NCBI RefSeq assembly: GCF_000341105.1 | Contig: NZ_ANBB01000003.1 | Span: 1-64,000, forward strand | Source of the DNA: Nocardiopsis potens DSM 45234 | Lineage (GTDB): Bacteria; Actinomycetota; Actinomycetes; Streptosporangiales; Streptosporangiaceae | Direction of reading: 5' to 3' | DNA: 64,000 nt | Part shown: piece by piece, positions 1 through 64,000 of the stretch | Layout of the letters: each line of letters starts with the position of its first letter | Numbering within the stretch: position 1 is the stretch's first letter | Program-made: the position numbers and the translations under genes | Notes under the pieces: generated by a model | Told to the model about the DNA's origin: nothing | The model's input: only the letters and a program-made list of their open reading frames with translations | Databases searched by the model: none

Positions 1-12
1 GCGGCTCCGCGG

Positions 13-1030
13 TCACCCGGAGGGCTGCGGCTCCCGCTCCGGGGCGGGGGCGGCCGCCCCCGCGGGCACCGGTTCCGGGGCCCGCCGCCGGAGCCGCAGC
101 ACCCCCTGGGTGAGCGCCGCGCCGAGCAGGATCAGCACCGTGCCGGCCGGCTCGTTCCAGGACAGCCGCTCGCCGAGCAGCAGCGTCCCGGCGGCGACGG
201 CCACCACCGGCACCAGGTAGGTCACGGTGGAGGCGACGGTCGCCCCGGCGTCCGCGATGATCCGGTACTGCAGCACGTAGGCCAGGCCGGTGCCGAAGAC
301 GCCGAGCGCCGCCACGGCCAGCACCGCGTCCGCGGGGACCCGGGCCGGCGCCCCGTCCAGCACCGCGGTGGCGGCCAGCATCTGCACCGTCCCGATGAGC
401 AGCTGCGCGGCGGCCAGCTCCACCGGGCCGTACCCGGCGGCCAGGGCGGGCCGGGCCGGTCCGCCGGGCTCGGCCGGGCGCCGCCCGGTGAGCAGGGCGC
501 GGCGCAGGTAGGGGGTGCCGATCCCGTAGCAGAGCGCGGCGCCCAGGGCGAGGAGCATGCCGGTGCCGTCCGCCCCGCCGAACCCGGCCCACACCCCGAA
601 CACCACCAGCACCCCGGCGAAGCCGACGCCCAGCCCGGCCAGCCGGAGCGGCCCGGGCCGCTCGTCGGAGAGCATCAGCATCGAGAACACCATGGCGAAC
701 AGCGGCGTGGCCGCGTTGCAGATGCCCGCGAGCGCGGACGGGATGTGCTGCTCGGCGTAGCCGAACAGGGTGAACGGGATGCTGTTCAGGAACAGGGCCG
801 CGACCGACAGGTGCAGCCAGATCCGGGGGGAGGAGGGCAGCCGGCCGCCGGTCAGCAGGACCAGGGCCAGCAGCGGGAGGGCGCCCGCCGCCATCCTGCC
901 CAGGGTGATCTGCGCCGGGGTGAACGCGGTGGTGCCGATCTTGATGAGCAGGAAGCTCGCCCCCCCACACCAGGGCGAGCAGCAGGAACCGCCACTGCCA
1001 GGAGGCGGGCGGCCGGAGAGCGGTCGTCAT
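13..1030 (-). CDS. EamA-family (DMT) transporter, frameshifted in helix 1
   Basis: Predicted inner-membrane drug/metabolite exporter of the DMT superfamily with two EamA repeats of about five helices each; the substrate is unknown. The open frame covers 13-894, but the family N-terminus continues upstream in another frame. From an ATG at 1030 the sequence reads MTTALRPPASWQWRFLLLALVWG. It then shifts at a run of seven C on the plus strand (960-966) and resumes as SFLLIKIGTTAFTPAQITLG straight into the open frame. Six bases in the run would restore one continuous protein of about 338 residues. The gene is divergent from the LysR gene (64-bp gap to the 1095 ATG), so that regulator may control it. 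Either this is a real frameshift mutation or phase-variable tract, or a homopolymer sequencing error. Without the first helix the remainder is probably not functional. Confidence 0.8.
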
Positions 1031-1074
1031 GGGATGTTTCTATCCCGCCCCGTCCGCTTAGGTCTACTTCAATC

Positions 1075-1084
1075 TCCTTAAGGA
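1075..1084. promoter_or_regulatory. 10-bp palindrome in the LysR/EamA divergent promoter
   Basis: TCCTTAAGGA is a perfect palindrome in the short gap between the transporter and the LysR gene. It lies between a possible -35 (TTCAAT, 1068-1073) and -10 (TAGAAT, 1091-1096) for the regulator, a plausible autoregulatory site. The function is inferred from position only. Confidence 0.3.
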
Positions 1085-1103
1085 CCCTGTTAGAATGGCT
1101 TAC

Positions 1104-2027
1104 ATGCTGAGTGTGGAACGGATGCGGGTCCTGCACGCGATCGCGCTCAACGGGTCGCTCACCGGCGCCGCCGAGGAGCTGAGGGTCACCAACTCCGCGG
1201 TCTCCCAGCAGCTCAGCAAGTTGGAGCGGGAGGTCGGCCAGCCCCTGGTGGAGCGGAACGGGCGCGGGGTCCGGCTCACCGAGGCCGCCGAGGTACTGGT
1301 CGAGCACACCTCGCGGATCCTGTCCATGGTCCGCCAGGCCGAGGCCGACCTGGAGGCGCACCGCGACGCCGTCATCGGCCACCTGCGGCTGTCCGCGATC
1401 GCCACCGCCGCCCGCGGGCTGCTGCCGCAGGCCCTGGTGGCGCTCCGGGAGAACCACCCCGGCCTGGTCGTGGAGCTCGCCGAGCAGGAACCGGACGAGA
1501 GCGTGCCGGCGGTCGCCCGGGGCGAGTCCGACCTGGCCGTGGTGGTCGACTGGATCGGCGCGCCGCTGCCGCTCTCCAAGGGGATGGCCCGCGCCCCGCT
1601 GATGGACGACGTCGCCGACATCGCGCTGCCCGCCGGGCACCCGCTGGCCCGGCACGACCTGGTGTCGCTGGAGGACGTGCTGCGGCTGCCCTGGATCAGC
1701 TGGACCCGCGGCGGCACCTGCGACGAGTGGCTGCACGGCATGCTCCGGGAGCGCGGCGTCGAGCCCCGCATCGCGCACACCGCCGAAGAGCACCAGACCA
1801 AGATGGCCCTGGTCGCCGCGGACCTGGGCGCCGCGGTCATCCCCCGCCTCGGCCGCGGCCCGGTCCCCGAGGGGGTCCGCCTGGTCCAGGTGCAGCCCGC
1901 CCTGGTCCGCCAGGTCTACGTGTTCTGGAACGCCGACGCCGCCCGCCGCCCCGCGATCCGGGCGGCGGTGCGCGCCCTCCGCGAGGCGGCCCAGACCGTC
2001 TGCACCGCGGGGCGCCCGCCGGTCTGA
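1104..2027 (+). CDS. LysR-family transcriptional regulator
   Basis: A DNA-binding regulator of 307 residues. The N-terminal winged helix-turn-helix covers roughly residues 3-62 (SLTGAAEELRVTNSAVSQQL is the recognition region). A periplasmic-binding-protein-like effector domain follows from about residue 90 to 295. I chose the ATG at 1104 because family members start with a MLxxxRLRVL-like stretch and because TAGAAT at 1091-1096 ends seven bases upstream, as expected for a leaderless transcript. An ATG at 1095 is the alternative and would have a weak AAGGA. The gene is divergent from the EamA transporter, which is its most likely target. The effector is unknown. Confidence 0.9.
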   Translation: MLSVERMRVLHAIALNGSLTGAAEELRVTNSAVSQQLSKLEREVGQPLVERNGRGVRLTEAAEVLVEHTSRILSMVRQAEADLEAHRDAVIGHLRLSAIATAARGLLPQALVALRENHPGLVVELAEQEPDESVPAVARGESDLAVVVDWIGAPLPLSKGMARAPLMDDVADIALPAGHPLARHDLVSLEDVLRLPWISWTRGGTCDEWLHGMLRERGVEPRIAHTAEEHQTKMALVAADLGAAVIPRLGRGPVPEGVRLVQVQPALVRQVYVFWNADAARRPAIRAAVRALREAAQTVCTAGRPPV

Positions 2028-2210
2028 TGCCGACCCGGACGCCGCCGGACAGGCCGCGCGGCCCCCTCGGAGACCGGCGGGGGCCGGCCCGGCCGCGCGG
2101 AACGGACCGGGACCGGGCCGGCGCGGCCGCGCCGCGGGCCGCCCGCCGGGACGCGCGGGGCCGCCGCCCCGGACCGGTGCGGCGATCCCTCCGGCGGCCC
2201 GCCCACCGGG
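2028..2210. other. Convergent gap, GC-rich, possible bidirectional terminator
   Basis: No gene is seen between the LysR gene and the ThDP enzyme that ends toward it. The stretch holds nested GGCCGCGCGG and GGCCCCC/GGGGGCC inverted repeats (about 2068-2120) that could form a terminator for both strands. There is no U-tract. Confidence 0.3.
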
Positions 2211-3908
2211 TCAGCCGCCGTGCCCGCCGAGCAGCCCGGAGAGGGTGGCGCCGGGGCTGATCACGTCCGGGTCGGTGCGCGCGTCGATCAGGGTGGGCAG
2301 ATCGGAGCCGAGCGCCCCGGAGAGGGCCTTGGCGAACTCCTCGGGGGTGTGCGCGGTGGCGCCGCGGGCGCCCAGCGACCGGGCGTAGCCGGCCAGGTCC
2401 AGCGGGCCGCTGATGTCGGTCGCCGCGGTGCGGCCCAGCTCGCGGGCCTGGTGCATGGCGATGGTGCCGTACAGGCCGTTCTGGAACACCACCACGATGA
2501 TCGCGGCGCCGGTGCGCACCGCCGTCTCCAGCTCCTGGCCGGTCATCAGCGCGCCGCCGTCGCCGGCCACCGCGACCACGGTGCGGTCCGGCTCCACCAG
2601 CTTGGCGGCGACCGCCGCGGGGACCGCGTACCCCATGGCGCCGCTGGTCGGCGCCAGCTGGGTGCGCGGCTCCTCGAACCGCCAGCCGCGGTGCAGGAAC
2701 GCCGCGAAGTTCCCGGCGTCGTTGGCGAGCACCGTGTCGGCGGGGAGCGCGGAGCGCATGGCGTCCACCACCGCCCAGGGGTGCAGCCGCCCGCCCGGGT
2801 GGACGGCGGCCTCGGCGGGGGCGGAGGTGCCGTCCAGCCAGGCCCGGTGCGCGGCGGCGAAGTCCCGGCGGGGGGCGGTCAGCGGGGAGTCGGCCAGGGC
2901 GCGCAGCGCCCGCCGGGCGTCGGCGACCGCGCCCAGCCACACCCCGGAGACCGCCCCGACCTGGTCCGGGTCGATGTCGATCTGGGCCACGGGGGAGTCG
3001 GCCGCCCGCAGCCCGGGGGCGGGGAACCGGTAGGCCTGGGTGGTGGTCTCGCTCAGCCGGGACCCGACCACCAGCACCGCGTCGGCCTCCTGCAGCGCGG
3101 CCGTCACCTGCGGCGGGCAGCCCAGCCCCAGGTGGCCCAGGTAGAGCGGGTGGCCGTTGGGGAAGACGTCCTGCCGCCGCCAGGAGGCGTACACCCCGGC
3201 CTGGAACCGCTCGGCGACCCGGACCAGCTCCTCCCGGGCGCCCCGCGCGCCGCCCCCGGCGATGATCACCGGCCGCTCGGCCCCGGCCAGCCACCGGGCG
3301 AGGCGGTCCCGCTCGTCCTCGCCCAGCGCGGGCCGGGGCGGGGCGGCCCCGGGCAGCAGCGCCGGCGCGCCGACCGGCCGCCCGAACAGGTCGCCGGGGA
3401 CCGCGATCGCGACCGGGCCGGGCCGCCCCGAGGTGGCGATGCGCAGGCCGCGCGCGGTCGCCTCGACCAGCCGGTCGGCCCGGGTGACGGTGGTGGACCA
3501 CTTGGTGATCGGCGCGTAGAACGCGGTGAGGTCCACCTCCTGGAAGGCCTCGCGCCCCAGGTGGTCGGTCTCCACCTGGCCGAGGAAGACCAGCATGGGG
3601 GTGGAGTCCTGCATGGCGGTGTGCACGGCGACCGACAGGTTGGCGGCGCCCGGGCCCCGGGTGGCCGCGGCGACGGCGGGGACGCCGGTCAGCTTCCCCT
3701 CGGCCTCGGCCATGAACCCGGCCCCGTTCTCGTGCCGGGTGGACACCAGCAGCATGTCGCCGCGCCGGTCGATGGCGTCGGCGAGCTCCAGGAAGCTCTC
3801 GCCGGGGACGGTGTAGCAGCGCCGCACGTGCGCGGCGGCCAGCAGTTCGGCGACCGCCTCGGCGGCGGTGCGGCGGTCGGTGTCCGGGGAGGAGGTCTCG
3901 GGGGGCAC
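2211..3908 (-). CDS. ThDP-dependent enzyme, acetolactate synthase large-subunit-like
   Basis: A 565-residue thiamine-diphosphate enzyme with the three-domain layout of acetohydroxyacid synthase and related carboligases or decarboxylases. The activating glutamate is E60 in the context RHENGAGFMAEAEG. The ThDP/Mg motif runs from GDG at about residue 448 to N at about 475 (FQNGLYG). The central-domain segment GRPGPVAIAVPGDLF is at 161-175. The start is GTG with AAGGA six bases upstream. No ilvN regulatory subunit or ilvC lies next to it, so this is probably not the housekeeping IlvB. A stand-alone acetolactate synthase, sulfopyruvate-type decarboxylase or other carboligase are all possible; the substrate cannot be read from sequence. 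Confidence 0.8.
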   Translation of the reverse strand: MPPETSSPDTDRRTAAEAVAELLAAAHVRRCYTVPGESFLELADAIDRRGDMLLVSTRHENGAGFMAEAEGKLTGVPAVAAATRGPGAANLSVAVHTAMQDSTPMLVFLGQVETDHLGREAFQEVDLTAFYAPITKWSTTVTRADRLVEATARGLRIATSGRPGPVAIAVPGDLFGRPVGAPALLPGAAPPRPALGEDERDRLARWLAGAERPVIIAGGGARGAREELVRVAERFQAGVYASWRRQDVFPNGHPLYLGHLGLGCPPQVTAALQEADAVLVVGSRLSETTTQAYRFPAPGLRAADSPVAQIDIDPDQVGAVSGVWLGAVADARRALRALADSPLTAPRRDFAAAHRAWLDGTSAPAEAAVHPGGRLHPWAVVDAMRSALPADTVLANDAGNFAAFLHRGWRFEEPRTQLAPTSGAMGYAVPAAVAAKLVEPDRTVVAVAGDGGALMTGQELETAVRTGAAIIVVVFQNGLYGTIAMHQARELGRTAATDISGPLDLAGYARSLGARGATAHTPEEFAKALSGALGSDLPTLIDARTDPDVISPGATLSGLLGGHGG

Positions 3909-3963
3909 GGCGGTCCTTCCATCGTTGCAAGGAGCACGGTCGCGGGGGCACCGCGAGGAGCAC

Positions 3964-4009
3964 GGCCGCGGACCCCGGCGGGCGGACCCGCCCGCCGGGG
4001 TCCGCGGCC
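3964..4009. terminator. Large perfect hairpin downstream of azlD
   Basis: Arms 3964-3985 and 3988-4009 are perfect reverse complements of 22 bases with a two-base centre. The structure sits between the stop of azlD and the start of the ThDP-enzyme gene, both on the minus strand, and probably ends azlCD transcription without a U-tract. Confidence 0.55.
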
Positions 4010-4121
4010 CTTCACCGGCTACCTGCCCCGGGAGAGGCCTCCCGTCACTTCCGCCGCGCGGCCGCCCTGCACGGGGCCCGCCGGGAGCGCGGACCGGCGG
4101 CGGGCCGCCTGCCCGGGCGGA

Positions 4122-4146
4122 GCAGGGGCCGGGGGCCGGCCCCTGC
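4122..4146. terminator. Hairpin just after the azlD stop
   Basis: GCAGGGGCCGG (4122-4132) and CCGGCCCCTGC (4136-4146) form an 11-bp stem with a three-base loop, ten bases beyond the azlD stop on the minus strand. It is probably a first terminator ahead of the larger one at 3964-4009. Confidence 0.5.
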
Positions 4147-4155
4147 GGAGACGGC

Positions 4156-4473
4156 CTAGCCGAGCCCGGCCGCGCGCAGCAGCGCGGTGGTTCCGGCGGC
4201 GGCCAGGACCACCACCAGGAAGGGCGCGCGCAGCAGCAGGGCGGCGGCCGCCGCGGCCAGGCCGGCCAGCCGGGCGGCGTCGGCGACCAGCGCGGACCCG
4301 CCGTCGGTGAAGGACTGCACCGCGACCAGCGCGGCCAGCAGCGCCACCGGGACGGTCAGCGCGAACCGGCGCACCGGCGGGGCGTCCAGCAGCCGCCGGG
4401 GCGCCGCCAGGCCGGCGAACTTCAGCAGGTAGCAGCCGACGGCGGTGACGGCGATGGCGATCCACAGGGTCAC
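4156..4473 (-). CDS. azlD: AzlD-like branched-chain amino-acid exporter small subunit
   Basis: A 105-residue hydrophobic protein with about four membrane helices, beginning VTLWIAIAVTAVGCYLLKFA. It matches the AzlD half of AzlCD-type branched-chain amino-acid exporters of the plasma membrane. The start is a GTG at 4473 whose GTGA overlaps the azlC stop by four bases, so the two genes should be translationally coupled. The length is normal for the family. The actual substrate here is inferred from the pair, not proven. Confidence 0.85.
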   Translation of the reverse strand: MTLWIAIAVTAVGCYLLKFAGLAAPRRLLDAPPVRRFALTVPVALLAALVAVQSFTDGGSALVADAARLAGLAAAAAALLLRAPFLVVVLAAAGTTALLRAAGLG

Positions 4474-5261
4474 GGCCGCACCTCCCGCCGGTCCGCGGCG
4501 CCGTCCGCAGCGCCGCCGCCGTCCCCGCCCGGGGGGACCGGTCCGTCCCCGGGACGGGCGGCCCCCCCGGCTCCGCCGCCGGCCGGCGTACCGCCGTCCG
4601 GGGCCGGGCCGAGCAGCACCGCCGCGGCGGCGAGCAGCACCGGGACGCCCGGCGGGAGGAACGGCACCGCGGCCAGCGCGATCAGCGCGCCGCCCGCGGC
4701 GACCAGCCGGATCCGGCCGCTCTCCCGCAGGCGCGGCCAGAGCAGCGCGAGGAAGATCGCCGGCCCCACCGTGTCCAGGCCGAATGCGGACGTGTCGCCG
4801 ATCCGCTCGGTGGCGACCGCGCCCAGCAGGGTGGTCGCGTTCCAGAACACGAAGAGGGAGGCGAAGGTGGCGATGAACGCGGTCCGGGACGCGGCCGGGG
4901 TCCGCTGGGCCAGGGAGGCCGCCGCGGTCTCGTCGATGACGCCGTGCGCGGCCACCGCCCGCCGGGCCCCGCGCCAGCCGAGGAGGTCGGCCATGCGCAG
5001 CCCGTACAGGGTGTTGCGGGCCCCGAGCAGCAGCGCGCCCACCGCGCCGGCGATCAGGTTGCCGCCCCCGGCGACCACCCCCACCAGCGCGAACTGCGAG
5101 GCGCCGGTGAACGCGAACAGGCTCAGAGCGCACGCCTGGGGCACGCTCAGCCCGGCGGCCACCGCCGCCGTGCCGAACGCCGTCCCGGAGACCCCGACCG
5201 CCACCCCGATGCCCAGCGCATCGCGCACCGGCGGAGAGAGAGGGAAGACTGGATTGCTCAC
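4470..5261 (-). CDS. azlC: AzlC-like branched-chain amino-acid permease
   Basis: A 263-residue membrane protein, the large partner of AzlD. Family features include the early segment FGTAAVAAGLSVPQACALSL, the FTGASQFA motif (about residues 50-57) and GARNTLYGLRM (about 80-90). About seven helices span residues 15-225. The C-terminal 40 residues are Pro/Gly-rich and probably disordered, which is longer than usual. It is encoded just upstream of and overlapping azlD. The likely role is export of leucine/isoleucine/valine or analogues. Confidence 0.88.
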   Translation of the reverse strand: MSNPVFPLSPPVRDALGIGVAVGVSGTAFGTAAVAAGLSVPQACALSLFAFTGASQFALVGVVAGGGNLIAGAVGALLLGARNTLYGLRMADLLGWRGARRAVAAHGVIDETAAASLAQRTPAASRTAFIATFASLFVFWNATTLLGAVATERIGDTSAFGLDTVGPAIFLALLWPRLRESGRIRLVAAGGALIALAAVPFLPPGVPVLLAAAAVLLGPAPDGGTPAGGGAGGAARPGDGPVPPGGDGGGAADGAADRREVRP

Positions 5262-5451
5262 GCCCCTGAACCTAGGGCGCCGGAAGTGTCCCGTTCTTGA
5301 ACGTTATTGCGCCTTCGCGGCGCCGAACGGAACCGGGCGGCCGGCCCCCTCGCTCCGGTCCGGGCGCGGGGCTCCTGCGCGCCGCCCTCCCCGCCCGCTC
5401 CCGTCCTCCCGCGCGGCCGGATATTCGCTGTACGCCGGGGCCGGGCGCCAC

Positions 5452-5457
5452 TAGCGT
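5452..5457 (+). promoter_or_regulatory. Candidate -10 element of the repeat-protein gene
   Basis: TAGCGT lies 53 bases before the ATG at 5511, in the only gene-free stretch upstream. It resembles actinobacterial TAnnnT -10 boxes. No clear -35 is seen. Confidence 0.3.
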
Positions 5458-5510
5458 TCCCTCGTCCGCCGCCCCTGCGGCCGGAGCCGATGACGAGGAG
5501 ACGGAGCGAC

Positions 5511-8060
5511 ATGCGCATACCGGGTTCGGCGGACCGGCCGGCGGAGCCGCAGGGGCGGGAGGCCGCCCGGCACGGGTACCTCCGGATGCGCGACGCGCTG
5601 CGCGCTCTGGCCATCGAGCGCTCGGCGGAGGCGGAGCGCGCCCGGCACGGCCGCATCGCCGACCGCCACCTCGACCGGTGGGGCGGCCTGGACGCCGGGC
5701 TGCCGCTGCTGGCCGCCGAACCGGAGCGGGGCGACGAGGACGGCGGGTACGGGCTGCGGAACACGGTCCGGCACCTGGCGGCCGCGGGCCGGGACCGGGA
5801 CGTGCACCGGCTGCTGGCCTGCGAGCGGCCCGCCGACCACCGCCCCGGCGCGGTGAACGTCTGGTTCGACGCGCGGGACCGGGCCGGCGACGTCGAGGGG
5901 TACCTCGCCGACCTGCGGACCGCCCGCGCGCTGGCGGCCGCGGCCGCTCCGGCCGGCGGCCGCCCAGCGCCCGGCCTGGGCCTGGAGATGCGCTACGCGC
6001 TGATGGGGATCTGCGCGGCCCGGGCCGCCGGCCCCCGCTTCGGCGAGTCGGAGGAGTTCCCCGCCCTGCTGCTGGAGGCCGGGATCTGGGACGGCGTCCG
6101 GGCGCTCTCCCGCGCCCGCGCCCGGGACCGGCCCGGTGAGCGCTGCCGGGCCCTGCTCGCGCTCCTGCCCCACCTGCCCGCCGCCGACCGGGCGGCGGTG
6201 GCGGAGGAGGCGATGGACCAGGCTCTGGTGGTCGGCGGCCCCCGCGAGGACCTGGTGGCGGAGGTCGCCCCGCTGCTGCCGGCCGAAGCCTGGCACCGGC
6301 TCTTCGACCGCGTCGAAGTGGAGTACGCCGACGGGTACGGCTGCCACGAGGTGCTGCGCGACCTGGCCCCGCACATGCCGGAGGAGGCCGCCGGCCGCGC
6401 GCTGGCGGTGGCCGCCGCCCGGCCGCCGGACATCGAGAGGGCGCTCGCCCTGGACGGGGTCGTCCCGTACCTGCCACCGGAGGCGGCCCTGGACGCCGTC
6501 CCGGCCGCCCGCGCCCTGGGCGATCCCCGGTACCGCGCGGACGCCCTGACCGCGCTGGCCCCCCGGCTGCCCGCGCAGGACCGGGCGGCGGTGCTCACCG
6601 AGGCCCGCGCCGCCGTCGCCCTGCTCGACCCGGCCGCCGAGTACGAGGGCTCGGTCCGGCTCCGCTGGACCGCGCTGATCCCGCTGCTGTCCGCCGCCGA
6701 GCGCCCGGACGCGCTGGCCGAGGCCGGGGCGGGGGAGGAGCCGCCGGGCCGGGCCGAGCTGTGGGCCGACACCGCCGCCGCGGTCCCCGCCGCCGAGCGC
6801 GGGCCGCTGCTGCCCGGCGCCCTGGAGGCGGCCCGGGCGGTACCCGACCCGTTCGACCGCACCCGGGCGCTGCACGCGGTCGCGTCCCTGCTCCCGCCTG
6901 AATCGAGGGCGCCGGTCCTCGCCGAGGCGCCGGCCGCGGCCCGGGCCGTCGCCGACCCCTGCGACCGGGTGCGGATGCTGCTCTCCCAGGCGGAGGCGGT
7001 GCCCGAGGCGGAGCGGGCGGGGGCCGCGGGCGAGGCCCTGTCCCTGGCGCGCGGGCTCACCGACGCCGACGACCGCGCCGAGATGCTGATCGGGGCCGCC
7101 GGCCTGCTCCCGCCGGAGGAGCGGCCCGCACCGCTGGCCGAGGCCGTCCGGGCGGCCCGCACCGTGGCCGACGAGGACCGCAGGTACACCCTGCTGCTCG
7201 ACGCCGCAGGGCTGCTGACCGGGGCGGAGCGCCGCGACGCGCTGGCCGGGGCCCTGGAGCTCGCCCTGGAGCACGTCGGCCACCAGAACTTCTTCGCCTA
7301 CTCGCTCCTGGACGACCTCGCCCCGGTGCTGCCCGAGGACCTGATGGTCCGGGTGCTGGAGGAGGTCGAGGAGGACGGCCGTCCCGGCTACCTGGCCCGG
7401 GTCGTGACCGGCCGGGCCGGGCACCTGTCCGGGGCGTCCCTGGAGGCCGGGCTGGCCGCCGTCCGCCGCCTCCCGGAGGGGCGGGACGGGCAGCGGGCCG
7501 CCGCGCTCACCGCCCTGTCGGACCGGCTGGACGGGGAGCGCCGCGTCCGGGTGCTGGAGGAGGCGCTGGCGGCGGCCCGCGCGGCAGGCGCCGACCCGGC
7601 CGGCATCCTGGCGCGGCTGCCCGCGGACGCCGGGCGGCGCCGGAGGCTCCTGGCCGAGCAGCTGTCCCGTCCCCGCCCGGTGTTCTTCTTCTACCACTCC
7701 CCGGGGGAGGCGTTCGCCCAGGTCGCGCCGTACCTGGACGCGGGGGAGCGGCCGCCGGGCACGCCGTGGGCGGCCTCGGGGGCGCCCGAGCCGGTGGCCT
7801 TCGCCGACGCGCCGATGCCGCACGGCATCTGCCACGAGGAGCAGGCCCACGCCGAGCTGGGCCGCGCCCAGCGGGACCGGAAGCGGGGCGCCCCCGACCA
7901 CGTCGTCCTGGGCCGGGTCCGGGCCGCCCTGGACCGCTACTCGACGGGCGATGCCCCGGGCTCCCCGGTGCTGCTCGGCGCCGCCCGGGAACTGGGCGGC
8001 CCGGCGGCGGGCCGGGAGTACCTCGCCGCGCTGCGGGACGTCTACCGCTGGTGGCCCTGA
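5511..8060 (+). CDS. Large helical-repeat protein of unknown function
   Basis: An 849-residue soluble protein with no recognised catalytic motif. From about residue 210 to 600 it carries eight or more degenerate repeats of 35-38 residues of the form LP-x3-R-x4-EAL-x2-AR-x3-D-x2-R-x3-L-x2-A, e.g. GLLPPEERPAPLAEAVRAAR. This is an alpha-solenoid resembling the HEAT-like arrays at the C-termini of bacterial STAND proteins, but no NTPase is attached. The ATG at 5511 has GAGGAG ten bases upstream; an ATG at 5490 is in frame but has no such site. The final 150 residues, including FFFYHSPGEAF, do not look repetitive. It stands alone between azlC (divergent) and a GNAT gene. Confidence 0.7.
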   Translation: MRIPGSADRPAEPQGREAARHGYLRMRDALRALAIERSAEAERARHGRIADRHLDRWGGLDAGLPLLAAEPERGDEDGGYGLRNTVRHLAAAGRDRDVHRLLACERPADHRPGAVNVWFDARDRAGDVEGYLADLRTARALAAAAAPAGGRPAPGLGLEMRYALMGICAARAAGPRFGESEEFPALLLEAGIWDGVRALSRARARDRPGERCRALLALLPHLPAADRAAVAEEAMDQALVVGGPREDLVAEVAPLLPAEAWHRLFDRVEVEYADGYGCHEVLRDLAPHMPEEAAGRALAVAAARPPDIERALALDGVVPYLPPEAALDAVPAARALGDPRYRADALTALAPRLPAQDRAAVLTEARAAVALLDPAAEYEGSVRLRWTALIPLLSAAERPDALAEAGAGEEPPGRAELWADTAAAVPAAERGPLLPGALEAARAVPDPFDRTRALHAVASLLPPESRAPVLAEAPAAARAVADPCDRVRMLLSQAEAVPEAERAGAAGEALSLARGLTDADDRAEMLIGAAGLLPPEERPAPLAEAVRAARTVADEDRRYTLLLDAAGLLTGAERRDALAGALELALEHVGHQNFFAYSLLDDLAPVLPEDLMVRVLEEVEEDGRPGYLARVVTGRAGHLSGASLEAGLAAVRRLPEGRDGQRAAALTALSDRLDGERRVRVLEEALAAARAAGADPAGILARLPADAGRRRRLLAEQLSRPRPVFFFYHSPGEAFAQVAPYLDAGERPPGTPWAASGAPEPVAFADAPMPHGICHEEQAHAELGRAQRDRKRGAPDHVVLGRVRAALDRYSTGDAPGSPVLLGAARELGGPAAGREYLAALRDVYRWWP

Positions 8061-8303
8061 CCGGCCCCGGCGGCGCTCTCCCGCAGGGTCCGGCCTCGGT
8101 GTCGCGGCCGGTGCCGGTGCTCCGGGTCCTCCGGGGCCGGCGGGCCGCGCCGTCCGCTCCGGAGGGCGGGGCGGGGAGGCGCCGCGCGGCCGAGGGGCGT
8201 GCCGCCCCGCAGCCCCGTCGACCGGTCCCGCATCGGCGGGTGCTTCGGGGCCACTGGGCCTGGATCGTTGCCGGGGAGGGAGGAGTCTCCTGGTCGGTGG
8301 CCG

Positions 8304-8331
8304 TTGGATCGGCGCCTCGGCGCACTAGGGT
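8304..8331 (+). promoter_or_regulatory. Leaderless promoter of the GNAT gene
   Basis: TTGGAT (8304-8309), a 16-bp spacer and TAGGGT (8326-8331). The ATG at 8338 is seven bases past the -10, so transcription should begin at or next to the start codon. Confidence 0.5.
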
Positions 8332-8337
8332 GCGGCC

Positions 8338-8805
8338 ATGCGGAACGACGAGAGCGGTGGGCGGGCGCGGGGCGCGGTGGAGATCGGGCCCGCGGTGGGC
8401 GAGGCCGACCGGGCGGCCTGCTATGTGATCAGGGGGGCGGTCTTCGTCGCCGAGCAGGGGGTGTCCAGCGCGCTGGAGCCGGACGCGGAGGACCCGGGGG
8501 CCGAGCACCTGCTGGCCCGGGTCGGCGGGGTGCCGCTGGGCACGGTGCGGATGGTGGTCCGCGGCCGGACCGGGGTGCTGGGGCGGCTCGCGGTGCTGCC
8601 GTGCGCGCGGGGGGCCGGGCTGGGCGCCCGCCTGGTCCGGGCCCTGGAGGAGCACGCCGCGCGGTGCGGGGTCACCCGGATCGAGCTCCACGCCCAGCTG
8701 CACGCCCGGGACTTCTACACCCGGCTCGGCTACACCGCCCACGGGCCCGAGTTCACCGAGGCCGGGATGGTGCACGTGTCCATGGCCAAGGAGCCGGTCG
8801 GCTGA
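8338..8805 (+). CDS. GNAT-family N-acetyltransferase
   Basis: A 155-residue acyl-CoA-dependent acetyltransferase. FVAEQGV near residue 36 and the substrate-loop layout resemble the ElaA subgroup. The acetyl-CoA loop is LAVLPCARGAGLGARLVRAL (about residues 83-102), containing the R-x2-G-x-G/A pattern, followed by HARDFYTRLGYTAHGPEF. The length is normal. It is probably monocistronic, with its own leaderless promoter. The acetylated substrate is unknown. Confidence 0.88.
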   Translation: MRNDESGGRARGAVEIGPAVGEADRAACYVIRGAVFVAEQGVSSALEPDAEDPGAEHLLARVGGVPLGTVRMVVRGRTGVLGRLAVLPCARGAGLGARLVRALEEHAARCGVTRIELHAQLHARDFYTRLGYTAHGPEFTEAGMVHVSMAKEPVG

Positions 8806-8923
8806 GCGGGGCGGTGGCGAGGCTCACGAAATACCGGGAGGCGGGGCGCGGGTTGGAGAGAGCGGGCGGCGGCTCCGGGCCGCGGGATCCCTCCCGCGCG
8901 GCCCCGGGACCGGCGCCGTAAGC

Positions 8924-8935
8924 TACTACCGAGTA
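8924..8935. promoter_or_regulatory. TACT-N4-AGTA palindrome upstream of the thioesterase gene
   Basis: TACTACCGAGTA overlaps a possible -10 (TAAGAT, 8934-8939) about 90 bases before the thioesterase gene. The position suits a repressor operator of the TetR type that often controls acyl-CoA genes. This is inference. Confidence 0.3.
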
Positions 8936-9025
8936 AGATTCGGTTCGGGGGCCGGGCCCGAGAACCCGGCCTCCGGTACGCGCACGCGCCGAGCGGCGCT
9001 GCGGATCGAATCGTTGAAGGAAGAC

Positions 9026-9688
9026 ATGACGGTCGACGCACAGCCGGTGACGGAACTGCCGGATCCCGCCGACTACGGATTCACCGTGGTCCCCGAGGAG
9101 GAGATCCCCGCCGAGCTCGCCTCGCTGGTGGAGCGGGTCCGGTCGCTGATGGACGCCGCCGCGCACACCGAGGCCCCGCCCGAGGCGCTCGCCGCGGCCG
9201 CCGACGCGGTGGCCAAGGCCGAGGAGCTGGTCCAGGGCGGCCGCCGGCAGCTGGGCGCGATGGTCCGCTACACCTACCCCGACGACTCCATCGAGTACGG
9301 CACCCTCACCAACGGCGTCTCCGGGCCGGTCAACCCGCTGGCCCCGCCGCTGGTCCTGGAGAAGGACGCCGAGGGCGGCGTCCGCGGCGAGGTGCTGCTG
9401 AACGGCCTCTACCAGGGGCCGCCCGGACTGGTGCACGGCGGCTGGCTGGCGGCCCTGCTGGACCAGGCGCTGGGGACCGCCTCCAGCGTCGCGGGCATGC
9501 CGGGGCTCACCGCCAACCTGGACGTGAACTACCGCGAGCCCACCCCGCTCAACGTGCCGCTGGAGATCAGCGCCCGGGTGACCGGGACCGAGCGGCGGAA
9601 GGTCTTCGTCTCCGGTGAGATCCGGCACGGCGGGAAGGTCACCGCAGAGGGCACCGCGATCATGGTGCGCCTGTCGCTGCCCGAGTGA
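9026..9688 (+). CDS. PaaI-type hotdog thioesterase
   Basis: A 220-residue protein with a C-terminal hotdog fold (about residues 110-218). The active-site region is GLVHGGWLAALLDQALG (HGG near residue 137), followed by LTANLDVNYREPTPL, as in PaaI/YbgC-like acyl-CoA thioesterases. The N-terminal 100 residues are helical and not diagnostic. The ATG at 9026 has AAGGAAG immediately upstream; a TTG at 9014 is less likely. It is followed 117 bp later by an acyl-CoA ligase on the same strand, so the pair may make and hydrolyse acyl-CoA in the same fatty-acid pathway. Confidence 0.85.
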   Translation: MTVDAQPVTELPDPADYGFTVVPEEEIPAELASLVERVRSLMDAAAHTEAPPEALAAAADAVAKAEELVQGGRRQLGAMVRYTYPDDSIEYGTLTNGVSGPVNPLAPPLVLEKDAEGGVRGEVLLNGLYQGPPGLVHGGWLAALLDQALGTASSVAGMPGLTANLDVNYREPTPLNVPLEISARVTGTERRKVFVSGEIRHGGKVTAEGTAIMVRLSLPE

Positions 9689-9768
9689 GGGGTGCGCGCA
9701 GGGGCGCGGGGCCGCTCCGGGGGCCGGGGGAGTATGGCGTTTGTCATGCCGAGCGTCCGTGTCAAATG

Positions 9769-9785
9769 TTCGTATTTGTTACGAA
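9769..9785. promoter_or_regulatory. 17-bp inverted repeat before the acyl-CoA ligase
   Basis: TTCGTATTTGTTACGAA has perfect 6-base arms around five bases, just upstream of the ligase start at 9806. Flanking GTGTC (9759-9763) and GACAC (9795-9799) extend the dyad imperfectly. It looks like an operator for a dimeric repressor. Confidence 0.45.
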
Positions 9786-9805
9786 TGTCGGATAGACACA
9801 GGAGA

Positions 9806-11638
9806 GTGACCCACATCTCCACCCCCGCAGCGAGCGAGCCCCGCACCCACGGCGGCCTCGCAGAGGTCCTCTTCGAACGCGCGGACCTCCACCCCGAGTC
9901 CGCGATGCTCAGCCGCAAGGCCGACGGTTCGGGAGGCTGGCGCGACGTCCCCGCCGCCGAGGTGCGCGGCCAGGTCATGGCGGTCGCGAAGGGCCTGATC
10001 GCCGCCGGCGTCGCCGCCGGCGACCGGATCGGCCTGCTCTCGGCCAACCGCTACGAGTGGACCATCGCCGACTTCGCCGCGTGGGCGGCCGGCGCGATCC
10101 CGGTGCCGATCTACCCCTCCTCCTCGCCCGAGCAGATCGCGATGATCCTCAACGACTCCGGCGCCGTCGGCTGCATCGTCGACGGCGAGGCCGCGACCGC
10201 CGCGGTCGAGGGCGTCCGGGAGCAGGTCCCGGGCCTGCGCCGGCTGTGGACGCTGGACCCGCTGCGCGGCGAGCCCGGAGCCCTGGAGGCGCTGGCCTCC
10301 GCCGGGGCCGAGGTGGACGACGCGGAGGTGAAGGCGCGCCGCGAGGCCGTCTCCCCGTCCGACCCGGCCACCATCGTCTACACCTCCGGGACCACCGGGA
10401 CCCCCAAGGGGTGCGTGCTCACCCACGCCAACTTCTTCGCCGAGATCGACGGCGCCACGCACGCCCTCTCGGTGCTCTTCGAGGGCGAGCCGGGCGGCGA
10501 CGACGCCCCCTCCACCCTGCTCTTCCTGCCGCTGGCGCACGTCTTCGGGCGGATGGTGGAGGTGGCCGCGGTGCACGCCGGCGCCAAGCTCGGCCACGCG
10601 GCCAGCGTCGCCGACCTCATCGCCGACCTGGGCACCTTCCGGCCGACCTTCCTGCTCGCCGTGCCCTACGTCTTCGAGAAGATCCACACCGGCGCGCGCA
10701 AGCGGACCGGCGGGCTGTCCCGGCGGATCTTCGACGCCGCCACCGAGACCGCGGTCGCCTACAGCACCGCGCTGGACGGCCCCGGCGGCCCCGGCCCCCT
10801 GCTCCGGCTCCGCCGCCGCATCTTCGAGCCGCTCGTCTACCGCAAGCTGATGGGCGCCCTCGGCGGCCGGTGCACCCGGGTGATCTCCGGCGGCGGCGCC
10901 CTGGACGTGCGGCTGCTGCACTTCTACCGCGGCATCGGCCTGGAGGTCCTGGAGGGCTACGGGCTGACCGAGACCACCGCCGCGGTGCTGGCCAACACGC
11001 CGGGCCGGATCCGCCCCGGCACCATCGGCCACCCCCTGCCCGGCGTCGAGGTCAAGATCGCCGAGGACGGCGAGATCATGGTCAAGGGCGGCCCCGTCTT
11101 CTCCCGCTACTGGAACCGCCCGGAGGCCACCGAGGAGGCCTTCCGCGACGGCTGGTTCGCCACCGGCGACCTCGGCGAGGCCGACGCCGACGGCTACGTC
11201 CGGGTCAGCGGGCGGAAGAAGGAGATCCTGGTGACCGCCGGCGGCAAGAACGTCGCCCCGGTCCCGATCGAGGAGCGGATCTGCGCCGACCCGCTGGTCG
11301 AGCAGTGCATGCTGATCGGCGACGGGCGCTCCTTCGTCACCGCGCTGATCACCCTGGACGCCGAGGAGTTCGCCGCCTGGAAGCAGCGGGCCGGCCGGCC
11401 CGCGGAGGCCACCGTCGCCGAGCTCGCCGACGACCCCGGGCTCCGCGCCGAGGTGCAGAAGGCGGTGGACGCCGGCAACGGCGCGGTCTCCCGGGCGGAG
11501 TCGGTCCGCGCCTTCACCGTGCTGGACCGCGCGTTCACCGTCGAGGACGAGACCCTGACGCCGACGCTGAAGCTGCGCCGCGCCCGGATCCTGGACCGCG
11601 AGTCCGAGGCGGTCGAGCGGATGTACGCCAAACGCTGA
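9806..11638 (+). CDS. Long-chain fatty-acid--CoA ligase (AMP-forming)
   Basis: A 610-residue adenylate-forming enzyme activating fatty acids to acyl-CoA. The ATP motif IVYTSGTTGTPKG is at about residues 189-201. The A5 motif EGYGLTETTA lies near 383 and the A7/A8 hinge GDLGEADADGYVRVSGRKKE near 453-472. The C-terminal lysine context is LTPTLKLRR, around residue 588. It resembles the FadD15 type. I use GTG 9806 because VTHISTPA aligns with family N-termini, although AGGAGA lies unusually close to it. ATG 9785 is an in-frame alternative that overlaps the inverted repeat. It follows the hotdog thioesterase gene. Confidence 0.9.
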   Translation: MTHISTPAASEPRTHGGLAEVLFERADLHPESAMLSRKADGSGGWRDVPAAEVRGQVMAVAKGLIAAGVAAGDRIGLLSANRYEWTIADFAAWAAGAIPVPIYPSSSPEQIAMILNDSGAVGCIVDGEAATAAVEGVREQVPGLRRLWTLDPLRGEPGALEALASAGAEVDDAEVKARREAVSPSDPATIVYTSGTTGTPKGCVLTHANFFAEIDGATHALSVLFEGEPGGDDAPSTLLFLPLAHVFGRMVEVAAVHAGAKLGHAASVADLIADLGTFRPTFLLAVPYVFEKIHTGARKRTGGLSRRIFDAATETAVAYSTALDGPGGPGPLLRLRRRIFEPLVYRKLMGALGGRCTRVISGGGALDVRLLHFYRGIGLEVLEGYGLTETTAAVLANTPGRIRPGTIGHPLPGVEVKIAEDGEIMVKGGPVFSRYWNRPEATEEAFRDGWFATGDLGEADADGYVRVSGRKKEILVTAGGKNVAPVPIEERICADPLVEQCMLIGDGRSFVTALITLDAEEFAAWKQRAGRPAEATVAELADDPGLRAEVQKAVDAGNGAVSRAESVRAFTVLDRAFTVEDETLTPTLKLRRARILDRESEAVERMYAKR

Positions 11639-11708
11639 TCCGGGCGGACCGGAACGGGCGGCGGCGCCGCGGCCGGCGAGGCCGGGCGCCGCCGCCCCGG
11701 TCCCGGGG

Positions 11709-12035
11709 TCAGCGGGGGGCGTCCCCCCGCCGCCAGGTGATCGTCACCTGGATGCTGCTCTCCCCGGTGGCCTTGGCCAGGAACACGTCGGCCTCGGCGC
11801 TGATCTTCATGCCCAGCTGGACGCTGAGCTCGTCGGCCTCCGCGGCGACGCCCCGCATCTCCCGGACGACCAGCGCGGACAGGTCGCGCACCCGGCCCAG
11901 GATCCGCTGGATCGTCTGGTCGGAATCGCGTAGTATGTCCCGTCCGCTCACGTCGCGCATCTGCGGCGAGCTGCCGGCGGCCTCCACCAGCACCGCCGCG
12001 CCCTCCTCGTTGTCGAAACGGACGATCTCCGCCAT
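11709..12035 (-). CDS. Trypsin-co-occurring domain protein (CU044_2847/Trypco1 family)
   Basis: A 108-residue protein beginning MAEIVRFDNEEGAAVLVEA and ending with the diagnostic strand pair around VQLGMKISAEADVFLAKATG ... VTITW. This is the Trypco1 pattern, a small beta-rich domain that accompanies trypsin-like proteases in bacterial conflict loci. GGGAGG precedes the ATG by four bases; longer upstream frames lack a site. It lies on the same strand as the trypsin-VMAP operon 0.5-8 kb away but is separated from it by the DUF397 gene. I infer it is a partner or regulator of that protease; its molecular role is not established. Confidence 0.8.
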   Translation of the reverse strand: MAEIVRFDNEEGAAVLVEAAGSSPQMRDVSGRDILRDSDQTIQRILGRVRDLSALVVREMRGVAAEADELSVQLGMKISAEADVFLAKATGESSIQVTITWRRGDAPR

Positions 12036-12265
12036 TTGCCTCCCTCGGGCCGGGTCCGGCACCGGAATCGGAAATGCCATGGTCACCTGGATCGCCACAA
12101 TGCGTAAGGGAAATGTCCGGGACCGGTCGACATAGAGATAAACGATCGGGGGATAACCACGCCGACCGGCGCCCAGTCGGGAATTTCGCCATGGGACGAG
12201 TGCGCCCACCGCCCGTACCCCGCGTACCGGGGCGCGTTCCCCCAGTGCACGGCCGAGAGGTCCCT
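12036..12265. promoter_or_regulatory. Divergent promoter gap Trypco1/DUF397
   Basis: 230 bp between two divergent small genes. It is less GC-rich than its surroundings (for example around 12110-12150) and should hold both promoters, but I could not place -10/-35 elements with confidence and see no clear operator. Confidence 0.3.
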
Positions 12266-12571
12266 ATGAACGCTGATCCGACGGAATTCTGCGAGGAGGC
12301 CGGGGAACGGGCCGGCCCTTTCACACCGCCCACCGGAGAGCACCGCCCGGACGAGGGGCGGCGCCTCCGGCGGGGGCTGCACGACGGGCGCGGATGGCGC
12401 ACCCCGCGGAGAAGCGATCCGAACGCCCATGGCTGTGTGGAGGCCCGTCCCGCGGCGGCGGGCGTCCGAGTGCGGGACTCCCGCAACCGGGACGGCGCCG
12501 AACTCGGCTTCGGCGACGGCGACTGGTGCGCCTTCCTGGCGCTGCTGCGCCGCGGCGCGTCGGTCGACTGA
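12266..12571 (+). CDS. DUF397-domain protein
   Basis: A 101-residue protein whose C-terminal half fits DUF397: a W-R-x(4)-S start (WRTPRRSDPN), a C-V-E core (GCVEARPAAAG), VRVRDSRNRDG and a closing W-x-AFL (GDWCAFLALL). DUF397 proteins are small actinomycete regulators usually next to an XRE-type helix-turn-helix gene. None is adjacent here. GAGAGG stands five bases before the ATG. The gene sits on the plus strand inside the trypsin/VMAP locus, convergent with the NB-ARC gene (16-bp gap), so it may regulate that locus. The N-terminal 45 residues are low in recognisable motifs. Confidence 0.75.
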   Translation: MNADPTEFCEEAGERAGPFTPPTGEHRPDEGRRLRRGLHDGRGWRTPRRSDPNAHGCVEARPAAAGVRVRDSRNRDGAELGFGDGDWCAFLALLRRGASVD

Positions 12572-12587
12572 CCCCGCCGGCCCCGGT

Positions 12588-15500
12588 TCACATCAGGTTG
12601 GGGAACAGGTCGCAATTGGCCCGGACGTCCTGGGCCGCCGACCGGGTGGCCGGGTGGTCGGAGCCGAACACCAGGGCGTACCGGGCCACCACCCGCTTCC
12701 TCTCCTCGAGGCAGGCGTCCCCGTGCACCGCGGCCCTGTCCAGCAGCAGGTTGCGTTCGGCCGCGAGGGTGAGCGGGTGCTCGTCGCCCAGGGCCGAACG
12801 AGAGGTCCGCAGCGTCCGCTCGTCCAGCTCCAGCGCCTTGGCCGGGTTTCCGCCGACGAACAGGTCGCTGGCCAGGTTGACCGCGTTGGCGATGGTGCTC
12901 GGGTGCCCTTCGCCGATCCCGGTGTGCACCTCCAGCGCGGCCTCGTCGAGGAGGCGGGCCTCATCGGCCCGCCCGAGCAGCCGGAGGATCACCGCGTGGT
13001 TCAGCGCGACGTCGGCGTAGGCCGGATGCCGGTCGTTGTAGGCGCTCCGGAACCCCTCCAGCGTCCGCTCGGAGAGGGCGAGCGCCTGGTCGTACTCGCC
13101 CGCCGCGCGCAGCGCCACCGAATGGCAGCCGGCCGCCTGCAGGGTGGTGAACGCCTCCGGCGCCCCCTTCCCGAGGTAGATCGCATAAGTCTCCTCGGAC
13201 AGCGCCAGCGCCTCCTGGACGCGTCCCATCCGGCGCAGCAGGGTCGCCTGCAGCAGCAGCAGGCCGAGCCGGAACTGGTTGTCCTCGGGGTAGACCCGCT
13301 CGGCGGTGGTCCTGCAGTCCTCGATCAGGTCCAGCCCCTTGCCGAACTCGGCCCGCTCCATCAGGCCCACGGCCAGGGCGTACCCGCTGGACAGGGTGCG
13401 CGGGTTCTCCGGCCCGAGGATCTCGGTCCTGCGCTGCAGGTTGTACCCGTCGATCGCCATGGCCTCCTCGAGGCGGCCCATCAGCCGCAGCCCCACCGCG
13501 TGGATGTGGGCCGTCTGCAGGGTCAGCGGGTCGTCCCGGCCGAGCACCCGCTCCTGGGCCTCCAGGACCTCCCCGCTGACCTCCAGCGCCTCGTGGAACC
13601 GGCCGAGGTTGCGCAGCTGGAGGACGAGGTCCTGGCGGACCTCCAGGGTCTCCTCGTCGGCCGCGCCGCGCAGCCGGGTGAGCGTGTCGACCACGTGCAG
13701 GGTGAGCGAATGCGCCTCCTCGAAGTCGCCGAGGGTGGACAGCAGAGCGGCGTACCGGGCGCGGGCGCGCAGCGTCTGCGGGTGCTCGGCGCCCAGGTGC
13801 CGGGTCCAGTGGTTGACGGTGGTCTCGGCCAGCGTCCGGGCCGCCTTCACCCGGCCCCAGGTGTGCAGGAACGAGATCTCGTTGAGGACCAGCTGCCGGC
13901 ACCACGGGCTCTCGCAGTCCCACTGCTCGGTCTCCCAGATGTGCGGGAGCAGCTCGGCGTAGCGCGGCCAGTCGGCCACCGAGTCCGGGTCGCCGGGGTC
14001 GAAGTTGGCCAGCAGCTGGTGCGCGCAGTGCCGGTACTCGGCGCGGCGCTCGTCGTCCAGCGGCAGCTTCAGCGTCTCCTGGACCAGCTTGTGCAGCTGG
14101 AAGGTGGAGGTCCGGTGGTCCATCCGGGCCAGCGCGTACCGGTCGATCGCGCGCAGCACCCGGCCCAGCCGCACCGCCGGGTCGGAGAGGACCTCCCGCA
14201 GCTCCGCCGGGCCCTCCACGTTGCGCGCGTTGTTGAACAGCCGCCGCGGGACGGGCTGCGGCGCCAGGAACGCGCACACCTGGAGCAGCCGCAGCGCCGC
14301 CGGGTCGGTCTGCAGCAGCCGGTCCAGCGCCATGTTCATGGTGGCGCCCACCGTCCACGGGTAGTCCGGCGAGGGCGCCACGCCGCTCAGCAGCTCCGCC
14401 TGCTTCTCGTCGAAGACCTCCAGCCAGTCGGCGGGGTCCATCATCGTCTCGTACAGCCACACCGCGGTCTGCTCCACGGCCAGCGGCAGGTCGCCGAGCT
14501 TGTCGGCGATCAGGTCGGCGTCGGTGGCGGTCAGCGACTCCGGGCCGCGCTTGGCGAGCAGCTCCACGCTCTCCTCGCGGCGGAACACGTCCACCTCCAG
14601 CAGGTGGCCGCCGGCGTTGCGCCAGTCCGCCGCGCGCGAGGTGATCAGCACCTGGCCGGGGCCGCCGCTGGGCAGCAGCGGCCGGATGTCCTCCGGCGCG
14701 GCGGCGTTGTCGTAGACCAGCAGCCAGTCCCGGTAGGGGTGGCCGGAGCGCAGCGTCTCCAGCACGGTCCGGGAGATGCTCGCCGGGTCGCGGTCGGCGT
14801 CGATGCCCAGCCGCGGGGCCAGGTCGATCAGCGCCTGCTGCACCTGGGTGGGGGTGTCCGCCGGGATCCACCACACCAGCTCGTAGCGGTCCTGGCTGCG
14901 CCAGGCGTACTCCAGCGCGAGCTGGGTCTTGCCCACGCCGCCCATGCCGCGCAGCGCCTGCGGCAGGATGTGCGTGTCCCCGGCGGTCAGCCGCCGGGAG
15001 AGCTCGTCCAGGAGCTCCTGGCGGCCGACGAACGCCGGGTTGCGCTGCGGGATCCGCCCCCAGACGTGGGGCCGGCTCCGGGACAGCGGCCCGCGGACCG
15101 GGCCGGGCGGGGCCGGGAGCACCGCCGGCCGCTCCACCGGGGCGGCCTGCTCGGGGACGGGGGCGCGCGAGGTCTCCGTGGCGACCTGGCGGCCGGCACC
15201 GGAGAAGTCGGGGTCTGCAGAGGTCACGTCTTCGTCTTTCTGCTCGGCTCGATCGTGGCCGGCGGCGGTCCGCACCGCCGGCGGGGCGCCCGCCGCCCCC
15301 GACCCGTCGGAGTCGGGGCGCGCCACGTCCCACAGTTCGGCGGCCCGGCGCAGCGGCCCGGGCAGGGCCCGCATGGCCGGCCGCAGCGCCCGCGCGGCGG
15401 GCGCCGTCTCGTCGTGCACCGGCGGCAGCGCCGGGTCGAAGGTCTCCCCGCGCAGCAGCGCCGCCAGCGGCCCGGTCCAGGGCAGCGCGCCGAACCGGTC

Positions 15501-17114
15501 CACCGCGGTCTCCAGCAGCGCGCGGATCCGGGCGCGCCGGCCGCCGGCGGCGAGCAGCGCGGCGCGCACCCCCGGGCGGAACCCCAGGGAGACCTGGTCG
15601 GCCCGGGTGACCGGGGCGCCGCCCGGCCGCCGCGCGATCAGGCCGGACCACAGCGCCTCGGCGGTGTCGGCGGTGGTCGCCTCCGGGACGAAGGCCTCCC
15701 GCACCGCGTGCACCATCGGCATGTTCAGCGGCACCGCGGCCAGGCACACCGCCAGTTCGAAGGCGGCCGGGGAGGCCGTCTCTCGGAACGCGGCCACCAG
15801 CTCCCCCGGGTCCGCGGAGGAGTCCGCCGCCAGGGGCGCCTCCTCCGGCGGGCGGGTGCCGAACGGCTCGGCGGTCGGCTCGGCCGGCACCGCCGACACC
15901 GGCAGCTCCGCCACGGCCGGCGACTGCGCGACGAAACCCGCCCAGCGCTCCAGGTCGGCGGTGCGCAGCGGCAGCACCGGGACGGGGACCGCGTCCGGGG
16001 AGCCGCCCTCGCCGGGCGGCGGGGCGAGGGCGCCCGCCGGGAGGCGGACCCGGTAGCGCGCGTTGGGCGCCATCGCGCCCCCGGGGGCGGAGAGCACCAG
16101 CGGCCGCGTGCGCAGCCCGGTCCGCGGCCACTGCGGCCGGTCGAGCACCTGCAGCACGGCGACCGCCGCCCGCCGCCCCCACCGGGCCAGCCAGGTCTGC
16201 ACGGCGCCGCGGTGCCAGCCCTCGCCCGCGCCGTCGGTGAGCACCAGCACGACCTCCGCGGCGGAGGGCGCGCCGGAGAACAGCTCGCGCGGATCGGGCG
16301 CGGGCCCGTGGCCGGCGCGCAGCACGAGGTCGTCGGGCCACGCCTTGTCCGAGTCGAAGCGGAGCGCGCGGGTGCGGCGGAACAGCCGCAGCGGTTCGAC
16401 CAGCGCCAGGAACTCCTCCACCAGCGGCTCGTGCACGAGCATCGGCAGCCCCGCGTCGACCAGCACGGTCAGCCGGTCCGCCGGGCGCCGCTCCGGCGCG
16501 AACCGGGGGATCAGCGGGGCGGGGTTCGGGCCGGCCGGTCGGCGCACCGCCAGCGCGCGCCGGGCGTAGGACTCGGCGGTGGCGTACTCGTCCAGCGGGC
16601 CGCGGCCAGGGCCGGGGAGCCTGCGGCGCAGCCGGGACAGCGCCCGGACCAGGCCCTGCCGGTCGGCGAGCTCGGGGCGGGGGACGGGGGCCGCGGGCCG
16701 GGCGGCGAGCGGCCCGCCCGGTGCCGGGGCGGTGCCGGTCCGCCCTGCGGGCGGGAGGATCCCGGCCGGCCCGCCCGGCCGCACCGGCGGCGGACCGGCG
16801 GGGGCGGCCGGCGGGACCGCGTCCCCCTGCCGGGGCGGGGACTGCGGACCGTCCGCGACCGCGCTCTGCGGTCCGCCCGCAACGGCGTCATGCGCTCCGC
16901 CCGCGACCGTGCTCTGCGGTCCGCCCGCAGCGGTGTCATGCGGTCCGCCCGCAGCGTCGGCATGCGCGGCGGTGCGGGCGGCCAGCCAGACCGCGTCGCC
17001 CACCTCCCACCACTGCGGGGAGCCGGTGCCGGGCAGCGGCGGGCCGGGGGGCGGCGGCTGCGCGGCCTCCCCCCGGTCGTCCCGGGGTCTTTCCTGGTCG
17101 TCGCGCCCGGTCAC
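12588..17114 (-). CDS. SAV_2336/vWA-like, NB-ARC, TPR STAND protein (FxsT-like)
   Basis: A 1508-residue sensor-type protein. Residues 1-130 are Pro/Gly-rich with an 8-residue tandem repeat. Residues ~140-330 match the SAV_2336-related region with a vWA-like fold; its metal site is degenerate (LVDAGLPM near 216 instead of DxSxS), followed by VVLVLTDGAGEGW. Then comes an NB-ARC NTPase with the lead-in FVGRQELLDEL, Walker A GMGGVGKT (about 723-730), Walker B WLLVYDN, sensor VLITSR and a GLPL-like LGDLPLAVEQ. About ten TPRs fill residues ~1090-1500 (repeat core AEHPQTLRARARYA). GTG start; GTGA overlaps the MoxR stop. Family knowledge suggests ATP-dependent oligomerisation on ligand binding. A SARP-type activator is excluded because no DNA-binding domain precedes the NTPase. 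Confidence 0.85.
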   Translation of the reverse strand: MTGRDDQERPRDDRGEAAQPPPPGPPLPGTGSPQWWEVGDAVWLAARTAAHADAAGGPHDTAAGGPQSTVAGGAHDAVAGGPQSAVADGPQSPPRQGDAVPPAAPAGPPPVRPGGPAGILPPAGRTGTAPAPGGPLAARPAAPVPRPELADRQGLVRALSRLRRRLPGPGRGPLDEYATAESYARRALAVRRPAGPNPAPLIPRFAPERRPADRLTVLVDAGLPMLVHEPLVEEFLALVEPLRLFRRTRALRFDSDKAWPDDLVLRAGHGPAPDPRELFSGAPSAAEVVLVLTDGAGEGWHRGAVQTWLARWGRRAAVAVLQVLDRPQWPRTGLRTRPLVLSAPGGAMAPNARYRVRLPAGALAPPPGEGGSPDAVPVPVLPLRTADLERWAGFVAQSPAVAELPVSAVPAEPTAEPFGTRPPEEAPLAADSSADPGELVAAFRETASPAAFELAVCLAAVPLNMPMVHAVREAFVPEATTADTAEALWSGLIARRPGGAPVTRADQVSLGFRPGVRAALLAAGGRRARIRALLETAVDRFGALPWTGPLAALLRGETFDPALPPVHDETAPAARALRPAMRALPGPLRRAAELWDVARPDSDGSGAAGAPPAVRTAAGHDRAEQKDEDVTSADPDFSGAGRQVATETSRAPVPEQAAPVERPAVLPAPPGPVRGPLSRSRPHVWGRIPQRNPAFVGRQELLDELSRRLTAGDTHILPQALRGMGGVGKTQLALEYAWRSQDRYELVWWIPADTPTQVQQALIDLAPRLGIDADRDPASISRTVLETLRSGHPYRDWLLVYDNAAAPEDIRPLLPSGGPGQVLITSRAADWRNAGGHLLEVDVFRREESVELLAKRGPESLTATDADLIADKLGDLPLAVEQTAVWLYETMMDPADWLEVFDEKQAELLSGVAPSPDYPWTVGATMNMALDRLLQTDPAALRLLQVCAFLAPQPVPRRLFNNARNVEGPAELREVLSDPAVRLGRVLRAIDRYALARMDHRTSTFQLHKLVQETLKLPLDDERRAEYRHCAHQLLANFDPGDPDSVADWPRYAELLPHIWETEQWDCESPWCRQLVLNEISFLHTWGRVKAARTLAETTVNHWTRHLGAEHPQTLRARARYAALLSTLGDFEEAHSLTLHVVDTLTRLRGAADEETLEVRQDLVLQLRNLGRFHEALEVSGEVLEAQERVLGRDDPLTLQTAHIHAVGLRLMGRLEEAMAIDGYNLQRRTEILGPENPRTLSSGYALAVGLMERAEFGKGLDLIEDCRTTAERVYPEDNQFRLGLLLLQATLLRRMGRVQEALALSEETYAIYLGKGAPEAFTTLQAAGCHSVALRAAGEYDQALALSERTLEGFRSAYNDRHPAYADVALNHAVILRLLGRADEARLLDEAALEVHTGIGEGHPSTIANAVNLASDLFVGGNPAKALELDERTLRTSRSALGDEHPLTLAAERNLLLDRAAVHGDACLEERKRVVARYALVFGSDHPATRSAAQDVRANCDLFPNLM
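16842..16965 (-). repeat. 24-bp tandem repeat inside the NB-ARC gene
   Basis: About five imperfect copies of a 24-bp unit encode AGGPHDTA, AGGPQSTV, AGGAHDAV, AGGPQSAV and ADGPQSPP. The repeat is in frame, so copy-number change would lengthen the linker without breaking the gene. Confidence 0.7.
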
Positions 17115-18226
17115 TCTCGGTCCGTTTCCGTGAGGCGTTGCCAGATCACATCGAGGACGTGCTGCCAGGCGTCCGAGTCCCAGGATGTGGCATGGGCCCG
17201 GACATCGGCACTAACGAGATGGACCGAGTTGAGTAGCTGGTCGATCGAGAGCCCGCCCTTGCCCGCGGACTCCTCCAGGAAGGAGCGGATCAGCTCCCGG
17301 TCGGCGCCGTGCTCGCGGGTGCCGAAGTGCGCCGCGACGATCTCCGCCAGCTGGTCCCGGTCGGGCGGGCGGAGCTCCACCGGCAGGCAGCGCCGGCGGA
17401 AGGCCGCCGGGAAGGGCCGCTCGGAGTTGCTGGTGATCACGGTGAACGGGAACTCGTGGCAGGCCACCGAGCCGTTCCGGACCACCGCGGTGCGCCCCGG
17501 GTCGTCGGTGGGCACGGTGGCCTCCGGCTCCGAGGAGCTCAGCCGGGCCAGCTCCGGGATCCGGTAGCCGCCGCTCTCCAGCACGTCGAGCAGGTCGTTG
17601 GCGAGGTCGGCGTCGCCCTTGTCGAACTCGTCGATGACCAGCGCCCGGGGCTGGGCCGACGGCAGCAGCGCGGTGCCCAGCGGCCCCAGCCTCAGGTAGT
17701 CGCCGATGGGGCGGCGCGCCTCCGGGGCGCCGCCGTCGGGCGCCGCGGCCGCGTCGGCGGAGATGTCGTGGATCCGGGCCAGCGGGTCGTACTCGTACAG
17801 CCCGGAGGCGAGCGTGCTGCGGCTGGTGATCGACCAGCGCAGCACCCGGCCCAGGCCCAGCTCGCGGGCGACCCGGTGGGCCAGGCTGGACTTGCCGACC
17901 CCCGGCGGCCCGGTGACCAGCAGCGGGCGGCGCAGCAGCAGGGCGGCGTTGACCGCGGTGACGACCGCGGTCTCGGCGGGGGAGAGCGGGCGGGGCCCGG
18001 TCGGCCGGGGCGGGCCGAGCACCCGCTCGCTCTCGTCCCGGTCCTCCGGCGGGGGAGCGGGGTCCGGCGTCCCGGGGAACCGGCGCCACGGCGGGGGCGG
18101 CGGGAGGCGCTCGCGCAGCGGAGCGGCGTAGGGGCTGGGCGTCCCGGTGCCCCGGTAGATCCACCAGGAGGGCGCCGCGGCGGCGCCATCCGGCGTGCCG
18201 GGGGCGCTCCCCGGGTCGGACGTCAT
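17111..18226 (-). CDS. MoxR-type AAA+ ATPase
   Basis: A 371-residue AAA+ ATPase. Residues 1-80 are Pro-rich. Walker A TGPPGVGKSS is at ~102-111, Walker B ALVIDEFDKGD at ~194-204, sensor 1 VITSNSERP at ~261-269, and the arginine-finger region AFRRRCLPVEL follows. The ATG at 18226 has GGGAGGT seven bases upstream; the longer frame lacks a site. It begins 13 bp after the trypsin-VMAP stop and overlaps the NB-ARC start, so the three are one operon. MoxR ATPases in these loci act with vWA and VMAP partners as a chaperone-like motor; here it would couple ATP hydrolysis to release or assembly of the protease/sensor complex (inference). Confidence 0.88.
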   Translation of the reverse strand: MTSDPGSAPGTPDGAAAAPSWWIYRGTGTPSPYAAPLRERLPPPPPWRRFPGTPDPAPPPEDRDESERVLGPPRPTGPRPLSPAETAVVTAVNAALLLRRPLLVTGPPGVGKSSLAHRVARELGLGRVLRWSITSRSTLASGLYEYDPLARIHDISADAAAAPDGGAPEARRPIGDYLRLGPLGTALLPSAQPRALVIDEFDKGDADLANDLLDVLESGGYRIPELARLSSSEPEATVPTDDPGRTAVVRNGSVACHEFPFTVITSNSERPFPAAFRRRCLPVELRPPDRDQLAEIVAAHFGTREHGADRELIRSFLEESAGKGGLSIDQLLNSVHLVSADVRAHATSWDSDAWQHVLDVIWQRLTETDRE

Positions 18227-18239
18227 CGGCGGGACCTCC

Positions 18240-20291
18240 CTATTCGCTGTCCAGGAGCTCGTCTGGGGCGGAAATGGGCGCCGCCCCGGGGAGCGGCGCG
18301 GGCCGGGGAGGCGGCGCGGCGGGGGCAGGGCCGCTCCGCCCGGCACGCGGCGGGGGGATGACGTCGGAACCGGCGGGGGCGGGGCGCCGCGCGGCCGCCG
18401 CGGGCGGCGCGGCGTGATCGGTGAGCAGGGCGATGTCGAAGGGGTCGCCGTGCCCGGTGTGCATCGGGTCGGAAATGTCGGTGTCGGTGGATTCCATGCG
18501 CCACTCGTGCAAACGCCGCGGAAGATCGGCGATCTCCGCGGCGCTCAGTGAAAGGTCGCCGCGGTAAAACAACTTATCGAAAATCGGCGGCCCGTTCCAT
18601 GGGAGCAACGGCTCTTTCCCGCCACCTCCGCCCCGCCTTTCCCGGTAGCCGTCCCGGGCGGCCCCCGGCCGGTGCGGGCCGGCGCCGGGGCGGGCGATCC
18701 GCCACACCAGCGTCGGCACCCCCGCCTCCAGCGCGGCGATCAGGGCGAGCGCCGCACCGGCCCCGTCCGCCCCGGTGTCCACGGTGCACACCGCGATCCG
18801 CGGGTCGGCCAGCGCGTCGTGCGCGCGGCCCGGCGGCACCGCCGGGGGCAGGCCGCGCAGCCGCCCCGCCCCCTCCCGGGCGGCCCGCTCCAGCCGCCGC
18901 CGCATTCGCAGCCGCGCCCCGCTCCAATGCGGCGCGAACGATCTCTCATAGGAATGCAGCACGATGCGGTAAGCGCTGCCGAGCCGCTCCCCGTGCGGGC
19001 TGGCCGGGGTCCGCACCCGCCAGTGCGCAATTCCTCCGGAAAGCAGTAGAGGGAGCGGAAGGTAGAAATCCAGCGTCATCGGAACCGGGGGCGGATAAGG
19101 GCCGCGGCCGAGGAGGAGCTCGGCCTCCCGGACGATCTCCAGCGCCTCGCCGGGCAGCTCCGCCTCGCCGACGCGCGCGGTCCGCGCCGGGGTGGAGGAG
19201 CCGCCCGCCCGGAGCCGGGAGCGCACCTCGTAGCGGGGCCCGCGGCCGCCGGGCAGCGGCTCGGCGACGATCTCCAGCCGGGCCGCTGCCAGCGGCCGGG
19301 GCGCGGGGCGGGCGCGCAGCCGCCGCAGCGCCTCCCCGGGCACCTCCTCCGGGCCGCGCGAGTCGGCGTAGCCGCGCAGCGGCCCCCGCGCGGCGGGCCG
19401 GAGCTTGGCGACCTCCTCGGCGAAGACCACCTCCGGCGGGAGCCCGTCCGTCCCGGGCGCCAGCTCCCTGAGGTGGTCGAAGGCCTCCAGCGCGGTGCGG
19501 AAGCCGACCGCCTCCAGCGGGCGCTCCCGGGTCGCCGACCGGTAGGCCGGCAGCACCCCGGTGAAGGCCGTGCGCCCCAGGAAGGACTCCGCCTCGGCCA
19601 GTTCGGCGTCGGCGACCAGGTGGGAGATGGACGGGATGGACTCCACCGGGGTCATCGCGGCGAGCAGCCCGTCGGCGCCGGGGCCCGCGCCGAACAGCGA
19701 GCTGCGCACGATGCCCACCACCCCGCCGTCGTCGTCGGCGCGCACGCCGCACCCGCTGAACCCCTGGGTGATCCGGACCGGCTGGTCCGCGGCCAGGTTC
19801 AGCTGCGCGGCCCCCTCGAACAGGCCGTAGCCGGCCACCTGGGCCGCGGCGACCAGCCCGTGCGGCGCCTGGTCGCCGAGGAGCGAGGGGTGGCCGCGGA
19901 TCCGGACCGGCAGCGGCCGCCCGGTCCGCTCGATCCGGGACATCCGGGCGAGCAGCCGGGCGGGTTCGGGGTCGGCGCCGGCGCCGGGGGCGAGCCGGAG
20001 CAGGGCGGTGTCCCCGGCGGCGTCCCAGGCCTCCCCGATCAGGTGCGCGGTGCGCCGGGTGAAACCGCAGGGGCCGGGGACGTCCACCTCCAGTGCGGTG
20101 CCGTCCGCGGGCGCGCCGGCCCGCCGCGGCCGGAGCAGTGCGGCGTCGACCACGTGCGCGCAGGTGAGGACCGTGCCCCCGGGCAGGGCGACGCCGCCGC
20201 CCGCCACCGTCCCGTCGACGGCCGGGATCCGCACCTGCCAGGCGGGGGAGGGCAGAGGTGAGGAACGGAGGGTGGGAGAAGGAGAGGCCAC
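18240..20291 (-). CDS. Trypsin-like protease fused to a VMAP domain
   Basis: A 683-residue protein. Residues ~17-215 form an S1 chymotrypsin-fold protease with the catalytic set H46 (VLTCAHVVD), D94 (AAGDTALLRL) and S179 (QGFSGCGV). No signal peptide is seen, so it should act in the cytosol. A middle region (~220-400) links to a C-terminal VMAP-type region (~400-640), which includes AVCTVDTGADGAGAALALIA and ends near LPRRLHEWRMES. VMAP (vWA-MoxR-associated protein) is the adaptor of ternary NTP-dependent conflict systems, with the trypsin domain as effector. The start is a GTG with no strong ribosome site. It is the first gene of the operon with MoxR and the NB-ARC/TPR protein. Confidence 0.85.
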   Translation of the reverse strand: MASPSPTLRSSPLPSPAWQVRIPAVDGTVAGGGVALPGGTVLTCAHVVDAALLRPRRAGAPADGTALEVDVPGPCGFTRRTAHLIGEAWDAAGDTALLRLAPGAGADPEPARLLARMSRIERTGRPLPVRIRGHPSLLGDQAPHGLVAAAQVAGYGLFEGAAQLNLAADQPVRITQGFSGCGVRADDDGGVVGIVRSSLFGAGPGADGLLAAMTPVESIPSISHLVADAELAEAESFLGRTAFTGVLPAYRSATRERPLEAVGFRTALEAFDHLRELAPGTDGLPPEVVFAEEVAKLRPAARGPLRGYADSRGPEEVPGEALRRLRARPAPRPLAAARLEIVAEPLPGGRGPRYEVRSRLRAGGSSTPARTARVGEAELPGEALEIVREAELLLGRGPYPPPVPMTLDFYLPLPLLLSGGIAHWRVRTPASPHGERLGSAYRIVLHSYERSFAPHWSGARLRMRRRLERAAREGAGRLRGLPPAVPPGRAHDALADPRIAVCTVDTGADGAGAALALIAALEAGVPTLVWRIARPGAGPHRPGAARDGYRERRGGGGGKEPLLPWNGPPIFDKLFYRGDLSLSAAEIADLPRRLHEWRMESTDTDISDPMHTGHGDPFDIALLTDHAAPPAAAARRPAPAGSDVIPPPRAGRSGPAPAAPPPRPAPLPGAAPISAPDELLDSE

Positions 20292-20356
20292 CGTTGAGCG
20301 GTCACTTTCTTCGGTTGTCGGGGGTGATTCGGTTGGCTCCTAATTGTTCCCGCCGT

Positions 20357-20392
20357 TGGTGATGAATACGCTATGTAGGGGTGTCATCACCA
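20357..20392. promoter_or_regulatory. Operator-like inverted repeat before the VMAP operon
   Basis: TGGTGATGA (20357-20365) and TCATCACCA (20384-20392) are perfect 9-base arms separated by 18 bp. The spacer contains a minus-strand TAGCGT that could be the -10 of the operon, so a bound dimer would block RNA polymerase. A direct repeat TTCGGTTG also occurs at 20310-20317 and 20328-20335. Confidence 0.5.
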
Positions 20393-20446
20393 GAAATTCA
20401 CCACTGACATGCGGAGCCGCCCCGCCCGGGCGGCGGTCCCGACGCC

Positions 20447-20478
20447 GCGGCCCCGCCGGAGCGCTCCGACGGGGCCGC
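20447..20478. terminator. GAGCGCTC-centred hairpin after the aldehyde dehydrogenase gene
   Basis: A 32-bp inverted repeat with one mismatch, centred on GAGCGCTC (20459-20466 region), lies downstream of the aldehyde dehydrogenase stop on the minus strand. It is one of at least three similar palindromes in the window. Confidence 0.55.
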
Positions 20479-20534
20479 CGCGCCGAGGAGGTCGGGGGAG
20501 GCCGGGCGCCCCGGCCGCCCGGCCGCCCGGCCGG

Positions 20535-21971
20535 TCAGCCCAGGGTCACGATGGACTTGTGCTCCAGGTACTCCTCCAGGCCCTCGGGGCCGAACTCCCG
20601 CCCCAGGCCGCTGGCCTTGTAGCCGCCGAACGGGGTGTTCACGTCGATGTTGAAGACGTTCACCCCGAACGTCCCGGCGCGGATCCGGCGGGCCAGGGCC
20701 AGGCCGCGCTCCGGGTCGGCGGTCCAGACCGAGCCGGCCAGCCCGTAGTCGCTCTCCTCGGCCAGCCGGACCGCCTCCTCCTCGCCGTCGTAGGGGATCA
20801 CCGCCAGCACCGGGCCGAAGATCTCCTCCCGGGCGATGCGCATCCCGTTGTGCGCGTCGGCGAAGACGGTCGGCTCGACGTAGTGGCCCCGGTCCAGGCC
20901 GTCCGGGCGGCCGCCGCCGGCGGTGATCCGGGCGCCCTCGGCGACCCCCGAGGCGATGTAGCCCTCCACCCGCTCGCGCTGCCGCTCCGAGACCAGCGGG
21001 CCGATCTCGGTCGCCGGGTCGGCGGGGTCCCCCACGGCCAGCGCGGCGACCCGCTCGGTGACCGCCTCGACCACCTCGGCGTAGCGGGACCGCGGGGCGA
21101 GGATCCGCGCCTGGGCGATGCACGCCTCGCCGTTGTTGAGCAGTGCGGTCAGCGGCAGCATCGCGGTGTACCCGGCCAGGTCGGCGTCGTCCAGGAGGAT
21201 CGCGGCGGACTTGCCGCCCAGCTCCAGGCTGCACCCCTTGAGCGCTTCGCCGCAGAGCGCCCCGATCCGCCGCCCGGCCGCGGTCGACCCGGTGAAGGCC
21301 ACGTGGTCCACCCCGGGGTGGGCGACCAGGTGCTCCCCGGCCTCCCGCCCGGCCGCGACGATGTTGAGCACGCCCGGCGGGACCCCGGCCTCCTCGGCCA
21401 GCTCGGCGAGCGGGTAGGGGTCCAGCGCGGTCTCGGGGGCCGGCTTGACCACCACGGTGCACCCGGCGAGCAGCGCCGGAGCCACCTTCGCCATGATCAG
21501 GAACTGCGGGACGTTCCACGGCACCACCGCGGCCACCACGCCGGCCGGCTCCCGCTCGACGTGCACCGGGCCGAGCAGCCCCGGCCGGGTCTCCCGCCAG
21601 GTGAAGTCCTCGGCCAGCCCCGCGTAGTAGGCCAGGGTCTGCTGCGGGACCGGCACCTGGGCCAGCCGGGAGAAGGAGATCGGGCAGCCCATCTCGGCGG
21701 TGATCAGCTCCGCGAGCTCATCGGAGCGCTCCAGGTAGCCCTCGGCCAGGCGGGCCAGGACCGCGGCCCGCTCCGCGGGGTCCGTCCGCGGCCAGGGGCC
21801 GGTGTCGAACGCCCGCCGGGCGGCCGCCACGGCCCGGTCCATGTCCGCCGCGGTCCCCTCCGGGGCCCGGCCGACCGCCTCCCCGCTGTGCGGTGAGGCG
21901 ACCTCGATCGTCTCGGCGGAGGCGGGCTCGGTCCACTCGCCGCCGATGTAGAGCCGGTCGTGTTCGCGCAT
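20535..21971 (-). CDS. NAD(P)-dependent aldehyde dehydrogenase
   Basis: A 478-residue enzyme of the ALDH superfamily, oxidising an aldehyde to the acid. Catalytic residues are all present: C284 (NNGEACIAQ), general base E250 (SLELGGKS) and N153 (PWNVP). The nucleotide motif FTGSTAAG is at 227-234. The closing VNTPFGGYKASGLGREFG is typical. Length is normal. GGAGG lies six bases before the ATG. The gene is divergent from dnaE, and a KstR-like half-palindrome sits in its promoter. The substrate could be a steroid/fatty aldehyde or betaine aldehyde; sequence alone does not decide. Confidence 0.92.
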   Translation of the reverse strand: MREHDRLYIGGEWTEPASAETIEVASPHSGEAVGRAPEGTAADMDRAVAAARRAFDTGPWPRTDPAERAAVLARLAEGYLERSDELAELITAEMGCPISFSRLAQVPVPQQTLAYYAGLAEDFTWRETRPGLLGPVHVEREPAGVVAAVVPWNVPQFLIMAKVAPALLAGCTVVVKPAPETALDPYPLAELAEEAGVPPGVLNIVAAGREAGEHLVAHPGVDHVAFTGSTAAGRRIGALCGEALKGCSLELGGKSAAILLDDADLAGYTAMLPLTALLNNGEACIAQARILAPRSRYAEVVEAVTERVAALAVGDPADPATEIGPLVSERQRERVEGYIASGVAEGARITAGGGRPDGLDRGHYVEPTVFADAHNGMRIAREEIFGPVLAVIPYDGEEEAVRLAEESDYGLAGSVWTADPERGLALARRIRAGTFGVNVFNIDVNTPFGGYKASGLGREFGPEGLEEYLEHKSIVTLG

Positions 21972-21990
21972 CAGGCCTCCAAAGCAGAAC

Positions 21991-22004
21991 GAGAACAGGT
22001 TTCA
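21991..22004. promoter_or_regulatory. Possible TetR/KstR-type operator of the aldehyde dehydrogenase gene
   Basis: GAGAACAGGTTTCA matches the KstR consensus TnnAACnnGTTnnA except at the first base. It lies 20 bases upstream of the start codon. This is a weak match and should be treated as a candidate. Confidence 0.3.
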
Positions 22005-22162
22005 GTTTGCCTCGGAGGGGCGGAACCCGCCAGGGTCGTTCCACCGCCCGCCGGGCGAACGGGTTCCGCCCTCCGGGCCGGCTCCGGCCGGCCGCCGGCG
22101 AATGCGGCCGCCGCCACCGGGACCCGCGGCGCGGACGCGCCCATCCACAGCCGGGGGCGGCG

Positions 22163-22168
22163 TAGGCT
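22163..22168 (+). promoter_or_regulatory. Candidate -10 of dnaE
   Basis: TAGGCT sits 49 bases before the dnaE ATG and would give a leader of about 43 bases. A -35 is not evident. Confidence 0.35.
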
Positions 22169-22217
22169 CGTGAGGCGTCCTCTGTCCCACCGATCCGCAT
22201 AACGGGGTAACCGAGCC

Positions 22218-25742
<3,525 letters not shown>

Positions 25743-25746
25743 GCGG

Positions 25747-25784
25747 CCGCCGGGGGCGCGGGCACCCGCCCGCGCCCCCGGCGG
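25747..25784. terminator. Bidirectional terminator after dnaE
   Basis: A 17-bp perfect stem (25747-25763 with 25768-25784) with loop ACCC lies between dnaE and a convergent gene. It is entirely GC, with no U-tract. Confidence 0.65.
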
Positions 25785-25822
25785 GGCACCCGCCCCGCGG
25801 GCGCGGGGCGGGCTCCGCGCGG

Positions 25823-26380
25823 TCAGCCGGACATGGCGGCCCCCTGCGGCCAGGACCGGAGGATGTCGAGCCGGCCGCCCTGCCGGGCGGTCTCCTCCAG
25901 CACGTGCAGCAGCACCCAGCGCAGCGTCACCCGGGCGCCGCCCTGCTGCACCAGCCGGGCCCCGGCGCGCTGCTCCAACCGGGCGGTGACCGCCCGTGAG
26001 CGCGCGCACTGCGCGTCGTACTCGTCCAGCAGGACCGCGAGCGGGCGCGGCGGGCCGTCCGCCCGCCCGCCGCCCGTGCACCCTTCCGCCGGGCGCGGGA
26101 CCCGGTCCGGGCGGCCCAGCATCACCACCTCGAACCAGTGGTGCTCCACCCAGGTGAGGTGGGCCGCCACGGCGTGCGGGGAGAGCGGGGCCGGATGCGC
26201 GGGCGGCCGCTCGCCCAGCTCCGCGCAGAGCGCGCGGACCGCGGCGCGCTGCCGGTCCAGATAGGCCGAGACCATGGTGGCCTCGTCCGCGGCCGACGGC
26301 AGCGCGGGGCGGCGCGCCCGGCGCCGGGCGGCGGGGGTCGGTCGGAGAGGCCTCACATTGCTGTCCACCGGTGTGTTCAT
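25823..26380 (-). CDS. DinB-superfamily (DUF664-like) protein
   Basis: A 185-residue four-helix protein of the DinB/YfiT type. Residues ~35-180 include ATMVSAYLDRQRAAVRAL, the metal-ligand histidine region HLTWVEHHWFEVVMLG (about 94-109), and a final HVLEETARQGGRLDILR (about 160-176) supplying the third histidine. The family includes metal-dependent thiol transferases and mycothiol-dependent isomerases; the reaction here is unknown. The first 30 residues are Arg/Pro-rich. The ATG at 26380 follows CACAAT (26387-26392) by seven bases, suggesting a leaderless transcript. It is convergent with dnaE. Confidence 0.82.
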   Translation of the reverse strand: MNTPVDSNVRPLRPTPAARRRARRPALPSAADEATMVSAYLDRQRAAVRALCAELGERPPAHPAPLSPHAVAAHLTWVEHHWFEVVMLGRPDRVPRPAEGCTGGGRADGPPRPLAVLLDEYDAQCARSRAVTARLEQRAGARLVQQGGARVTLRWVLLHVLEETARQGGRLDILRSWPQGAAMSG

Positions 26381-26479
26381 GCGGTCATTGTGAACACCGC
26401 CCCCGGCGGGGACCACTGGTTTTCCCGGTCGCGGACCGGGATAGATTCGATGCAGCGGAACGGAAGGGGGCACCGGCCG

Positions 26480-27151
26480 ATGGTGCGCAGACGGTGGACC
26501 GCGGGAGTCGCGGTCCTGGCGGCGGTCGCGCTGCTCGGCATCCCCCTCGGGGCGCTGTGGTGGGGGATCTCCCCCCGGCCCGAGGTCACCGTCGGCGACG
26601 GCGGGGCGGTGCTGCCCTACCCGGCGACCGAGGCCTCCTTCGCGGTCCAGGGCCGCTACGCGCTCATCGCGGCCGGCGCCGGCATGCTCACCGGCTACTG
26701 CTCCTACCTGGCCCAGTACGGCCTGGCGCGGCGCGCCGCCGAGCGGCCGGGCGGCGGGCCCGTGCCGGACCTGCGGATGGCCTGCCTCACCGGGCTGACC
26801 GCCGGGTCGGTCATCGGGGCGCTGCTGCTCTGGGGGACCGGGGTCCTCCTGGACGGGGACGCCCTCGGCCGGGCCCTGGCCGGGGCCGAGCCCGGCGACG
26901 TGATCACCGACCGGATCCGCCTGGACGCCCTGGGCGCGCTGGTGGTCTGGCCGTTCGTCGCGGTGCTGCAGTACGGGCTGTTCGACGCGGTCAGCATCTG
27001 GCGCCGCGACCTGCCCACCGACGGCGTCCCCGCGCCGCCGCCCGTCCCGGAGGAGCCCGCCGTCCCGGCCCCGGCCCCCGCGGCCCCCGGGGACGCGCCC
27101 GCCCCGCCCGCCGGCCCCACCGCCGAGACCGGGGCCGAGCGCCCTTCCTGA
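26480..27151 (+). CDS. Four-helix membrane protein, DUF2567-like
   Basis: A 223-residue membrane protein of unknown function. Predicted helices: ~8-32 (WTAGVAVLAAVALLGIPLGA), ~60-80 (ALIAAGAGMLTGYCSYLA), ~100-125 and ~150-172. The short loop after helix 1 reads WWGISPRPEVTVGDGGAVL, reminiscent of actinobacterial DUF2567 proteins. The C-terminal 45 residues are Pro/Ala-rich and cytoplasmic. The ATG at 26480 has AAGGGGG nine bases upstream; ATG 26450 is in frame but lies too close to the TAGATT element (26442-26447). It is divergent from the DinB-like gene. Confidence 0.7.
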   Translation: MVRRRWTAGVAVLAAVALLGIPLGALWWGISPRPEVTVGDGGAVLPYPATEASFAVQGRYALIAAGAGMLTGYCSYLAQYGLARRAAERPGGGPVPDLRMACLTGLTAGSVIGALLLWGTGVLLDGDALGRALAGAEPGDVITDRIRLDALGALVVWPFVAVLQYGLFDAVSIWRRDLPTDGVPAPPPVPEEPAVPAPAPAAPGDAPAPPAGPTAETGAERPS

Positions 27152-27298
27152 CCCGTCCGCCCTCCGCCGGGGCTCCCGCGGTCTCGGGGAGCCGTCCGGT
27201 CCTTCCGCGGAGCCGGTCGGCGCCGCTCCCCGGCCGCGGTCCGAAACCGGCCGCCGAGGCCGGGCCGTCCACCCCCCTTGACCCGTTCGCCCTCCGCC
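27149..27298. repeat. 20-bp direct repeat, copies at 27149-27168 and 27279-27298
   Basis: TGACCCGTCCGCCCTCCGCC at the stop of the membrane-protein gene recurs 130 bp later with one change. The intervening sequence has no gene, so this may be a small duplication remnant. The rest of the 266-bp gap up to 27417 shows nothing further. Confidence 0.5.
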
Positions 27299-27417
27299 AT
27301 GCTCCTTGCGGCCCGGCCGAGGCGCCCGGTTCCTCCGCGCCGCCGGCGATGCGCCCGGCCGCATTGCGGGAGGGGCACGGCGGCAGAGGCCCGATGCGCC
27401 CGGAGGGTCGGCCGTGT

Positions 27418-28524
27418 TCAGCGCGGGCGGTGCCGGGCCGCGGTGGTCGGGTCGCCGTCACCGCGCCAGGTCCCGCTCCCGCCGTCCCCGGAGAAGTCGC
27501 CGCCCAGGTCGCCGTCGGGCCGGCCGAAGCCGCGCCCCACGGCCGCGGCGAACGACCGGACCAGCGCGAGCTCGCGCAGCTCCGGCGGCTCCGGGGAGTC
27601 GGCGCGGCGGCGCAGCGACCGGAAGCCCAGCAGGGCGGTGGAGCGCAGAGCCGCCGCCGGTCCGCCGGCCGGCCCGGCGCGGCCCGCCTCGGCCAGCAGC
27701 GCGTCCCCGGCGAGGGTGCGCGGGCCGAGCCGCCCGCCGGTGGCCCGGTAGGCGCCGTGCACGGTGAACCAGCCGGCGTACAGCGCGAGGGCGACCGGGG
27801 CGACCCGGGGCGAGGGCACCGAGGCCAGGGCGGTGCCGGCGGCGACGGCGCCGCACAGCACCGGGCCGCTGAGCGCGCCCACCGCGCGGCGGGACAGGTG
27901 CAGGTGGAACGGGTAGGTCAGGAGCAGCCCGGCGCAGAGCACCGACCAGACCCCCTCCGGGCCGGAGGACGGGTGCATCCCCACCACCAGCAGCGCCGGG
28001 CCGAGCACCGCGGCGGCCGCCCCCAGCACGGTGTGCAGGCCGGCGGCGGCGCGCCTGACCCGGCGCACCCCGCGCATCCGCTGCGGCGGGAAGAACAGCC
28101 CGAGGCGGCGGAGCCGCCACAGCACCACGGTCGCCTGGTCGCTCCGGGCGGCGGTGTTCACCAGCTCCTCGGCGCACATGCTGCGCTTGGGGCGCAGCCG
28201 GTCGGCCATCACCCGGGCGGGCGGGCTGAGGGCGCGGATCAGCCGGGCGGCGGCGGACGGCTCGGGGTCGGGGCGGGCCACCGCGCCGTGGCCGCGGGCG
28301 ATCACCCGGCCGCCGAGGTAGAGCTCGGCCAGCGCGACCTCGCCCATCCGCTGCAGGCCGCCGGCGAGCATGCCCAGCTCCAGCGGGGTGAGCTCGTCCG
28401 CGCCGAGGACGGGGCGGCGCGGACCGGACCGGCGCAGCCGGGTGTGGGCGTGGCGCGAGGCGAGGAAACCGAGCAGGGCCGGCACGTGCAGGAGAACCGT
28501 GCCGAGCAGGATCGCCGGGATCAT
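27418..28524 (-). CDS. TIGR04222-domain membrane protein
   Basis: A 368-residue actinobacterial membrane protein. An N-terminal helix (AILLGTVLLHVPALLGFLAS) is followed by a cytoplasmic region with LTPLELGMLAGGLQRMGEVALAEL, the TIGR04222 signature, where a small helical domain precedes the helices. More helices lie at ~170-275. The C-terminus is Gly-rich, though short of the Gly/Cys tails seen in some members. A very strong GAAGGAGG precedes the ATG by five bases; longer frames are excluded. Function is unknown in the family. Confidence 0.85.
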   Translation of the reverse strand: MIPAILLGTVLLHVPALLGFLASRHAHTRLRRSGPRRPVLGADELTPLELGMLAGGLQRMGEVALAELYLGGRVIARGHGAVARPDPEPSAAARLIRALSPPARVMADRLRPKRSMCAEELVNTAARSDQATVVLWRLRRLGLFFPPQRMRGVRRVRRAAAGLHTVLGAAAAVLGPALLVVGMHPSSGPEGVWSVLCAGLLLTYPFHLHLSRRAVGALSGPVLCGAVAAGTALASVPSPRVAPVALALYAGWFTVHGAYRATGGRLGPRTLAGDALLAEAGRAGPAGGPAAALRSTALLGFRSLRRRADSPEPPELRELALVRSFAAAVGRGFGRPDGDLGGDFSGDGGSGTWRGDGDPTTAARHRPR

Positions 28525-28710
28525 CGCGCCTCCTTCACGCGCCCCGCACCGTGTTGTGATGCAGACCACGTTAGAACGGTCGGCGCGCGCTGAAAAGTGC
28601 CCGACGGAAACGGGTCGCCGCAACGTCGCCACGGAGCGTGACGAAAGTGCGGGTGCGCTGCCCGCATCGGGACGCGCGGCCGCGGCCCTGCTCGGAAGTC
28701 GCCCCGGGCG

Positions 28711-28770
28711 GCGGTCTCGGTGCTGCGGTCCGATCAGAGCGCTCGGACGGAGCCGCAACGCCGAGACCGC
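28711..28770. terminator. 60-bp imperfect inverted repeat centred on GAGCGCTC
   Basis: The outer arms GCGGTCTCGG (28711-28720) and CCGAGACCGC (28761-28770) are perfect, and the centre is AGAGCGCTC. It lies 59 bp beyond the YbaK-gene stop (minus strand) in a 304-bp gap that otherwise should hold only the promoter of the TIGR04222 gene. It is probably a terminator. Confidence 0.5.
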
Positions 28771-28828
28771 CGGGGGAGCGGCCGGCGGGGCGTGCTCCGG
28801 GGCCGGTCGCCCTTCTCCCGCCGGCGGT

Positions 28829-29329
28829 CTAAGGGGCGGCGATCGGGCCGGTGGCGGCGCCGGTCAGGCGGACCAGGTCGGCGGGGGAGAGCTCCATCTG
28901 CAGGCCGCGGCGGCCGGCCGAGACGTAGACGGTGCCGTGGCCGGCGGCGGAGGAGTCCACCACGGTGGGCAGCCGCTTGCGCTGGCCGAGCGGGCTGATG
29001 CCGCCGCGCACGTAGCCGGTGCTGCGCTCGGCGGCGGCGGGGTCGGCCATGGCGGCCTTCTTGCCGCCCGCGGCGGCGGCCAGGGCCTTGAGGCTGAGCG
29101 AGGCGCCGACCGGCACCACCGCCACGGTGAGGGCGCCGTCCACCTCGGTGACCAGCGTCTTGAAGACCCGGTCGTGCGGGACGCCGAGCGCGTCGGCGGC
29201 CTCCTCGCCGTAGGACGAGCCGCCGTCCCCGGCGGCCTCGTAGGGGTGCAGGGTGAAGTCGATCTTCGCTCGGGACGCGGCGACCGTGGCGGGGGTTCCC
29301 TTCCCGCCCTTTCCGCCCTTGGCGCTCAC
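28829..29329 (-). CDS. ybaK: Cys-tRNA(Pro)/Cys-tRNA(Cys) deacylase, YbaK type
   Basis: A 166-residue trans-editing hydrolase of the YbaK/ProX fold that clears mischarged Cys-tRNA(Pro). Diagnostic segments: FTLHPYEAAG (~26), DRVFKTLVTEVDGALTVAVVP (~54-74), the lysine-rich active-site turn around AAAGGKKAAMAD, and GYVRGGISPLGQRKRLPTVVD (~104-124). The start is a GTG at 29329. A run of GGKGGKG follows and gives a short basic N-terminus. No related genes adjoin. Confidence 0.9.
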   Translation of the reverse strand: MSAKGGKGGKGTPATVAASRAKIDFTLHPYEAAGDGGSSYGEEAADALGVPHDRVFKTLVTEVDGALTVAVVPVGASLSLKALAAAAGGKKAAMADPAAAERSTGYVRGGISPLGQRKRLPTVVDSSAAGHGTVYVSAGRRGLQMELSPADLVRLTGAATGPIAAP

Positions 29330-29365
29330 GGTGCGAAACGCCTCTTCTCTGTTCCTGGGGTGACG

Positions 29366-29440
29366 GCCTGGGACGGGCCCAGGATAGACGGCCTGAGGCG
29401 GGCCCGGGATGGGCGGCCCGGGACGGGCCCGGGACGGCGG
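29366..29440. repeat. 25-bp tandem repeat, three imperfect copies
   Basis: Units at 29366-29390, 29391-29415 and 29416-29440, each with a GGGCCC-centred dyad (CCTGGGACGGGCCCAGG in the first). It lies between the ferritin stop and the YbaK start on the same strand. Confidence 0.7.
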
Positions 29441-29502
29441 CGGCCGCCCGGCCGGGGCGGCCGGGCGGCCGGAGGACAGGCTCCCGCCGAGCTCCGCGGA
29501 AC

Positions 29503-30072
29503 TCAGACCGTCAGCGCGGGCCCCGCGGTCTCCGGGGCGTCGGCGTCGCCGCCGGTCTCGTCGGGCATCTCGCGGGAGAGCCAGGTCTCCACCTCGAACA
29601 GGGAGCCGCCGGCGGCCCGGTCGACGACGTCCAGAATGGTGGACATCTTGTGCTCCTCCTCGACCTGCTCCTTGAGGAACCACTGGAGGAACTGCTCGCC
29701 GGTGTAGTCGTTCTCCTCGCGGGCGACCCGGGAGAGAACGTGGAACTGCTCGGTGACGCGCTGCTCCTGGGAGAGTGCGAGCGCGACCGGCTCGCGCGGC
29801 GACTGGAACTCGTTCTGGATCTCGTCGGGGCGGGGAATGGAGACCGGAACGTCGCGGTCGATGAGGTAGCGCACGATCATCATCGCGTGGTCGCGCTCCT
29901 CCAGGGCCTGCCGGTAGAAGATCCGCGCGAACTGCGGCAGGTGGCGGTCGTCGTACCAGGTGGCCAGGGCGACGTACTGGTGCGAGGCGGTGAACTCGTG
30001 CCGGACCTGGTCCAGCAGGAGGCGGTGGAACTTGGAAAGGCCGTGCTCGGCGCCGTGTGTCGTAGAAGCCAT
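29503..30072 (-). CDS. Ferritin (BfrB-like iron storage)
   Basis: A 189-residue non-haem ferritin subunit that oxidises and stores iron in a 24-mer. Ferroxidase ligands are in place: E in QVRHEFTASHQY (~22-33), E-x2-H in ALEERDHAMM (~56-65) and the E-rich KEQVEEEHK (~133-141). No haem-binding methionine is evident. Helices extend to ~165, and the C-terminal tail is longer and acidic, as in mycobacterial BfrB. Three IdeR-like boxes stand upstream, so iron-dependent control (activation with iron in the BfrB model) is expected. Confidence 0.93.
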   Translation of the reverse strand: MASTTHGAEHGLSKFHRLLLDQVRHEFTASHQYVALATWYDDRHLPQFARIFYRQALEERDHAMMIVRYLIDRDVPVSIPRPDEIQNEFQSPREPVALALSQEQRVTEQFHVLSRVAREENDYTGEQFLQWFLKEQVEEEHKMSTILDVVDRAAGGSLFEVETWLSREMPDETGGDADAPETAGPALTV

Positions 30073-30133
30073 ACCCCTACGGTAACGTCCGGCAAATCAA
30101 TTGTCGAACAATGGCGCTGGCAATTCTCGTCAC

Positions 30134-30152
30134 TTAGGAAAGCCTTTGCGAA
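30134..30152. promoter_or_regulatory. IdeR/DtxR iron box 1
   Basis: TTAGGAAAGCCTTTGCGAA agrees with the IdeR consensus TTAGGTTAGGCTAACCTAA at 12 of 19 bases. It lies about 60 bases upstream of the ferritin start. Confidence 0.5.
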
Positions 30153-30158
30153 ATCAAT

Positions 30159-30177
30159 TTAGGTTAGCCCTCCCAAA
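30159..30177. promoter_or_regulatory. IdeR/DtxR iron box 2
   Basis: TTAGGTTAGCCCTCCCAAA has a perfect left half (TTAGGTTAG) and 14 of 19 matches overall. It is 25 bp from box 1, about two helical turns or a little more. Confidence 0.6.
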
Positions 30178-30203
30178 GTAAGGGCGAGCTAATTCAGTCC
30201 TTT

Positions 30204-30222
30204 TATGGTGAGGCTTCCCTAA
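30204..30222. promoter_or_regulatory. IdeR/DtxR iron box 3
   Basis: On the minus strand it reads TTAGGGAAGCCTCACCATA, 13 of 19 matches. It is the most distal of three boxes. The remaining 30223-30391 is GC-rich and shows no gene. Confidence 0.5.
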
Positions 30223-30391
30223 AAAGGTGCGCACCGGGCCGGGAAGGGTGCGCGGCCCCGCTCCGGGCCCCCTCTCCGCCGCGCCGCCGCCGCGGCCGGA
30301 GGGCCGCCGGCGCCGCCGGCCGGGCACCCGCCCCCGCGGCGCGCCCCAGGTGAACGGGGCGACCGGAGGGGAGCGCGGGGCGGCGGGCCCC

Positions 30392-30397
30392 TAGAAT
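30392..30397 (+). promoter_or_regulatory. -10 of a leaderless hisD transcript
   Basis: TAGAAT ends seven bases before the hisD GTG at 30404, so the operon mRNA should start at or near the start codon. No obvious -35 is seen. Confidence 0.5.
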
Positions 30398-30403
30398 GGG
30401 GGC

Positions 30404-31714
30404 GTGATCTCCCGAATCGACCTCCGAGGCACCACCGGCGACCCGCGGGACGCACTGCCCCGCGCCGAGACCGACGTCGAGGCCGCCGTGCAGAAAGTCC
30501 GCCCGATCTGCGAGGACGTCCGCCATCGCGGCGTCGAGGCGCTGATCGAGTACGGCAAGCGCTTCGACGGGGTCGACCTCGACGGCATCCGGGTCCCGGC
30601 CGAGGAGATCTCCGCCGCCCTGCGCGACCTGGACCCCGCGGTGCGCGCCGCCCTGGAGGAGGCGATCCGCCGCACCCGCCTGGTCCACCGCGACCAGCGG
30701 CGCACCGACACCACCACCCGGGTCGTCCCGGGCGGCACCGTCACCGAGCGCTGGGTGCCGGTCGGCCGGGTCGGGCTGTACGTGCCCGGCGGCCGCGCCG
30801 TCTACCCGTCCAGCGTCGTGATGAACACCGTCCCCGCCCAGGAGGCCGGGGTCGGCTCGCTCGCCGTGGCCTCCCCGCCGCAGGCCGAGTTCGGCGGCCT
30901 CCCCCACCCCACCGTGCTGGCCGCCTGCGCGCTGCTCGGCGTGGACGAGGTGTACGCCGTCGGCGGCGCCCAGGCGGTCGCGATGTTCGCCTACGGCGCC
31001 GGCGAGTGCGCCCGCGCCGACATGGTCACCGGCCCCGGCAACATCTGGGTCGCCGCCGCCAAGCGCCTGCTCAAGGGGGTCATCGGCATCGACGCCGAGG
31101 CCGGCCCCACCGAGATCGCGGTGCTCGCCGACGACACCGCCGACCCCGGCTACGTCGCCGCCGACCTGATCAGCCAGGCCGAGCACGACGTGGTCGCCGC
31201 CTCGGTGCTGGTCACCCCCTCCACCGAATTGGCCGACGCGGTCGAGGCCGAGCTGCGCGCCCGGGTGCCCGCCACCAAGCACGCCGACCGCGTCGCAGAG
31301 GCGCTCTCCGGGCCGCAGTCCGGCATCGTGCTGGTCGACGACGTCGACCACGGCCTCGCGGTGGTCGACGCCTACGCCGCCGAGCACCTCGAGATCATGG
31401 TCCGCGACCCGCACGCCACCGCGGCGCGGGTGCGCAACGCCGGCGCGGTGTTCGTCGGCGACCACAGCCCGGTCTCCCTCGGCGACTACCTCGCCGGCTC
31501 CAACCACGTGCTGCCCACCGGCGGCTGCGCCTGCCACTCCTCCGGGCTGAGCGTGCAGACCTTCCTGCGCGGGATCCACGTCGTGCACTACGACCGGGAC
31601 GCCCTCGCCGAGGCGGCGCCGCACGTGGTGGCGCTCGCCGAGGCCGAGGACCTGCCCGCGCACGGCGAGGCCGTCACCGCGCGGGTCGGCCGGCCCGCCG
31701 GGCATCGCGGCTGA
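30404..31714 (+). CDS. hisD: Histidinol dehydrogenase
   Basis: The zinc enzyme for the last two steps of histidine synthesis, oxidising L-histidinol to L-histidine with 2 NAD+. 436 residues, standard length. Signatures: [19 protein letters not shown] (~122-140), the HisD pattern [18 protein letters not shown] (~206-223), [16 protein letters not shown] (~227-242), DLISQAEHD (zinc ligands Gln/His, ~256-264) and [15 protein letters not shown] (~364-378). The start is GTG without a ribosome site, consistent with leaderless expression. It is the first gene of hisDCB-orf-H-priA-hisF. Confidence 0.98.
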
Positions 31715-31778
31715 CCCGGGCGCCGCGCAGCGCCCCCGCCGCACCGCCGACAGACCGCCGGAACGGATTGACGACACA

Positions 31779-32861
31779 GTGAGCGAATTCGGCCTCCAGG
31801 ACCTGCCGCTCCGCGACGACCTGCGCGGGCGCACCCCCTACGGTGCGCCGCAGCTGGACGTCCCGGTCGCGCTGAACACCAACGAGAACCCCTACCCGCC
31901 CTCGGAGCGCCTGGTCGCGGCGCTCGCCGAGGCGGTGTCGGCCGCCGCCCGCGGCCTGAACCGCTACCCCGACCGCGACGCCGTCCGGCTCCGCGAAGGC
32001 CTCGCCCGCTACCTCGGGCACGGCCTGGACGCCTCCCGGGTGTGGGCCGCCAACGGCTCCAACGAAGTACTGCAGCAGATCCTGCAGGCCTTCGGCGGCC
32101 CCGGCCGCACCGCCATGGGCTTCGAGCCCTCCTACTCGATGCACCCGGTCATCTCCGAGGTCACCGGGACCCGCTGGACCGCCGCGCGGCGCGGGGACGA
32201 CTTCGCCGTCGACACCGGCGCCGCGCTCGCCGCCATCGAGGAGCACCGGCCCGACGTCGTCTTCCTGACCTCGCCGAACAACCCCACCGGCACCGCGCTG
32301 CCGCTGCAGACCGTGGAGCGGATCGCCGCGGCCGCCCCGGGCGTCGTGGTGGTCGACGAGGCCTACGCCGAGTTCCGCCGGGAGGGCACCCCCAGCGCCC
32401 TCACCCTGCTCGACGAGAACCCGCGGATCATCGTCAGCCGCACCATGTCCAAGGCGTTCGCGCTGGCCGGGGCGCGGGTCGGCTACCTCGCCGCGCACCC
32501 CGCCGTGGTCGACGCGCTGAAGCTGGTCCGGCTGCCCTACCACCTGTCCGCGGTCACCCAGGCCGTCGCCGGCGTCGCACTGGAGTTCTCCGACGAGCTC
32601 CTCGGCGGCGTCAAGCAGCTCCGTGAGGAGCGCGACGCCCTGGTCGAGTGGCTCCGCGGGCACGGCTTCCGGGTCGCCGACTCCGATGCGAACTTCGTCA
32701 TGTTCGGGGAGTTCCCCGACCGCACCGCGGTCTTCCGCGGCATGCTGGAGCGGGGCGTGCTGATCCGCGAGGTCGGCCCGCCCGAGTGGCTGCGCGCCAC
32801 CATCGGGACCCCCGAGGAAATGTCCGCCTTCCGGGAGGCGTTGCTCCAGGTGACGGGGTGA
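31779..32861 (+). CDS. hisC: Histidinol-phosphate aminotransferase
   Basis: A PLP enzyme of fold type I (360 residues) converting imidazole-acetol phosphate and glutamate to histidinol phosphate. N-terminal [15 protein letters not shown], then [14 protein letters not shown] (~165-178), [14 protein letters not shown] (~189-202) and the PLP lysine in [18 protein letters not shown] (K near 225). The start is a GTG at 31779, 64 bp after hisD. Second step-specific gene of the operon. Confidence 0.97.
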
Positions 32862-32968
32862 CCCCCGGAACCGGCGGGACCCCGGTCCGCGCCACCCGAC
32901 CCGGCCCGCCCGCGCCGGGCCGCAGCACCACCCGACCATCCCAGCCAGCACCGGAGAACCCCACCGCC

Positions 32969-33562
32969 ATGAGCCGCACCGGCCGCATCGAACGCACCAC
33001 CAAGGAGACCAAGGTCCTGGTCGAGGTCGACCTGGACGGGACCGGGGTCGCCGACGTCTCCACCGGCGTCGGCTTCTACGACCACATGCTCGACCAGCTC
33101 GCCAAGCACGGGCTGTTCGACCTGACCGTGCGGACCGAGGGCGACCTGCACATCGACGCCCACCACACGATGGAGGACACCGCGCTGGCGCTCGGCGCGG
33201 CGTTCCGCCAGGCGCTCGGCGACAAGGCCGGCATCCGCCGCTTCGCCGACGCCAAGGTGCCGCTGGACGAGGCGCTGGCCGAGGTCACCGTGGACGTCTC
33301 CGGCCGCCCCTACCTGGTGCACACCGAGCCCGAGGGCATGGCCCCGGTGATCGGCCGCGACTACGACACCACGATGACCCGGCACATCTTCGAGTCGTTC
33401 GTCGCCCAGGCCCAGGTCGCGCTGCACGTGCACGTGCCCTACGGCCGCAACGCCCACCACATCGTGGAGTGCCAGTTCAAGGCGTTCGCGCGGGCGCTCC
33501 GCTTCGCCTGCGAGCGGGACCCCCGGGTCAGCTGGGTGCCCTCCACCAAGGGCGCCCTGTGA
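32969..33562 (+). CDS. hisB: Imidazoleglycerol-phosphate dehydratase
   Basis: A manganese-dependent dehydratase of 197 residues. It is the monofunctional HisB found in actinobacteria, lacking the phosphatase half of enterobacterial HisB. Metal-binding repeats: IDAHHTMEDTALALG (~63-77) and GRNAHHIVECQFKAFARAL (~158-176). GFYDHMLDQLAKHG lies near 34-47. ATG start 32969; the stop overlaps the next small gene by one base. Confidence 0.97.
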   Translation: MSRTGRIERTTKETKVLVEVDLDGTGVADVSTGVGFYDHMLDQLAKHGLFDLTVRTEGDLHIDAHHTMEDTALALGAAFRQALGDKAGIRRFADAKVPLDEALAEVTVDVSGRPYLVHTEPEGMAPVIGRDYDTTMTRHIFESFVAQAQVALHVHVPYGRNAHHIVECQFKAFARALRFACERDPRVSWVPSTKGAL

Positions 33563-33726
33563 TGCAGGACCTGTGGGCCGTACTCCTCATCGCGCTGGGC
33601 GGGCTGCTCCTCGGCGGCGCGGTCTCCACCTGGAAGAACCTCCGCCTGCTCGCGGCGGCGCTGGCGGTGTGCGCGGTGCTCGCCGTCGCCTCCGGCGTGC
33701 TGCGGCTGGGCTACTTCAGCGGCTGA
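33562..33726 (+). CDS. Small membrane protein between hisB and hisH
   Basis: A 54-residue protein with two predicted membrane helices (about 5-22 and 28-48) separated by STWKNLR. It begins on the last base of the hisB stop (TGATG), so it should be translated by coupling. I do not recognise a family. Small membrane ORFs at this site are known from some actinomycete his operons. No motif suggests a role in histidine synthesis. Confidence 0.65.
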   Translation: MQDLWAVLLIALGGLLLGGAVSTWKNLRLLAAALAVCAVLAVASGVLRLGYFSG

Positions 33727-33776
33727 CGGCCCGCCGGGCCGCCGCCGCGACCGACTGAGAAAGGGCACGGTCGAAC

Positions 33777-34412
33777 GTGCAGCCACGAGTCGCCATCCTG
33801 GACTACGGCTCCGGAAACCTCCGCTCCGCGCAGCGCGCCCTGGAGCGCACCGGCGCCGCCGTGGAGGTCACCTCCGACCCGCACGCCGCCCTGGACGCCG
33901 ACGGCCTGGTCGTCCCGGGCGTCGGCGCCTTCGCCGCCTGCATGGCGGGCCTGCGCGGCGTCGGCGGCGAGCGGATCATCGGCAAGCGCCTGGCCGGCGG
34001 CCGCCCGGTGCTGGGCATCTGCGTCGGCATGCAGGTGCTCTTCGAGCGCGGCGTCGAGCACGGCACCACCACCGAGGGCTGCGGCGAGTGGCCCGGCACC
34101 GTGGAGCGCCTGCGCGCCCCGGTCGTCCCGCACATGGGCTGGAACACCGTGGAGGCGCCCGCCGGCAGCCGCCTCTTCGACGGCGTCGACCCGCAGGAGC
34201 GCTTCTACTTCGTGCACTCCTACGGCGTGCTCGACTGGGAGCTGGAGGCCACCTCCCCGCACATCGCGGCGCCGCTGGTCACCTACGCGGTGCACGGCGA
34301 GCCGTTCGTCGCCGCGGTGGAGAACGGCCCGCTGTCGGCCACCCAGTTCCACCCGGAGAAGTCCGGCGACGCCGGCGCCCGGGTGCTCGCCAACTGGGTC
34401 CGCACGCTGTAG
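33777..34412 (+). CDS. hisH: Imidazole glycerol phosphate synthase, glutaminase subunit
   Basis: A class I glutamine amidotransferase of 211 residues that feeds ammonia to HisF. It starts [19 protein letters not shown] (GTG at 33777). The nucleophile cysteine is in [14 protein letters not shown] (~80-93), with H and E of the triad in [13 protein letters not shown] (~191-203). The oxyanion region PGVGAF is at ~46-51. It works as a complex with HisF, encoded two genes downstream. Confidence 0.97.
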
Positions 34413-34491
34413 CACCCGCCCCTCCCCGCACCGGGGGAGGGGCCGCCCCGAACCGCCCCACCCGACCCGGAAGGCAAGGTCACCGAAAGCG

Positions 34492-35232
34492 ATGTCCTCC
34501 ACCCTCGAACTGCTGCCCGCCGTCGACGTCGCCGGCGGCCAGGCCGTCCAGCTCGTCCAGGGCAAGGCCGGCTCCGGCGGCCGGTACGGCGACCCGCTGC
34601 AGGCCGCTCTGGCCTGGCAGAACGACGGCGCGGAATGGATCCACCTGGTCGACCTGGACGCCGCCTTCGGCCGCGGGAACAACCGCGAGCTGCTCACCGG
34701 CATCGTCGGCCGGCTCGACGTCAAGGTGGAGCTGTCCGGCGGCATCCGCGACGACGAGTCGCTGGCGGCCGCGCTGGCCACCGGGTGCACCCGGGTCAAC
34801 ATCGGCACCGCCGCGCTGGAGGACCCGGAGTGGTGCGCCGAGATCATCGCCGAGCACGGCGACCGGATCGCCATCGGCCTGGACGTGCGCGGCACCACCC
34901 TCGCCGCGCGCGGCTGGACCCGCGACGGCGGCGACCTGATGACCACCCTGGAGCGGCTGGAGTCCGAGGGCTGCGCCCGCTACGTCGTCACCGACGTCAA
35001 CAAGGACGGCACCCTCAAGGGCCCCAACCTGGACCTGCTGCGCACCGTGTGCGCGCACACCGACCGGCCGGTGGTGGCCAGCGGCGGCGTGTCCTGCCTG
35101 GACGACCTGCGCGCCATCGCCGGCCTGGTGCCCGACGGCGTCGAGGGCGCCATCATGGGCACCGCGCTGTACGAGGGCGCGTTCACCCTGCCCGAGGCGC
35201 TGGCCGCGGTCGGAGAGGCGGGCCGGGCGTGA
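34492..35232 (+). CDS. priA: Phosphoribosyl isomerase A (HisA/TrpF bifunctional)
   Basis: A TIM-barrel isomerase of 246 residues. It carries the HisA signatures [20 protein letters not shown] (catalytic D near 11), [16 protein letters not shown] (~45-60), [13 protein letters not shown] and [16 protein letters not shown] (second catalytic D near 175). In actinobacteria this enzyme (PriA) also isomerises phosphoribosyl-anthranilate. No trpF is present here although trpC, B and A are, which supports the dual role. That activity is family knowledge, not visible directly. GTGA overlap with hisF. Confidence 0.93.
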
Positions 35233-36002
35233 GCATCGCGGTCCGCGTCATCCCCTGCCTGGACGTCGACGCCGGCCGGGTGGTCAAGGGCGTCAACTTC
35301 CAGAACCTCCGGGACGCCGGCGACCCGGTCGAGCTGGCCGCCCGCTACGACGCCGAAGGCGCCGACGAACTCACCTTCCTCGACGTCACCGCCTCCAGCG
35401 GCGACCGGGAGACCACCTACGACGTGGTGCGCCGCACCGCCGAGCAGGTGTTCATCCCGCTCACCGTCGGCGGCGGGGTGCGCACCCCCGAGGACGTCGA
35501 CCGGCTGCTCCGAGCCGGCGCGGACAAGGTCGGGGTGAACACCGCCGCGATCGCCCGCCCCGAACTCATCCGGGAGATCGCCGAGCGCTTCGGCAACCAG
35601 GTGCTGGTGCTCTCCGCCGACGTCCGGCGGACCGCCGAGGGCTGCGAGCCCACCCCCAGCGGCTTCGAGGTCACCACGCACGGCGGGCGCCGCGGCACCG
35701 GCATCGACGCGGTGGAGTGGGTGCAGCGCGCCGCGGAGCTCGGCGCCGGCGAGATCCTGCTCAACTCGATGGACGCGGACGGCACCAAGGCCGGGTTCGA
35801 CCTGGAGCTGATCCGGGCCGCCCGCGCGGTCGTCGACGTCCCGCTGATCGCCAGCGGCGGCGCCGGCGAGGTCGGCCACTTCCCCCCGGCGGTCGAGGCC
35901 GGCGCCGACGCGGTCCTGGCCGCCTCGGTCTTCCACTTCCGCGACTTCACCATCGCCGACGTCAAGGCCGAACTCGCCCGGCACGGCACCCCGGTCCGCT
36001 GA
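35229..36002 (+). CDS. hisF: Imidazole glycerol phosphate synthase, cyclase subunit
   Basis: A TIM-barrel cyclase of 257 residues joining PRFAR and ammonia to give IGP and AICAR. The first catalytic aspartate is in [19 protein letters not shown] (D near 12), and the second near residue 131 in [34 protein letters not shown] and [13 protein letters not shown] are typical. GTG start overlaps the priA stop by four bases. It is the last gene of this his operon; hisI lies 8.5 kb away. Confidence 0.97.
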
Positions 36003-36098
36003 CCCGCGCCACGCTGCGGCCCCGGTAGGGCCTTCTCCCCGGCCACAACCCCAAGATCACCGGAGGAGCACGGGCGTCCCGCGGTGCGGCGCTGCCTT

Positions 36099-36197
36099 GT
36101 TGAGCTCCGGCTTGTCATCTTTGCCCGGCCCGCGGAAGCGGGAACCTCCTAGCGAGTGAAAAGGGGGCCGGGAAAAGACGACAACCCTGAGCTCAAC
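36099..36197. repeat. Inverted-repeat element A (GTTGAGCTCA family)
   Basis: Arms 36099-36130 and 36166-36197 are 32 bases each with four mismatches and a 35-bp loop region. The element lies between the convergent hisF and glycosyltransferase genes. The right arm shares a 20-base core with element B at 56.4 kb. It could serve as a bidirectional terminator or be a MITE-like repeat. Confidence 0.7.
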
Positions 36198-36274
36198 GGG
36201 GTGGGTGCGGGGCTGAGGTCGGCGGGGTGGGTGCGGGGCCGGGGCCGGCGGGGCGATCCGGGCCGGCCCCGTGT

Positions 36275-38125
36275 TCAGCGCGCCAGGCGGGTGTAGAGGT
36301 CGCGGTAGACCGCGGCCACCCGGGGCCAGGTGCGGCGCTCGGCGACCTCGGTGCGGCCCGCGGCGGCCAGGTCCGCGCGGAGGCCGGCGTCCTCGCGGAG
36401 CCGCTGCAGCGCGTCGGCCAGCGGCCCGGGCTCGCCCGGCGGCACCATCAGCCCGGCCCCGCCGCCGCAGAGCAGCTCGCGCAGCGCGGGCAGGTCGCTG
36501 GCGACCACCGGCGTGCCCAGGGCCATCGCCTCCACCGGCTTCAGCGGCGTCACCAGCCGGCAGACCCGCTCGTCGGACCGGGGGACCACGAGCACGTCCA
36601 GCGCCGCCTGGGCGCGCAGCGCCTCGTCCCGGTCCACCCGGCCGGGCAGCACGCACAGCTCGGACAGGCCCAGCTCGCGCACCGCCGCCTCCACCTCCGG
36701 CCGCGCCCTGCCGTCCCCCACCAGCAGCAGGTGGGCCGGGACGCCCCGGTCGCGGAGGAGCGCCACCGCCCGCACCAGGGTGGTGAAGCCCTCGTAGCCG
36801 ACGATGCTGGAGACCGAGCCCACCACGAAGTCGCCGGCCTCCAGGCCGTGTGCGCAGCGGAACGCGTCCCCGTCGGGGCGGGCGTCCAGCAGCGCGGGGT
36901 CCACCGCGTTGGGCGCCAGCACGATCCGGTCCTCGTCGGCGCCGCGCGCCACCAGCTCGGCCCGCATCGTCTCGGACAGCGTCACCACCGCGTCGGCCGC
37001 GCGGACCAGCGCCGACTCGCGCTCCACGATGAGCCGGTGCCGCTCGCCGCCGCGCGCCGCCTCCCCGGCCGCCGACAGCCAGGTCTCCTCCAGGAACCCG
37101 CGCACCTCATAGACCACGGGCAGCCCCAGCCGCGCCCCGGCGGCCACCGCGATCGAGCCGTTGCGGTGGTCGGTCGCGGCGTGCAGCACCGACGGCCGCA
37201 GCTCGCGGGCGAGCGCGCACACCGCGTCGGCGCCCGCGTCGATCTGCCCGGCCAGCCCGCCCGGCAGCTCCCGGCCCGGGTGCACCCGGTGGTAGCCGAT
37301 GCCGTCCAGCTCGTAGCGGCCGGGGGTCCCCGGCGGGGCGTCCAGCGGCCACCCGGGGAAGGCCACCACGCTCGGGTCGAGCCCGGCGTCGCGCTGCGCG
37401 GTGACGATCCGGTGCGTGCGCACCGTGTACCCGGCCGAGGTCTTCGGCAGCGCGTTGGAGACCACGTGCAGCACCCGCCCGGGGACCGCGTTCAGCGGCG
37501 GGTCCTCCCGCGGGGGGAGCCCCGGCAGCGGGCCGAGCGCGCGCCGCTCCCCGCGCAGCCGCTCGTACAGCAGCGCGGCGGTGCCGTGGCCGCCGGTGAA
37601 CGGGCGCACCTCGGCCTCGGCCTCGGCCATCCTGCCCTGGTCGAACAGGAGCCGGGCGCGGCGCACCCCGACCGCGCCGCCCAGCGACACCGCGTAGGGC
37701 GGGGGCAGCGGGGGGAGGGCGCGCAGCGCCGACTCGGTCATCCGCGGCCGCTCCGCGGCGGACAGCACCGCGGCGATCCGGCGCGCCGAGCGCAGCCCGC
37801 GCCGGGTCGGCTCGCCCGCCTCCCCGGTCAGCCCGGGCATCCGGCGCCGGGCCTCGTCCACCTCCTCGCCGGCCGCGAGCAGCAGCAGGGCCAGCGCGGG
37901 GCGGCGGGGCCGCCGGTCGGGCGGCGCGTCCGGGCCGCCCTCCGGGTCGGCGAACCGGCGCACCCGCTCGGCCAGCCCGGGGGAGAGGCGGCGGGCGGCC
38001 CGCAGCCCGGCCCGGGCGGCGCCGTCCCGGATCCGGTCGGCGACCGAAGGGGCCGCCGCGGCCTGCGCGGGCGCCGCCTCGGTTGCGGGGCGGCCGGTCT
38101 GGGTGGGGGAGCGTCGGTCGGGCAC
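36275..38125 (-). CDS. GT4-type glycosyltransferase with N-terminal extension
   Basis: A 616-residue protein from the GTG at 38125; the start is uncertain and the frame stays open to 38269. The C-terminal ~400 residues are a GT-B glycosyltransferase. The acceptor half starts at GRVLHVVSNALPKTSAGYTVRTH, with a conserved YEVRGFLEE. The donor half has VGSVSSIVGYEGF, LLLVGDGRARPEVE and the E-x7-E-like LVTPLKPVEAMALGTPVVAS (about 545-565). The N-terminal ~200 residues are Arg/Ala-rich, probably helical, with TPR-like tendency (ARLLFDQGRMAEAEAEV). The role is probably in cell-surface polysaccharide or glycolipid synthesis. No export or sugar genes adjoin. Confidence 0.82.
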   Translation of the reverse strand: MPDRRSPTQTGRPATEAAPAQAAAAPSVADRIRDGAARAGLRAARRLSPGLAERVRRFADPEGGPDAPPDRRPRRPALALLLLAAGEEVDEARRRMPGLTGEAGEPTRRGLRSARRIAAVLSAAERPRMTESALRALPPLPPPYAVSLGGAVGVRRARLLFDQGRMAEAEAEVRPFTGGHGTAALLYERLRGERRALGPLPGLPPREDPPLNAVPGRVLHVVSNALPKTSAGYTVRTHRIVTAQRDAGLDPSVVAFPGWPLDAPPGTPGRYELDGIGYHRVHPGRELPGGLAGQIDAGADAVCALARELRPSVLHAATDHRNGSIAVAAGARLGLPVVYEVRGFLEETWLSAAGEAARGGERHRLIVERESALVRAADAVVTLSETMRAELVARGADEDRIVLAPNAVDPALLDARPDGDAFRCAHGLEAGDFVVGSVSSIVGYEGFTTLVRAVALLRDRGVPAHLLLVGDGRARPEVEAAVRELGLSELCVLPGRVDRDEALRAQAALDVLVVPRSDERVCRLVTPLKPVEAMALGTPVVASDLPALRELLCGGGAGLMVPPGEPGPLADALQRLREDAGLRADLAAAGRTEVAERRTWPRVAAVYRDLYTRLAR

Positions 38126-38441
38126 CCTGCCGAGTCTGCTCCCACCTCCGCCCGGGCGGGACCCCGCACCCGCCTTCCTCCCGGTGAATTCCCCGGACCG
38201 AACGCCCGCGTTCACCGGCGGTTCGCCGAGTGTCGCCGCGCGGACGCGCAGCGCGGCGCCCGGGTTCACCGGCCGCAGGGAAAGTGATCCCGGTCAGAAG
38301 GGGACGGGGTGTTTAACGCGGAGGGCTGAACTCCCGGCATGGGCGGGGCGTCCCCTTTATGACCATGCGGACCACCGCATGGGCGACCGCGCGGACGACC
38401 GTCCGGCGCGGTCGGGACCGGGGAGAACGGGGGAGAACACC
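38126..38441. other. Divergent gap with small hairpin
   Basis: 316 bp between the glycosyltransferase and the peptidoglycan-binding gene. An 8-bp perfect hairpin CCATGCGG/CCGCATGG lies at 38363-38382 in the probable leader of the latter. I see no gene. Confidence 0.4.
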
Positions 38442-39029
38442 ATGTCCGTGACGAGCAGGGCGACGGCCGTACTGGCTTCGGGCGCACTGGCGCTGTCGGT
38501 CGGCCTCAGCGGGGCGCCGGCGGCACTGGCCGACGGCCCGAACACGCCGCCCGGGGTGAAGGCCGAGGTGGAGGCCTGCGCCTGGCCGGAGTACGAGAAG
38601 GGCGACCGGGCCTGGCAGGTGTCGTTCGCCAGGTACCTGCTGAGCGCCTACGGCCACGACCCCGGCGGCCACGGGGCGCACTTCGACGGGAAGCTGGCGA
38701 AGGCGCTGAAGAAGTACCAGAAGAAGCGCGACATCCCGAGCACGGGCCGGCTCGACACCGAGACCTGGGCCGCGCTGCGCGCCGGCTTCGGCCTGGCCAA
38801 GCAGGGCGACCAGGGGTACAAGGTCAAGGCGGTGCAGAAGGCGCTGCAGTCCTACGGGTACGAGACCCGGGCCGCCTCCGACCCGGACGGCATCTTCGGC
38901 CCGAAGACGAAGAAGGCCGTGATCGCGTTCCAGAAGAAGGTCGGCATCGACGCGGACGGCATCGTCGGCACCATCACCTTCCGCGCGCTGGTCACCGGAT
39001 CCACCTGCCACCGGCTCGGACTGGTCTGA
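38442..39029 (+). CDS. Secreted peptidoglycan-binding protein
   Basis: 195 residues with a signal peptide (SVTSRATAVLASGALALSVG; cleavage likely after APAALA near residue 29). Two PG_binding_1 repeats follow: one around 55-110 (FDGKLAKALKKYQKKRDIPS, DTETWAALRAG) and one around 117-190 (VKAVQKALQSYGYETRA, DGIFGPKTKKAVIAFQKKVG, DGIVGTITFRAL). No catalytic domain is attached, so it should bind the cell wall only. Two cysteines (near 46 and 190) may form a disulfide. GGGAGA is five bases before the ATG, and a strong terminator follows. Confidence 0.9.
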   Translation: MSVTSRATAVLASGALALSVGLSGAPAALADGPNTPPGVKAEVEACAWPEYEKGDRAWQVSFARYLLSAYGHDPGGHGAHFDGKLAKALKKYQKKRDIPSTGRLDTETWAALRAGFGLAKQGDQGYKVKAVQKALQSYGYETRAASDPDGIFGPKTKKAVIAFQKKVGIDADGIVGTITFRALVTGSTCHRLGLV

Positions 39030-39050
39030 GCGGGCCCGGCGGCACGGCGG

Positions 39051-39086
39051 GAGGGCCGGCACCTCGATCCGGGGGTGCCGGCCCTC
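39051..39086 (+). terminator. Terminator of the peptidoglycan-binding gene
   Basis: GAGGGCCGGCACC (39051-39063) and GGTGCCGGCCCTC (39074-39086) are perfect arms with a 10-base loop, starting 21 bases after the stop. Confidence 0.7.
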
Positions 39087-39126
39087 CGCCGCGCGCCCCG
39101 GCCCCGCGACGGCGGACCCGGTGCCC

Positions 39127-39156
39127 CGGCCCCGCCGGCGCGCTCCGGCGGGGCCG
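39127..39156. terminator. Second hairpin in the gap
   Basis: Perfect 12-base arms CGGCCCCGCCGG and CCGGCGGGGCCG around CGCGCT. It is similar in composition to the GAGCGCTC-centred palindromes at 20.46 and 43.25 kb but with a less symmetrical centre. Confidence 0.5.
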
Positions 39157-39338
39157 CGGCGCCGGGATCACCGGGGGGGCGGCCGTCCGGGCGGCCGGGC
39201 GGTGAACCTCCGCCCAGCAGGGAAGATTCCCGGAAGGGCGGTATGCCGCGGACCGGGGGGACCCGTTGTGATCAGGGAGGAATAGTCCACCGTGCCCGGG
39301 TGCTGAATAAAGCGCTGTCCCGGTGCCGCGCAGCGCAG

Positions 39339-39388
39339 TAGGTTGATCGAGCACATGCCGTCCTCGACCCGGATGGCATGTGCTTTTT
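39339..39388 (+). promoter_or_regulatory. Leader with U-tract terminator ahead of the ABC exporter
   Basis: A possible -10 (TAGGTT, 39339-39344) is followed by AGCACATGCC (39350-39359), a 15-base loop and GGCATGTGCT (39375-39384) running into TTTTT. This is a classical intrinsic terminator, rare at this GC content, 67 bases before the exporter start. It lies inside a short ORF (39355-39420). An attenuator is the simplest reading; upstream genes already have their own terminators. Confidence 0.5.
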
Positions 39389-39420
39389 CGGGCGTACACC
39401 GCCGCCGGGGCGACCGATGA
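39355..39420 (+). CDS. Possible 21-residue leader peptide of the ABC operon
   Basis: ATG to TGA encodes MPSSTRMACAFSGVHRRRGD plus one arginine. It spans the terminator hairpin and ends 34 bases before the exporter ATG. The start would be only a few bases from the predicted transcript start. There is no ribosome site and no similarity evidence; it may be chance. Confidence 0.25.
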   Translation: MPSSTRMACAFSGVHRRRGDR

Positions 39421-39454
39421 TCCGACCGCTCAGCGCGACACGACAGGGGGCCGC

Positions 39455-41377
39455 ATGCCGCAGGACAGTCCTGACGACGCCGGGGCAGGGGGACCGGACA
39501 GGAACCGGAAGGTCTTCCTGCGCGGTCTGAAGGTGCTGTGGGTCGCGATGCGCGGCGAACCCGCGGTGTTCGGCGTCGCCGTCTTCGGCGCCTCCCTGCA
39601 CGCCGCGATCACCGTGGCCTCCTCCTGGGTGCTGGGCCGCGTCACCGACCAGGTGATCCTGCCGGCGTTCGCCGACGGGCGCACCACCGCCGCCGCGCTC
39701 ACCGCGGCCGCCGCCGCGATGCTCGCCGTCGGCCTGCTCAAGGCGATCGGCCTCGCCCTGCGCCGCCTCTACGCCGGCCTCATGCAGTTCCGCATGCAGG
39801 CCCGCTACCGCCGCGCGGTCGCCCGCAAGTACCTCAAGCTGCCGCTCTCCTGGCACCACCGCCACCCCACCGGGCAGCTGCTGTCCAACGCCAACGCCGA
39901 CGTCGAGGCCGCCTGGCAGCCGCTGGCTCCGCTGCCGATGGTGGTCGGCAGCCTGTTCATGCTGCTGATCGCCGCGGTCGCGATGCTCGTCACCGACCCG
40001 GTGCTGGCCCTGGTCGGCTTCGTCGTCTTCCCGCTGCTGTTCGCGATCAACGTCGTCTTCCAGCGCAAGGTCTCCCCGGTGGCCACCCGCGCCCAGGCGC
40101 TGCGCGCCCAGGTCAGCGAAGTGGCGCACGAATCCTTCGACGGCGCCCTGGTGGTCAAGACCCTCGGCCGGGAGGACACCGAGACCGAGCGGTTCACCGC
40201 CGCCGCGCACCGCCTCCGCGACGCCCAGATCCGGGTCGGCCGGATGCGCGGCATGTTCGACCCCGTCATGGAGGCCCTGCCCAACCTGGGCGTGCTCGCC
40301 GTGCTGCTGGTCGGCATGTGGCGGCTGTCCACCGGCGCGATCGACCCCGGCGAACTGGTCCAGATGGCCTACCTGTTCACCCTGCTCTCGCTGCCCATCC
40401 GCTCCTTCGGCTGGCTCCTGGGCGACCTGCCGCGCAGCGTCGTCGGCTGGGACCGGGTGCAGGCCGTCCTCGCCGCGGAGGGCGCCATGCCGCACGGCGA
40501 CGGCGCCCTGGCCGGCGGCGGCGGCATCCGGGTCGCCACCGAAGGCCTCTCCTTCTCCTACGAGGACGGCTACACCGCCGACGGCGCCGGAACCGACCTG
40601 GCCGACGCCCCCGGGCCCGCCGGCGAGCGCGCCCGCACCACCGTGCTGCACGACGTCGACCTGGAGATCGCCCCCGGCCGCACCGTCGCCCTCGTCGGCC
40701 CCACCGGCTCCGGCAAGTCCACCCTGACCACCCTGCTGATGCGGCTGGTCGACCCGGACACCGGCACCGTCCGCTACGACGGCGCGGACGTGCGCGCCCT
40801 CGCCAAGGGCGCGATCTCCGGCGCCGCCGCCCTCGTCCCGCAGACCGCCTTCGTCTTCGAGGACACCATCCGGGACAACATCGCGCTCGGCGCCGACGTC
40901 TCCGACGACGACGTGTGGGCCGCGCTGCGGCTCGCCCGCGCCGACTCCTTCGTCGCCGCCCTCCCGGCCGGCCTGGACACCCGGCTCGGCGAGCGCGGCA
41001 CCAGCCTCTCCGGCGGCCAGCGGCAGCGCCTCGCCCTGGCCCGGGCCGTGGTCCGCCGCCCCCGGCTGCTCATCCTCGACGACGCCACCTCCGCGGTCGA
41101 CCCCCAGGTCGAAGCGGAGATCCTGGCCGGGCTCCGGGACACCGACCTGGCCGCGACCGTGGTCGTGGTCGCCTACCGCAGGGCCACCATCGAACTCGCC
41201 GACGAGGTGGTCTTCCTGGACCGCGGCACCGTCACCGACCGCGGCACCCACGCCGAGCTGCTCGCCCGCTCGCCCGGCTACGAGCGCCTGGTGACCGCCT
41301 ACGAGCGGGCCGCCGCCGAACGCGCCGCCGCCGCGCAGACCGAGACCTTCGCCGAGACCGAGGAGACCGCCCGATGA
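39455..41377 (+). CDS. ABC exporter half-transporter A (degenerate ATP site)
   Basis: 640 residues: a six-helix type IV exporter domain (~30-320) then an NBD. Walker A GPTGSGKS is at ~417-424, Q-loop VPQTAFVFEDTIRDN, signature SLSGGQRQR (~518). Two catalytic residues are altered: Walker B ends in LLILDDATSAVD (Asp in place of the catalytic Glu, ~545) and the H-loop reads VVAYRRAT (Tyr in place of His, ~571). An insert of about 20 residues (TADGAGTDLADAPGPAG) interrupts the first beta strands of the NBD. AGGGGG precedes ATG 39455. The ATGA overlap with the next gene indicates a heterodimer. Substrate unknown; a drug or lipid is possible. Confidence 0.9.
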   Translation: MPQDSPDDAGAGGPDRNRKVFLRGLKVLWVAMRGEPAVFGVAVFGASLHAAITVASSWVLGRVTDQVILPAFADGRTTAAALTAAAAAMLAVGLLKAIGLALRRLYAGLMQFRMQARYRRAVARKYLKLPLSWHHRHPTGQLLSNANADVEAAWQPLAPLPMVVGSLFMLLIAAVAMLVTDPVLALVGFVVFPLLFAINVVFQRKVSPVATRAQALRAQVSEVAHESFDGALVVKTLGREDTETERFTAAAHRLRDAQIRVGRMRGMFDPVMEALPNLGVLAVLLVGMWRLSTGAIDPGELVQMAYLFTLLSLPIRSFGWLLGDLPRSVVGWDRVQAVLAAEGAMPHGDGALAGGGGIRVATEGLSFSYEDGYTADGAGTDLADAPGPAGERARTTVLHDVDLEIAPGRTVALVGPTGSGKSTLTTLLMRLVDPDTGTVRYDGADVRALAKGAISGAAALVPQTAFVFEDTIRDNIALGADVSDDDVWAALRLARADSFVAALPAGLDTRLGERGTSLSGGQRQRLALARAVVRRPRLLILDDATSAVDPQVEAEILAGLRDTDLAATVVVVAYRRATIELADEVVFLDRGTVTDRGTHAELLARSPGYERLVTAYERAAAERAAAAQTETFAETEETAR

Positions 41378-43221
41378 CCGCCCCGTCCACCACCCGGCAG
41401 GGGCGCCCCGCCCGCGACGGCGGCGGGGACGGTCCGCGCGGCACCGCACCCGCCCTGCACCGCTCCACCGACTCCGCGATCGGCACCATCCGGCGCGGCC
41501 TGGAGCTCTCCCCGGAGTTCACCCGGGGCCTGGGCTGGACCCTGCTGTTCGCGGTGGTCGCCACCGCCGGCAAGGTGGTCGTGCCGCTGGCCGTCCAGCA
41601 GATCATCGACAACGGCGTCGGCACCGGCGGCAGCGGCCCCGACATGCGGTTCGTCGCCACCGCCGTGGGGCTGTGCACCGCGGCGCTGGCCGTCACCGCG
41701 GTCTGCTCCTACCTGATGAACGTGCGGCTCTACCGGGCCACCGAATCCGGCCTGGCCACCCTGCGCCGCAAGGCGTTCCGGCACGTCCACGACCTGTCCG
41801 TGCTGACCCAGAACAGCGAGCGCAAGGGCGCCCTGGTCTCCCGGGTCACCGCCGACGTCGACCAGATCAGCACCTTCATGCAGTGGGGCGGCCTGCTGCT
41901 CATCGTCAGCTCCGGCCAGCTGGTCATCGCCACCGTGCTGATGGCGGTCTACTCCTGGCAGCTCACCCTGGTGGTGTGGATCTGCTTCCTGCCGCTGCTC
42001 TACGGCGCGCGCTGGCTGCAGGGCCTGCTCTCCAAGGCCTACCTCAAGGTGCGCGAGCGCACCGGCGACATGCTCGGCGCGATCGGGGAGACCGTCACCG
42101 GCGCCGCCGTCATCCGCGCCTACGGCACCGAGGAGCGCACCGCCCGCCGCATCGACGAGACCGTGCTCGCCAACCGCGCCGCCCAGGTCAGGGCGCAGCG
42201 GCTGTCCATGGCGGTCTCCCCGTTCGCCGAGATGATCGCCGCCGTCGGCAACGCCGCGGTGATCGTGGTCGGCGTGCTGCTGGGCGTCGGCGGCCAGCTC
42301 ACCCCCGGCGAGCTCGTCGCCTTCCTCTTCCTGGTCACCCTGTTCATCCAGCCGATGATGATGGCCACCGAGATCTTCAACGAGGCGCAGAACGCCATCG
42401 CCGGCTGGCGCCGGGTGCTGGGCGTGCTGGACACCGTCCCGGACATCGCCGACCCCGGCGAGGCCGGCCGGGAGCTGCCGCGCGGACCGGTCGAGGTCCG
42501 CTTCGAGGACGTCCGCTACTCCTACCCCGAGGGGCCGGTGGTGCTGGACGGCATCGACGAGGAGATCGCCCCCGGCACCCGGCTCGCCGTGGTCGGCGAG
42601 ACCGGCTCGGGCAAGACCACCTTCGTCAAGCTGCTCACCCGGCTGATGGACCCCGACTCCGGCCGGGTCCGGCTGGACGGCGCGGACCTGCGCGAGGTCG
42701 CCTTCTCCTCGCTCCGCCGCCGCGTGGTGATGGTCCCCCAGGAGGGGTTCCTCTTCGACAGCTCGCTCGGCGACAACATCCGGTTCGCCCGCCCCGAGGC
42801 CACCGACGCCGAGCTGGAGGCCGCCATCGCCGAACTCGGCCTGCAGGAGTGGCTCGCCGGCCTCGCGCACGGCCTGGACACCCCGGTCGGGCAGCGGGGC
42901 GAGTCGCTGTCGGCCGGCGAGCGCCAGCTCGTCGCCCTGGTCCGCGCCTACGTCGCCGACCCCGACCTGCTCGTCCTGGACGAGGCCACCTCGGCCGTCG
43001 ACCCGCACACCGAGGTCCGCATCCAGCGGGCCCTGGACCGGCTCACCCGCGGCCGCACCTCGGTGGCGATCGCCCACCGGCTGTCCACCGCCGAGGCCGC
43101 CGACGAGGTGCTGGTCTTCGACGCCGGGCGGATCGTCCAGCGCGGCCCGCACTCCCGCCTGGTCGCCGAACCGGGCGTCTACGCCGACCTGTACGCCTCC
43201 TGGGTCCGCAGCTCAGCCTGA
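41374..43221 (+). CDS. ABC exporter half-transporter B (canonical ATP site)
   Basis: 615 residues, the partner of the preceding gene. Six membrane helices (~45-340) and an NBD with Walker A GETGSGKT (~407-414), Q-loop VPQEGFLFDSSLGDN, signature SLSAGERQLV (~511, a variant of LSGGQ), intact Walker B LLVLDEATSAVD and H-loop AIAHRLST. In asymmetric exporters one site binds ATP without hydrolysing it. Here half A has lost the Glu and His and half B has the altered signature, exactly the pairing that forms one degenerate and one consensus site. Followed by a 48-bp perfect palindrome. Confidence 0.92.
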   Translation: MTAPSTTRQGRPARDGGGDGPRGTAPALHRSTDSAIGTIRRGLELSPEFTRGLGWTLLFAVVATAGKVVVPLAVQQIIDNGVGTGGSGPDMRFVATAVGLCTAALAVTAVCSYLMNVRLYRATESGLATLRRKAFRHVHDLSVLTQNSERKGALVSRVTADVDQISTFMQWGGLLLIVSSGQLVIATVLMAVYSWQLTLVVWICFLPLLYGARWLQGLLSKAYLKVRERTGDMLGAIGETVTGAAVIRAYGTEERTARRIDETVLANRAAQVRAQRLSMAVSPFAEMIAAVGNAAVIVVGVLLGVGGQLTPGELVAFLFLVTLFIQPMMMATEIFNEAQNAIAGWRRVLGVLDTVPDIADPGEAGRELPRGPVEVRFEDVRYSYPEGPVVLDGIDEEIAPGTRLAVVGETGSGKTTFVKLLTRLMDPDSGRVRLDGADLREVAFSSLRRRVVMVPQEGFLFDSSLGDNIRFARPEATDAELEAAIAELGLQEWLAGLAHGLDTPVGQRGESLSAGERQLVALVRAYVADPDLLVLDEATSAVDPHTEVRIQRALDRLTRGRTSVAIAHRLSTAEAADEVLVFDAGRIVQRGPHSRLVAEPGVYADLYASWVRSSA

Positions 43222-43230
43222 CCCGGCCCG

Positions 43231-43278
43231 CCGGTGACCGGGGCCCGCCGGAGCGCTCCGGCGGGCCCCGGTCACCGG
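43231..43278. terminator. 48-bp perfect palindrome, bidirectional terminator
   Basis: The two 24-base halves (43231-43254 and 43255-43278) are exact reverse complements centred on GAGCGCTC. It lies between the convergent exporter and SIS-domain genes. The RNA from either strand would fold into a stem of more than 20 bp. Confidence 0.75.
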
Positions 43279-43300
43279 GGGAGGGGGCGCCCCCGGCCGG

Positions 43301-44290
43301 TCAGCGCCCGCGGGCGGCCCACCAGTGCGCGGCCAGGACCTCCGCGACCAGCGGCTCGGTCAGCAGCGCCACGTCGGGGTCGGTGTCGCCGAGGTAGCGC
43401 ACCGCCTCGGCGGCGCCGTCCACCGGGCGGCCCACCGACACGAACCGCCCGCGCAGCTGCAGCAGGTGCTCGGCGAACCGGTCGTCGTAGTGCGACCCGG
43501 CGAACAGCACCGCCCGGTAGTCGGAGACCGCCGCCAGGTGCCGGCCGGTGTGCGACCACTCCGCCGTCTCATAGGCCGAGGAGGCCAGCACCGGGCCCTG
43601 CCGCAGCACCAGCGCGGCCTGCTCCGCCGACGCGAGGCGCCCGGCCGGCGCCACCATGTGCACCGCGCCGGAGTCGCAGGCCAGCGCCGCGGCGGCCGCG
43701 GGCACCCAGGACCGGACGCCCTCCAGCAGCTGCGCGCAGGCGTTCGCGGCCCGGCGCAGCGTCGGCGCCAGCGCCGCCGAGCTCCCCAGCGGCGGGGCGC
43801 CCAGCCGGTACCCCAGGTGCAGCAGGAGCGCCAGCGCCAGCTGGTGGCCGCGGCAGGTCAGCCCGCTCTTCTCCCGCTCCGCCCCCAGCGGCGCCAGTAC
43901 GTCGGCGTAGCGGGCCGCGGGCGAGGCCGGGTCGTCGGTCACCACGATGATCGCCGACGCGCCCACGTAGCGGTCGAGCGCGGTGCACAGCTCCCGCCGC
44001 CCCCCGCCGACGTCCACCGCCACCACCAGCGTCGCCGGGCCCGGCGGCAGGGCCGCCTCGGCCGAGGGGAACTCCGCCACCGCGCCCAGCCCGGCCAGGC
44101 GCATCCGGAACGCCGCCGCGGCGCACGCCTGGCGCGCCGAACCGGTGCCCAGCAGCAGGATCCCCGCGGGCTCGTCCTCCACCAGGGCCGGCAGCGCCGC
44201 GAACGGGTCGTGGCGCTCCAGGCGGTCGGCGAGCGCGTTCAGCGCGGCGGGCTTGCCCGCGAGATCGGCGGAGAGCAGCTGGGCGGTCAC
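43301..44290 (-). CDS. SIS-domain (sugar isomerase-like) protein
   Basis: 329 residues with two SIS-type alpha/beta modules: GILLLGTGSARQACAAAAFRMR (~50-71) with AIIVVTDDPASPAARYADV (~115-133), and a second around LACDSGAVHMVAPAGRL and AVLFAGSHYDD. It resembles the bifunctional phosphoglucose/phosphomannose isomerase-like or GlmS-isomerase family, but catalytic residues could not be assigned, so it may be a phosphosugar-binding regulator. AAGGAG lies five bases before the GTG start. Divergent from hisI. Confidence 0.7.
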   Translation of the reverse strand: MTAQLLSADLAGKPAALNALADRLERHDPFAALPALVEDEPAGILLLGTGSARQACAAAAFRMRLAGLGAVAEFPSAEAALPPGPATLVVAVDVGGGRRELCTALDRYVGASAIIVVTDDPASPAARYADVLAPLGAEREKSGLTCRGHQLALALLLHLGYRLGAPPLGSSAALAPTLRRAANACAQLLEGVRSWVPAAAAALACDSGAVHMVAPAGRLASAEQAALVLRQGPVLASSAYETAEWSHTGRHLAAVSDYRAVLFAGSHYDDRFAEHLLQLRGRFVSVGRPVDGAAEAVRYLGDTDPDVALLTEPLVAEVLAAHWWAARGR

Positions 44291-44381
44291 GGAACTCCTT
44301 CGTCGGGCGGCGGCATCGACCCGACGATACTCAGCCCGGCGGACCGGCGCCGACGCCCGCCGCACCCGGGCCCCGCGCCGG

Positions 44382-44457
44382 CTATGGCCATTCTCACCGC
44401 CCCCGCCCGCGCGCGGGGGGGCGACCCGGCGGAACGCCGCCGGAGAGCGGCCATAGG
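44382..44457. promoter_or_regulatory. Inverted repeat flanking the hisI promoter
   Basis: CTATGGCC (near 44382) and GGCCATAG (near 44450) form 8-base arms around a GC-rich hairpin, and the right arm overlaps the hisI -10 (TAGGCT, 44454-44459). A regulatory dyad is possible but unproven. Confidence 0.3.
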
Positions 44458-44459
44458 CT
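44454..44459 (+). promoter_or_regulatory. -10 of leaderless hisI
   Basis: TAGGCT ends seven bases upstream of the ATG at 44466, fitting leaderless initiation. Confidence 0.5.
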
Positions 44460-44465
44460 GTGACC

Positions 44466-44864
44466 ATGAGCGGCCGCCCACCCACCGAGGAAGCGGCGAG
44501 CGGCACCGGGCTGGACCCCGGCATCGCCGCCCGCCTCAAGCGCAACCCCGACGGCCTCGTGCCGGCCGTGGTCCAGCAGCACGACACCGGCGAGGTGCTG
44601 ATGCTGGCCTGGATGGACGACGAGGCCCTCGCCCGCACCCTGCGCACCCGCGCCGGCACCTACTGGTCCCGCAGCCGCGGCGAGTACTGGGTCAAGGGCG
44701 CCACCTCCGGAAACGTGCAGCGGGTCGTCTCCGTCGCCCTCGACTGCGACGGGGACACCCTGCTGGTCAAGGTCGACCAGGCCGGCGGCGCCTGCCACAC
44801 CGGCGACCGGACCTGCTTCGACGCCGACCCGCTGCCGCTGGACGGCCCCGGGGGGCCGCGGTGA
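44466..44864 (+). CDS. hisI: Phosphoribosyl-AMP cyclohydrolase
   Basis: 132 residues, monofunctional HisI (no HisE half), opening the adenine ring of PR-AMP. Signatures: [17 protein letters not shown] (~42-58), the HisI loop [19 protein letters not shown] (~66-84), zinc ligands [20 protein letters not shown] (~93-112) and a further Cys near 117 (RTCFDAD). ATG 44466 is preferred over GTG 44460 because of promoter spacing. GTGA overlaps the next gene. Confidence 0.96.
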
Positions 44865-45568
44865 CCGGGGCGGCCCGCGCGCCCCGGCGCGAGTACGCGG
44901 TCACCGTGCTCGCCGCGGCCGCCGGCGCGGCCGGCCTGATCGCCGCCACCGGGCAGACCTGGGCCGAGGGCACCGTCGCCATGCCCGGGCCGGTCGCCGA
45001 CGTCCCCGTCCGCCTCACCGGAACCGGGCTGGCCCCGGCCGCCGCGGCCCTGGGCTGGGCCGGGCTGGCCGCGCTCGCCGCGGTCGCCGCCACCGCCGGG
45101 CGCGCCCGGATCGCCGTCGGTGCGCTCATGGCGCTCTTCGGCGGCTCCGCGCTGGCCGTGCTGTGGACCGCGACCCGCCCCGGCCGGCTCGCCGCCGCCG
45201 TCGCCGAGCAGGCCGCGGCCGCCGGCGACGCCGCGGCCCCGCACCCGCTGTGGACCTGGCCCGCGGTGGCGGCGGCCGGCGCCGCGCTGCTCGCCGCCGC
45301 GGGCGCCGCGACCGCGCTGCGGGGCCCGTCATGGCCCGGAATGAGCAGCAGGTACGATCGCCACAGCGCCCCCGAGAGGGGGCCGCGCAGCGGCCCGGCC
45401 GACCCCGCGGACCTGTGGAAGTCGCTCGACGGCGGCGACGACCCCACCCTGGACCCCGCGCCCGGAGCGGCCGGACCCGCCGCCGGCCGGGGGCCCACCG
45501 ACCCTGAAACAGCAGAGCACGACCGCGCCCGCGTCACGGGCGCCCAGGCAGCACAGAAGGAGCCCTGA
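44861..45568 (+). CDS. Trp-associated membrane protein (TIGR02234 family)
   Basis: 235 residues with four predicted helices (about 12-30, 50-68, 77-97 and 125-148). The extracytoplasmic loop after helix 1 carries the family feature [11 protein letters not shown]. The C-terminal ~80 residues are cytoplasmic, acidic and disordered ([20 protein letters not shown]). Family members sit next to trp genes in actinobacteria; a role in tryptophan transport or regulation is suspected only from context. The usual neighbour trpE is missing here. Confidence 0.85.
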
Positions 45569-45891
45569 TGGCCGACGCACACCACGAGGAGCACGAGGAC
45601 CACGGCAACACCGTCGCCGCGTGGTTCCTCACCATCTCCTGGATCGTGGCCTGGTCCGTTGCGGCCGTGGGCATCATGATCGGCGGGGACATGGCCACCT
45701 GGACCGGCATCGCGCTGGGGGCCAGCGTCGTCCTCGCCGTGATCGCCGGCGTGATGAAGAAGGCCGGCCTCGGCCGCAAGGAGCCCCGCCCGGTCCCGCC
45801 GACCCGCGAGGAGTGGGAGGCCTCCCGCGCCTCTTCCACCGAGGCCGGCGCCGAGAAGAAGGGCGAGCCCGCCCCGGCCGGAGCCAAGTAG
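45568..45891 (+). CDS. HGxxPAAW-family membrane protein (variant motif)
   Basis: 107 residues: an N-terminal HGNTVAAWF (motif HGxxPAAW with Val in place of Pro), two helices (~18-37 and ~44-63), and a charged C-terminus. It starts on the last base of the preceding stop. Conserved beside trp genes in actinomycetes; function unknown. A U-tract terminator follows 66 bp downstream. Confidence 0.82.
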   Translation: MADAHHEEHEDHGNTVAAWFLTISWIVAWSVAAVGIMIGGDMATWTGIALGASVVLAVIAGVMKKAGLGRKEPRPVPPTREEWEASRASSTEAGAEKKGEPAPAGAK

Positions 45892-45957
45892 CCTCCGGGC
45901 CGCCCCGGACGCCGCCCGGAGACCCCGCCGGGATCGTCCGGAAAAAGGCGGAACCGA

Positions 45958-46000
45958 ACCGCGCCGCAGAGCGTCAGAACGGTCTGCGACGCGGTTTTTT
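45958..46000 (+). terminator. Intrinsic terminator with U-tract
   Basis: ACCGCG-C-CGCAGA (45958-45970) pairs with TCTGCG-A-CGCGGT (45983-45995) with one mismatch, followed by T5 (45996-46000). It ends the hisI/Trp-membrane-protein transcription unit. Confidence 0.75.
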
Positions 46001-46178
46001 CGTGCCGAGAGCACGAGGATGCACGCAGACGGCCGCATATCTGGCATGATGCTGTCCGTTCTGCGGCGCATTGAGGCGAGCCGCCCCCGGCCCTGAAAAC
46101 CGCTGGCTCCCGAGCCGCCCCCGCCGCTGTGCGGCGCCGCGCTCTTTCATTGCCGTCTTCAGAAAGTTGCACGCTCCC

Positions 46179-46661
46179 ATGAGCTACGGACCTCCCCCCG
46201 GCCCCCCCGGACCTCCCCCCGGCGGCGGCTACGGCCCCCCGCCCGGCGGCCAGCCGATGGGCGAGAAGCCCGACGTGGGCATCGCCGGTGTCATCTTCTC
46301 CCTGCTCTGCTGCTGGCCGCTGGGCATCCCGGCGCTGATCTTCCAGCTGAAGATCGACAGCCAGTGGAACCAGGGCGACTACCAGGGCGCCCAGGAGTCC
46401 GCGGACAAGGCGAAGAAGTTCCGCAACATCGCCTTCATCCTGGGCAGCATCTCCCTGGTCATCAGCGGCATCATCACCGTGGTCAACATGTTCCTCGCGG
46501 CCGCCGCGGTCGAGGAGGCCAACCAGGACCTCCAGGAGATCGAGGAGAGCTACGGCGACTACAGCGAGTACGACACCGAGGACCTCGACCAGATGAACGA
46601 GGACCTCGACCAGCTCAACGAGGACCTCGAGCAGGACCTCGAGGAGCTGGAGAACTACTGA
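46179..46661 (+). CDS. CD225/dispanin-family membrane protein
   Basis: 160 residues. A Pro/Gly-rich N-terminus (PPPGPPGPPPGGGYGPPPGG) precedes a CD225-like segment: helix VGIAGVIFSLLCCWPLGIPAL (~32-52), a loop with KIDSQWNQGDYQGAQESADK, then helix FILGSISLVISGIITVVNMF (~87-106). The acidic C-terminus (NEDLDQLNEDLEQDLEELEN) is a short coiled-coil repeat. Dispanin-like bacterial proteins have no agreed role. Followed by a terminator. Confidence 0.8.
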   Translation: MSYGPPPGPPGPPPGGGYGPPPGGQPMGEKPDVGIAGVIFSLLCCWPLGIPALIFQLKIDSQWNQGDYQGAQESADKAKKFRNIAFILGSISLVISGIITVVNMFLAAAAVEEANQDLQEIEESYGDYSEYDTEDLDQMNEDLDQLNEDLEQDLEELENY

Positions 46662-46683
46662 TCGGGAACCGCGCCCGGTCGAC

Positions 46684-46714
46684 GCGGCGCCGCACACCCG
46701 GTGTGCGGCGCCGC
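46684..46714 (+). terminator. Perfect hairpin terminator
   Basis: Arms of 15 bases (46684-46698, 46700-46714) with a single central base, starting 22 bases after the CD225 gene stop and followed by ATGCTTT. Confidence 0.7.
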
Positions 46715-46773
46715 ATGCTTTCCCGCTCCGGCGCCGCGGCCCGCCCCGGCCCCCCGGACCCGAGACCCTGACC

Positions 46774-46779
46774 TAAGGT
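46774..46779 (+). promoter_or_regulatory. -10 of the DUF2752 gene
   Basis: TAAGGT ends eight bases before the GTG at 46787, which favours that codon as a leaderless start over the GTG at 46778 that overlaps the element. Confidence 0.4.
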
Positions 46780-46786
46780 GGAGGCC

Positions 46787-47323
46787 GTGGAAGAGACGGC
46801 GAACAGAACCGAACAGCACCCCCGGCAGGACGCCCCCGCGGCGCCGTTCTCGCGCACCCGGGCGCTCATCGGCCGGGTGCACCCCGGCACCTGGCCGATC
46901 CTGCTCGGCGCCGCCGGCCTGGCCGGGACGGTCATGGTGCACTTCGTCGACCCCAACGAGCCGGGCCACTACCCCACCTGCCCCTGGCTCACCATCACCG
47001 GGACCTGGTGCCCCGGCTGCGGCACCATGCGCGCCGTGCACGCGCTGAGCAACTTCGACATCGCCGGCGCCCTGGAGATGAACGTCTTCCTCGTCGCGAT
47101 GCTGCCCTACCTGCTCTACCACTACGCCACCTGGCTCTACCGCTCCTTCCGCCCGAGCACCCGGCCGCCCCGGCCGTGGACCCGCGGGCGCCGCATCCTC
47201 AACGCGGCCTGGCTCTGGTTCCTGCTCATCGGGATCATCGCCTTCTGGGTCCTGCGCAACACCCCGATCGGGCTCTTCCTCGCGCCCGGCGGAGAACCGG
47301 CCGTTTCGCCCCTGTCCGGCTAG
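46787..47323 (+). CDS. DUF2752-domain membrane protein
   Basis: 178 residues. The DUF2752 signature is [20 protein letters not shown], with three cysteines of the CPGCG type (about 65-84), just after helix 1 (~34-52). More helices lie at ~92-112 and ~143-163. Found in trp gene clusters of several actinomycetes; the role is unknown, though the conserved cysteines suggest metal or redox chemistry. The start is a GTG at 46787. Confidence 0.82.
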
Positions 47324-47397
47324 GAACGCGGGCCGGGCGGCCGCGGAACCCGGCCGCGGAACCGCAGGGCGGTGGCCGCCCCGCGGCCCGGGGTGGA

Positions 47398-47403
47398 TAC
47401 GAT
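47398..47403 (+). promoter_or_regulatory. Candidate -10 of trpC
   Basis: TACGAT in the 212-bp gap before trpC would give a leader of about 126 bases. I see no tryptophan-rich leader peptide in that leader. Confidence 0.35.
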
Positions 47404-47535
47404 CGGACGCAACCGGGGACTCCGCTGCAGCCCGGCGCCGACCGGCCTGCGCGAGCGCCCCGCGACCGCCCTGAGCCGCGGGCGGCAGGGCGCACCGGCG
47501 CCGCGACCACGACTACCTGGAGGGGGCAGGCCCAC

Positions 47536-48342
47536 GTGAGCGTGCTCGACGAGATCCTCGACGGGGTGCGCGAAGACCTCGCCGCACGGCAGGCGGCCAC
47601 GCCGCTGGAGAGCCTGAAGGAGAAGGCGGAGTCCGTCCCCCGGCCGCAGGACGTCGCCGCGGCCCTGCGTCGCCCCGGCGTCCAGGTCATCGCCGAGGTG
47701 AAGCGGGCCAGCCCGTCCAAGGGCGCCCTGTCCGCCATCGCCGACCCGGCGGCGCTCGCCCGCGACTACGCCGACGGCGGCGCCGCCCTGATCAGCGTGC
47801 TGACCGAGCGCCGCCGGTTCGCCGGCAGCCTGGAGGACCTGGCCGCGGTGCGCGCCGCCGTCCCCACCCCGCTGCTCCGCAAGGACTTCGTGGTCAGCTC
47901 CTACCAGCTCTGGGAGGCGCTGGTGCACGGCGCCGACGCCGTGCTGCTCATCGTCGCCGCCCTGGAGCAGGACGCCCTCGTCTCGCTGGTGGAGCGCGCC
48001 GAATCGCTCGGCCTGACCCCGCTGGTCGAGGTGCACACCGAGGCCGAGGTGGAGCGCGCGGTGGCCGCCGGCGCCACCGTCATCGGCGTCAACGCCCGCG
48101 ACCTGACCACCCTCAAGGTCGACCGGGGCACCTTCGCCCGGGTCGCCCCCGCCATCCCCGACTCCGCGGTCAAGATCGCCGAGTCCGGCGTGCGCGGCCC
48201 GCACGACCTGCTCGCCTACGCCGGCTCCGGCGCCGACGCGGTCCTCGTGGGTGAGAGCCTGGTCATCGGGCGCCATCCGCGCACCGCCGTCGCCGACCTG
48301 GTCACCGCGGGCGCGCACCCGGCGCTGCGGGACCGGCGCTGA
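47536..48342 (+). CDS. trpC: Indole-3-glycerol-phosphate synthase
   Basis: TIM-barrel enzyme of 268 residues closing the indole ring from CdRP. The catalytic lysine is in [18 protein letters not shown] (~54-71). [31 protein letters not shown] (given here in part, ~114-144) and [15 protein letters not shown] (~182-196) follow, then [15 protein letters not shown] 47536 has GGAGGGGG nine bases upstream. The enzyme is monofunctional, without a TrpF half. Confidence 0.97.
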
Positions 48343-48359
48343 GGCGGGTGGAGGAACCG

Positions 48360-48410
48360 ATGCGGCCGCCGGAGCGGGCGGGGTGGGGCCGGCGCAGGCG
48401 ATGGCCCTAG
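48360..48410 (+). CDS. Possible 16-residue Trp-codon leader peptide
   Basis: ATG to TAG encodes [16 protein letters not shown], with two Trp codons in sixteen and a strong GGAGGA four bases upstream. It lies 17 bp after the trpC stop, where some actinomycetes carry trpM/trpX. A perfect-arm hairpin (48410-48433) starts at its stop codon, and another (48467-48484) abuts the trpB ribosome site. It could be an attenuator peptide or a relic of TrpM. Confidence 0.35.
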
Positions 48411-48433
48411 GGAGTCCGCGCCCGCGGCCTCCC
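48410..48433 (+). promoter_or_regulatory. Hairpin after the putative leader peptide
   Basis: GGGAG-T-CCGCG and CGCGG-C-CTCCC form a stem with one mismatch and a two-base centre, beginning at the last base of the short ORF stop. Confidence 0.4.
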
Positions 48434-48466
48434 GCCACCGATCCGCCCACGACAGGAACACGGCTC

Positions 48467-48484
48467 GGCCGGGCCGACCCGGCC
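48467..48484 (+). promoter_or_regulatory. Hairpin next to the trpB ribosome site
   Basis: GGCCGGG (48467-48473) and CCCGGCC (48478-48484) with loop CCGA, directly before AGGAG (48485-48489) of trpB. Confidence 0.4.
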
Positions 48485-48495
48485 AGGAGAACGAC

Positions 48496-49734
48496 ATGAC
48501 AACCGCATCCGACCGCCCCGAGGCGGCGCCGGCGCAGCCCGACGCCCTCGGGCACTTCGGCCGCTACGGCGGCCGCTTCGCCCCCGAGGCGCTCGTCGCC
48601 GCCCTGGACGAGGTCGCCGAGGCCTGGGAGAAGGCCCGCGCCGACGCCGCCTTCCAGCAGGAGCTCGCCGACCTGCTGCGCGACTACACCGGGCGGCCCA
48701 GCCCGCTCACCGAGGCCCGCAACTTCGCCGAGCACGCCGGCGGCGCCCGCATCCTGCTCAAGCGCGAGGACCTCAACCACACCGGCTCGCACAAGATCAA
48801 CAACGTGCTGGGCCAGGCGCTGCTCACCAAGCGGATGGGCAAGACCCGGGTGATCGCCGAGACCGGCGCCGGGCAGCACGGCGTGGCCACCGCCACCGCC
48901 TGCGCCCTGCTCGGCCTGGAGTGCGTCATCTACATGGGCGAGGAGGACACCCGCCGGCAGGCGCTCAACGTCGCCCGGATGCGCATGCTCGGCGCCGAGG
49001 TCGTCCCGGTCACCATCGGCAGCCGCACCCTCAAGGACGCGATCAACGAGGCGTTCCGCGACTGGGTGGCCAACGTCGACCGCACGCACTACCTGTTCGG
49101 CACCGTCGCCGGACCGCACCCCTTCCCGGCGCTCGTCCGCGACCTGCACTTCGTGGTCGGCGCCGAGGCCCGCGAGCAGGTCCTCCAGCGCACCGGCCGG
49201 CTCCCCGACGCGGTCGCGGCCTGCGTGGGCGGCGGCTCCAACGCGATGGCGATCTTCGCCGCCTTCATCCCCGACGCCGACGTGGCGCTGTACGGCTTCG
49301 AGGCCGGCGGCGACGGGGCCGAGACCGGCCGCACCGCCGCCTCCATCACCGCCGGATCCCCCGGCGTGTTCCACGGCGCCCGCACCTACGTCCTGCAGGA
49401 CGAGCACGGCCAGACCCTGCCCAGCCACTCCATCTCCGCCGGACTGGACTATCCCGCCGTCGGCCCCGAGCACGCCCACCTCGCCGACACCGGCCGGGCC
49501 CGCTACGAGCCGGTCACCGACGCCGAGGCGATGGAGGCCTTCCGGCTGCTCTGCCGCACCGAGGGCATCATCCCGGCGATCGAGAGCGCGCACGCCCTGG
49601 CCGGCGCGCGCCGGCTCGGCGAGAGGCTCGGCCCCGACGCCGTGATCCTGGTGAACCTCTCCGGGCGCGGCGACAAGGACGTGGACACCGCGGCCGCCTA
49701 CTTCGGCCTCGTGGACGAGGAGGGACAGGCGTGA
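48496..49734 (+). CDS. trpB: Tryptophan synthase beta chain
   Basis: 412 residues, TrpB1 type; a PLP enzyme joining indole and serine. The PLP lysine is in [17 protein letters not shown] (K near 99). [20 protein letters not shown] (~118-137), the phosphate site [15 protein letters not shown] (~242-256) and [14 protein letters not shown] (~384-397) are present. AGGAG is six bases before ATG. GTGA overlap with trpA supports formation of the alpha2beta2 complex from coupled translation. Confidence 0.98.
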
Positions 49735-50558
49735 CCACCGCACTGCAGACCAGGCTGGCCGAGACCCGCGCGGCCGGGCGCGCCGCGCTGATCGGCTACC
49801 TCCCCGCCGGCTTCCCCGACCCGGACTCCTCGGTGCGGATCATCCGCGCCATGGTGGAGGGCGGCTGCGACGTGGTCGAGGTCGGGCTGCCCTACTCCGA
49901 CCCGATGATGGACGGCCCCACCATCCAGCGCGCCGCGGACACCGCGCTGGCCGCCGGGACCACCCCGGCCGACGTGCTGCGCGTGGTCCGGGCCACCGCC
50001 GACACCGGCGCCGCGGCGCTGGTGATGTCCTACTGGAACCCGATCGAGCGGTACGGCGCGGACCGGTTCGCCGCCGACCTGGCCGCCGCCGGCGGGTCCG
50101 GCGTCATCACCCCCGACCTGCTCCCCGAGGAGGCGGGGGAGTGGACCGCGGCCACCGACGCGCACGGCCTGGACCGGATCTTCCTGGTCGCGCCCTCCTC
50201 CACCGACGAGCGGCTGCGGCTGACCACCGCCGCCTCCGGCGGCTTCGTCTACGCCGCCTCGCTGATGGGGGTCACCGGCACCCGGGAGCAGGTCGCGGGC
50301 ACCGCGGAGAAGCTGGTGCTGCGCACCCGCGAGGCGATCGGCGGCACCGGCCTGCCGGTCTGCGTGGGCCTGGGCATCTCCACCGGGGCGCAGGCCGCCG
50401 AGGTGGCCGGCTACGCCGACGGGGTCATCGTCGGCGCCGGGTTCTGCAAGCGGGTCCTGGACGCCCCGGACCTGGACGCGGCCTGCGCGGCGGTCCGCTC
50501 CTTCGCCGAAGAGCTCGCCGAGGGGATCCGGTCGGCGGAGAAGGCGGACCCCCGGTGA
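49731..50558 (+). CDS. trpA: Tryptophan synthase alpha chain
   Basis: TIM barrel of 275 residues cleaving indole-3-glycerol phosphate. The TrpA signature [21 protein letters not shown] carries the catalytic E (~47) and D (~58). The phosphate-binding [20 protein letters not shown] and MGVTGTREQ are present. GTG start overlapping trpB. Last gene of the trpC-B-A unit. Confidence 0.98.
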
Positions 50559-50732
50559 GAATCGGGTAAGATAGTCGTTTTCTTCCTGGGAAGAGGAATG
50601 CTCCGGGCGGCCGGTGGCGCTAAGGTTCGAGACGCCGCGGCGCACCGGAGGCGCGACGGGCCGGCCGGAGCGCGGCCCGAACCGCCGTGCACAGGCCGGC
50701 GGGACCGGGGGTCGCGGCGCGGTCACATAAAG

Positions 50733-50738
50733 TAGGCT
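50733..50738 (+). promoter_or_regulatory. Candidate -10 of the MauE/DsbA/lgt unit
   Basis: TAGGCT lies 70 bases before the MauE-like gene in a 249-bp gap that otherwise contains only a short TCTTCC/GGAAGA hairpin (50581-50594) after trpA. Confidence 0.4.
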
Positions 50739-50807
50739 CCGCTTCGACCCCCGGCCCGGCGGCCCGCCGCCGGCCGCCGAGCACAGTCCGCCCTCAGGGA
50801 AGTTGAC

Positions 50808-51344
50808 ATGGACTCCACCGATAACACGACCGAGACAGCGCCCGGCGGCCCCGCCGGGGACGCCCCCGCCCCGCGGTCGCGCTGGGCGGCCGTCCAGCCC
50901 TGGGTCACCCTCGCCGCCCGCGTCGCCCTGGCCGGCATCCTCGGCTACGCGGCCTACTCCAAACTGCCGGTCGCGCTCTCCATCCAGTCCGTCGAGGCCT
51001 ACGACCTCTTCCCCGACCCGGTCAACGAGTTCATCGGCATCACCCTGCCGCTGCTGGAGTTCGCCCTGGCGCTGCTCCTCCTGGTCGGCCTGGCCACCAG
51101 GTACGCCGGCGCCGCCACCGGCCTGCTCATGCTGGTCTTCATCGCCGGCATCGTCTCGGCCTGGGCCCGCGGCCTCAACATCGACTGCGGGTGCTTCGGC
51201 ACCGGCGGCCCGGTCGCCCCCGGGGAGACCGCCTACGGCGTCGACATCGCACGCGATATCGGCTTCCTCGCCCTAGCCGGTATCGTCATGGTCTGGCCGC
51301 GCTCGCCGCTCTCCCTCGACCGGTTCGCCGGACTCTACCGCTGA
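50808..51344 (+). CDS. MauE/DoxX-family membrane redox protein
   Basis: 178 residues with four helices (~33-52, ~78-98, ~101-121 and ~142-160). The conserved NIDCGCFGTGG near residue 126 provides a CxC pair on a loop. Such MauE-like proteins are thought to move reducing equivalents across the membrane for thioredoxin-like partners. The next gene encodes a membrane-anchored DsbA-like protein with CPAC, which fits a pair for periplasmic thiol oxidation or reduction. GGGAAG precedes ATG by six bases. Confidence 0.85.
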   Translation: MDSTDNTTETAPGGPAGDAPAPRSRWAAVQPWVTLAARVALAGILGYAAYSKLPVALSIQSVEAYDLFPDPVNEFIGITLPLLEFALALLLLVGLATRYAGAATGLLMLVFIAGIVSAWARGLNIDCGCFGTGGPVAPGETAYGVDIARDIGFLALAGIVMVWPRSPLSLDRFAGLYR

Positions 51345-51457
51345 GCGGACCGGCGGCCCGGCCGCGCCCGCACGGGCCCCGGGCAGCGAGCACACCCACA
51401 CGGCGCCCCGCGGCCGCGGGGCCGGCATCGAACCCGACGTAGAACGGTGAACGGCTG

Positions 51458-52516
51458 ATGAGCAAGGCGGCGCGGCGCGAGGCCCGCGAACGGATCAAAC
51501 AGCAGCGGCTCGCGGAGGAGCGCAAGCGCAAGCGGAACAAGATCCTGGTCATCGGCGCGGCGGTGGTCGTCGTCGCGCTGATCCTGGGCGGCGGCTACTT
51601 CTGGTTCGCCTCCGACCGGGACGGCGGGGACACCGAGATCGCCCTGCCCCCGCAGACCCTCCAGCAGGACGGCAGCGTGGTGCTGGCCAAGGAGGGGGCC
51701 CAGGCCCCGGTCGTCGAGGTCTACGCCGACTTCCAGTGCCCGGCCTGCAAGCAGTTCGAGACCGCGAGCGGCTCCACCCTGCAGCAGATGGCCGCCGCGG
51801 GCGAGGCCGTGGTGCACTACCGGCCGGTGAGCATCTTCGCCCTCCAGCCCGACCCGATCAGCACCAACTCGCTGCGCGGCGCCGCCGCCGCCCGGGCCGC
51901 GGCCGACGCCGGCAAGTACGTCGAGTACAACGACATCCTCTTCGAGAACCAGCCGGTCGAGGGCAGGCCCGGCTTCGCGGTCGAGGACCTCAAGAAGTGG
52001 GGCGAGGAGGCCGGCATCACCGACCCCGCCTTCGCCGAGCGGGTCGACGCCGAGGCCGCCGTCGCCGAGCGGTTCGCCAAGGAGTACGCGCCCGCCCTGG
52101 TCCAGGACGCCCAGCAGCAGATGTCCGACCAGCAGATCGGCGCCATGCCCGTCACCGACCTCATCGCCTGGGGCGACGAGAACGGCCACGACTCCTCCTT
52201 CCTGGACGACACCTACGTCCAGCAGGTCCTCCAGGCCACCACCGACGTCAACGCCCGCTACTCCGGGGCCCAGGCGTTCAGCGGCACCCCCACCGTCTAC
52301 CTCAACGGCCAGAAGATGGGCGACGAGATGTACTCCGCCTCCGGCCTGCGCGACGCCGTCGCCGCGGCCGGCCCCGGCGAGGTGCAGAGCGAGCCGCTGG
52401 AGAGCGGCGACGGGGCCGAGGCCGAAGAGGACGGCGACGGCGGCGGGAAGAAGGACGGCGACGCCGCCGAGGACGAGAACGAGGACGCATCCGCATCCCC
52501 CGAGGCCAAGGAATAG
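51458..52516 (+). CDS. Membrane-anchored DsbA-like thioredoxin protein
   Basis: 352 residues: a basic cytoplasmic N-terminus (RREARERIKQQRLAEERKRK), one helix (~28-48), and an extracytoplasmic thioredoxin fold with active site FQCPACKQF (Cys near 94 and 97) and the cis-Pro loop FSGTPTVYLNG (~273-283), with a helical insert between. The C-terminal 45 residues are acidic and disordered. Probably a disulfide oxidoreductase for exported proteins, working with the upstream MauE-like protein. Confidence 0.9.
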   Translation: MSKAARREARERIKQQRLAEERKRKRNKILVIGAAVVVVALILGGGYFWFASDRDGGDTEIALPPQTLQQDGSVVLAKEGAQAPVVEVYADFQCPACKQFETASGSTLQQMAAAGEAVVHYRPVSIFALQPDPISTNSLRGAAAARAAADAGKYVEYNDILFENQPVEGRPGFAVEDLKKWGEEAGITDPAFAERVDAEAAVAERFAKEYAPALVQDAQQQMSDQQIGAMPVTDLIAWGDENGHDSSFLDDTYVQQVLQATTDVNARYSGAQAFSGTPTVYLNGQKMGDEMYSASGLRDAVAAAGPGEVQSEPLESGDGAEAEEDGDGGGKKDGDAAEDENEDASASPEAKE

Positions 52517-52525
52517 CCAGCAGAG

Positions 52526-53773
52526 ATGACCACCCCAGTGACCACCCTGCCCCAGGCGGCCGCCGAGGGGGCGGCCGGGGCCGGCCGCACCCTCGCGGCG
52601 ATCCCCAGCCCGCCGATGAGCGGCATCGAGATCGGCCCCCTCACCATCCACTTCTACGCGCTGTGCATCCTGGCGGGCGTCATCGCCGCCGTCGCCTGGA
52701 GCGAGCGCCGCTGGGCCGCGATGGGAGGCGAGAAGGGCACCATCATGGACCTGGCGGTGCCCGCCGTCATCCTCGGCCTCATCGGCGGCCGGATCTACCA
52801 CGTCATCACCGACTACCAGCTCTACTTCGGCGAGGGCCGGGAACCGATCCGCGCCCTGTTCATCTGGGAGGGCGGCCTCGGCATCTGGGGCGCCGTCCCG
52901 CTCGGCGCACTCGGCGTGTGGCTGGTCGCCCGGCAGCGCGGCCTGTCCATGTCCAAGCTGTCCTTCGCCATCGCGCCGGCCCTCCCGCTGGCCCAGGCCT
53001 TCGGCCGCTGGGGCAACTACTTCAACCAGGAGCTGTTCGGCGCCCCCACCGACCTGCCCTGGGCGCTGCACGTCTCCACCGACAACGGCATCCCGGCCGG
53101 CTACATCCCCGGCGCGACCACCTACCACCCCACCTTCCTCTACGAGTCGCTGTGGTGCCTCGCACTGGCGGGCCTGCTCGCCTGGCTGGGCCGGCGCTAC
53201 ACCGACCGGCTGGGCGGCGGGCGGCTCTTCGCGGTGTACGTCATGGGCTACTGTGTGGGGCGGTTCTGGATCGAATACCTCCGGGTGGACCCGGCCCACG
53301 ACATCCTCGGCCTGCGCCTGAACAACTGGACGTCGATCCTGGTCTTCCTGCTGGCACTGGCCTACTTCGTGTGGGCCGGGCAGCGGCTGGACCGGTTCTC
53401 CACCCGGGTCGTCCCCGTCGGCAGGGAGGCGGGCACCCAGGTGTTCGACACCGACCCCGCCTCCGGCGGCCGGGACAGCGGCGACGCGGCCCCGGAACCG
53501 GAAACGGACGCCCCGGACCGGACCGGGCCCCCCTCCGGGGACTCGAACCGGGACGGCGAGCGTTCCTCCACCGGGGAGGAGAGCACCGAGGGCCGAGACC
53601 CCGACGAGGGCCGGGCCCCCGGTGAGGAGCGCTCCTCCGCCGACGGGGAGGACCCCGAGGAGGAGCCCGACGGGGCGAAGGGCGCCGAGAGCGCGGAGAG
53701 CGGCACCGAGGACGCGGAGACCACCGCGAACGGGGCCGCCGCCAAGGCTCCCGGAACCGAACGCGACGAATAG
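52526..53773 (+). CDS. lgt: Prolipoprotein diacylglyceryl transferase
   Basis: 415 residues. The catalytic core (~30-290) has seven helices, the Lgt signature AFGRWGNYFNQELFGAPT (~155-172) and a conserved HPTFLYESLW (~194-203). It transfers diacylglycerol to the lipobox cysteine of prelipoproteins. A ~130-residue acidic, Ser/Glu-rich tail is unusual but seen in actinomycetes. The ATG is nine bases after the DsbA stop. Confidence 0.96.
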   Translation: MTTPVTTLPQAAAEGAAGAGRTLAAIPSPPMSGIEIGPLTIHFYALCILAGVIAAVAWSERRWAAMGGEKGTIMDLAVPAVILGLIGGRIYHVITDYQLYFGEGREPIRALFIWEGGLGIWGAVPLGALGVWLVARQRGLSMSKLSFAIAPALPLAQAFGRWGNYFNQELFGAPTDLPWALHVSTDNGIPAGYIPGATTYHPTFLYESLWCLALAGLLAWLGRRYTDRLGGGRLFAVYVMGYCVGRFWIEYLRVDPAHDILGLRLNNWTSILVFLLALAYFVWAGQRLDRFSTRVVPVGREAGTQVFDTDPASGGRDSGDAAPEPETDAPDRTGPPSGDSNRDGERSSTGEESTEGRDPDEGRAPGEERSSADGEDPEEEPDGAKGAESAESGTEDAETTANGAAAKAPGTERDE

Positions 53774-53830
53774 GCGCCGGCGCCGCCGCGGACAGGACGC
53801 GGGGGGACGCGGCGGCGCCGACGAGGATGA

Positions 53831-55132
53831 GTGAGAACCCAGGTGAGCAGATCCGACTCCGCGGGACGAGCGGGGCGCCGCCGGGCGAGCCGCGGCCGGC
53901 GCCACCGCGACGCGGCCCCCGCCGCCGGCGTCGCCTACCAGGAGGACGAGGAGCGCGGCCACGGCGGTGACCCCCGCGGCGGGGAGCCCTACCCGGACTC
54001 CTACCCGGAACGCCCCGCCGAAGAGCCCTACGGCGGCTCCTACGAGGGGTCCTACGACGACGGGCCCTACGACGGGTCCTACGACGACGGCCCCTATGAC
54101 GGGCCCTACGACGGTGAACCGGAGGAGGACGGCGCCCCCGCCGAGGCGGCGCCGCTCTCCAAGGCCGAGAAGCGCGCCGAGAAGAAGCGCCGGAAGCGGG
54201 AGCAGAAGCGCGGCAAGAGCGCCGGCGGCGCCCCGCGCCGCGGCCGCCGCGCCGCGGCCGCACCCGCCGCCGCCGACCCCGTCTCCCGGTTCTCCGCCTC
54301 CGCCCTGCGCAAGGTGAGCGTCCTCGGCGACCGCCCCAACCAGGTGGTCAACAACCTCGCCGAGCAGAGCGTCCGCAAGCGCGGCACGGTCGTCCTGGGC
54401 ATCCTGCTCGGCCTCTTCGGCGTGGCCCTGGTCGCCCTGCTGGGCCTCCTCGCCTACCTGCTCGTCTCCGACACGCCCATCGGCAGCGGCGACAAGCCCA
54501 GGCTGGAGATGCCCGAAGACGGCCACTCCACCCTGCTGCCCACCGTCTACCAGGGCTCCACCGAGGGGCAGGAGATCTTCGACCCCATCGCCACCCGGGC
54601 CGAGGACGCGCCGCCCCTGGACGCGGAGAAGATCTTCGGCGGCGACGCGGAGAAGCTGGAGAAGGACGACTTCACCTTCGCCCTGGAGGACTCCGAGGCC
54701 ACCGACACCTGCACCCAGTGGGTCTGGGGCGAGGACCTCGGCCAGGCCCTGGTCGACGGCGGCTGCACCTCCGCCGCCCGCGGCGTCTACCAGGACGAGA
54801 AGGGCGACTACGTGGCGCAGTTCACCCTGTTCGACCTCGCCGACGCCGACTCCTCCGCCGCCGTGGCCGAGGCGCTCGACCCGCGCAACCTGGAGTCCGA
54901 CCCCGGCTTCCTGGTGCCGATGCAGGAGGACACCAAGGGCCTGCACGAGGGCTACAGTCAGGCCTCCGTCCAGGTCATGGGCCACTACCTGGCGGTCTTC
55001 TGGGTCGCCCGCACCAACGGCGAGGAGCCCGACAAGGACACCTCCATGGCCACCGCGGGCGTCGTCGCGATGGACGCCGCGGTCTGGGTCTACGAGGAAG
55101 TCAGCCGCGCCAAGGACGACGGAGGCGAGTGA
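53831..55132 (+). CDS. Single-pass membrane protein, paralogue 1
   Basis: 433 residues. A long cytoplasmic disordered part (1-190) includes the tandem YDDGPYDGSYDDGPYDGPYD (~76-95) and a KRAEKKRRKREQKR cluster. A helix follows (~195-220: VVLGILLGLFGVALVALLGL), then an outer domain of ~210 residues. The outer domain shares with the next gene the pattern C-x3-VWG-x8-AL-x-DGGCT-x2-AR and LF-x-L-x-DA, pointing to a conserved disulfide. Family unknown. GTG start. Confidence 0.7.
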   Translation: MRTQVSRSDSAGRAGRRRASRGRRHRDAAPAAGVAYQEDEERGHGGDPRGGEPYPDSYPERPAEEPYGGSYEGSYDDGPYDGSYDDGPYDGPYDGEPEEDGAPAEAAPLSKAEKRAEKKRRKREQKRGKSAGGAPRRGRRAAAAPAAADPVSRFSASALRKVSVLGDRPNQVVNNLAEQSVRKRGTVVLGILLGLFGVALVALLGLLAYLLVSDTPIGSGDKPRLEMPEDGHSTLLPTVYQGSTEGQEIFDPIATRAEDAPPLDAEKIFGGDAEKLEKDDFTFALEDSEATDTCTQWVWGEDLGQALVDGGCTSAARGVYQDEKGDYVAQFTLFDLADADSSAAVAEALDPRNLESDPGFLVPMQEDTKGLHEGYSQASVQVMGHYLAVFWVARTNGEEPDKDTSMATAGVVAMDAAVWVYEEVSRAKDDGGE

Positions 55133-55247
55133 ACCGCGGGGCCGCCCGTTCCGCGGTTCCGGCTAGGATTCACCCGCCGGGGCCCGAGGGACGCCTGCGC
55201 CCCGGTGGTCCACGTGAGCATCCCGATTCAGCGACCGAGAGGTTCCG

Positions 55248-56300
55248 GTGTCTTCTTCTGATTCGTCAGGCGCGGCCCCCCGGAAGGGCGGCCGGCGGAG
55301 GAAAACCGACGAGGCCGAGGGCTCCCCGGCGCCCGGTCGGCGCTCGGCGGGCTCCCGCCGCAGGCCAGACCGGAGCGGCACGGAGGACGGCGGTAAAAAG
55401 AAGCGGGGCAAGGCCCTGCCGATCCTGCTCGGCGCCCTCGGCCTGGCCGTGGTCGCGCTGGCCGTCGTGCTCGTCCTCCAGTTCACCTCCTCGGGGCCCC
55501 AGGCCCCCGCGGACGCCCGCCCCTCCTCCTACACCATCGTCTACGAGTCCGAGCGGATGAGCGAGGTCCTCGCCGACCAGGAGGTGGACTCCCGCCCGCT
55601 CGCCGAAGGCGAGATGTTCGAGCGGGACAACGAGGAGATCGAGAGCCAGGGCATCACCTTCACCCTCAAGGCCAAGTCCCTGGAGGACGACTGCTCGGCC
55701 GCGGTCTGGGGCGACGAGGCCGCCGCCGCGCTCTCCGACGCCGGCTGCACCCAGGCCGCCCGGGCCGCCTACGACTCCGAGGACTACGTCGGGGTGGCGG
55801 CCCTGTTCAACCTGCGCGACGCCGAGGCGGCCCAGGCCGTCGCCGAAGCCCTGGAGCAGCCGAAGAGCCTGGAGGACAAGGGCCCCGGGTTCATCGCCAA
55901 CCCGGGCGGCGAGGACCCGCTCACCCGGCTCGGCACCGGCTACAGCCGGGCGGAGGCCTCGGTCAACGGCCACTACCTGATGGTGGCCTGGGCCCAGGAC
56001 AAGTCCTCCGAGGACCCGGCCGAGCACCAGGACCTCACCTCGCCGCTGATCGCCCTCAACTCCTTCAAGGACCCGCTCTACCGCCGCCTGGGCGAGGTGG
56101 AGAGCAACATGGAGTTCCAGGGCGGCGGCCAGACCGGCACCGAAGGCGGCGCCGGGACCGGCGCGGGCACCGGAACCGGCACCGACACAGGAGCCGGAGC
56201 CGGAACCGGTACGGACACCGGGACCGGTGCGGGAGCCGGCGGAACCGGAGCCGGTGCGGGCGCGGAGACCGCCCCCGGGACCGAGCAGCCCGCCGGCTGA
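55248..56300 (+). CDS. Single-pass membrane protein, paralogue 2
   Basis: 350 residues: basic cytoplasmic segment (1-55), helix (~56-80: ALPILLGALGLAVVALAVVL), outer domain (~85-285) homologous to the preceding protein (DDCSAAVWGDEAAAALSDAG, with the second Cys just after), and a Gly/Thr tail (GTGTDTGAGAGTGTDTGTGA). The two genes look like a tandem duplication. GAGAGG precedes the GTG start by five bases. The function is unknown; a cell-surface or stress role is possible. Confidence 0.7.
   Translation: MSSSDSSGAAPRKGGRRRKTDEAEGSPAPGRRSAGSRRRPDRSGTEDGGKKKRGKALPILLGALGLAVVALAVVLVLQFTSSGPQAPADARPSSYTIVYESERMSEVLADQEVDSRPLAEGEMFERDNEEIESQGITFTLKAKSLEDDCSAAVWGDEAAAALSDAGCTQAARAAYDSEDYVGVAALFNLRDAEAAQAVAEALEQPKSLEDKGPGFIANPGGEDPLTRLGTGYSRAEASVNGHYLMVAWAQDKSSEDPAEHQDLTSPLIALNSFKDPLYRRLGEVESNMEFQGGGQTGTEGGAGTGAGTGTGTDTGAGAGTGTDTGTGAGAGGTGAGAGAETAPGTEQPAG
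56150..56265 (+). repeat. Low-complexity GGNACCGGN-type repeat
   Basis: Short in-frame repeats encode the Gly/Thr/Ala tail of paralogue 2. It is prone to slippage in multiples of three or six bases. Confidence 0.55.
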
Positions 56301-56360
56301 CCCGCGGCCGGGGCCCCGCCCCGGCCGCCCGGCACATCGCCACCTCGTTCACAGCGCTAC

Positions 56361-56480
56361 CCGCACCACGGCGCTACCTCGTTGAGCTCAACGTCATCGT
56401 GACAGCGGCAAGGGTGGGCGGTGGCGGGCGGAGCCTCGACACGACAACCCTGAGCTCAACGAGGTAGCGCCGTGGTGCGG
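56361..56480. repeat. Inverted-repeat element B (GTTGAGCTCA family)
   Basis: Arms 56361-56390 and 56451-56480 are a perfect 30-base inverted repeat, with the dyad continuing imperfectly inward. It lies between convergent genes, like element A at 36.1 kb, with which it shares the core GTTGAGCTCAGGGTTGTCGT. Confidence 0.75.
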
Positions 56481-56549
56481 GGCCGGGGCCGGGGAAGGCC
56501 GGGGCTCCGTGTCCGGGGAAAACCCTCCATCGAGGATCTGAGCGGCGGA

Positions 56550-58181
56550 TCAGCCCTCCGCCGAGTGCTCCGCCGCCGCGGCGGTCATCCCCTCTGCGGC
56601 CGCGCGCAGCTCGGCGAAGCGGTGGCCGGGCAGGTCGAGCAGGGTGTGGTTCGGGGCCCACGGCGCCCACTCGGACACCAGGGAACGGGCGGTGCGCTTG
56701 TTCACCGGGGCGCCGTCCCGGCCGGTGACCGCGATCAGCCCCTCGCGCAGCGTGCGGGGGAGCGGGCCGTGCGCCCGCTCCTGGCAGTAGGCCAGCAGCC
56801 GCTCCGCCGCCGGGGCGTCCTCCGGCAGGGGAGCGGCGGACACCTCCACCACCGTCTCCCGGGGCCCCGGGCGGCCCTTGAGGAACCGCACCCGGAACCG
56901 CGGCTCCAGCAGCGCGCGCAGCGCCCGCTGCCCGGCGGCGTCGCGCACCTCCGGCGCCGACGACGGCACCACCGCGCGGACCCGCGGCCCCGCCCCGGCC
57001 AGCAGCGCGCGGCCCAGCAGCGCCTCCCACCCGCCGGTCAGCAGCAGCACCGGGTCCTCGGCCGGCACCGGCGACGCCAGCCAGGTCGCCAACCGCACCC
57101 GGCGGGCCCCCTCGGGCAGCGCCGCGGCCGGCCACTCGCCCACCGCCGTCCCCCCGCCGAGCAGCTCCGCCGCGCCCGCGGCCGCCACCGCGCCCGCCGC
57201 CTCCTTGGCGTTGCCGCCCTGGCTGTAGATCCGGGCCTGCTCCGCGCCGCCGCCCGGCGCCGTGCGCGACAGCGGCCGCAGCACGTACAGGTCGCTGGCG
57301 GCGCCGATCGCCTCCGCGCCGAGGTAGCGGTTGAAGTCCGGCAGCACCGCCTCGAACACCAGGTCCAACCGGGCCAGCCGGGCCTGGGTCCTGGCCACCA
57401 GGCCCGGGGTGGTCCCACTGGCCCCGTAGGCCACCAGCACCCGGCCGCGCCGCGGATCGGCCATCCCCTCCAGGCCCCGCCGGACGAACAGCTCCACCCC
57501 CTCCGGGGTGTACGGCGGATCGGTGAAGACCAGGTCCCCCCAGCCCGCCACCGGCGCCGGCAGCCCCGCCCGCAGATCCGCGAAGTGGCACCGCACCGCC
57601 AGACCGAGCCGGGCCGCCGCGCCGTCGATGTACTCCAGCATCCGCTCGTCCACGTCCACCACGGCCGCCTCCGCCTCCGGGCAGACCAGCAGCGCCGCCA
57701 GCGACGTCAGATCGTGGTCGCCGACGCACAGCAGCCGCCGCCCCGGCATCGCGAACCGGTCGGCCAGATAGGCTCCGCGCCGCAGCGCGGTCCCCGGCGT
57801 CGCCGCCACATGGTCCAGCTCGGTCCGCGACGGCGGCGCCTCGGCCACCAGCCGCCGCAGCTCCTCGGCGGCCCGCGGGAACCGGCCCGCCGCCTCACCC
57901 GGATCGGCCGGCGGGCCGCCCGCCGCCCGGAACCCCGCGTACCCGCCCGGCCGGGCCAGCCGCACCCGCTCCTCGGGCCCGCCGTCCCCCCGCTCCAGGT
58001 CGCCGCCGAGCGCGTCCAGCGCCGCCGCGACCAGCCGGTGCGGCACCGCGGTGGCCCGCACCAGCTCCCGGGCGCTCCACGGCTCCCCGCCCGCCAGCGC
58101 GCCGAGCACGCGGTGGATGAGGGCCGCATCGGCACCCTGCTCGTCCAGGAGTGCGGAAAGGTCGGAAGGAAGATCGCTCAC
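56550..58181 (-). CDS. Bis-aminopropyl spermidine synthase-family protein (BpsA-like)
   Basis: 543 residues. An N-terminal winged-helix part (~1-110: DAALIHRVLGALAGGEPWSA) is followed by a Rossmann-type aminopropyl/methyltransferase: LLCVGDHDLTSLAALL (~148-163, the G-D-D-D-like motif), VVDVDERMLEYID (~172-184) and FTDPPYTPEGVELFVRRG (~216-233), all as in BpsA/DUF43 branched-polyamine synthases of thermophiles. The C-terminal ~200 residues are not recognised. In this actinomycete the substrate is unknown. Starts GTG 58181; the frame stays open far upstream but only as antisense of gltB. Confidence 0.78.
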   Translation of the reverse strand: MSDLPSDLSALLDEQGADAALIHRVLGALAGGEPWSARELVRATAVPHRLVAAALDALGGDLERGDGGPEERVRLARPGGYAGFRAAGGPPADPGEAAGRFPRAAEELRRLVAEAPPSRTELDHVAATPGTALRRGAYLADRFAMPGRRLLCVGDHDLTSLAALLVCPEAEAAVVDVDERMLEYIDGAAARLGLAVRCHFADLRAGLPAPVAGWGDLVFTDPPYTPEGVELFVRRGLEGMADPRRGRVLVAYGASGTTPGLVARTQARLARLDLVFEAVLPDFNRYLGAEAIGAASDLYVLRPLSRTAPGGGAEQARIYSQGGNAKEAAGAVAAAGAAELLGGGTAVGEWPAAALPEGARRVRLATWLASPVPAEDPVLLLTGGWEALLGRALLAGAGPRVRAVVPSSAPEVRDAAGQRALRALLEPRFRVRFLKGRPGPRETVVEVSAAPLPEDAPAAERLLAYCQERAHGPLPRTLREGLIAVTGRDGAPVNKRTARSLVSEWAPWAPNHTLLDLPGHRFAELRAAAEGMTAAAAEHSAEG

Positions 58182-58341
58182 CCCACGATCCTCCCACCCC
58201 GGGCGCCCCCGGCCGCCGCGCCCGGGCCACCGCCCGGCCGGCCCGTCGGAGTGACATCCCCCACCCGCGCCCCGGCGGCCCCGCCCGCCGGCCCGCCCCC
58301 GCGGGGTGCCGCGGACCCCGCCGGAACCGCCCGGTGCGGCC

Positions 58342-58398
58342 CGGCCCGCCGCCCGCGGCCCGGCCCGCCGCCCGCGGCCCGGCCCGCCGCCCGCGGCC
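58342..58398. repeat. 19-bp tandem repeat, three perfect copies
   Basis: CGGCCCGCCGCCCGCGGCC repeated at 58342, 58361 and 58380, with partial copies on both sides. It contains no gene and is likely variable in copy number. Confidence 0.85.
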
Positions 58399-58437
58399 CG
58401 GCCCGCGCCGGCCGCGCCGCGGCCACCGGAACCCGGC

Positions 58438-58540
58438 GGAAACACCCTCGTCAACGCCTTGTTACGCTGCCTCGAGAAGGTCCCGCCCGGTGTGTCGATG
58501 TTTGACCCCCCGGGCCGCTGGAAACACCTCCGCCAACCCG
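58438..58540 (+). promoter_or_regulatory. Two GGAAACACC-N-CAAC motifs upstream of gltB
   Basis: Similar 21-base motifs begin at 58438 and 58520 (17 of 21 bases shared). The first reads GAAAC-N6-GTCAA-N6-GTTAC, i.e. 11-bp periodic half-sites reminiscent of GlnR boxes (GTnAC-N6-GAAAC). A nitrogen-control site is plausible for gltB but unproven. Confidence 0.35.
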
Positions 58541-58664
58541 GTACCACCGGGAGGGGGCGACCGTCGTATCCTTGCCGAGGCGGGGAACCGGCGCAGCGAA
58601 CCGGGCCGCACCGTGGCGGCCCGTGGTCTAGACCTGGGATTCGCGAACCACCCCGACCACGTTG

Positions 58665-58670
58665 TATAAC
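58665..58670 (+). promoter_or_regulatory. Candidate -10 of gltB
   Basis: TATAAC is the most AT-rich hexamer in the gap, 208 bases before the gltB ATG. TTCGCG (58640-58645) is a poor -35. Confidence 0.35.
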
Positions 58671-58877
58671 CTGAACCACCCGAGCGGGCCCGAACAGGCG
58701 CGCTCCGCAACGGTCACCACGAGGACGTGCACCCCCAGGACCGAGCGGAGCCCGCGGCGGCCCGCCCGCCCCGGCACCGCGGCCGGGCACAACCGAACCG
58801 AACACACCGCAGCAGGGCCAATGTCGTCCCGGATGCGCTTTCACCGAAGCCCATACGCACGACGACATGGAGGGTAG

Positions 58878-61800
58878 ATGCCTGCTGGCCAGGTGCAGCG
58901 TCCGCTCGACCGCACGGACGCGGAACCCACCCGCAACGCGGCCACCCGCCCCGGCTCCGACCAGGGCCTCTACGACCGCTCCTTCGAGCACGACGCCTGC
59001 GGTGTCGGCTTCGTCGCCGACCTCACCGGCCGGCGCACCCACGGCACCGTGGGCAAGGCCCTCACCGTCCTGCGCAACCTGGACCACCGCGGCGCCTCCG
59101 GCGCCGACCCCGACGACGGCGACGGCGCCGGGATCCTCACCCAGATCCCCGACGAGCTCTACCGCGCCACCACCGGCTTCGACCTGCCCGAGGCGGGCGC
59201 CTACGCCACCGGCATCGCGTTCCTGCCCACCGGCGAGGCCGACCGGGCCGCAGCCGTCGCCCGCATCGAGGCCATCGCCGCCGAAGAGGGCCTGACCGTG
59301 CTCGGCTGGCGCGACCTGCCGGTGGAGCCGCGCTACTGCGGCCCCGCCGCCCGCCAGGCCATGCCGCACTTCGCCCAGCCGTTCCTCACCGGCGCCGCCG
59401 GCGGCCCCGCCGCCGGACTCACCGGCATCGACCTGGAGCGGTACGCCTACTGCGTGCGCAAGCGCGCCGAGCACGAGACCGGCGTCTACTTCCCCAGCCT
59501 GTCGCCGCGGACCATCGCCTACAAGGGCATGCTCACCACGCCGCAGCTGGAGCCGTTCTTCCCCGACCTGTCCGACCGGCGCTACACCTCCGCGCTGGCC
59601 CTGGTCCACTCCCGGTTCTCCACCAACACCTTCCCGTCCTGGCCGCTGGCCCACCCGTTCCGCTACGTCGCGCACAACGGCGAGATCAACACCGTCAAGG
59701 GCAACCGCAACATGATGCGGGCCCGCGAGGCCACCCTCGCCAGCGACGTGCTCCCCGGCGACCTGTCCCGGCTCTTCCCGATCGTCGACCCCGAGGACTC
59801 CGACACCGCGTCCTTCGACGCCGCCCTGGAACTCCTCCACCTCGGCGGGCGGTCCCTGCCGCACGCCGTGCTGATGATGATCCCCGAGCCCTGGGAGAAC
59901 CACACCGAGATGGACCCGCAGGTGCGGGCCTTCTACGAGTTCCACTCCATGCTCATGGAGCCCTGGGACGGACCCGCCTCCGTCTCCTTCACCGACGGCA
60001 CCCTCGTCGGCGCCGTCCTGGACCGCAACGGGCTCCGCCCCGGCCGCTACTGGGTCATCGACGACGGCCTCGTCGTCCTCGCCAGCGAGGCCGGCGTGCT
60101 CGACATCGACCCCGCCACCGTGGTCCGCAAGGGCCGCCTGCAGCCCGGCCGCATCTTCGTCGTCGACACCGCCCAGGGGCGCATCGTCGAAGACGAAGAG
60201 GTCAAGGCCGAACTCGCCGCCGAGCAGCCCTACGCCGAATGGCTCGCCCAGGGCGTGGTCCGCCTCGCCGACCTGCCCGCCGCCCCGGCCGAACCCGCCA
60301 CCGGCGACGACCTCCTCCGCGGCCAGCAGGTCTTCGGCTACACCGAGGAAGAACTCCGGATCATCCTCACCCCGATGGCCCGCACCGGCGCCGAACCCAT
60401 CGGCTCCATGGGCACCGACACCCCGGTCGCCGCGCTCTCCAAGCGCTCCCGGCAGCTCTTCGACTACTTCACCCAGGGCTTCGCCCAGGTCACCAACCCG
60501 CCGCTGGACGCCATCCGCGAAGAGCTGGTCACCAGCCTCGGCGTCGCCCTCGGCGCAGAGGAGAACGTCCTGGCCGGCACCCCGGAGGACTGCCGCCGGA
60601 TCGTGCTGCCCACCCCGATCCTGGACGACGCCGAACTCGCCGCGATCCGCGCCGCCGGCGCCCCCGGCGGCGACCCCGCCTTCCGGGTGCACGTCCTCAA
60701 CGGCACCTACGAGGCCGACGGCGGCGGTACCGCGCTCTCCCGGCGCCTCGCCGAGATCTGCGCCGAAGCCGACCGCGCCATCGCCGGCGGCGCCCGCATC
60801 CTGGTCCTCAGCGACCGCGGCTCCGGCCCCGGCCGCGCCCCGGTGCCCTCGCTCATGCTCACCGGCGCCGTCCACCACCACCTGGTCCGGGAGAAGACCC
60901 GCAACCAGGTCGGCCTGGTCGCCGAGGCCGGCGACGCCCGCGAATGCCACCACATGGCGCTCCTGCTCGGCTACGGCGCCTCCGCCGTCAACCCCTACCT
61001 GGCCCTGTCCACCGTGCGCGACCTCGCCGAACGCGGCGTCATCGGCGGCATCGACGCCGACACCGCGGTGCGCAACACCGTCAAGGCCTACGGCAAGGGC
61101 GTCCTCAAGGTCATGTCCAAGATCGGCGTGTCCACGGTGAGCTCCTACACCGGCGCGCAGATCTTCGAGGCCGTCGGCATCGGCCCCGAGGTCATCGACC
61201 ACTGCTTCACCGGCACCACCTCCCGGCTCGGCGGCGTCGGCTTCGACGTGCTCGCCGAAGAGGTCCGGATCCGGCACGCCGCCGCGCACACCGCCAACCC
61301 GGCCGACCACCGCCGGCTGCCCGTCGGCGGCGAATACCAGTGGCGTCGCGAGGGCGAACCGCACCTGTTCGACCCCGAGACCGTCTTCAAGCTCCAGCAC
61401 TCCACCCGCACCCGGCGCTACGAGATCTTCAAGGAGTACACCTCCAAGGTCGACCGCCGCGCCGGCGAGCTGATGACCCTGCGCGGAATGTTCCGGCTCA
61501 GGGAGGGCGTGCGCGAACCCGTCCCGATCGACGAGGTCGAACCGGTCTCCGCCATCGTCAAGCGGTTCTCCACCGGCGCCATGTCCTACGGCTCCATCTC
61601 CGCCGAGGCCCACGAGACCCTCGCCGTCGCGATGAACCGCCTCGGCGGCAAGTCCAACACCGGCGAAGGCGGCGAGGACCCGCGCCGCTTCACCCCCGAC
61701 CCCAACGGCGACCTCCGGCGCAGTGCCATCAAGCAGGTCGCCTCCGGCCGGTTCGGCGTCACCTCGCACTACCTCACCAACGCCGACGACATCCAGATCA

Positions 61801-63473
61801 AGATGGCCCAGGGCGCCAAGCCCGGCGAAGGCGGCCAGCTGCCCGGCCACAAGGTCTACCCCTGGGTCGCCCAGACCCGGCACTCCACCCCCGGTGTCGG
61901 CCTCATCTCGCCGCCGCCGCACCACGACATCTACTCCATCGAGGACCTCGCCCAGCTCATCCACGACCTGAAGAACGCCAACCCGCAGGCCCGGGTGCAC
62001 GTCAAGCTGGTCTCCGAGGCCGGCGTGGGCACCGTCGCCGCCGGCGTCTCCAAGGCCCACGCCGACGTCGTGCTCATCTCCGGCCACGACGGCGGCACCG
62101 GCGCGTCCCCGCTGACCTCGCTCAAGCACGCCGGCACCCCCTGGGAGCTCGGCCTCGCCGAAACCCAGCAGACCCTGCTCCGCAACGGGCTGCGCGACCG
62201 CATCACCGTCCAGGCCGACGGCCAGCTCAAGACCGGCCGCGACGTCATCGTCGCCGCCCTCCTCGGCGCCGAGGAGTTCGGCTTCGCCACCGCGCCGCTC
62301 GTCGTCTCCGGCTGCGTCATGATGCGCGTCTGCCACCTGGACACCTGCCCGGTCGGCGTCGCCACCCAGAACCCCGAACTGCGCAAGCGCTACTCCGGCA
62401 AGGCCGAGTTCGTGGTCAACTTCTTCGAGTTCATCGCCGAAGAGGTCCGCGAACACCTCGCCGCCCTGGGCTTCCGCAGCCTGGACGAGGCCATCGGCGC
62501 CGTGGAGCTGCTCGACACCGCCGACGCCGTCGACCACTGGAAGGCCGCCGGGCTCGACCTCGCCCCCGTCCTGCACAAGGTCGACCCCTGGGAGGGCGAC
62601 CACGCCAAGCAGAGCCGCACCCAGGACCACGGCCTGGCCAAGGCCCTGGACAACACCCTGATCCAGCTCAGCGAAGGCGCCCTGGACTACGGCCAGAAGG
62701 TCTCCCTGGACCTGCCGGTGCGCAACGTCAACCGCACCGTCGGCACCATGCTCGGCCACGAGGTGACCAAGCGGCACGGCGCCGACGGCCTGCCCGACGA
62801 CACCATCGACATCACCTTCACCGGCGCCGCCGGCCAGTCGTTCGGCGCGTTCGTCCCGCGCGGCGTCACACTCCGCCTCGTCGGCGACGCCAACGACTAC
62901 GTCGGCAAGGGCCTGTCCGGCGGCCGGATCACCGTCCGCCCGCCCGAGCAGGCCCCGATCACCGCCGAAGAGCACATCATCGCCGGCAACGTCATCGCCT
63001 ACGGCGCCACCTCCGGCGAGGTGTTCCTCCGCGGCATCGTCGGCGAGCGGTTCTGCGTCCGCAACTCCGGCGCACTGGCCATCGCCGAAGGCGTCGGCGA
63101 CCACGGCTGCGAGTACATGACCGGCGGCCGCGCCGTCGTCCTCGGCCGCACCGGCCGCAACTTCGCGGCCGGCATGTCCGGCGGCATCGCCTACGTCCTC
63201 GACCTCGACCCGCACCGGGTCAACCCCGAGATGGTCGACCTCGACCCGCTCGACGCCGAGGACCGCGAATTCCTCCGCGACGTGCTCACCCGGCACGCCG
63301 AGCAGACCGGCTCCGCCGTCGCCGCCCGGCTGCTCGCCGACCCCGCCGCCGCCTGGCCCCGCTTCACCAAGGTCATGCCGCGCGACTACAAGCGCGTCCT
63401 GGCCGCCCAGGCCGAGGCCGAGGCGAACGGGACCGACGTCGACCAGGCCGTCATGGCCGCCGCCCAGGCATAG
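58878..63473 (+). CDS. gltB: Glutamate synthase (NADPH) large subunit
   Basis: 1531 residues, full length. The N-terminal amidotransferase nucleophile is C41 ([12 protein letters not shown]), implying a 40-residue propeptide removed on maturation. A central domain leads to the FMN-binding synthase barrel ([42 protein letters not shown]). The 3Fe-4S cluster cysteines are in [17 protein letters not shown] (~1141-1157, C-x5-C-x4-C), and a C-terminal beta-helix GXGXG-type region follows. It makes two glutamates from glutamine and 2-oxoglutarate with GltD. GGAGGG precedes the ATG by three bases. Confidence 0.98.
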
Positions 63474-63503
63474 GGCCCGCGCCGAAAGGAGGGATTCAGG
63501 AAC

Positions 63504-64000
63504 ATGGCCGACCCCAAGGGCTTCCTCAAGATCACCGAGCGGGAGCTGCCCGCCCACCGACCCGTCGACGTCCGCATCAGCGACTGGCGCGAGGTCTACG
63601 AGGACTTCGACCGCGCCACCGTCACCAGGCAGGCGTCCCGCTGCATGGACTGCGGCATCCCGTTCTGCCACAACGGCTGCCCGCTCGGGAACCTCATCCC
63701 CGAATGGAACGACCTGGTCTACCGGCACGACTGGGGCGAGGCGATCGAGCGCCTGCACGCCACCAACAACTTCCCCGAGTTCACCGGGCGGCTCTGCCCC
63801 GCCCCGTGCGAGTCGGCGTGCGTGCTCGGCATCGACCAGCCCGCCGTGACCATCAAGAACGTCGAGGTCTCCATCATCGACCGGGCCTGGGAGGAGGGCT
63901 GGGTCCGCCCGCAGCCGCCCGCCGTGCGCACCGGAAAGAAGGTCGCCGTCATCGGCTCCGGCCCGGCCGGCCTCGCCGCCGCCCAGCAGCTCACCCGCGC
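63504..64000 (+). CDS. gltD: Glutamate synthase small subunit (partial, runs off the window)
   Basis: The first 165 residues. N-terminal Fe-S domain with cysteines in [19 protein letters not shown] and [17 protein letters not shown], then the FAD-binding start [28 protein letters not shown] (63485-63492) lies upstream of ATG 63504, 30 bp after gltB. It passes electrons from NADPH to GltB. The 3' end is outside the window. Confidence 0.97.

Follow-up and report, generated by a model that had tools for sequence, protein, structure and literature searches.

A trypsin- and Trypco1-bearing VMAP ternary locus of Nocardiopsis potens with a vWA-STAND-TPR protein and a convergent DUF397 gene

Which end of a VMAP conflict system senses and which end acts is a point on which the published models disagree (PMC7159879 and PMC10907252, in the sections used here). 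A locus of Nocardiopsis potens DSM 45234 raises this question, together with that of the role of a small gene lying tail-to-tail with its STAND gene. We analyzed it within a window of 64,000 nucleotides (contig NZ_ANBB01000003.1, positions 1 to 64,000), to which all coordinates refer. The reading that we favor, at a probability of about 0.45, is that the system is sensed by the STAND protein and has a protease as its output, and that the product of the small gene, a DUF397 protein, partners or restrains the TPR sensor.

The three core genes lie on the minus strand in the order VMAP (20291>18240), MoxR (18226>17111) and vWA (17114>12588). The first (P0003, 18240..20291) encodes a 683-residue protein with the N-terminal signaling enzyme, VMAP-M middle region and VMAP-C of a VMAP system, here a trypsin-like protease (Pfam Trypsin_2, 2.1e-6, 29.0 bits, cut-off 27.6), VMAP-M0 (3.3e-8, 34.4 bits, cut-off 25.9) and VMAP-C (3.2e-16, 60.4 bits, cut-off 27). 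The catalytic residues H46, D94 and S179 are at the correct positions, and all three are conserved in 63 of 65 aligned relatives, in agreement with a previous sequence-only reading that had described a cytosolic trypsin-VMAP protein with an intact triad. The second gene (P0002) encodes the MoxR-type AAA+ ATPase proposed in that reading. Its product matches AAA_5 (Pfam, 3.5e-8), and its WWIYRG and PPWRRF correspond to WxhapG and PsWRxa, the motifs that define the N terminus of MoxR proteins in VMAP systems (PMC7159879); W61, G66 and W87 are each present in 107 of 108 relatives, and R88 in all 108. Among solved structures, MoxR matches Midasin and RFC chains. The open frame extends to 18346, and the alignment points to the ATG at 18226 as the most likely start, giving 371 residues (17111..18226). 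Of the overlaps or near overlaps described for the three genes, that between the MoxR and vWA-STAND genes stands, as a shared GTGA, whereas the VMAP and MoxR genes do not overlap, being 13 nt apart when counted from this ATG.

The third gene (P0001, 12588..17114) encodes 1,508 residues, with a vWA core at about 206-400, an NB-ARC domain at about 685-905 and TPRs at about 1061-1508. It exceeds the cut-offs of the NCBIfam families SAV_2336_NTERM (372.5 bits, cut-off 200) and FxSxx_TPR (FxsT, NF040586; 752.9 bits, cut-off 300), which bears out both the SAV_2336/vWA-like, NB-ARC, TPR architecture and the resemblance of the STAND half to FxsT. Pfam identifies TPR_12 (3.3e-36) and DUF7779, with NB-ARC marginally below its cut-off (23.1 versus 23.5), and the Walker A lysine and Walker B aspartate are conserved in 103 of 103 relatives. 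No vWA domain was matched by Pfam on this protein, and its vWA assignment, made through the family, is to be regarded as probable; in an alignment of 61 members including that of the window (A3), four match VWA_CoxE (best 9.7e-6) and one matches VWA_2. The putative strand-end aspartates, placed from sequence in VLVDAG and VLVLTDG, are Asp in 101 and 107 of 110 relatives. At position +4 of the first motif the window protein has P, where S is found in 71 and T in 17 of the 110. A conserved LDE.ATA..YA aligns ahead of the vWA core and does not plainly match the published [D/E]xxx[D/E]xxxa spacing, and a search of solved structures with the vWA profile gave one match, with an E value of 4.9. The fusion of vWA and STAND, previously taken to be unusual, had already been described: AP-ATPases are the commonest STAND NTPases in these systems, and two peptide-linked types carry a direct fusion of the vWA protein to a TPR-bearing AP-ATPase (PMC7159879).

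A Trypco1 gene (P0004) follows on the minus strand at 11709..12035. Its most likely start, in an open frame that extends to 12209, is the ATG at 12035, 552 nt past the STAND gene, giving 108 residues. The match to PF19493 (1.2e-18 on the 166-residue frame, 3.3e-19 on 11712-12032), along with one to NF041216, confirms that the locus contains Trypco1, and its pairing with trypsin recurs in 24 of 25 Trypco1-bearing loci of the best-MoxR-match set. Profile searches, which had been suggested as a check, recognized all four minus-strand proteins, the vWA part through its family.

Because the gene order, VMAP-M0 and VMAP-C, the MoxR motifs and the trypsin-Trypco pairing all fit, we assign the locus to the classical VMAP ternary system, in its trypsin/Trypco1, vWA-STAND-TPR class, a family already described and predicted to act in bacterial self-defense. 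With vWA-MoxR subsystem 1 of Kaur et al. (2020, eLife, PMC7159879) it shares the order, VMAP-M0 and VMAP-C, the N-terminal motifs of MoxR, the trypsin on VMAP, the Trypco1 neighbor and the vWA-AP-ATPase-TPR fusion, so that the original designation as a VMAP-MoxR-vWA type system agrees with the description there. A survey of neighborhoods, also suggested, showed strong co-occurrence. VMAP-C, MoxR and vWA occur together in 74 of 80 MoxR-anchored loci, which are the best MoxR matches and, like the further loci picked mainly from the Trypco1 class, over-represent the subfamily of the window; in a survey of the order, 52 of the 61 loci that exceed the SAV_2336_NTERM cut-off have VMAP-C upstream in the same orientation. 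That survey contains at least 38 fused loci, four more having surfaced in a hold-out set, and its FxsB, HExxH and FxsT matches were taken from genomes with a vWA locus only.

VMAP systems occur widely among multicellular actinobacteria (PMC7159879), and the antiphage or self-limiting role attached to the locus is a prediction of the same paper; a literature search on VMAP systems found no experimental test. PADLOC-DB 2.0.0 gave no convincing model match, the best for the MoxR P-loop being IetA (1.2e-5, 22.9 bits, 27 residues) and the only one for P0004 having an E value of 0.067. A promoter and terminator scan of the locus was uninformative. A mobile origin was considered and rejected: P0003 had no match in a search of plasmids, and MoxR matched phages at two places with 29.7% identity over 65% of the query.

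The NB-ARC-TPR half is far above the FxsT equivalog cut-off, which relates the locus to the FxSxx-COOH peptide systems. Here, however, the STAND module is fused behind vWA, and neither the FxsB radical SAM maturase nor an HExxH metallopeptidase was matched at E<=0.001 in the whole genome, extending to genome scale the earlier remark that FxSxx maturation genes are absent nearby. In the place where fused loci elsewhere carry an HExxH peptide-processing gene, the window has a DUF397 gene that the sequence-only reading had passed over (12266..12571, plus strand; 101 residues from the ATG; PF04149, 1.3e-12), convergent and tail-to-tail with the STAND gene, its product showing CxE and RDS motifs. 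A convergent downstream DUF397 gene occurs in 39 of 89 fused vWA-STAND loci, that of the window included, the best copy being convergent in all 39; an HExxH gene holds the downstream place in 42 of the 89, and both genes together in none. DUF397 was found nowhere in the locus DNA of the 43 loci labeled HExxH/FxsB, one of which (L067) has its HExxH gene about 14 kb upstream, outside that place; of the seven loci with neither gene, three have no downstream DNA. These 89 derive from 90 fused loci, of which 33 are the window and added picks (28 DUF397, 5 HExxH) and 57 belong to the best-MoxR-match set (11 DUF397, 38 HExxH and 7 neither, once L068, on the same contig as L035, is removed). The hold-out set was searched for DUF397 and HExxH, with L195 and L196 dropped as repeats of L110 and L096; repeated loci were identified from the length of the contig. 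Five of its 18 loci are not fused, and the 13 fused ones comprise 2 with DUF397, 3 with HExxH, none with both and 8 with neither, three of which have FxsB just downstream in the order survey (G051, G052, G080). In the hold-out locus L194, one DUF397 gene lies on the same strand and another is convergent. The labels change only two to four times on the trees, so that p-values overstate the split.

A figure legend of PMC7159879 states exclusion between such components, and mutual exclusion of Trypco1 and peptide-processing genes was examined and rejected, since 8 of the 89 fused loci hold both Trypco1 and HExxH. In the order survey, FxsB or HExxH accompanies Trypco1 in none of 16 loci where Trypco1 is downstream and in three of four where it is upstream. 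It is DUF397, rather than Trypco1, that alternates exclusively with the HExxH gene.

This suggests that DUF397, in a place held elsewhere by the gene for a peptide-maturing enzyme, is a candidate partner for the receptor. Alternatively, DUF397 could be a passenger of the lineage, an old neighbor that synteny has retained and that plays no part in the system, as the few independent changes on the trees, the 45 matches to DUF397 across the window's genome and a locus with no STAND-fused vWA whose two convergent DUF397 copies lie about 3.5 kb downstream (L204) would allow. We regard this as very improbable. In 34 of 39 distinct loci DUF397 is tail-to-tail within -57 to 103 bp of the STAND gene (distances between stop-to-stop ORF edges), across both MoxR-bearing and MoxR-less branches; in the other five (L087, L105, L114, L120, L123) the best copy is 301-669 bp away and there is a second match. 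Three loci whose vWA protein lacks the STAND half (L061-L063) also lack DUF397, Trypco1 directly following the vWA frame in L061, and 38 of 39 copies in this place have a better match to another such copy than to the best of the paralogs taken from the window's genome. The few label changes, together with the two DUF397 genes of L204 and one lying upstream in L124, where the vWA frame runs past the end of the DNA, do count against DUF397 as a partner. A locus with STAND in a separate frame and two DUF397 genes (L091) lies outside the 89.

DUF397 is also the small protein of the XRE-DUF397 pairs (WhiJ/BldB family, Scr1/Scr2); here, in contrast, it adjoins a convergent STAND gene, and Pfam matched no HTH among the neighboring frames scanned, which were part of the ORFs. 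BldB-family members hetero-oligomerize (PMC10294661), and the Streptomyces DUF397 pairs tested did not behave as toxin-antitoxin pairs (PMC10364602, PMC6262351), both in line with the reading that we favor. A rival reading sees the locus as an endogenous regulator of development or stress instead of a defense system; STAND and DUF397 would act like the WhiJ/BldB networks and tune differentiation by proteolysis. Streptomyces DUF397 proteins do have roles in development and in the regulation of antibiotics (PMC10294661, PMC10364602, PMC6262351), the locus shares with that of the sister species a synteny of ordinary neighbors (dnaE, aldehyde dehydrogenase, acyl-CoA ligase), and the missing plasmid match of P0003 fits as well. 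We consider such a role improbable given its patchy distribution (of 121 genomes of the order, 47 exceed the cut-off for SAV_2336_NTERM and 52 that for VMAP-C), the as many as three above-cut-off vWA loci of a single genome (G039) and the hypervariable tract described below. In the systems of Kaur et al., DUF397 is linked in about 4%, in multiple copies, whereas here it is a single convergent copy; its convergent place and its exclusivity with peptide genes were not found in the parts of PMC7159879 used.

The sister species (G056) has a syntenic locus, and in this one species pair the TPR-DUF397 tract is hypervariable. The TPR array (residues 1061-1508, 12591..13934, minus strand) is 68% and DUF397 61% identical, versus 96% for NB-ARC, and identity in successive 500-base bins from 12.0 to 14.0 kb is 84.3, 72.8, 78.0 and 88.0%. 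The TPR array has a dS of 0.315 and a dN of 0.215, versus 0.089 and 0.024 for NB-ARC, and the flanking genes have a dS of 0.088 (ligase), 0.105 (aldehyde dehydrogenase) and 0.078 (dnaE). This jump in the TPR tract, with NB-ARC and the flanking genes staying low, supports the TPRs as the variable part. Among 17 pairs with NB-ARC identity of at least 95%, which are not independent, TPR identity is below that of NB-ARC in all 17. That the TPRs are the fastest part in general was rejected, as they are below the vWA core in 8 and above it in 9 of these pairs, and a vWA core that diverges as fast counts against a STAND sensor. Selection on a TPR binding face was likewise rejected: variation showed no repeat-phase clustering (p=0.52, ten repeats set by eye), which makes the tract look like allele recombination. 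Distances of DUF397 correlate with those of the TPRs given NB-ARC (partial r 0.37, p=0.001); co-variation specific to the TPRs was rejected, since the value for the vWA core is nearly equal (0.33) and trypsin (0.63), VMAP-C (0.61) and MoxR (0.51) correlate more highly with the TPRs, Trypco1 standing at 0.24.

Six loci of one related genus (L055-L060) keep STAND and lack MoxR, which fits STAND as the switch. The possibility that the MoxR of another locus serves a MoxR-less system, as it could in G019, G113 and G061, counts against this argument. In a survey of the phylum for candidates of the MoxR-less type outside that genus, profile A4 matched in 5 of 296 genomes (eight matches, 59-95 bits), all of one other genus.

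The flow proposed by Kaur et al. is the opposite of the one we favor and counts against a STAND sensor: VMAP-M0 would sense the invader, MoxR-vWA would set the threshold, and trypsin would cut the vWA protein and free its STAND-TPR module as a scaffold- or apoptosome-like effector (PMC7159879), to which DUF397 would be added as a co-effector. In its favor, this is the model published for such components, VMAP-C shows the lowest conservation of the VMAP regions in ten orthologs (median identity 31%, versus 43.5 for trypsin and 46.5 for VMAP-M0), and the linker ahead of NB-ARC (561-684) is long and variable (median 37%). For this locus we consider that direction rather unlikely, as in the sister pair M0 (85%) and VMAP-C (91%) are not the most variable parts, the TPRs being at 68%, and tested DUF397 pairs did not behave as toxin-antitoxin pairs (PMC10364602). 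For loci diversified by DGRs (PMC10907252), the vWA-bearing protein has been proposed as the sensor and the VMAP enzyme as the output, with Trypco1 nearby, in line with the direction that we favor; there C-type lectin domains are varied by reverse transcriptase, whereas here the TPR tract is varied, probably by recombination.

In the STAND-sensed reading, the C-terminal TPR array would be the variable sensor, and binding of a ligand, or loss of a bound DUF397 partner, would lead to nucleotide exchange and oligomerization of NB-ARC, as in STAND proteins generally. The signal may then be relayed by the vWA domain, through the MoxR ring, to VMAP-C, activating the N-terminal trypsin domain, with Trypco1 as a presumed co-factor or brake; trypsin would cut a cell protein, and the infected or damaged cell would be halted. 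In this lineage the product of the convergent DUF397 gene would be a cognate protein that partners or restrains the TPR-STAND module; the sister class has the HExxH peptide-maturation gene in that place, perhaps with the corresponding role. A bolder form is doubtful in our view: that the tail-to-tail gene encodes or makes the cognate ligand of STAND, an HExxH-matured peptide or a single DUF397, the latter being the ligand or guard of an NLR-like receptor, exchanged together with the TPR array, and that in one lineage this receptor works with VMAP without MoxR.

The convergent partner gene, whether for DUF397 or for the HExxH peptide system, points to a specific candidate for the ligand of the STAND-TPR receptor, and the MoxR-less loci raise the question of whether MoxR is needed at all where STAND is present. 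If true, this would give a receptor-linked role to the large DUF397 family, for which the toxin label failed in the pairs tested (PMC10364602).

All four genes that the sequence-only reading had placed in the window were confirmed, and their order is as stated. In P0003, a trypsin-like domain, recognized from domain matches and triad positions (H46, D94, S179), is followed by VMAP-M0 and VMAP-C. P0002 is a MoxR-type AAA+ ATPase, for which ATG 18226 is the probable start. P0001 (12588..17114, minus strand, 1,508 residues) combines a SAV_2336 N-terminal/vWA region with an NB-ARC and roughly ten TPR repeats, each of ~42 residues with boundaries set by eye. P0004 is indeed Trypco1, probably starting at 12035. 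A fifth gene had been overlooked: between P0001 and Trypco1, the plus strand encodes a DUF397 protein of 101 residues (PF04149, 1.3e-12), tail-to-tail with P0001, with 16 nt separating the two ends. Elsewhere in the window, a very long open frame (56550-63758, minus strand) matches branched-chain polyamine synthase (BpsA_C, 2.6e-27); the real gene within it is probably shorter.

The VMAP ternary system was defined by Kaur et al. (2020, PMC7159879), and we compared the locus with those sections of that paper drawn on here. The locus has the order VMAP, MoxR, vWA, both VMAP-M0 and VMAP-C, both vWA aspartates in P0001, and a trypsin accompanied by Trypco1. The MoxR motifs WxhapG and PsWRxa are present in P0002; among 108 relatives, W, G, and W are each kept in 107 and R in 108. 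The MIDAS-like motif of the vWA core (P0001 residues 217-225) reads D-A-G-L-P, and its +4 proline, a position usually occupied by serine, is common to L034, the syntenic locus of the sister species G056. Homologs co-occur strongly in the neighborhood survey: VMAP-C lies upstream on the same strand in 52 of the 61 SAV_2336_NTERM loci over the cut-off (121 genomes of the order), and of 80 MoxR-anchored loci in named genomes, 78 have VMAP-C, 76 have vWA, and 74 have both of these together with MoxR. The vWA-STAND fusion had been thought unusual. This did not hold, because the sections of PMC7159879 used here report AP-ATPases as the commonest STAND NTPases of these systems and describe two peptide-linked types whose vWA protein is fused to an AP-ATPase with TPRs.

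The suggested likeness of the NB-ARC-TPR half to FxsT, the NB-ARC-TPR protein of FxSxx-COOH systems, was borne out by a family score of 752.9 bits. FxSxx-COOH systems share this family with the window's STAND half but differ in FxsB and HExxH, the peptide-maturation genes, neither of which had a match at E<=0.001 in the whole genome (6.9 Mb, 133 contigs); their reported absence nearby thus extends genome-wide. Judged by these two features alone, the window locus is not an FxSxx-COOH system. The same genome harbors a second VMAP-MoxR-vWA-STAND system (L033, C55:14000-33000) with a convergent DUF397, and no Trypco1 was found within the 19 kb of DNA examined there.

We gathered 90 loci in which vWA and NB-ARC-TPR share one frame (57 from named actinomycetes and 33 others including the window), or 89 after one duplicate was dropped. 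DUF397 lies downstream in 39 of these, its best copy convergent in every case and -57 to 103 bp from the STAND gene in 34. HExxH or FxsB occurs in 43, and in 42 of them HExxH is convergent in the place of DUF397; the sole exception, L067, has HExxH far upstream. Seven loci have neither gene (three of them lacking downstream DNA), and none has both. When the profiles were kept fixed and applied to 13 additional fused loci, two had DUF397, three had HExxH, none had both, and eight had neither. The Fisher p of 3.7e-18 for this exclusion is not to be taken at face value, since the labels need only 2 to 4 changes on the NB-ARC and MoxR trees and the selection of both locus sets centered on this subfamily. 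Two loci run counter to a strict rule: L204 (G117:C1:564000-577000) has a vWA unfused to STAND and two convergent DUF397 copies ~3.5 kb downstream, and L124 has a single DUF397 upstream. DUF397 is absent from L061-L063, loci of a related genus whose vWA has no STAND half; at L061, Trypco1 directly follows the vWA frame. For 38 of the 39 DUF397 genes in this place, the best counterpart from the same place at another locus outscored the best paralog, paralogs being taken from the window's genome only. The DUF397 loci L033, L050, and L085 fall among HExxH-type rows in the STAND tree and with DUF397 rows in the MoxR tree. A STAND exchange that left the DUF397 position unchanged in the host lineage may account for this, but the large STAND-tree fork containing the group is drawn open. 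At L078, L081, L082, and L094, which have neither DUF397 nor HExxH, another convergent frame of ~457-520 codons lies downstream of the STAND stop; by eye it resembles a cation/proton exchanger, and it is followed by an opposite-strand frame that resembles an alpha/beta-hydrolase.

In six loci of genus g3 of the same family (L055-L060, from G068, G019, G085, G113, G061, and G070), trypsin-VMAP is followed directly by a vWA-STAND frame of 1,283-1,308 residues and then by convergent DUF397 and Trypco1, with no MoxR found within the 14-15 kb of DNA examined. Their vWA proteins lack the stretch that elsewhere precedes the vWA core, and the NB-ARC tree groups the six loci as a single clade (99/92). 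When eight whole genomes were queried with P0002, G068, G065, and G044 gave zero matches, G070 and G058 gave matches of ~31 bits, G037 gave a weak match and a fragment of 45% identity located where a contig begins, and G085 gave a full MoxR at another locus; G065, G058, G044, and G037 are known from vWA/Trypco1 spacing, with VMAP-C as well for G065 and G058 only. G019, G113, and G061 carry MoxR-bearing VMAP loci elsewhere (L061, L063, and L066). L061-L063 are VMAP-MoxR-vWA loci with trypsin and Trypco1; G019 and G113 hold both this type and the MoxR-less type, and G075, the third genome, has vWA/VMAP-C/Trypco1 spacing resembling the latter. A search of the text of PMC7159879 for several wordings of MoxR loss found none used in that sense.

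Compared with G056, in which the locus is syntenic, flanking genes have dS values of 0.088 (ligase), 0.105 (aldehyde dehydrogenase), and 0.078 (dnaE); a further frame without a family (8753-9628) has 0.206. Identity is 96% for NB-ARC (dS 0.089, dN 0.024), 97% for the winged-helix part, 95% for MoxR AAA, 92% for trypsin, 91% for Trypco1 and for VMAP-C (dS 0.223), and 85% for M0. The TPR array has 68% (dS 0.315, dN 0.215), dropping to 57-58% with dN/dS near 1 at P0001 residues 1381-1470, DUF397 has 61% (domain core, 70%), and the N-terminal stretch 1-205 of P0001, with its low-complexity linker, 77% (dS 0.302). In 500-base bins, nucleotide identity is at least 90.8% across 9.0-24.7 kb with two exceptions, 12.0-14.0 kb (84.3, 72.8, 78.0, and 88.0%) and 16.5-17.0 kb (80.0%); a length difference lies near 20.0-21.0 kb. 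The raised dS suggests that the TPR tract is an imported divergent allele rather than the product of point selection only. With repeats placed by eye, the TPR changes showed no tie to repeat position. In all 17 close pairs (NB-ARC at least 95%, window pair included), TPR identity is below that of NB-ARC, but in 9 of them the vWA core is less conserved still, so a variable-sensor reading of the TPR would lean mainly on the window-G056 pair and its synteny.

Two competing directions of signaling have been described, in the portions of the sources used here. In that of Kaur et al., the VMAP middle region is the sensor, MoxR-vWA sets a threshold, and the protease frees a vWA-borne effector (PMC7159879); in the DGR direction, the vWA protein senses via its C-terminal module and the VMAP N-terminal enzyme is the output (PMC10907252). 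For this class we favor the DGR direction as the one that would apply, because the protease triad (63/65 relatives) and the NB-ARC K and D (103/103) are intact, the TPR tract is variable, and family matches gave no enzymatic family C-terminal to NB-ARC in P0001. As for DUF397, the relevant portions of PMC10364602 (14 XRE-DUF397 pairs tested) and PMC6262351 (Scr1/Scr2 experiments) weaken the idea of a toxin, and those of PMC10294661 describe family members that hetero-oligomerize and have regulatory roles. On these grounds we favor a DUF397 that would act as a partner or restraint of STAND-TPR.

We conclude that the window locus is well formed and belongs to a predicted system that is already known. 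What is new is a conserved DUF397 gene lying convergently where other loci keep the peptide gene, together with a side branch of the family that lacks MoxR.
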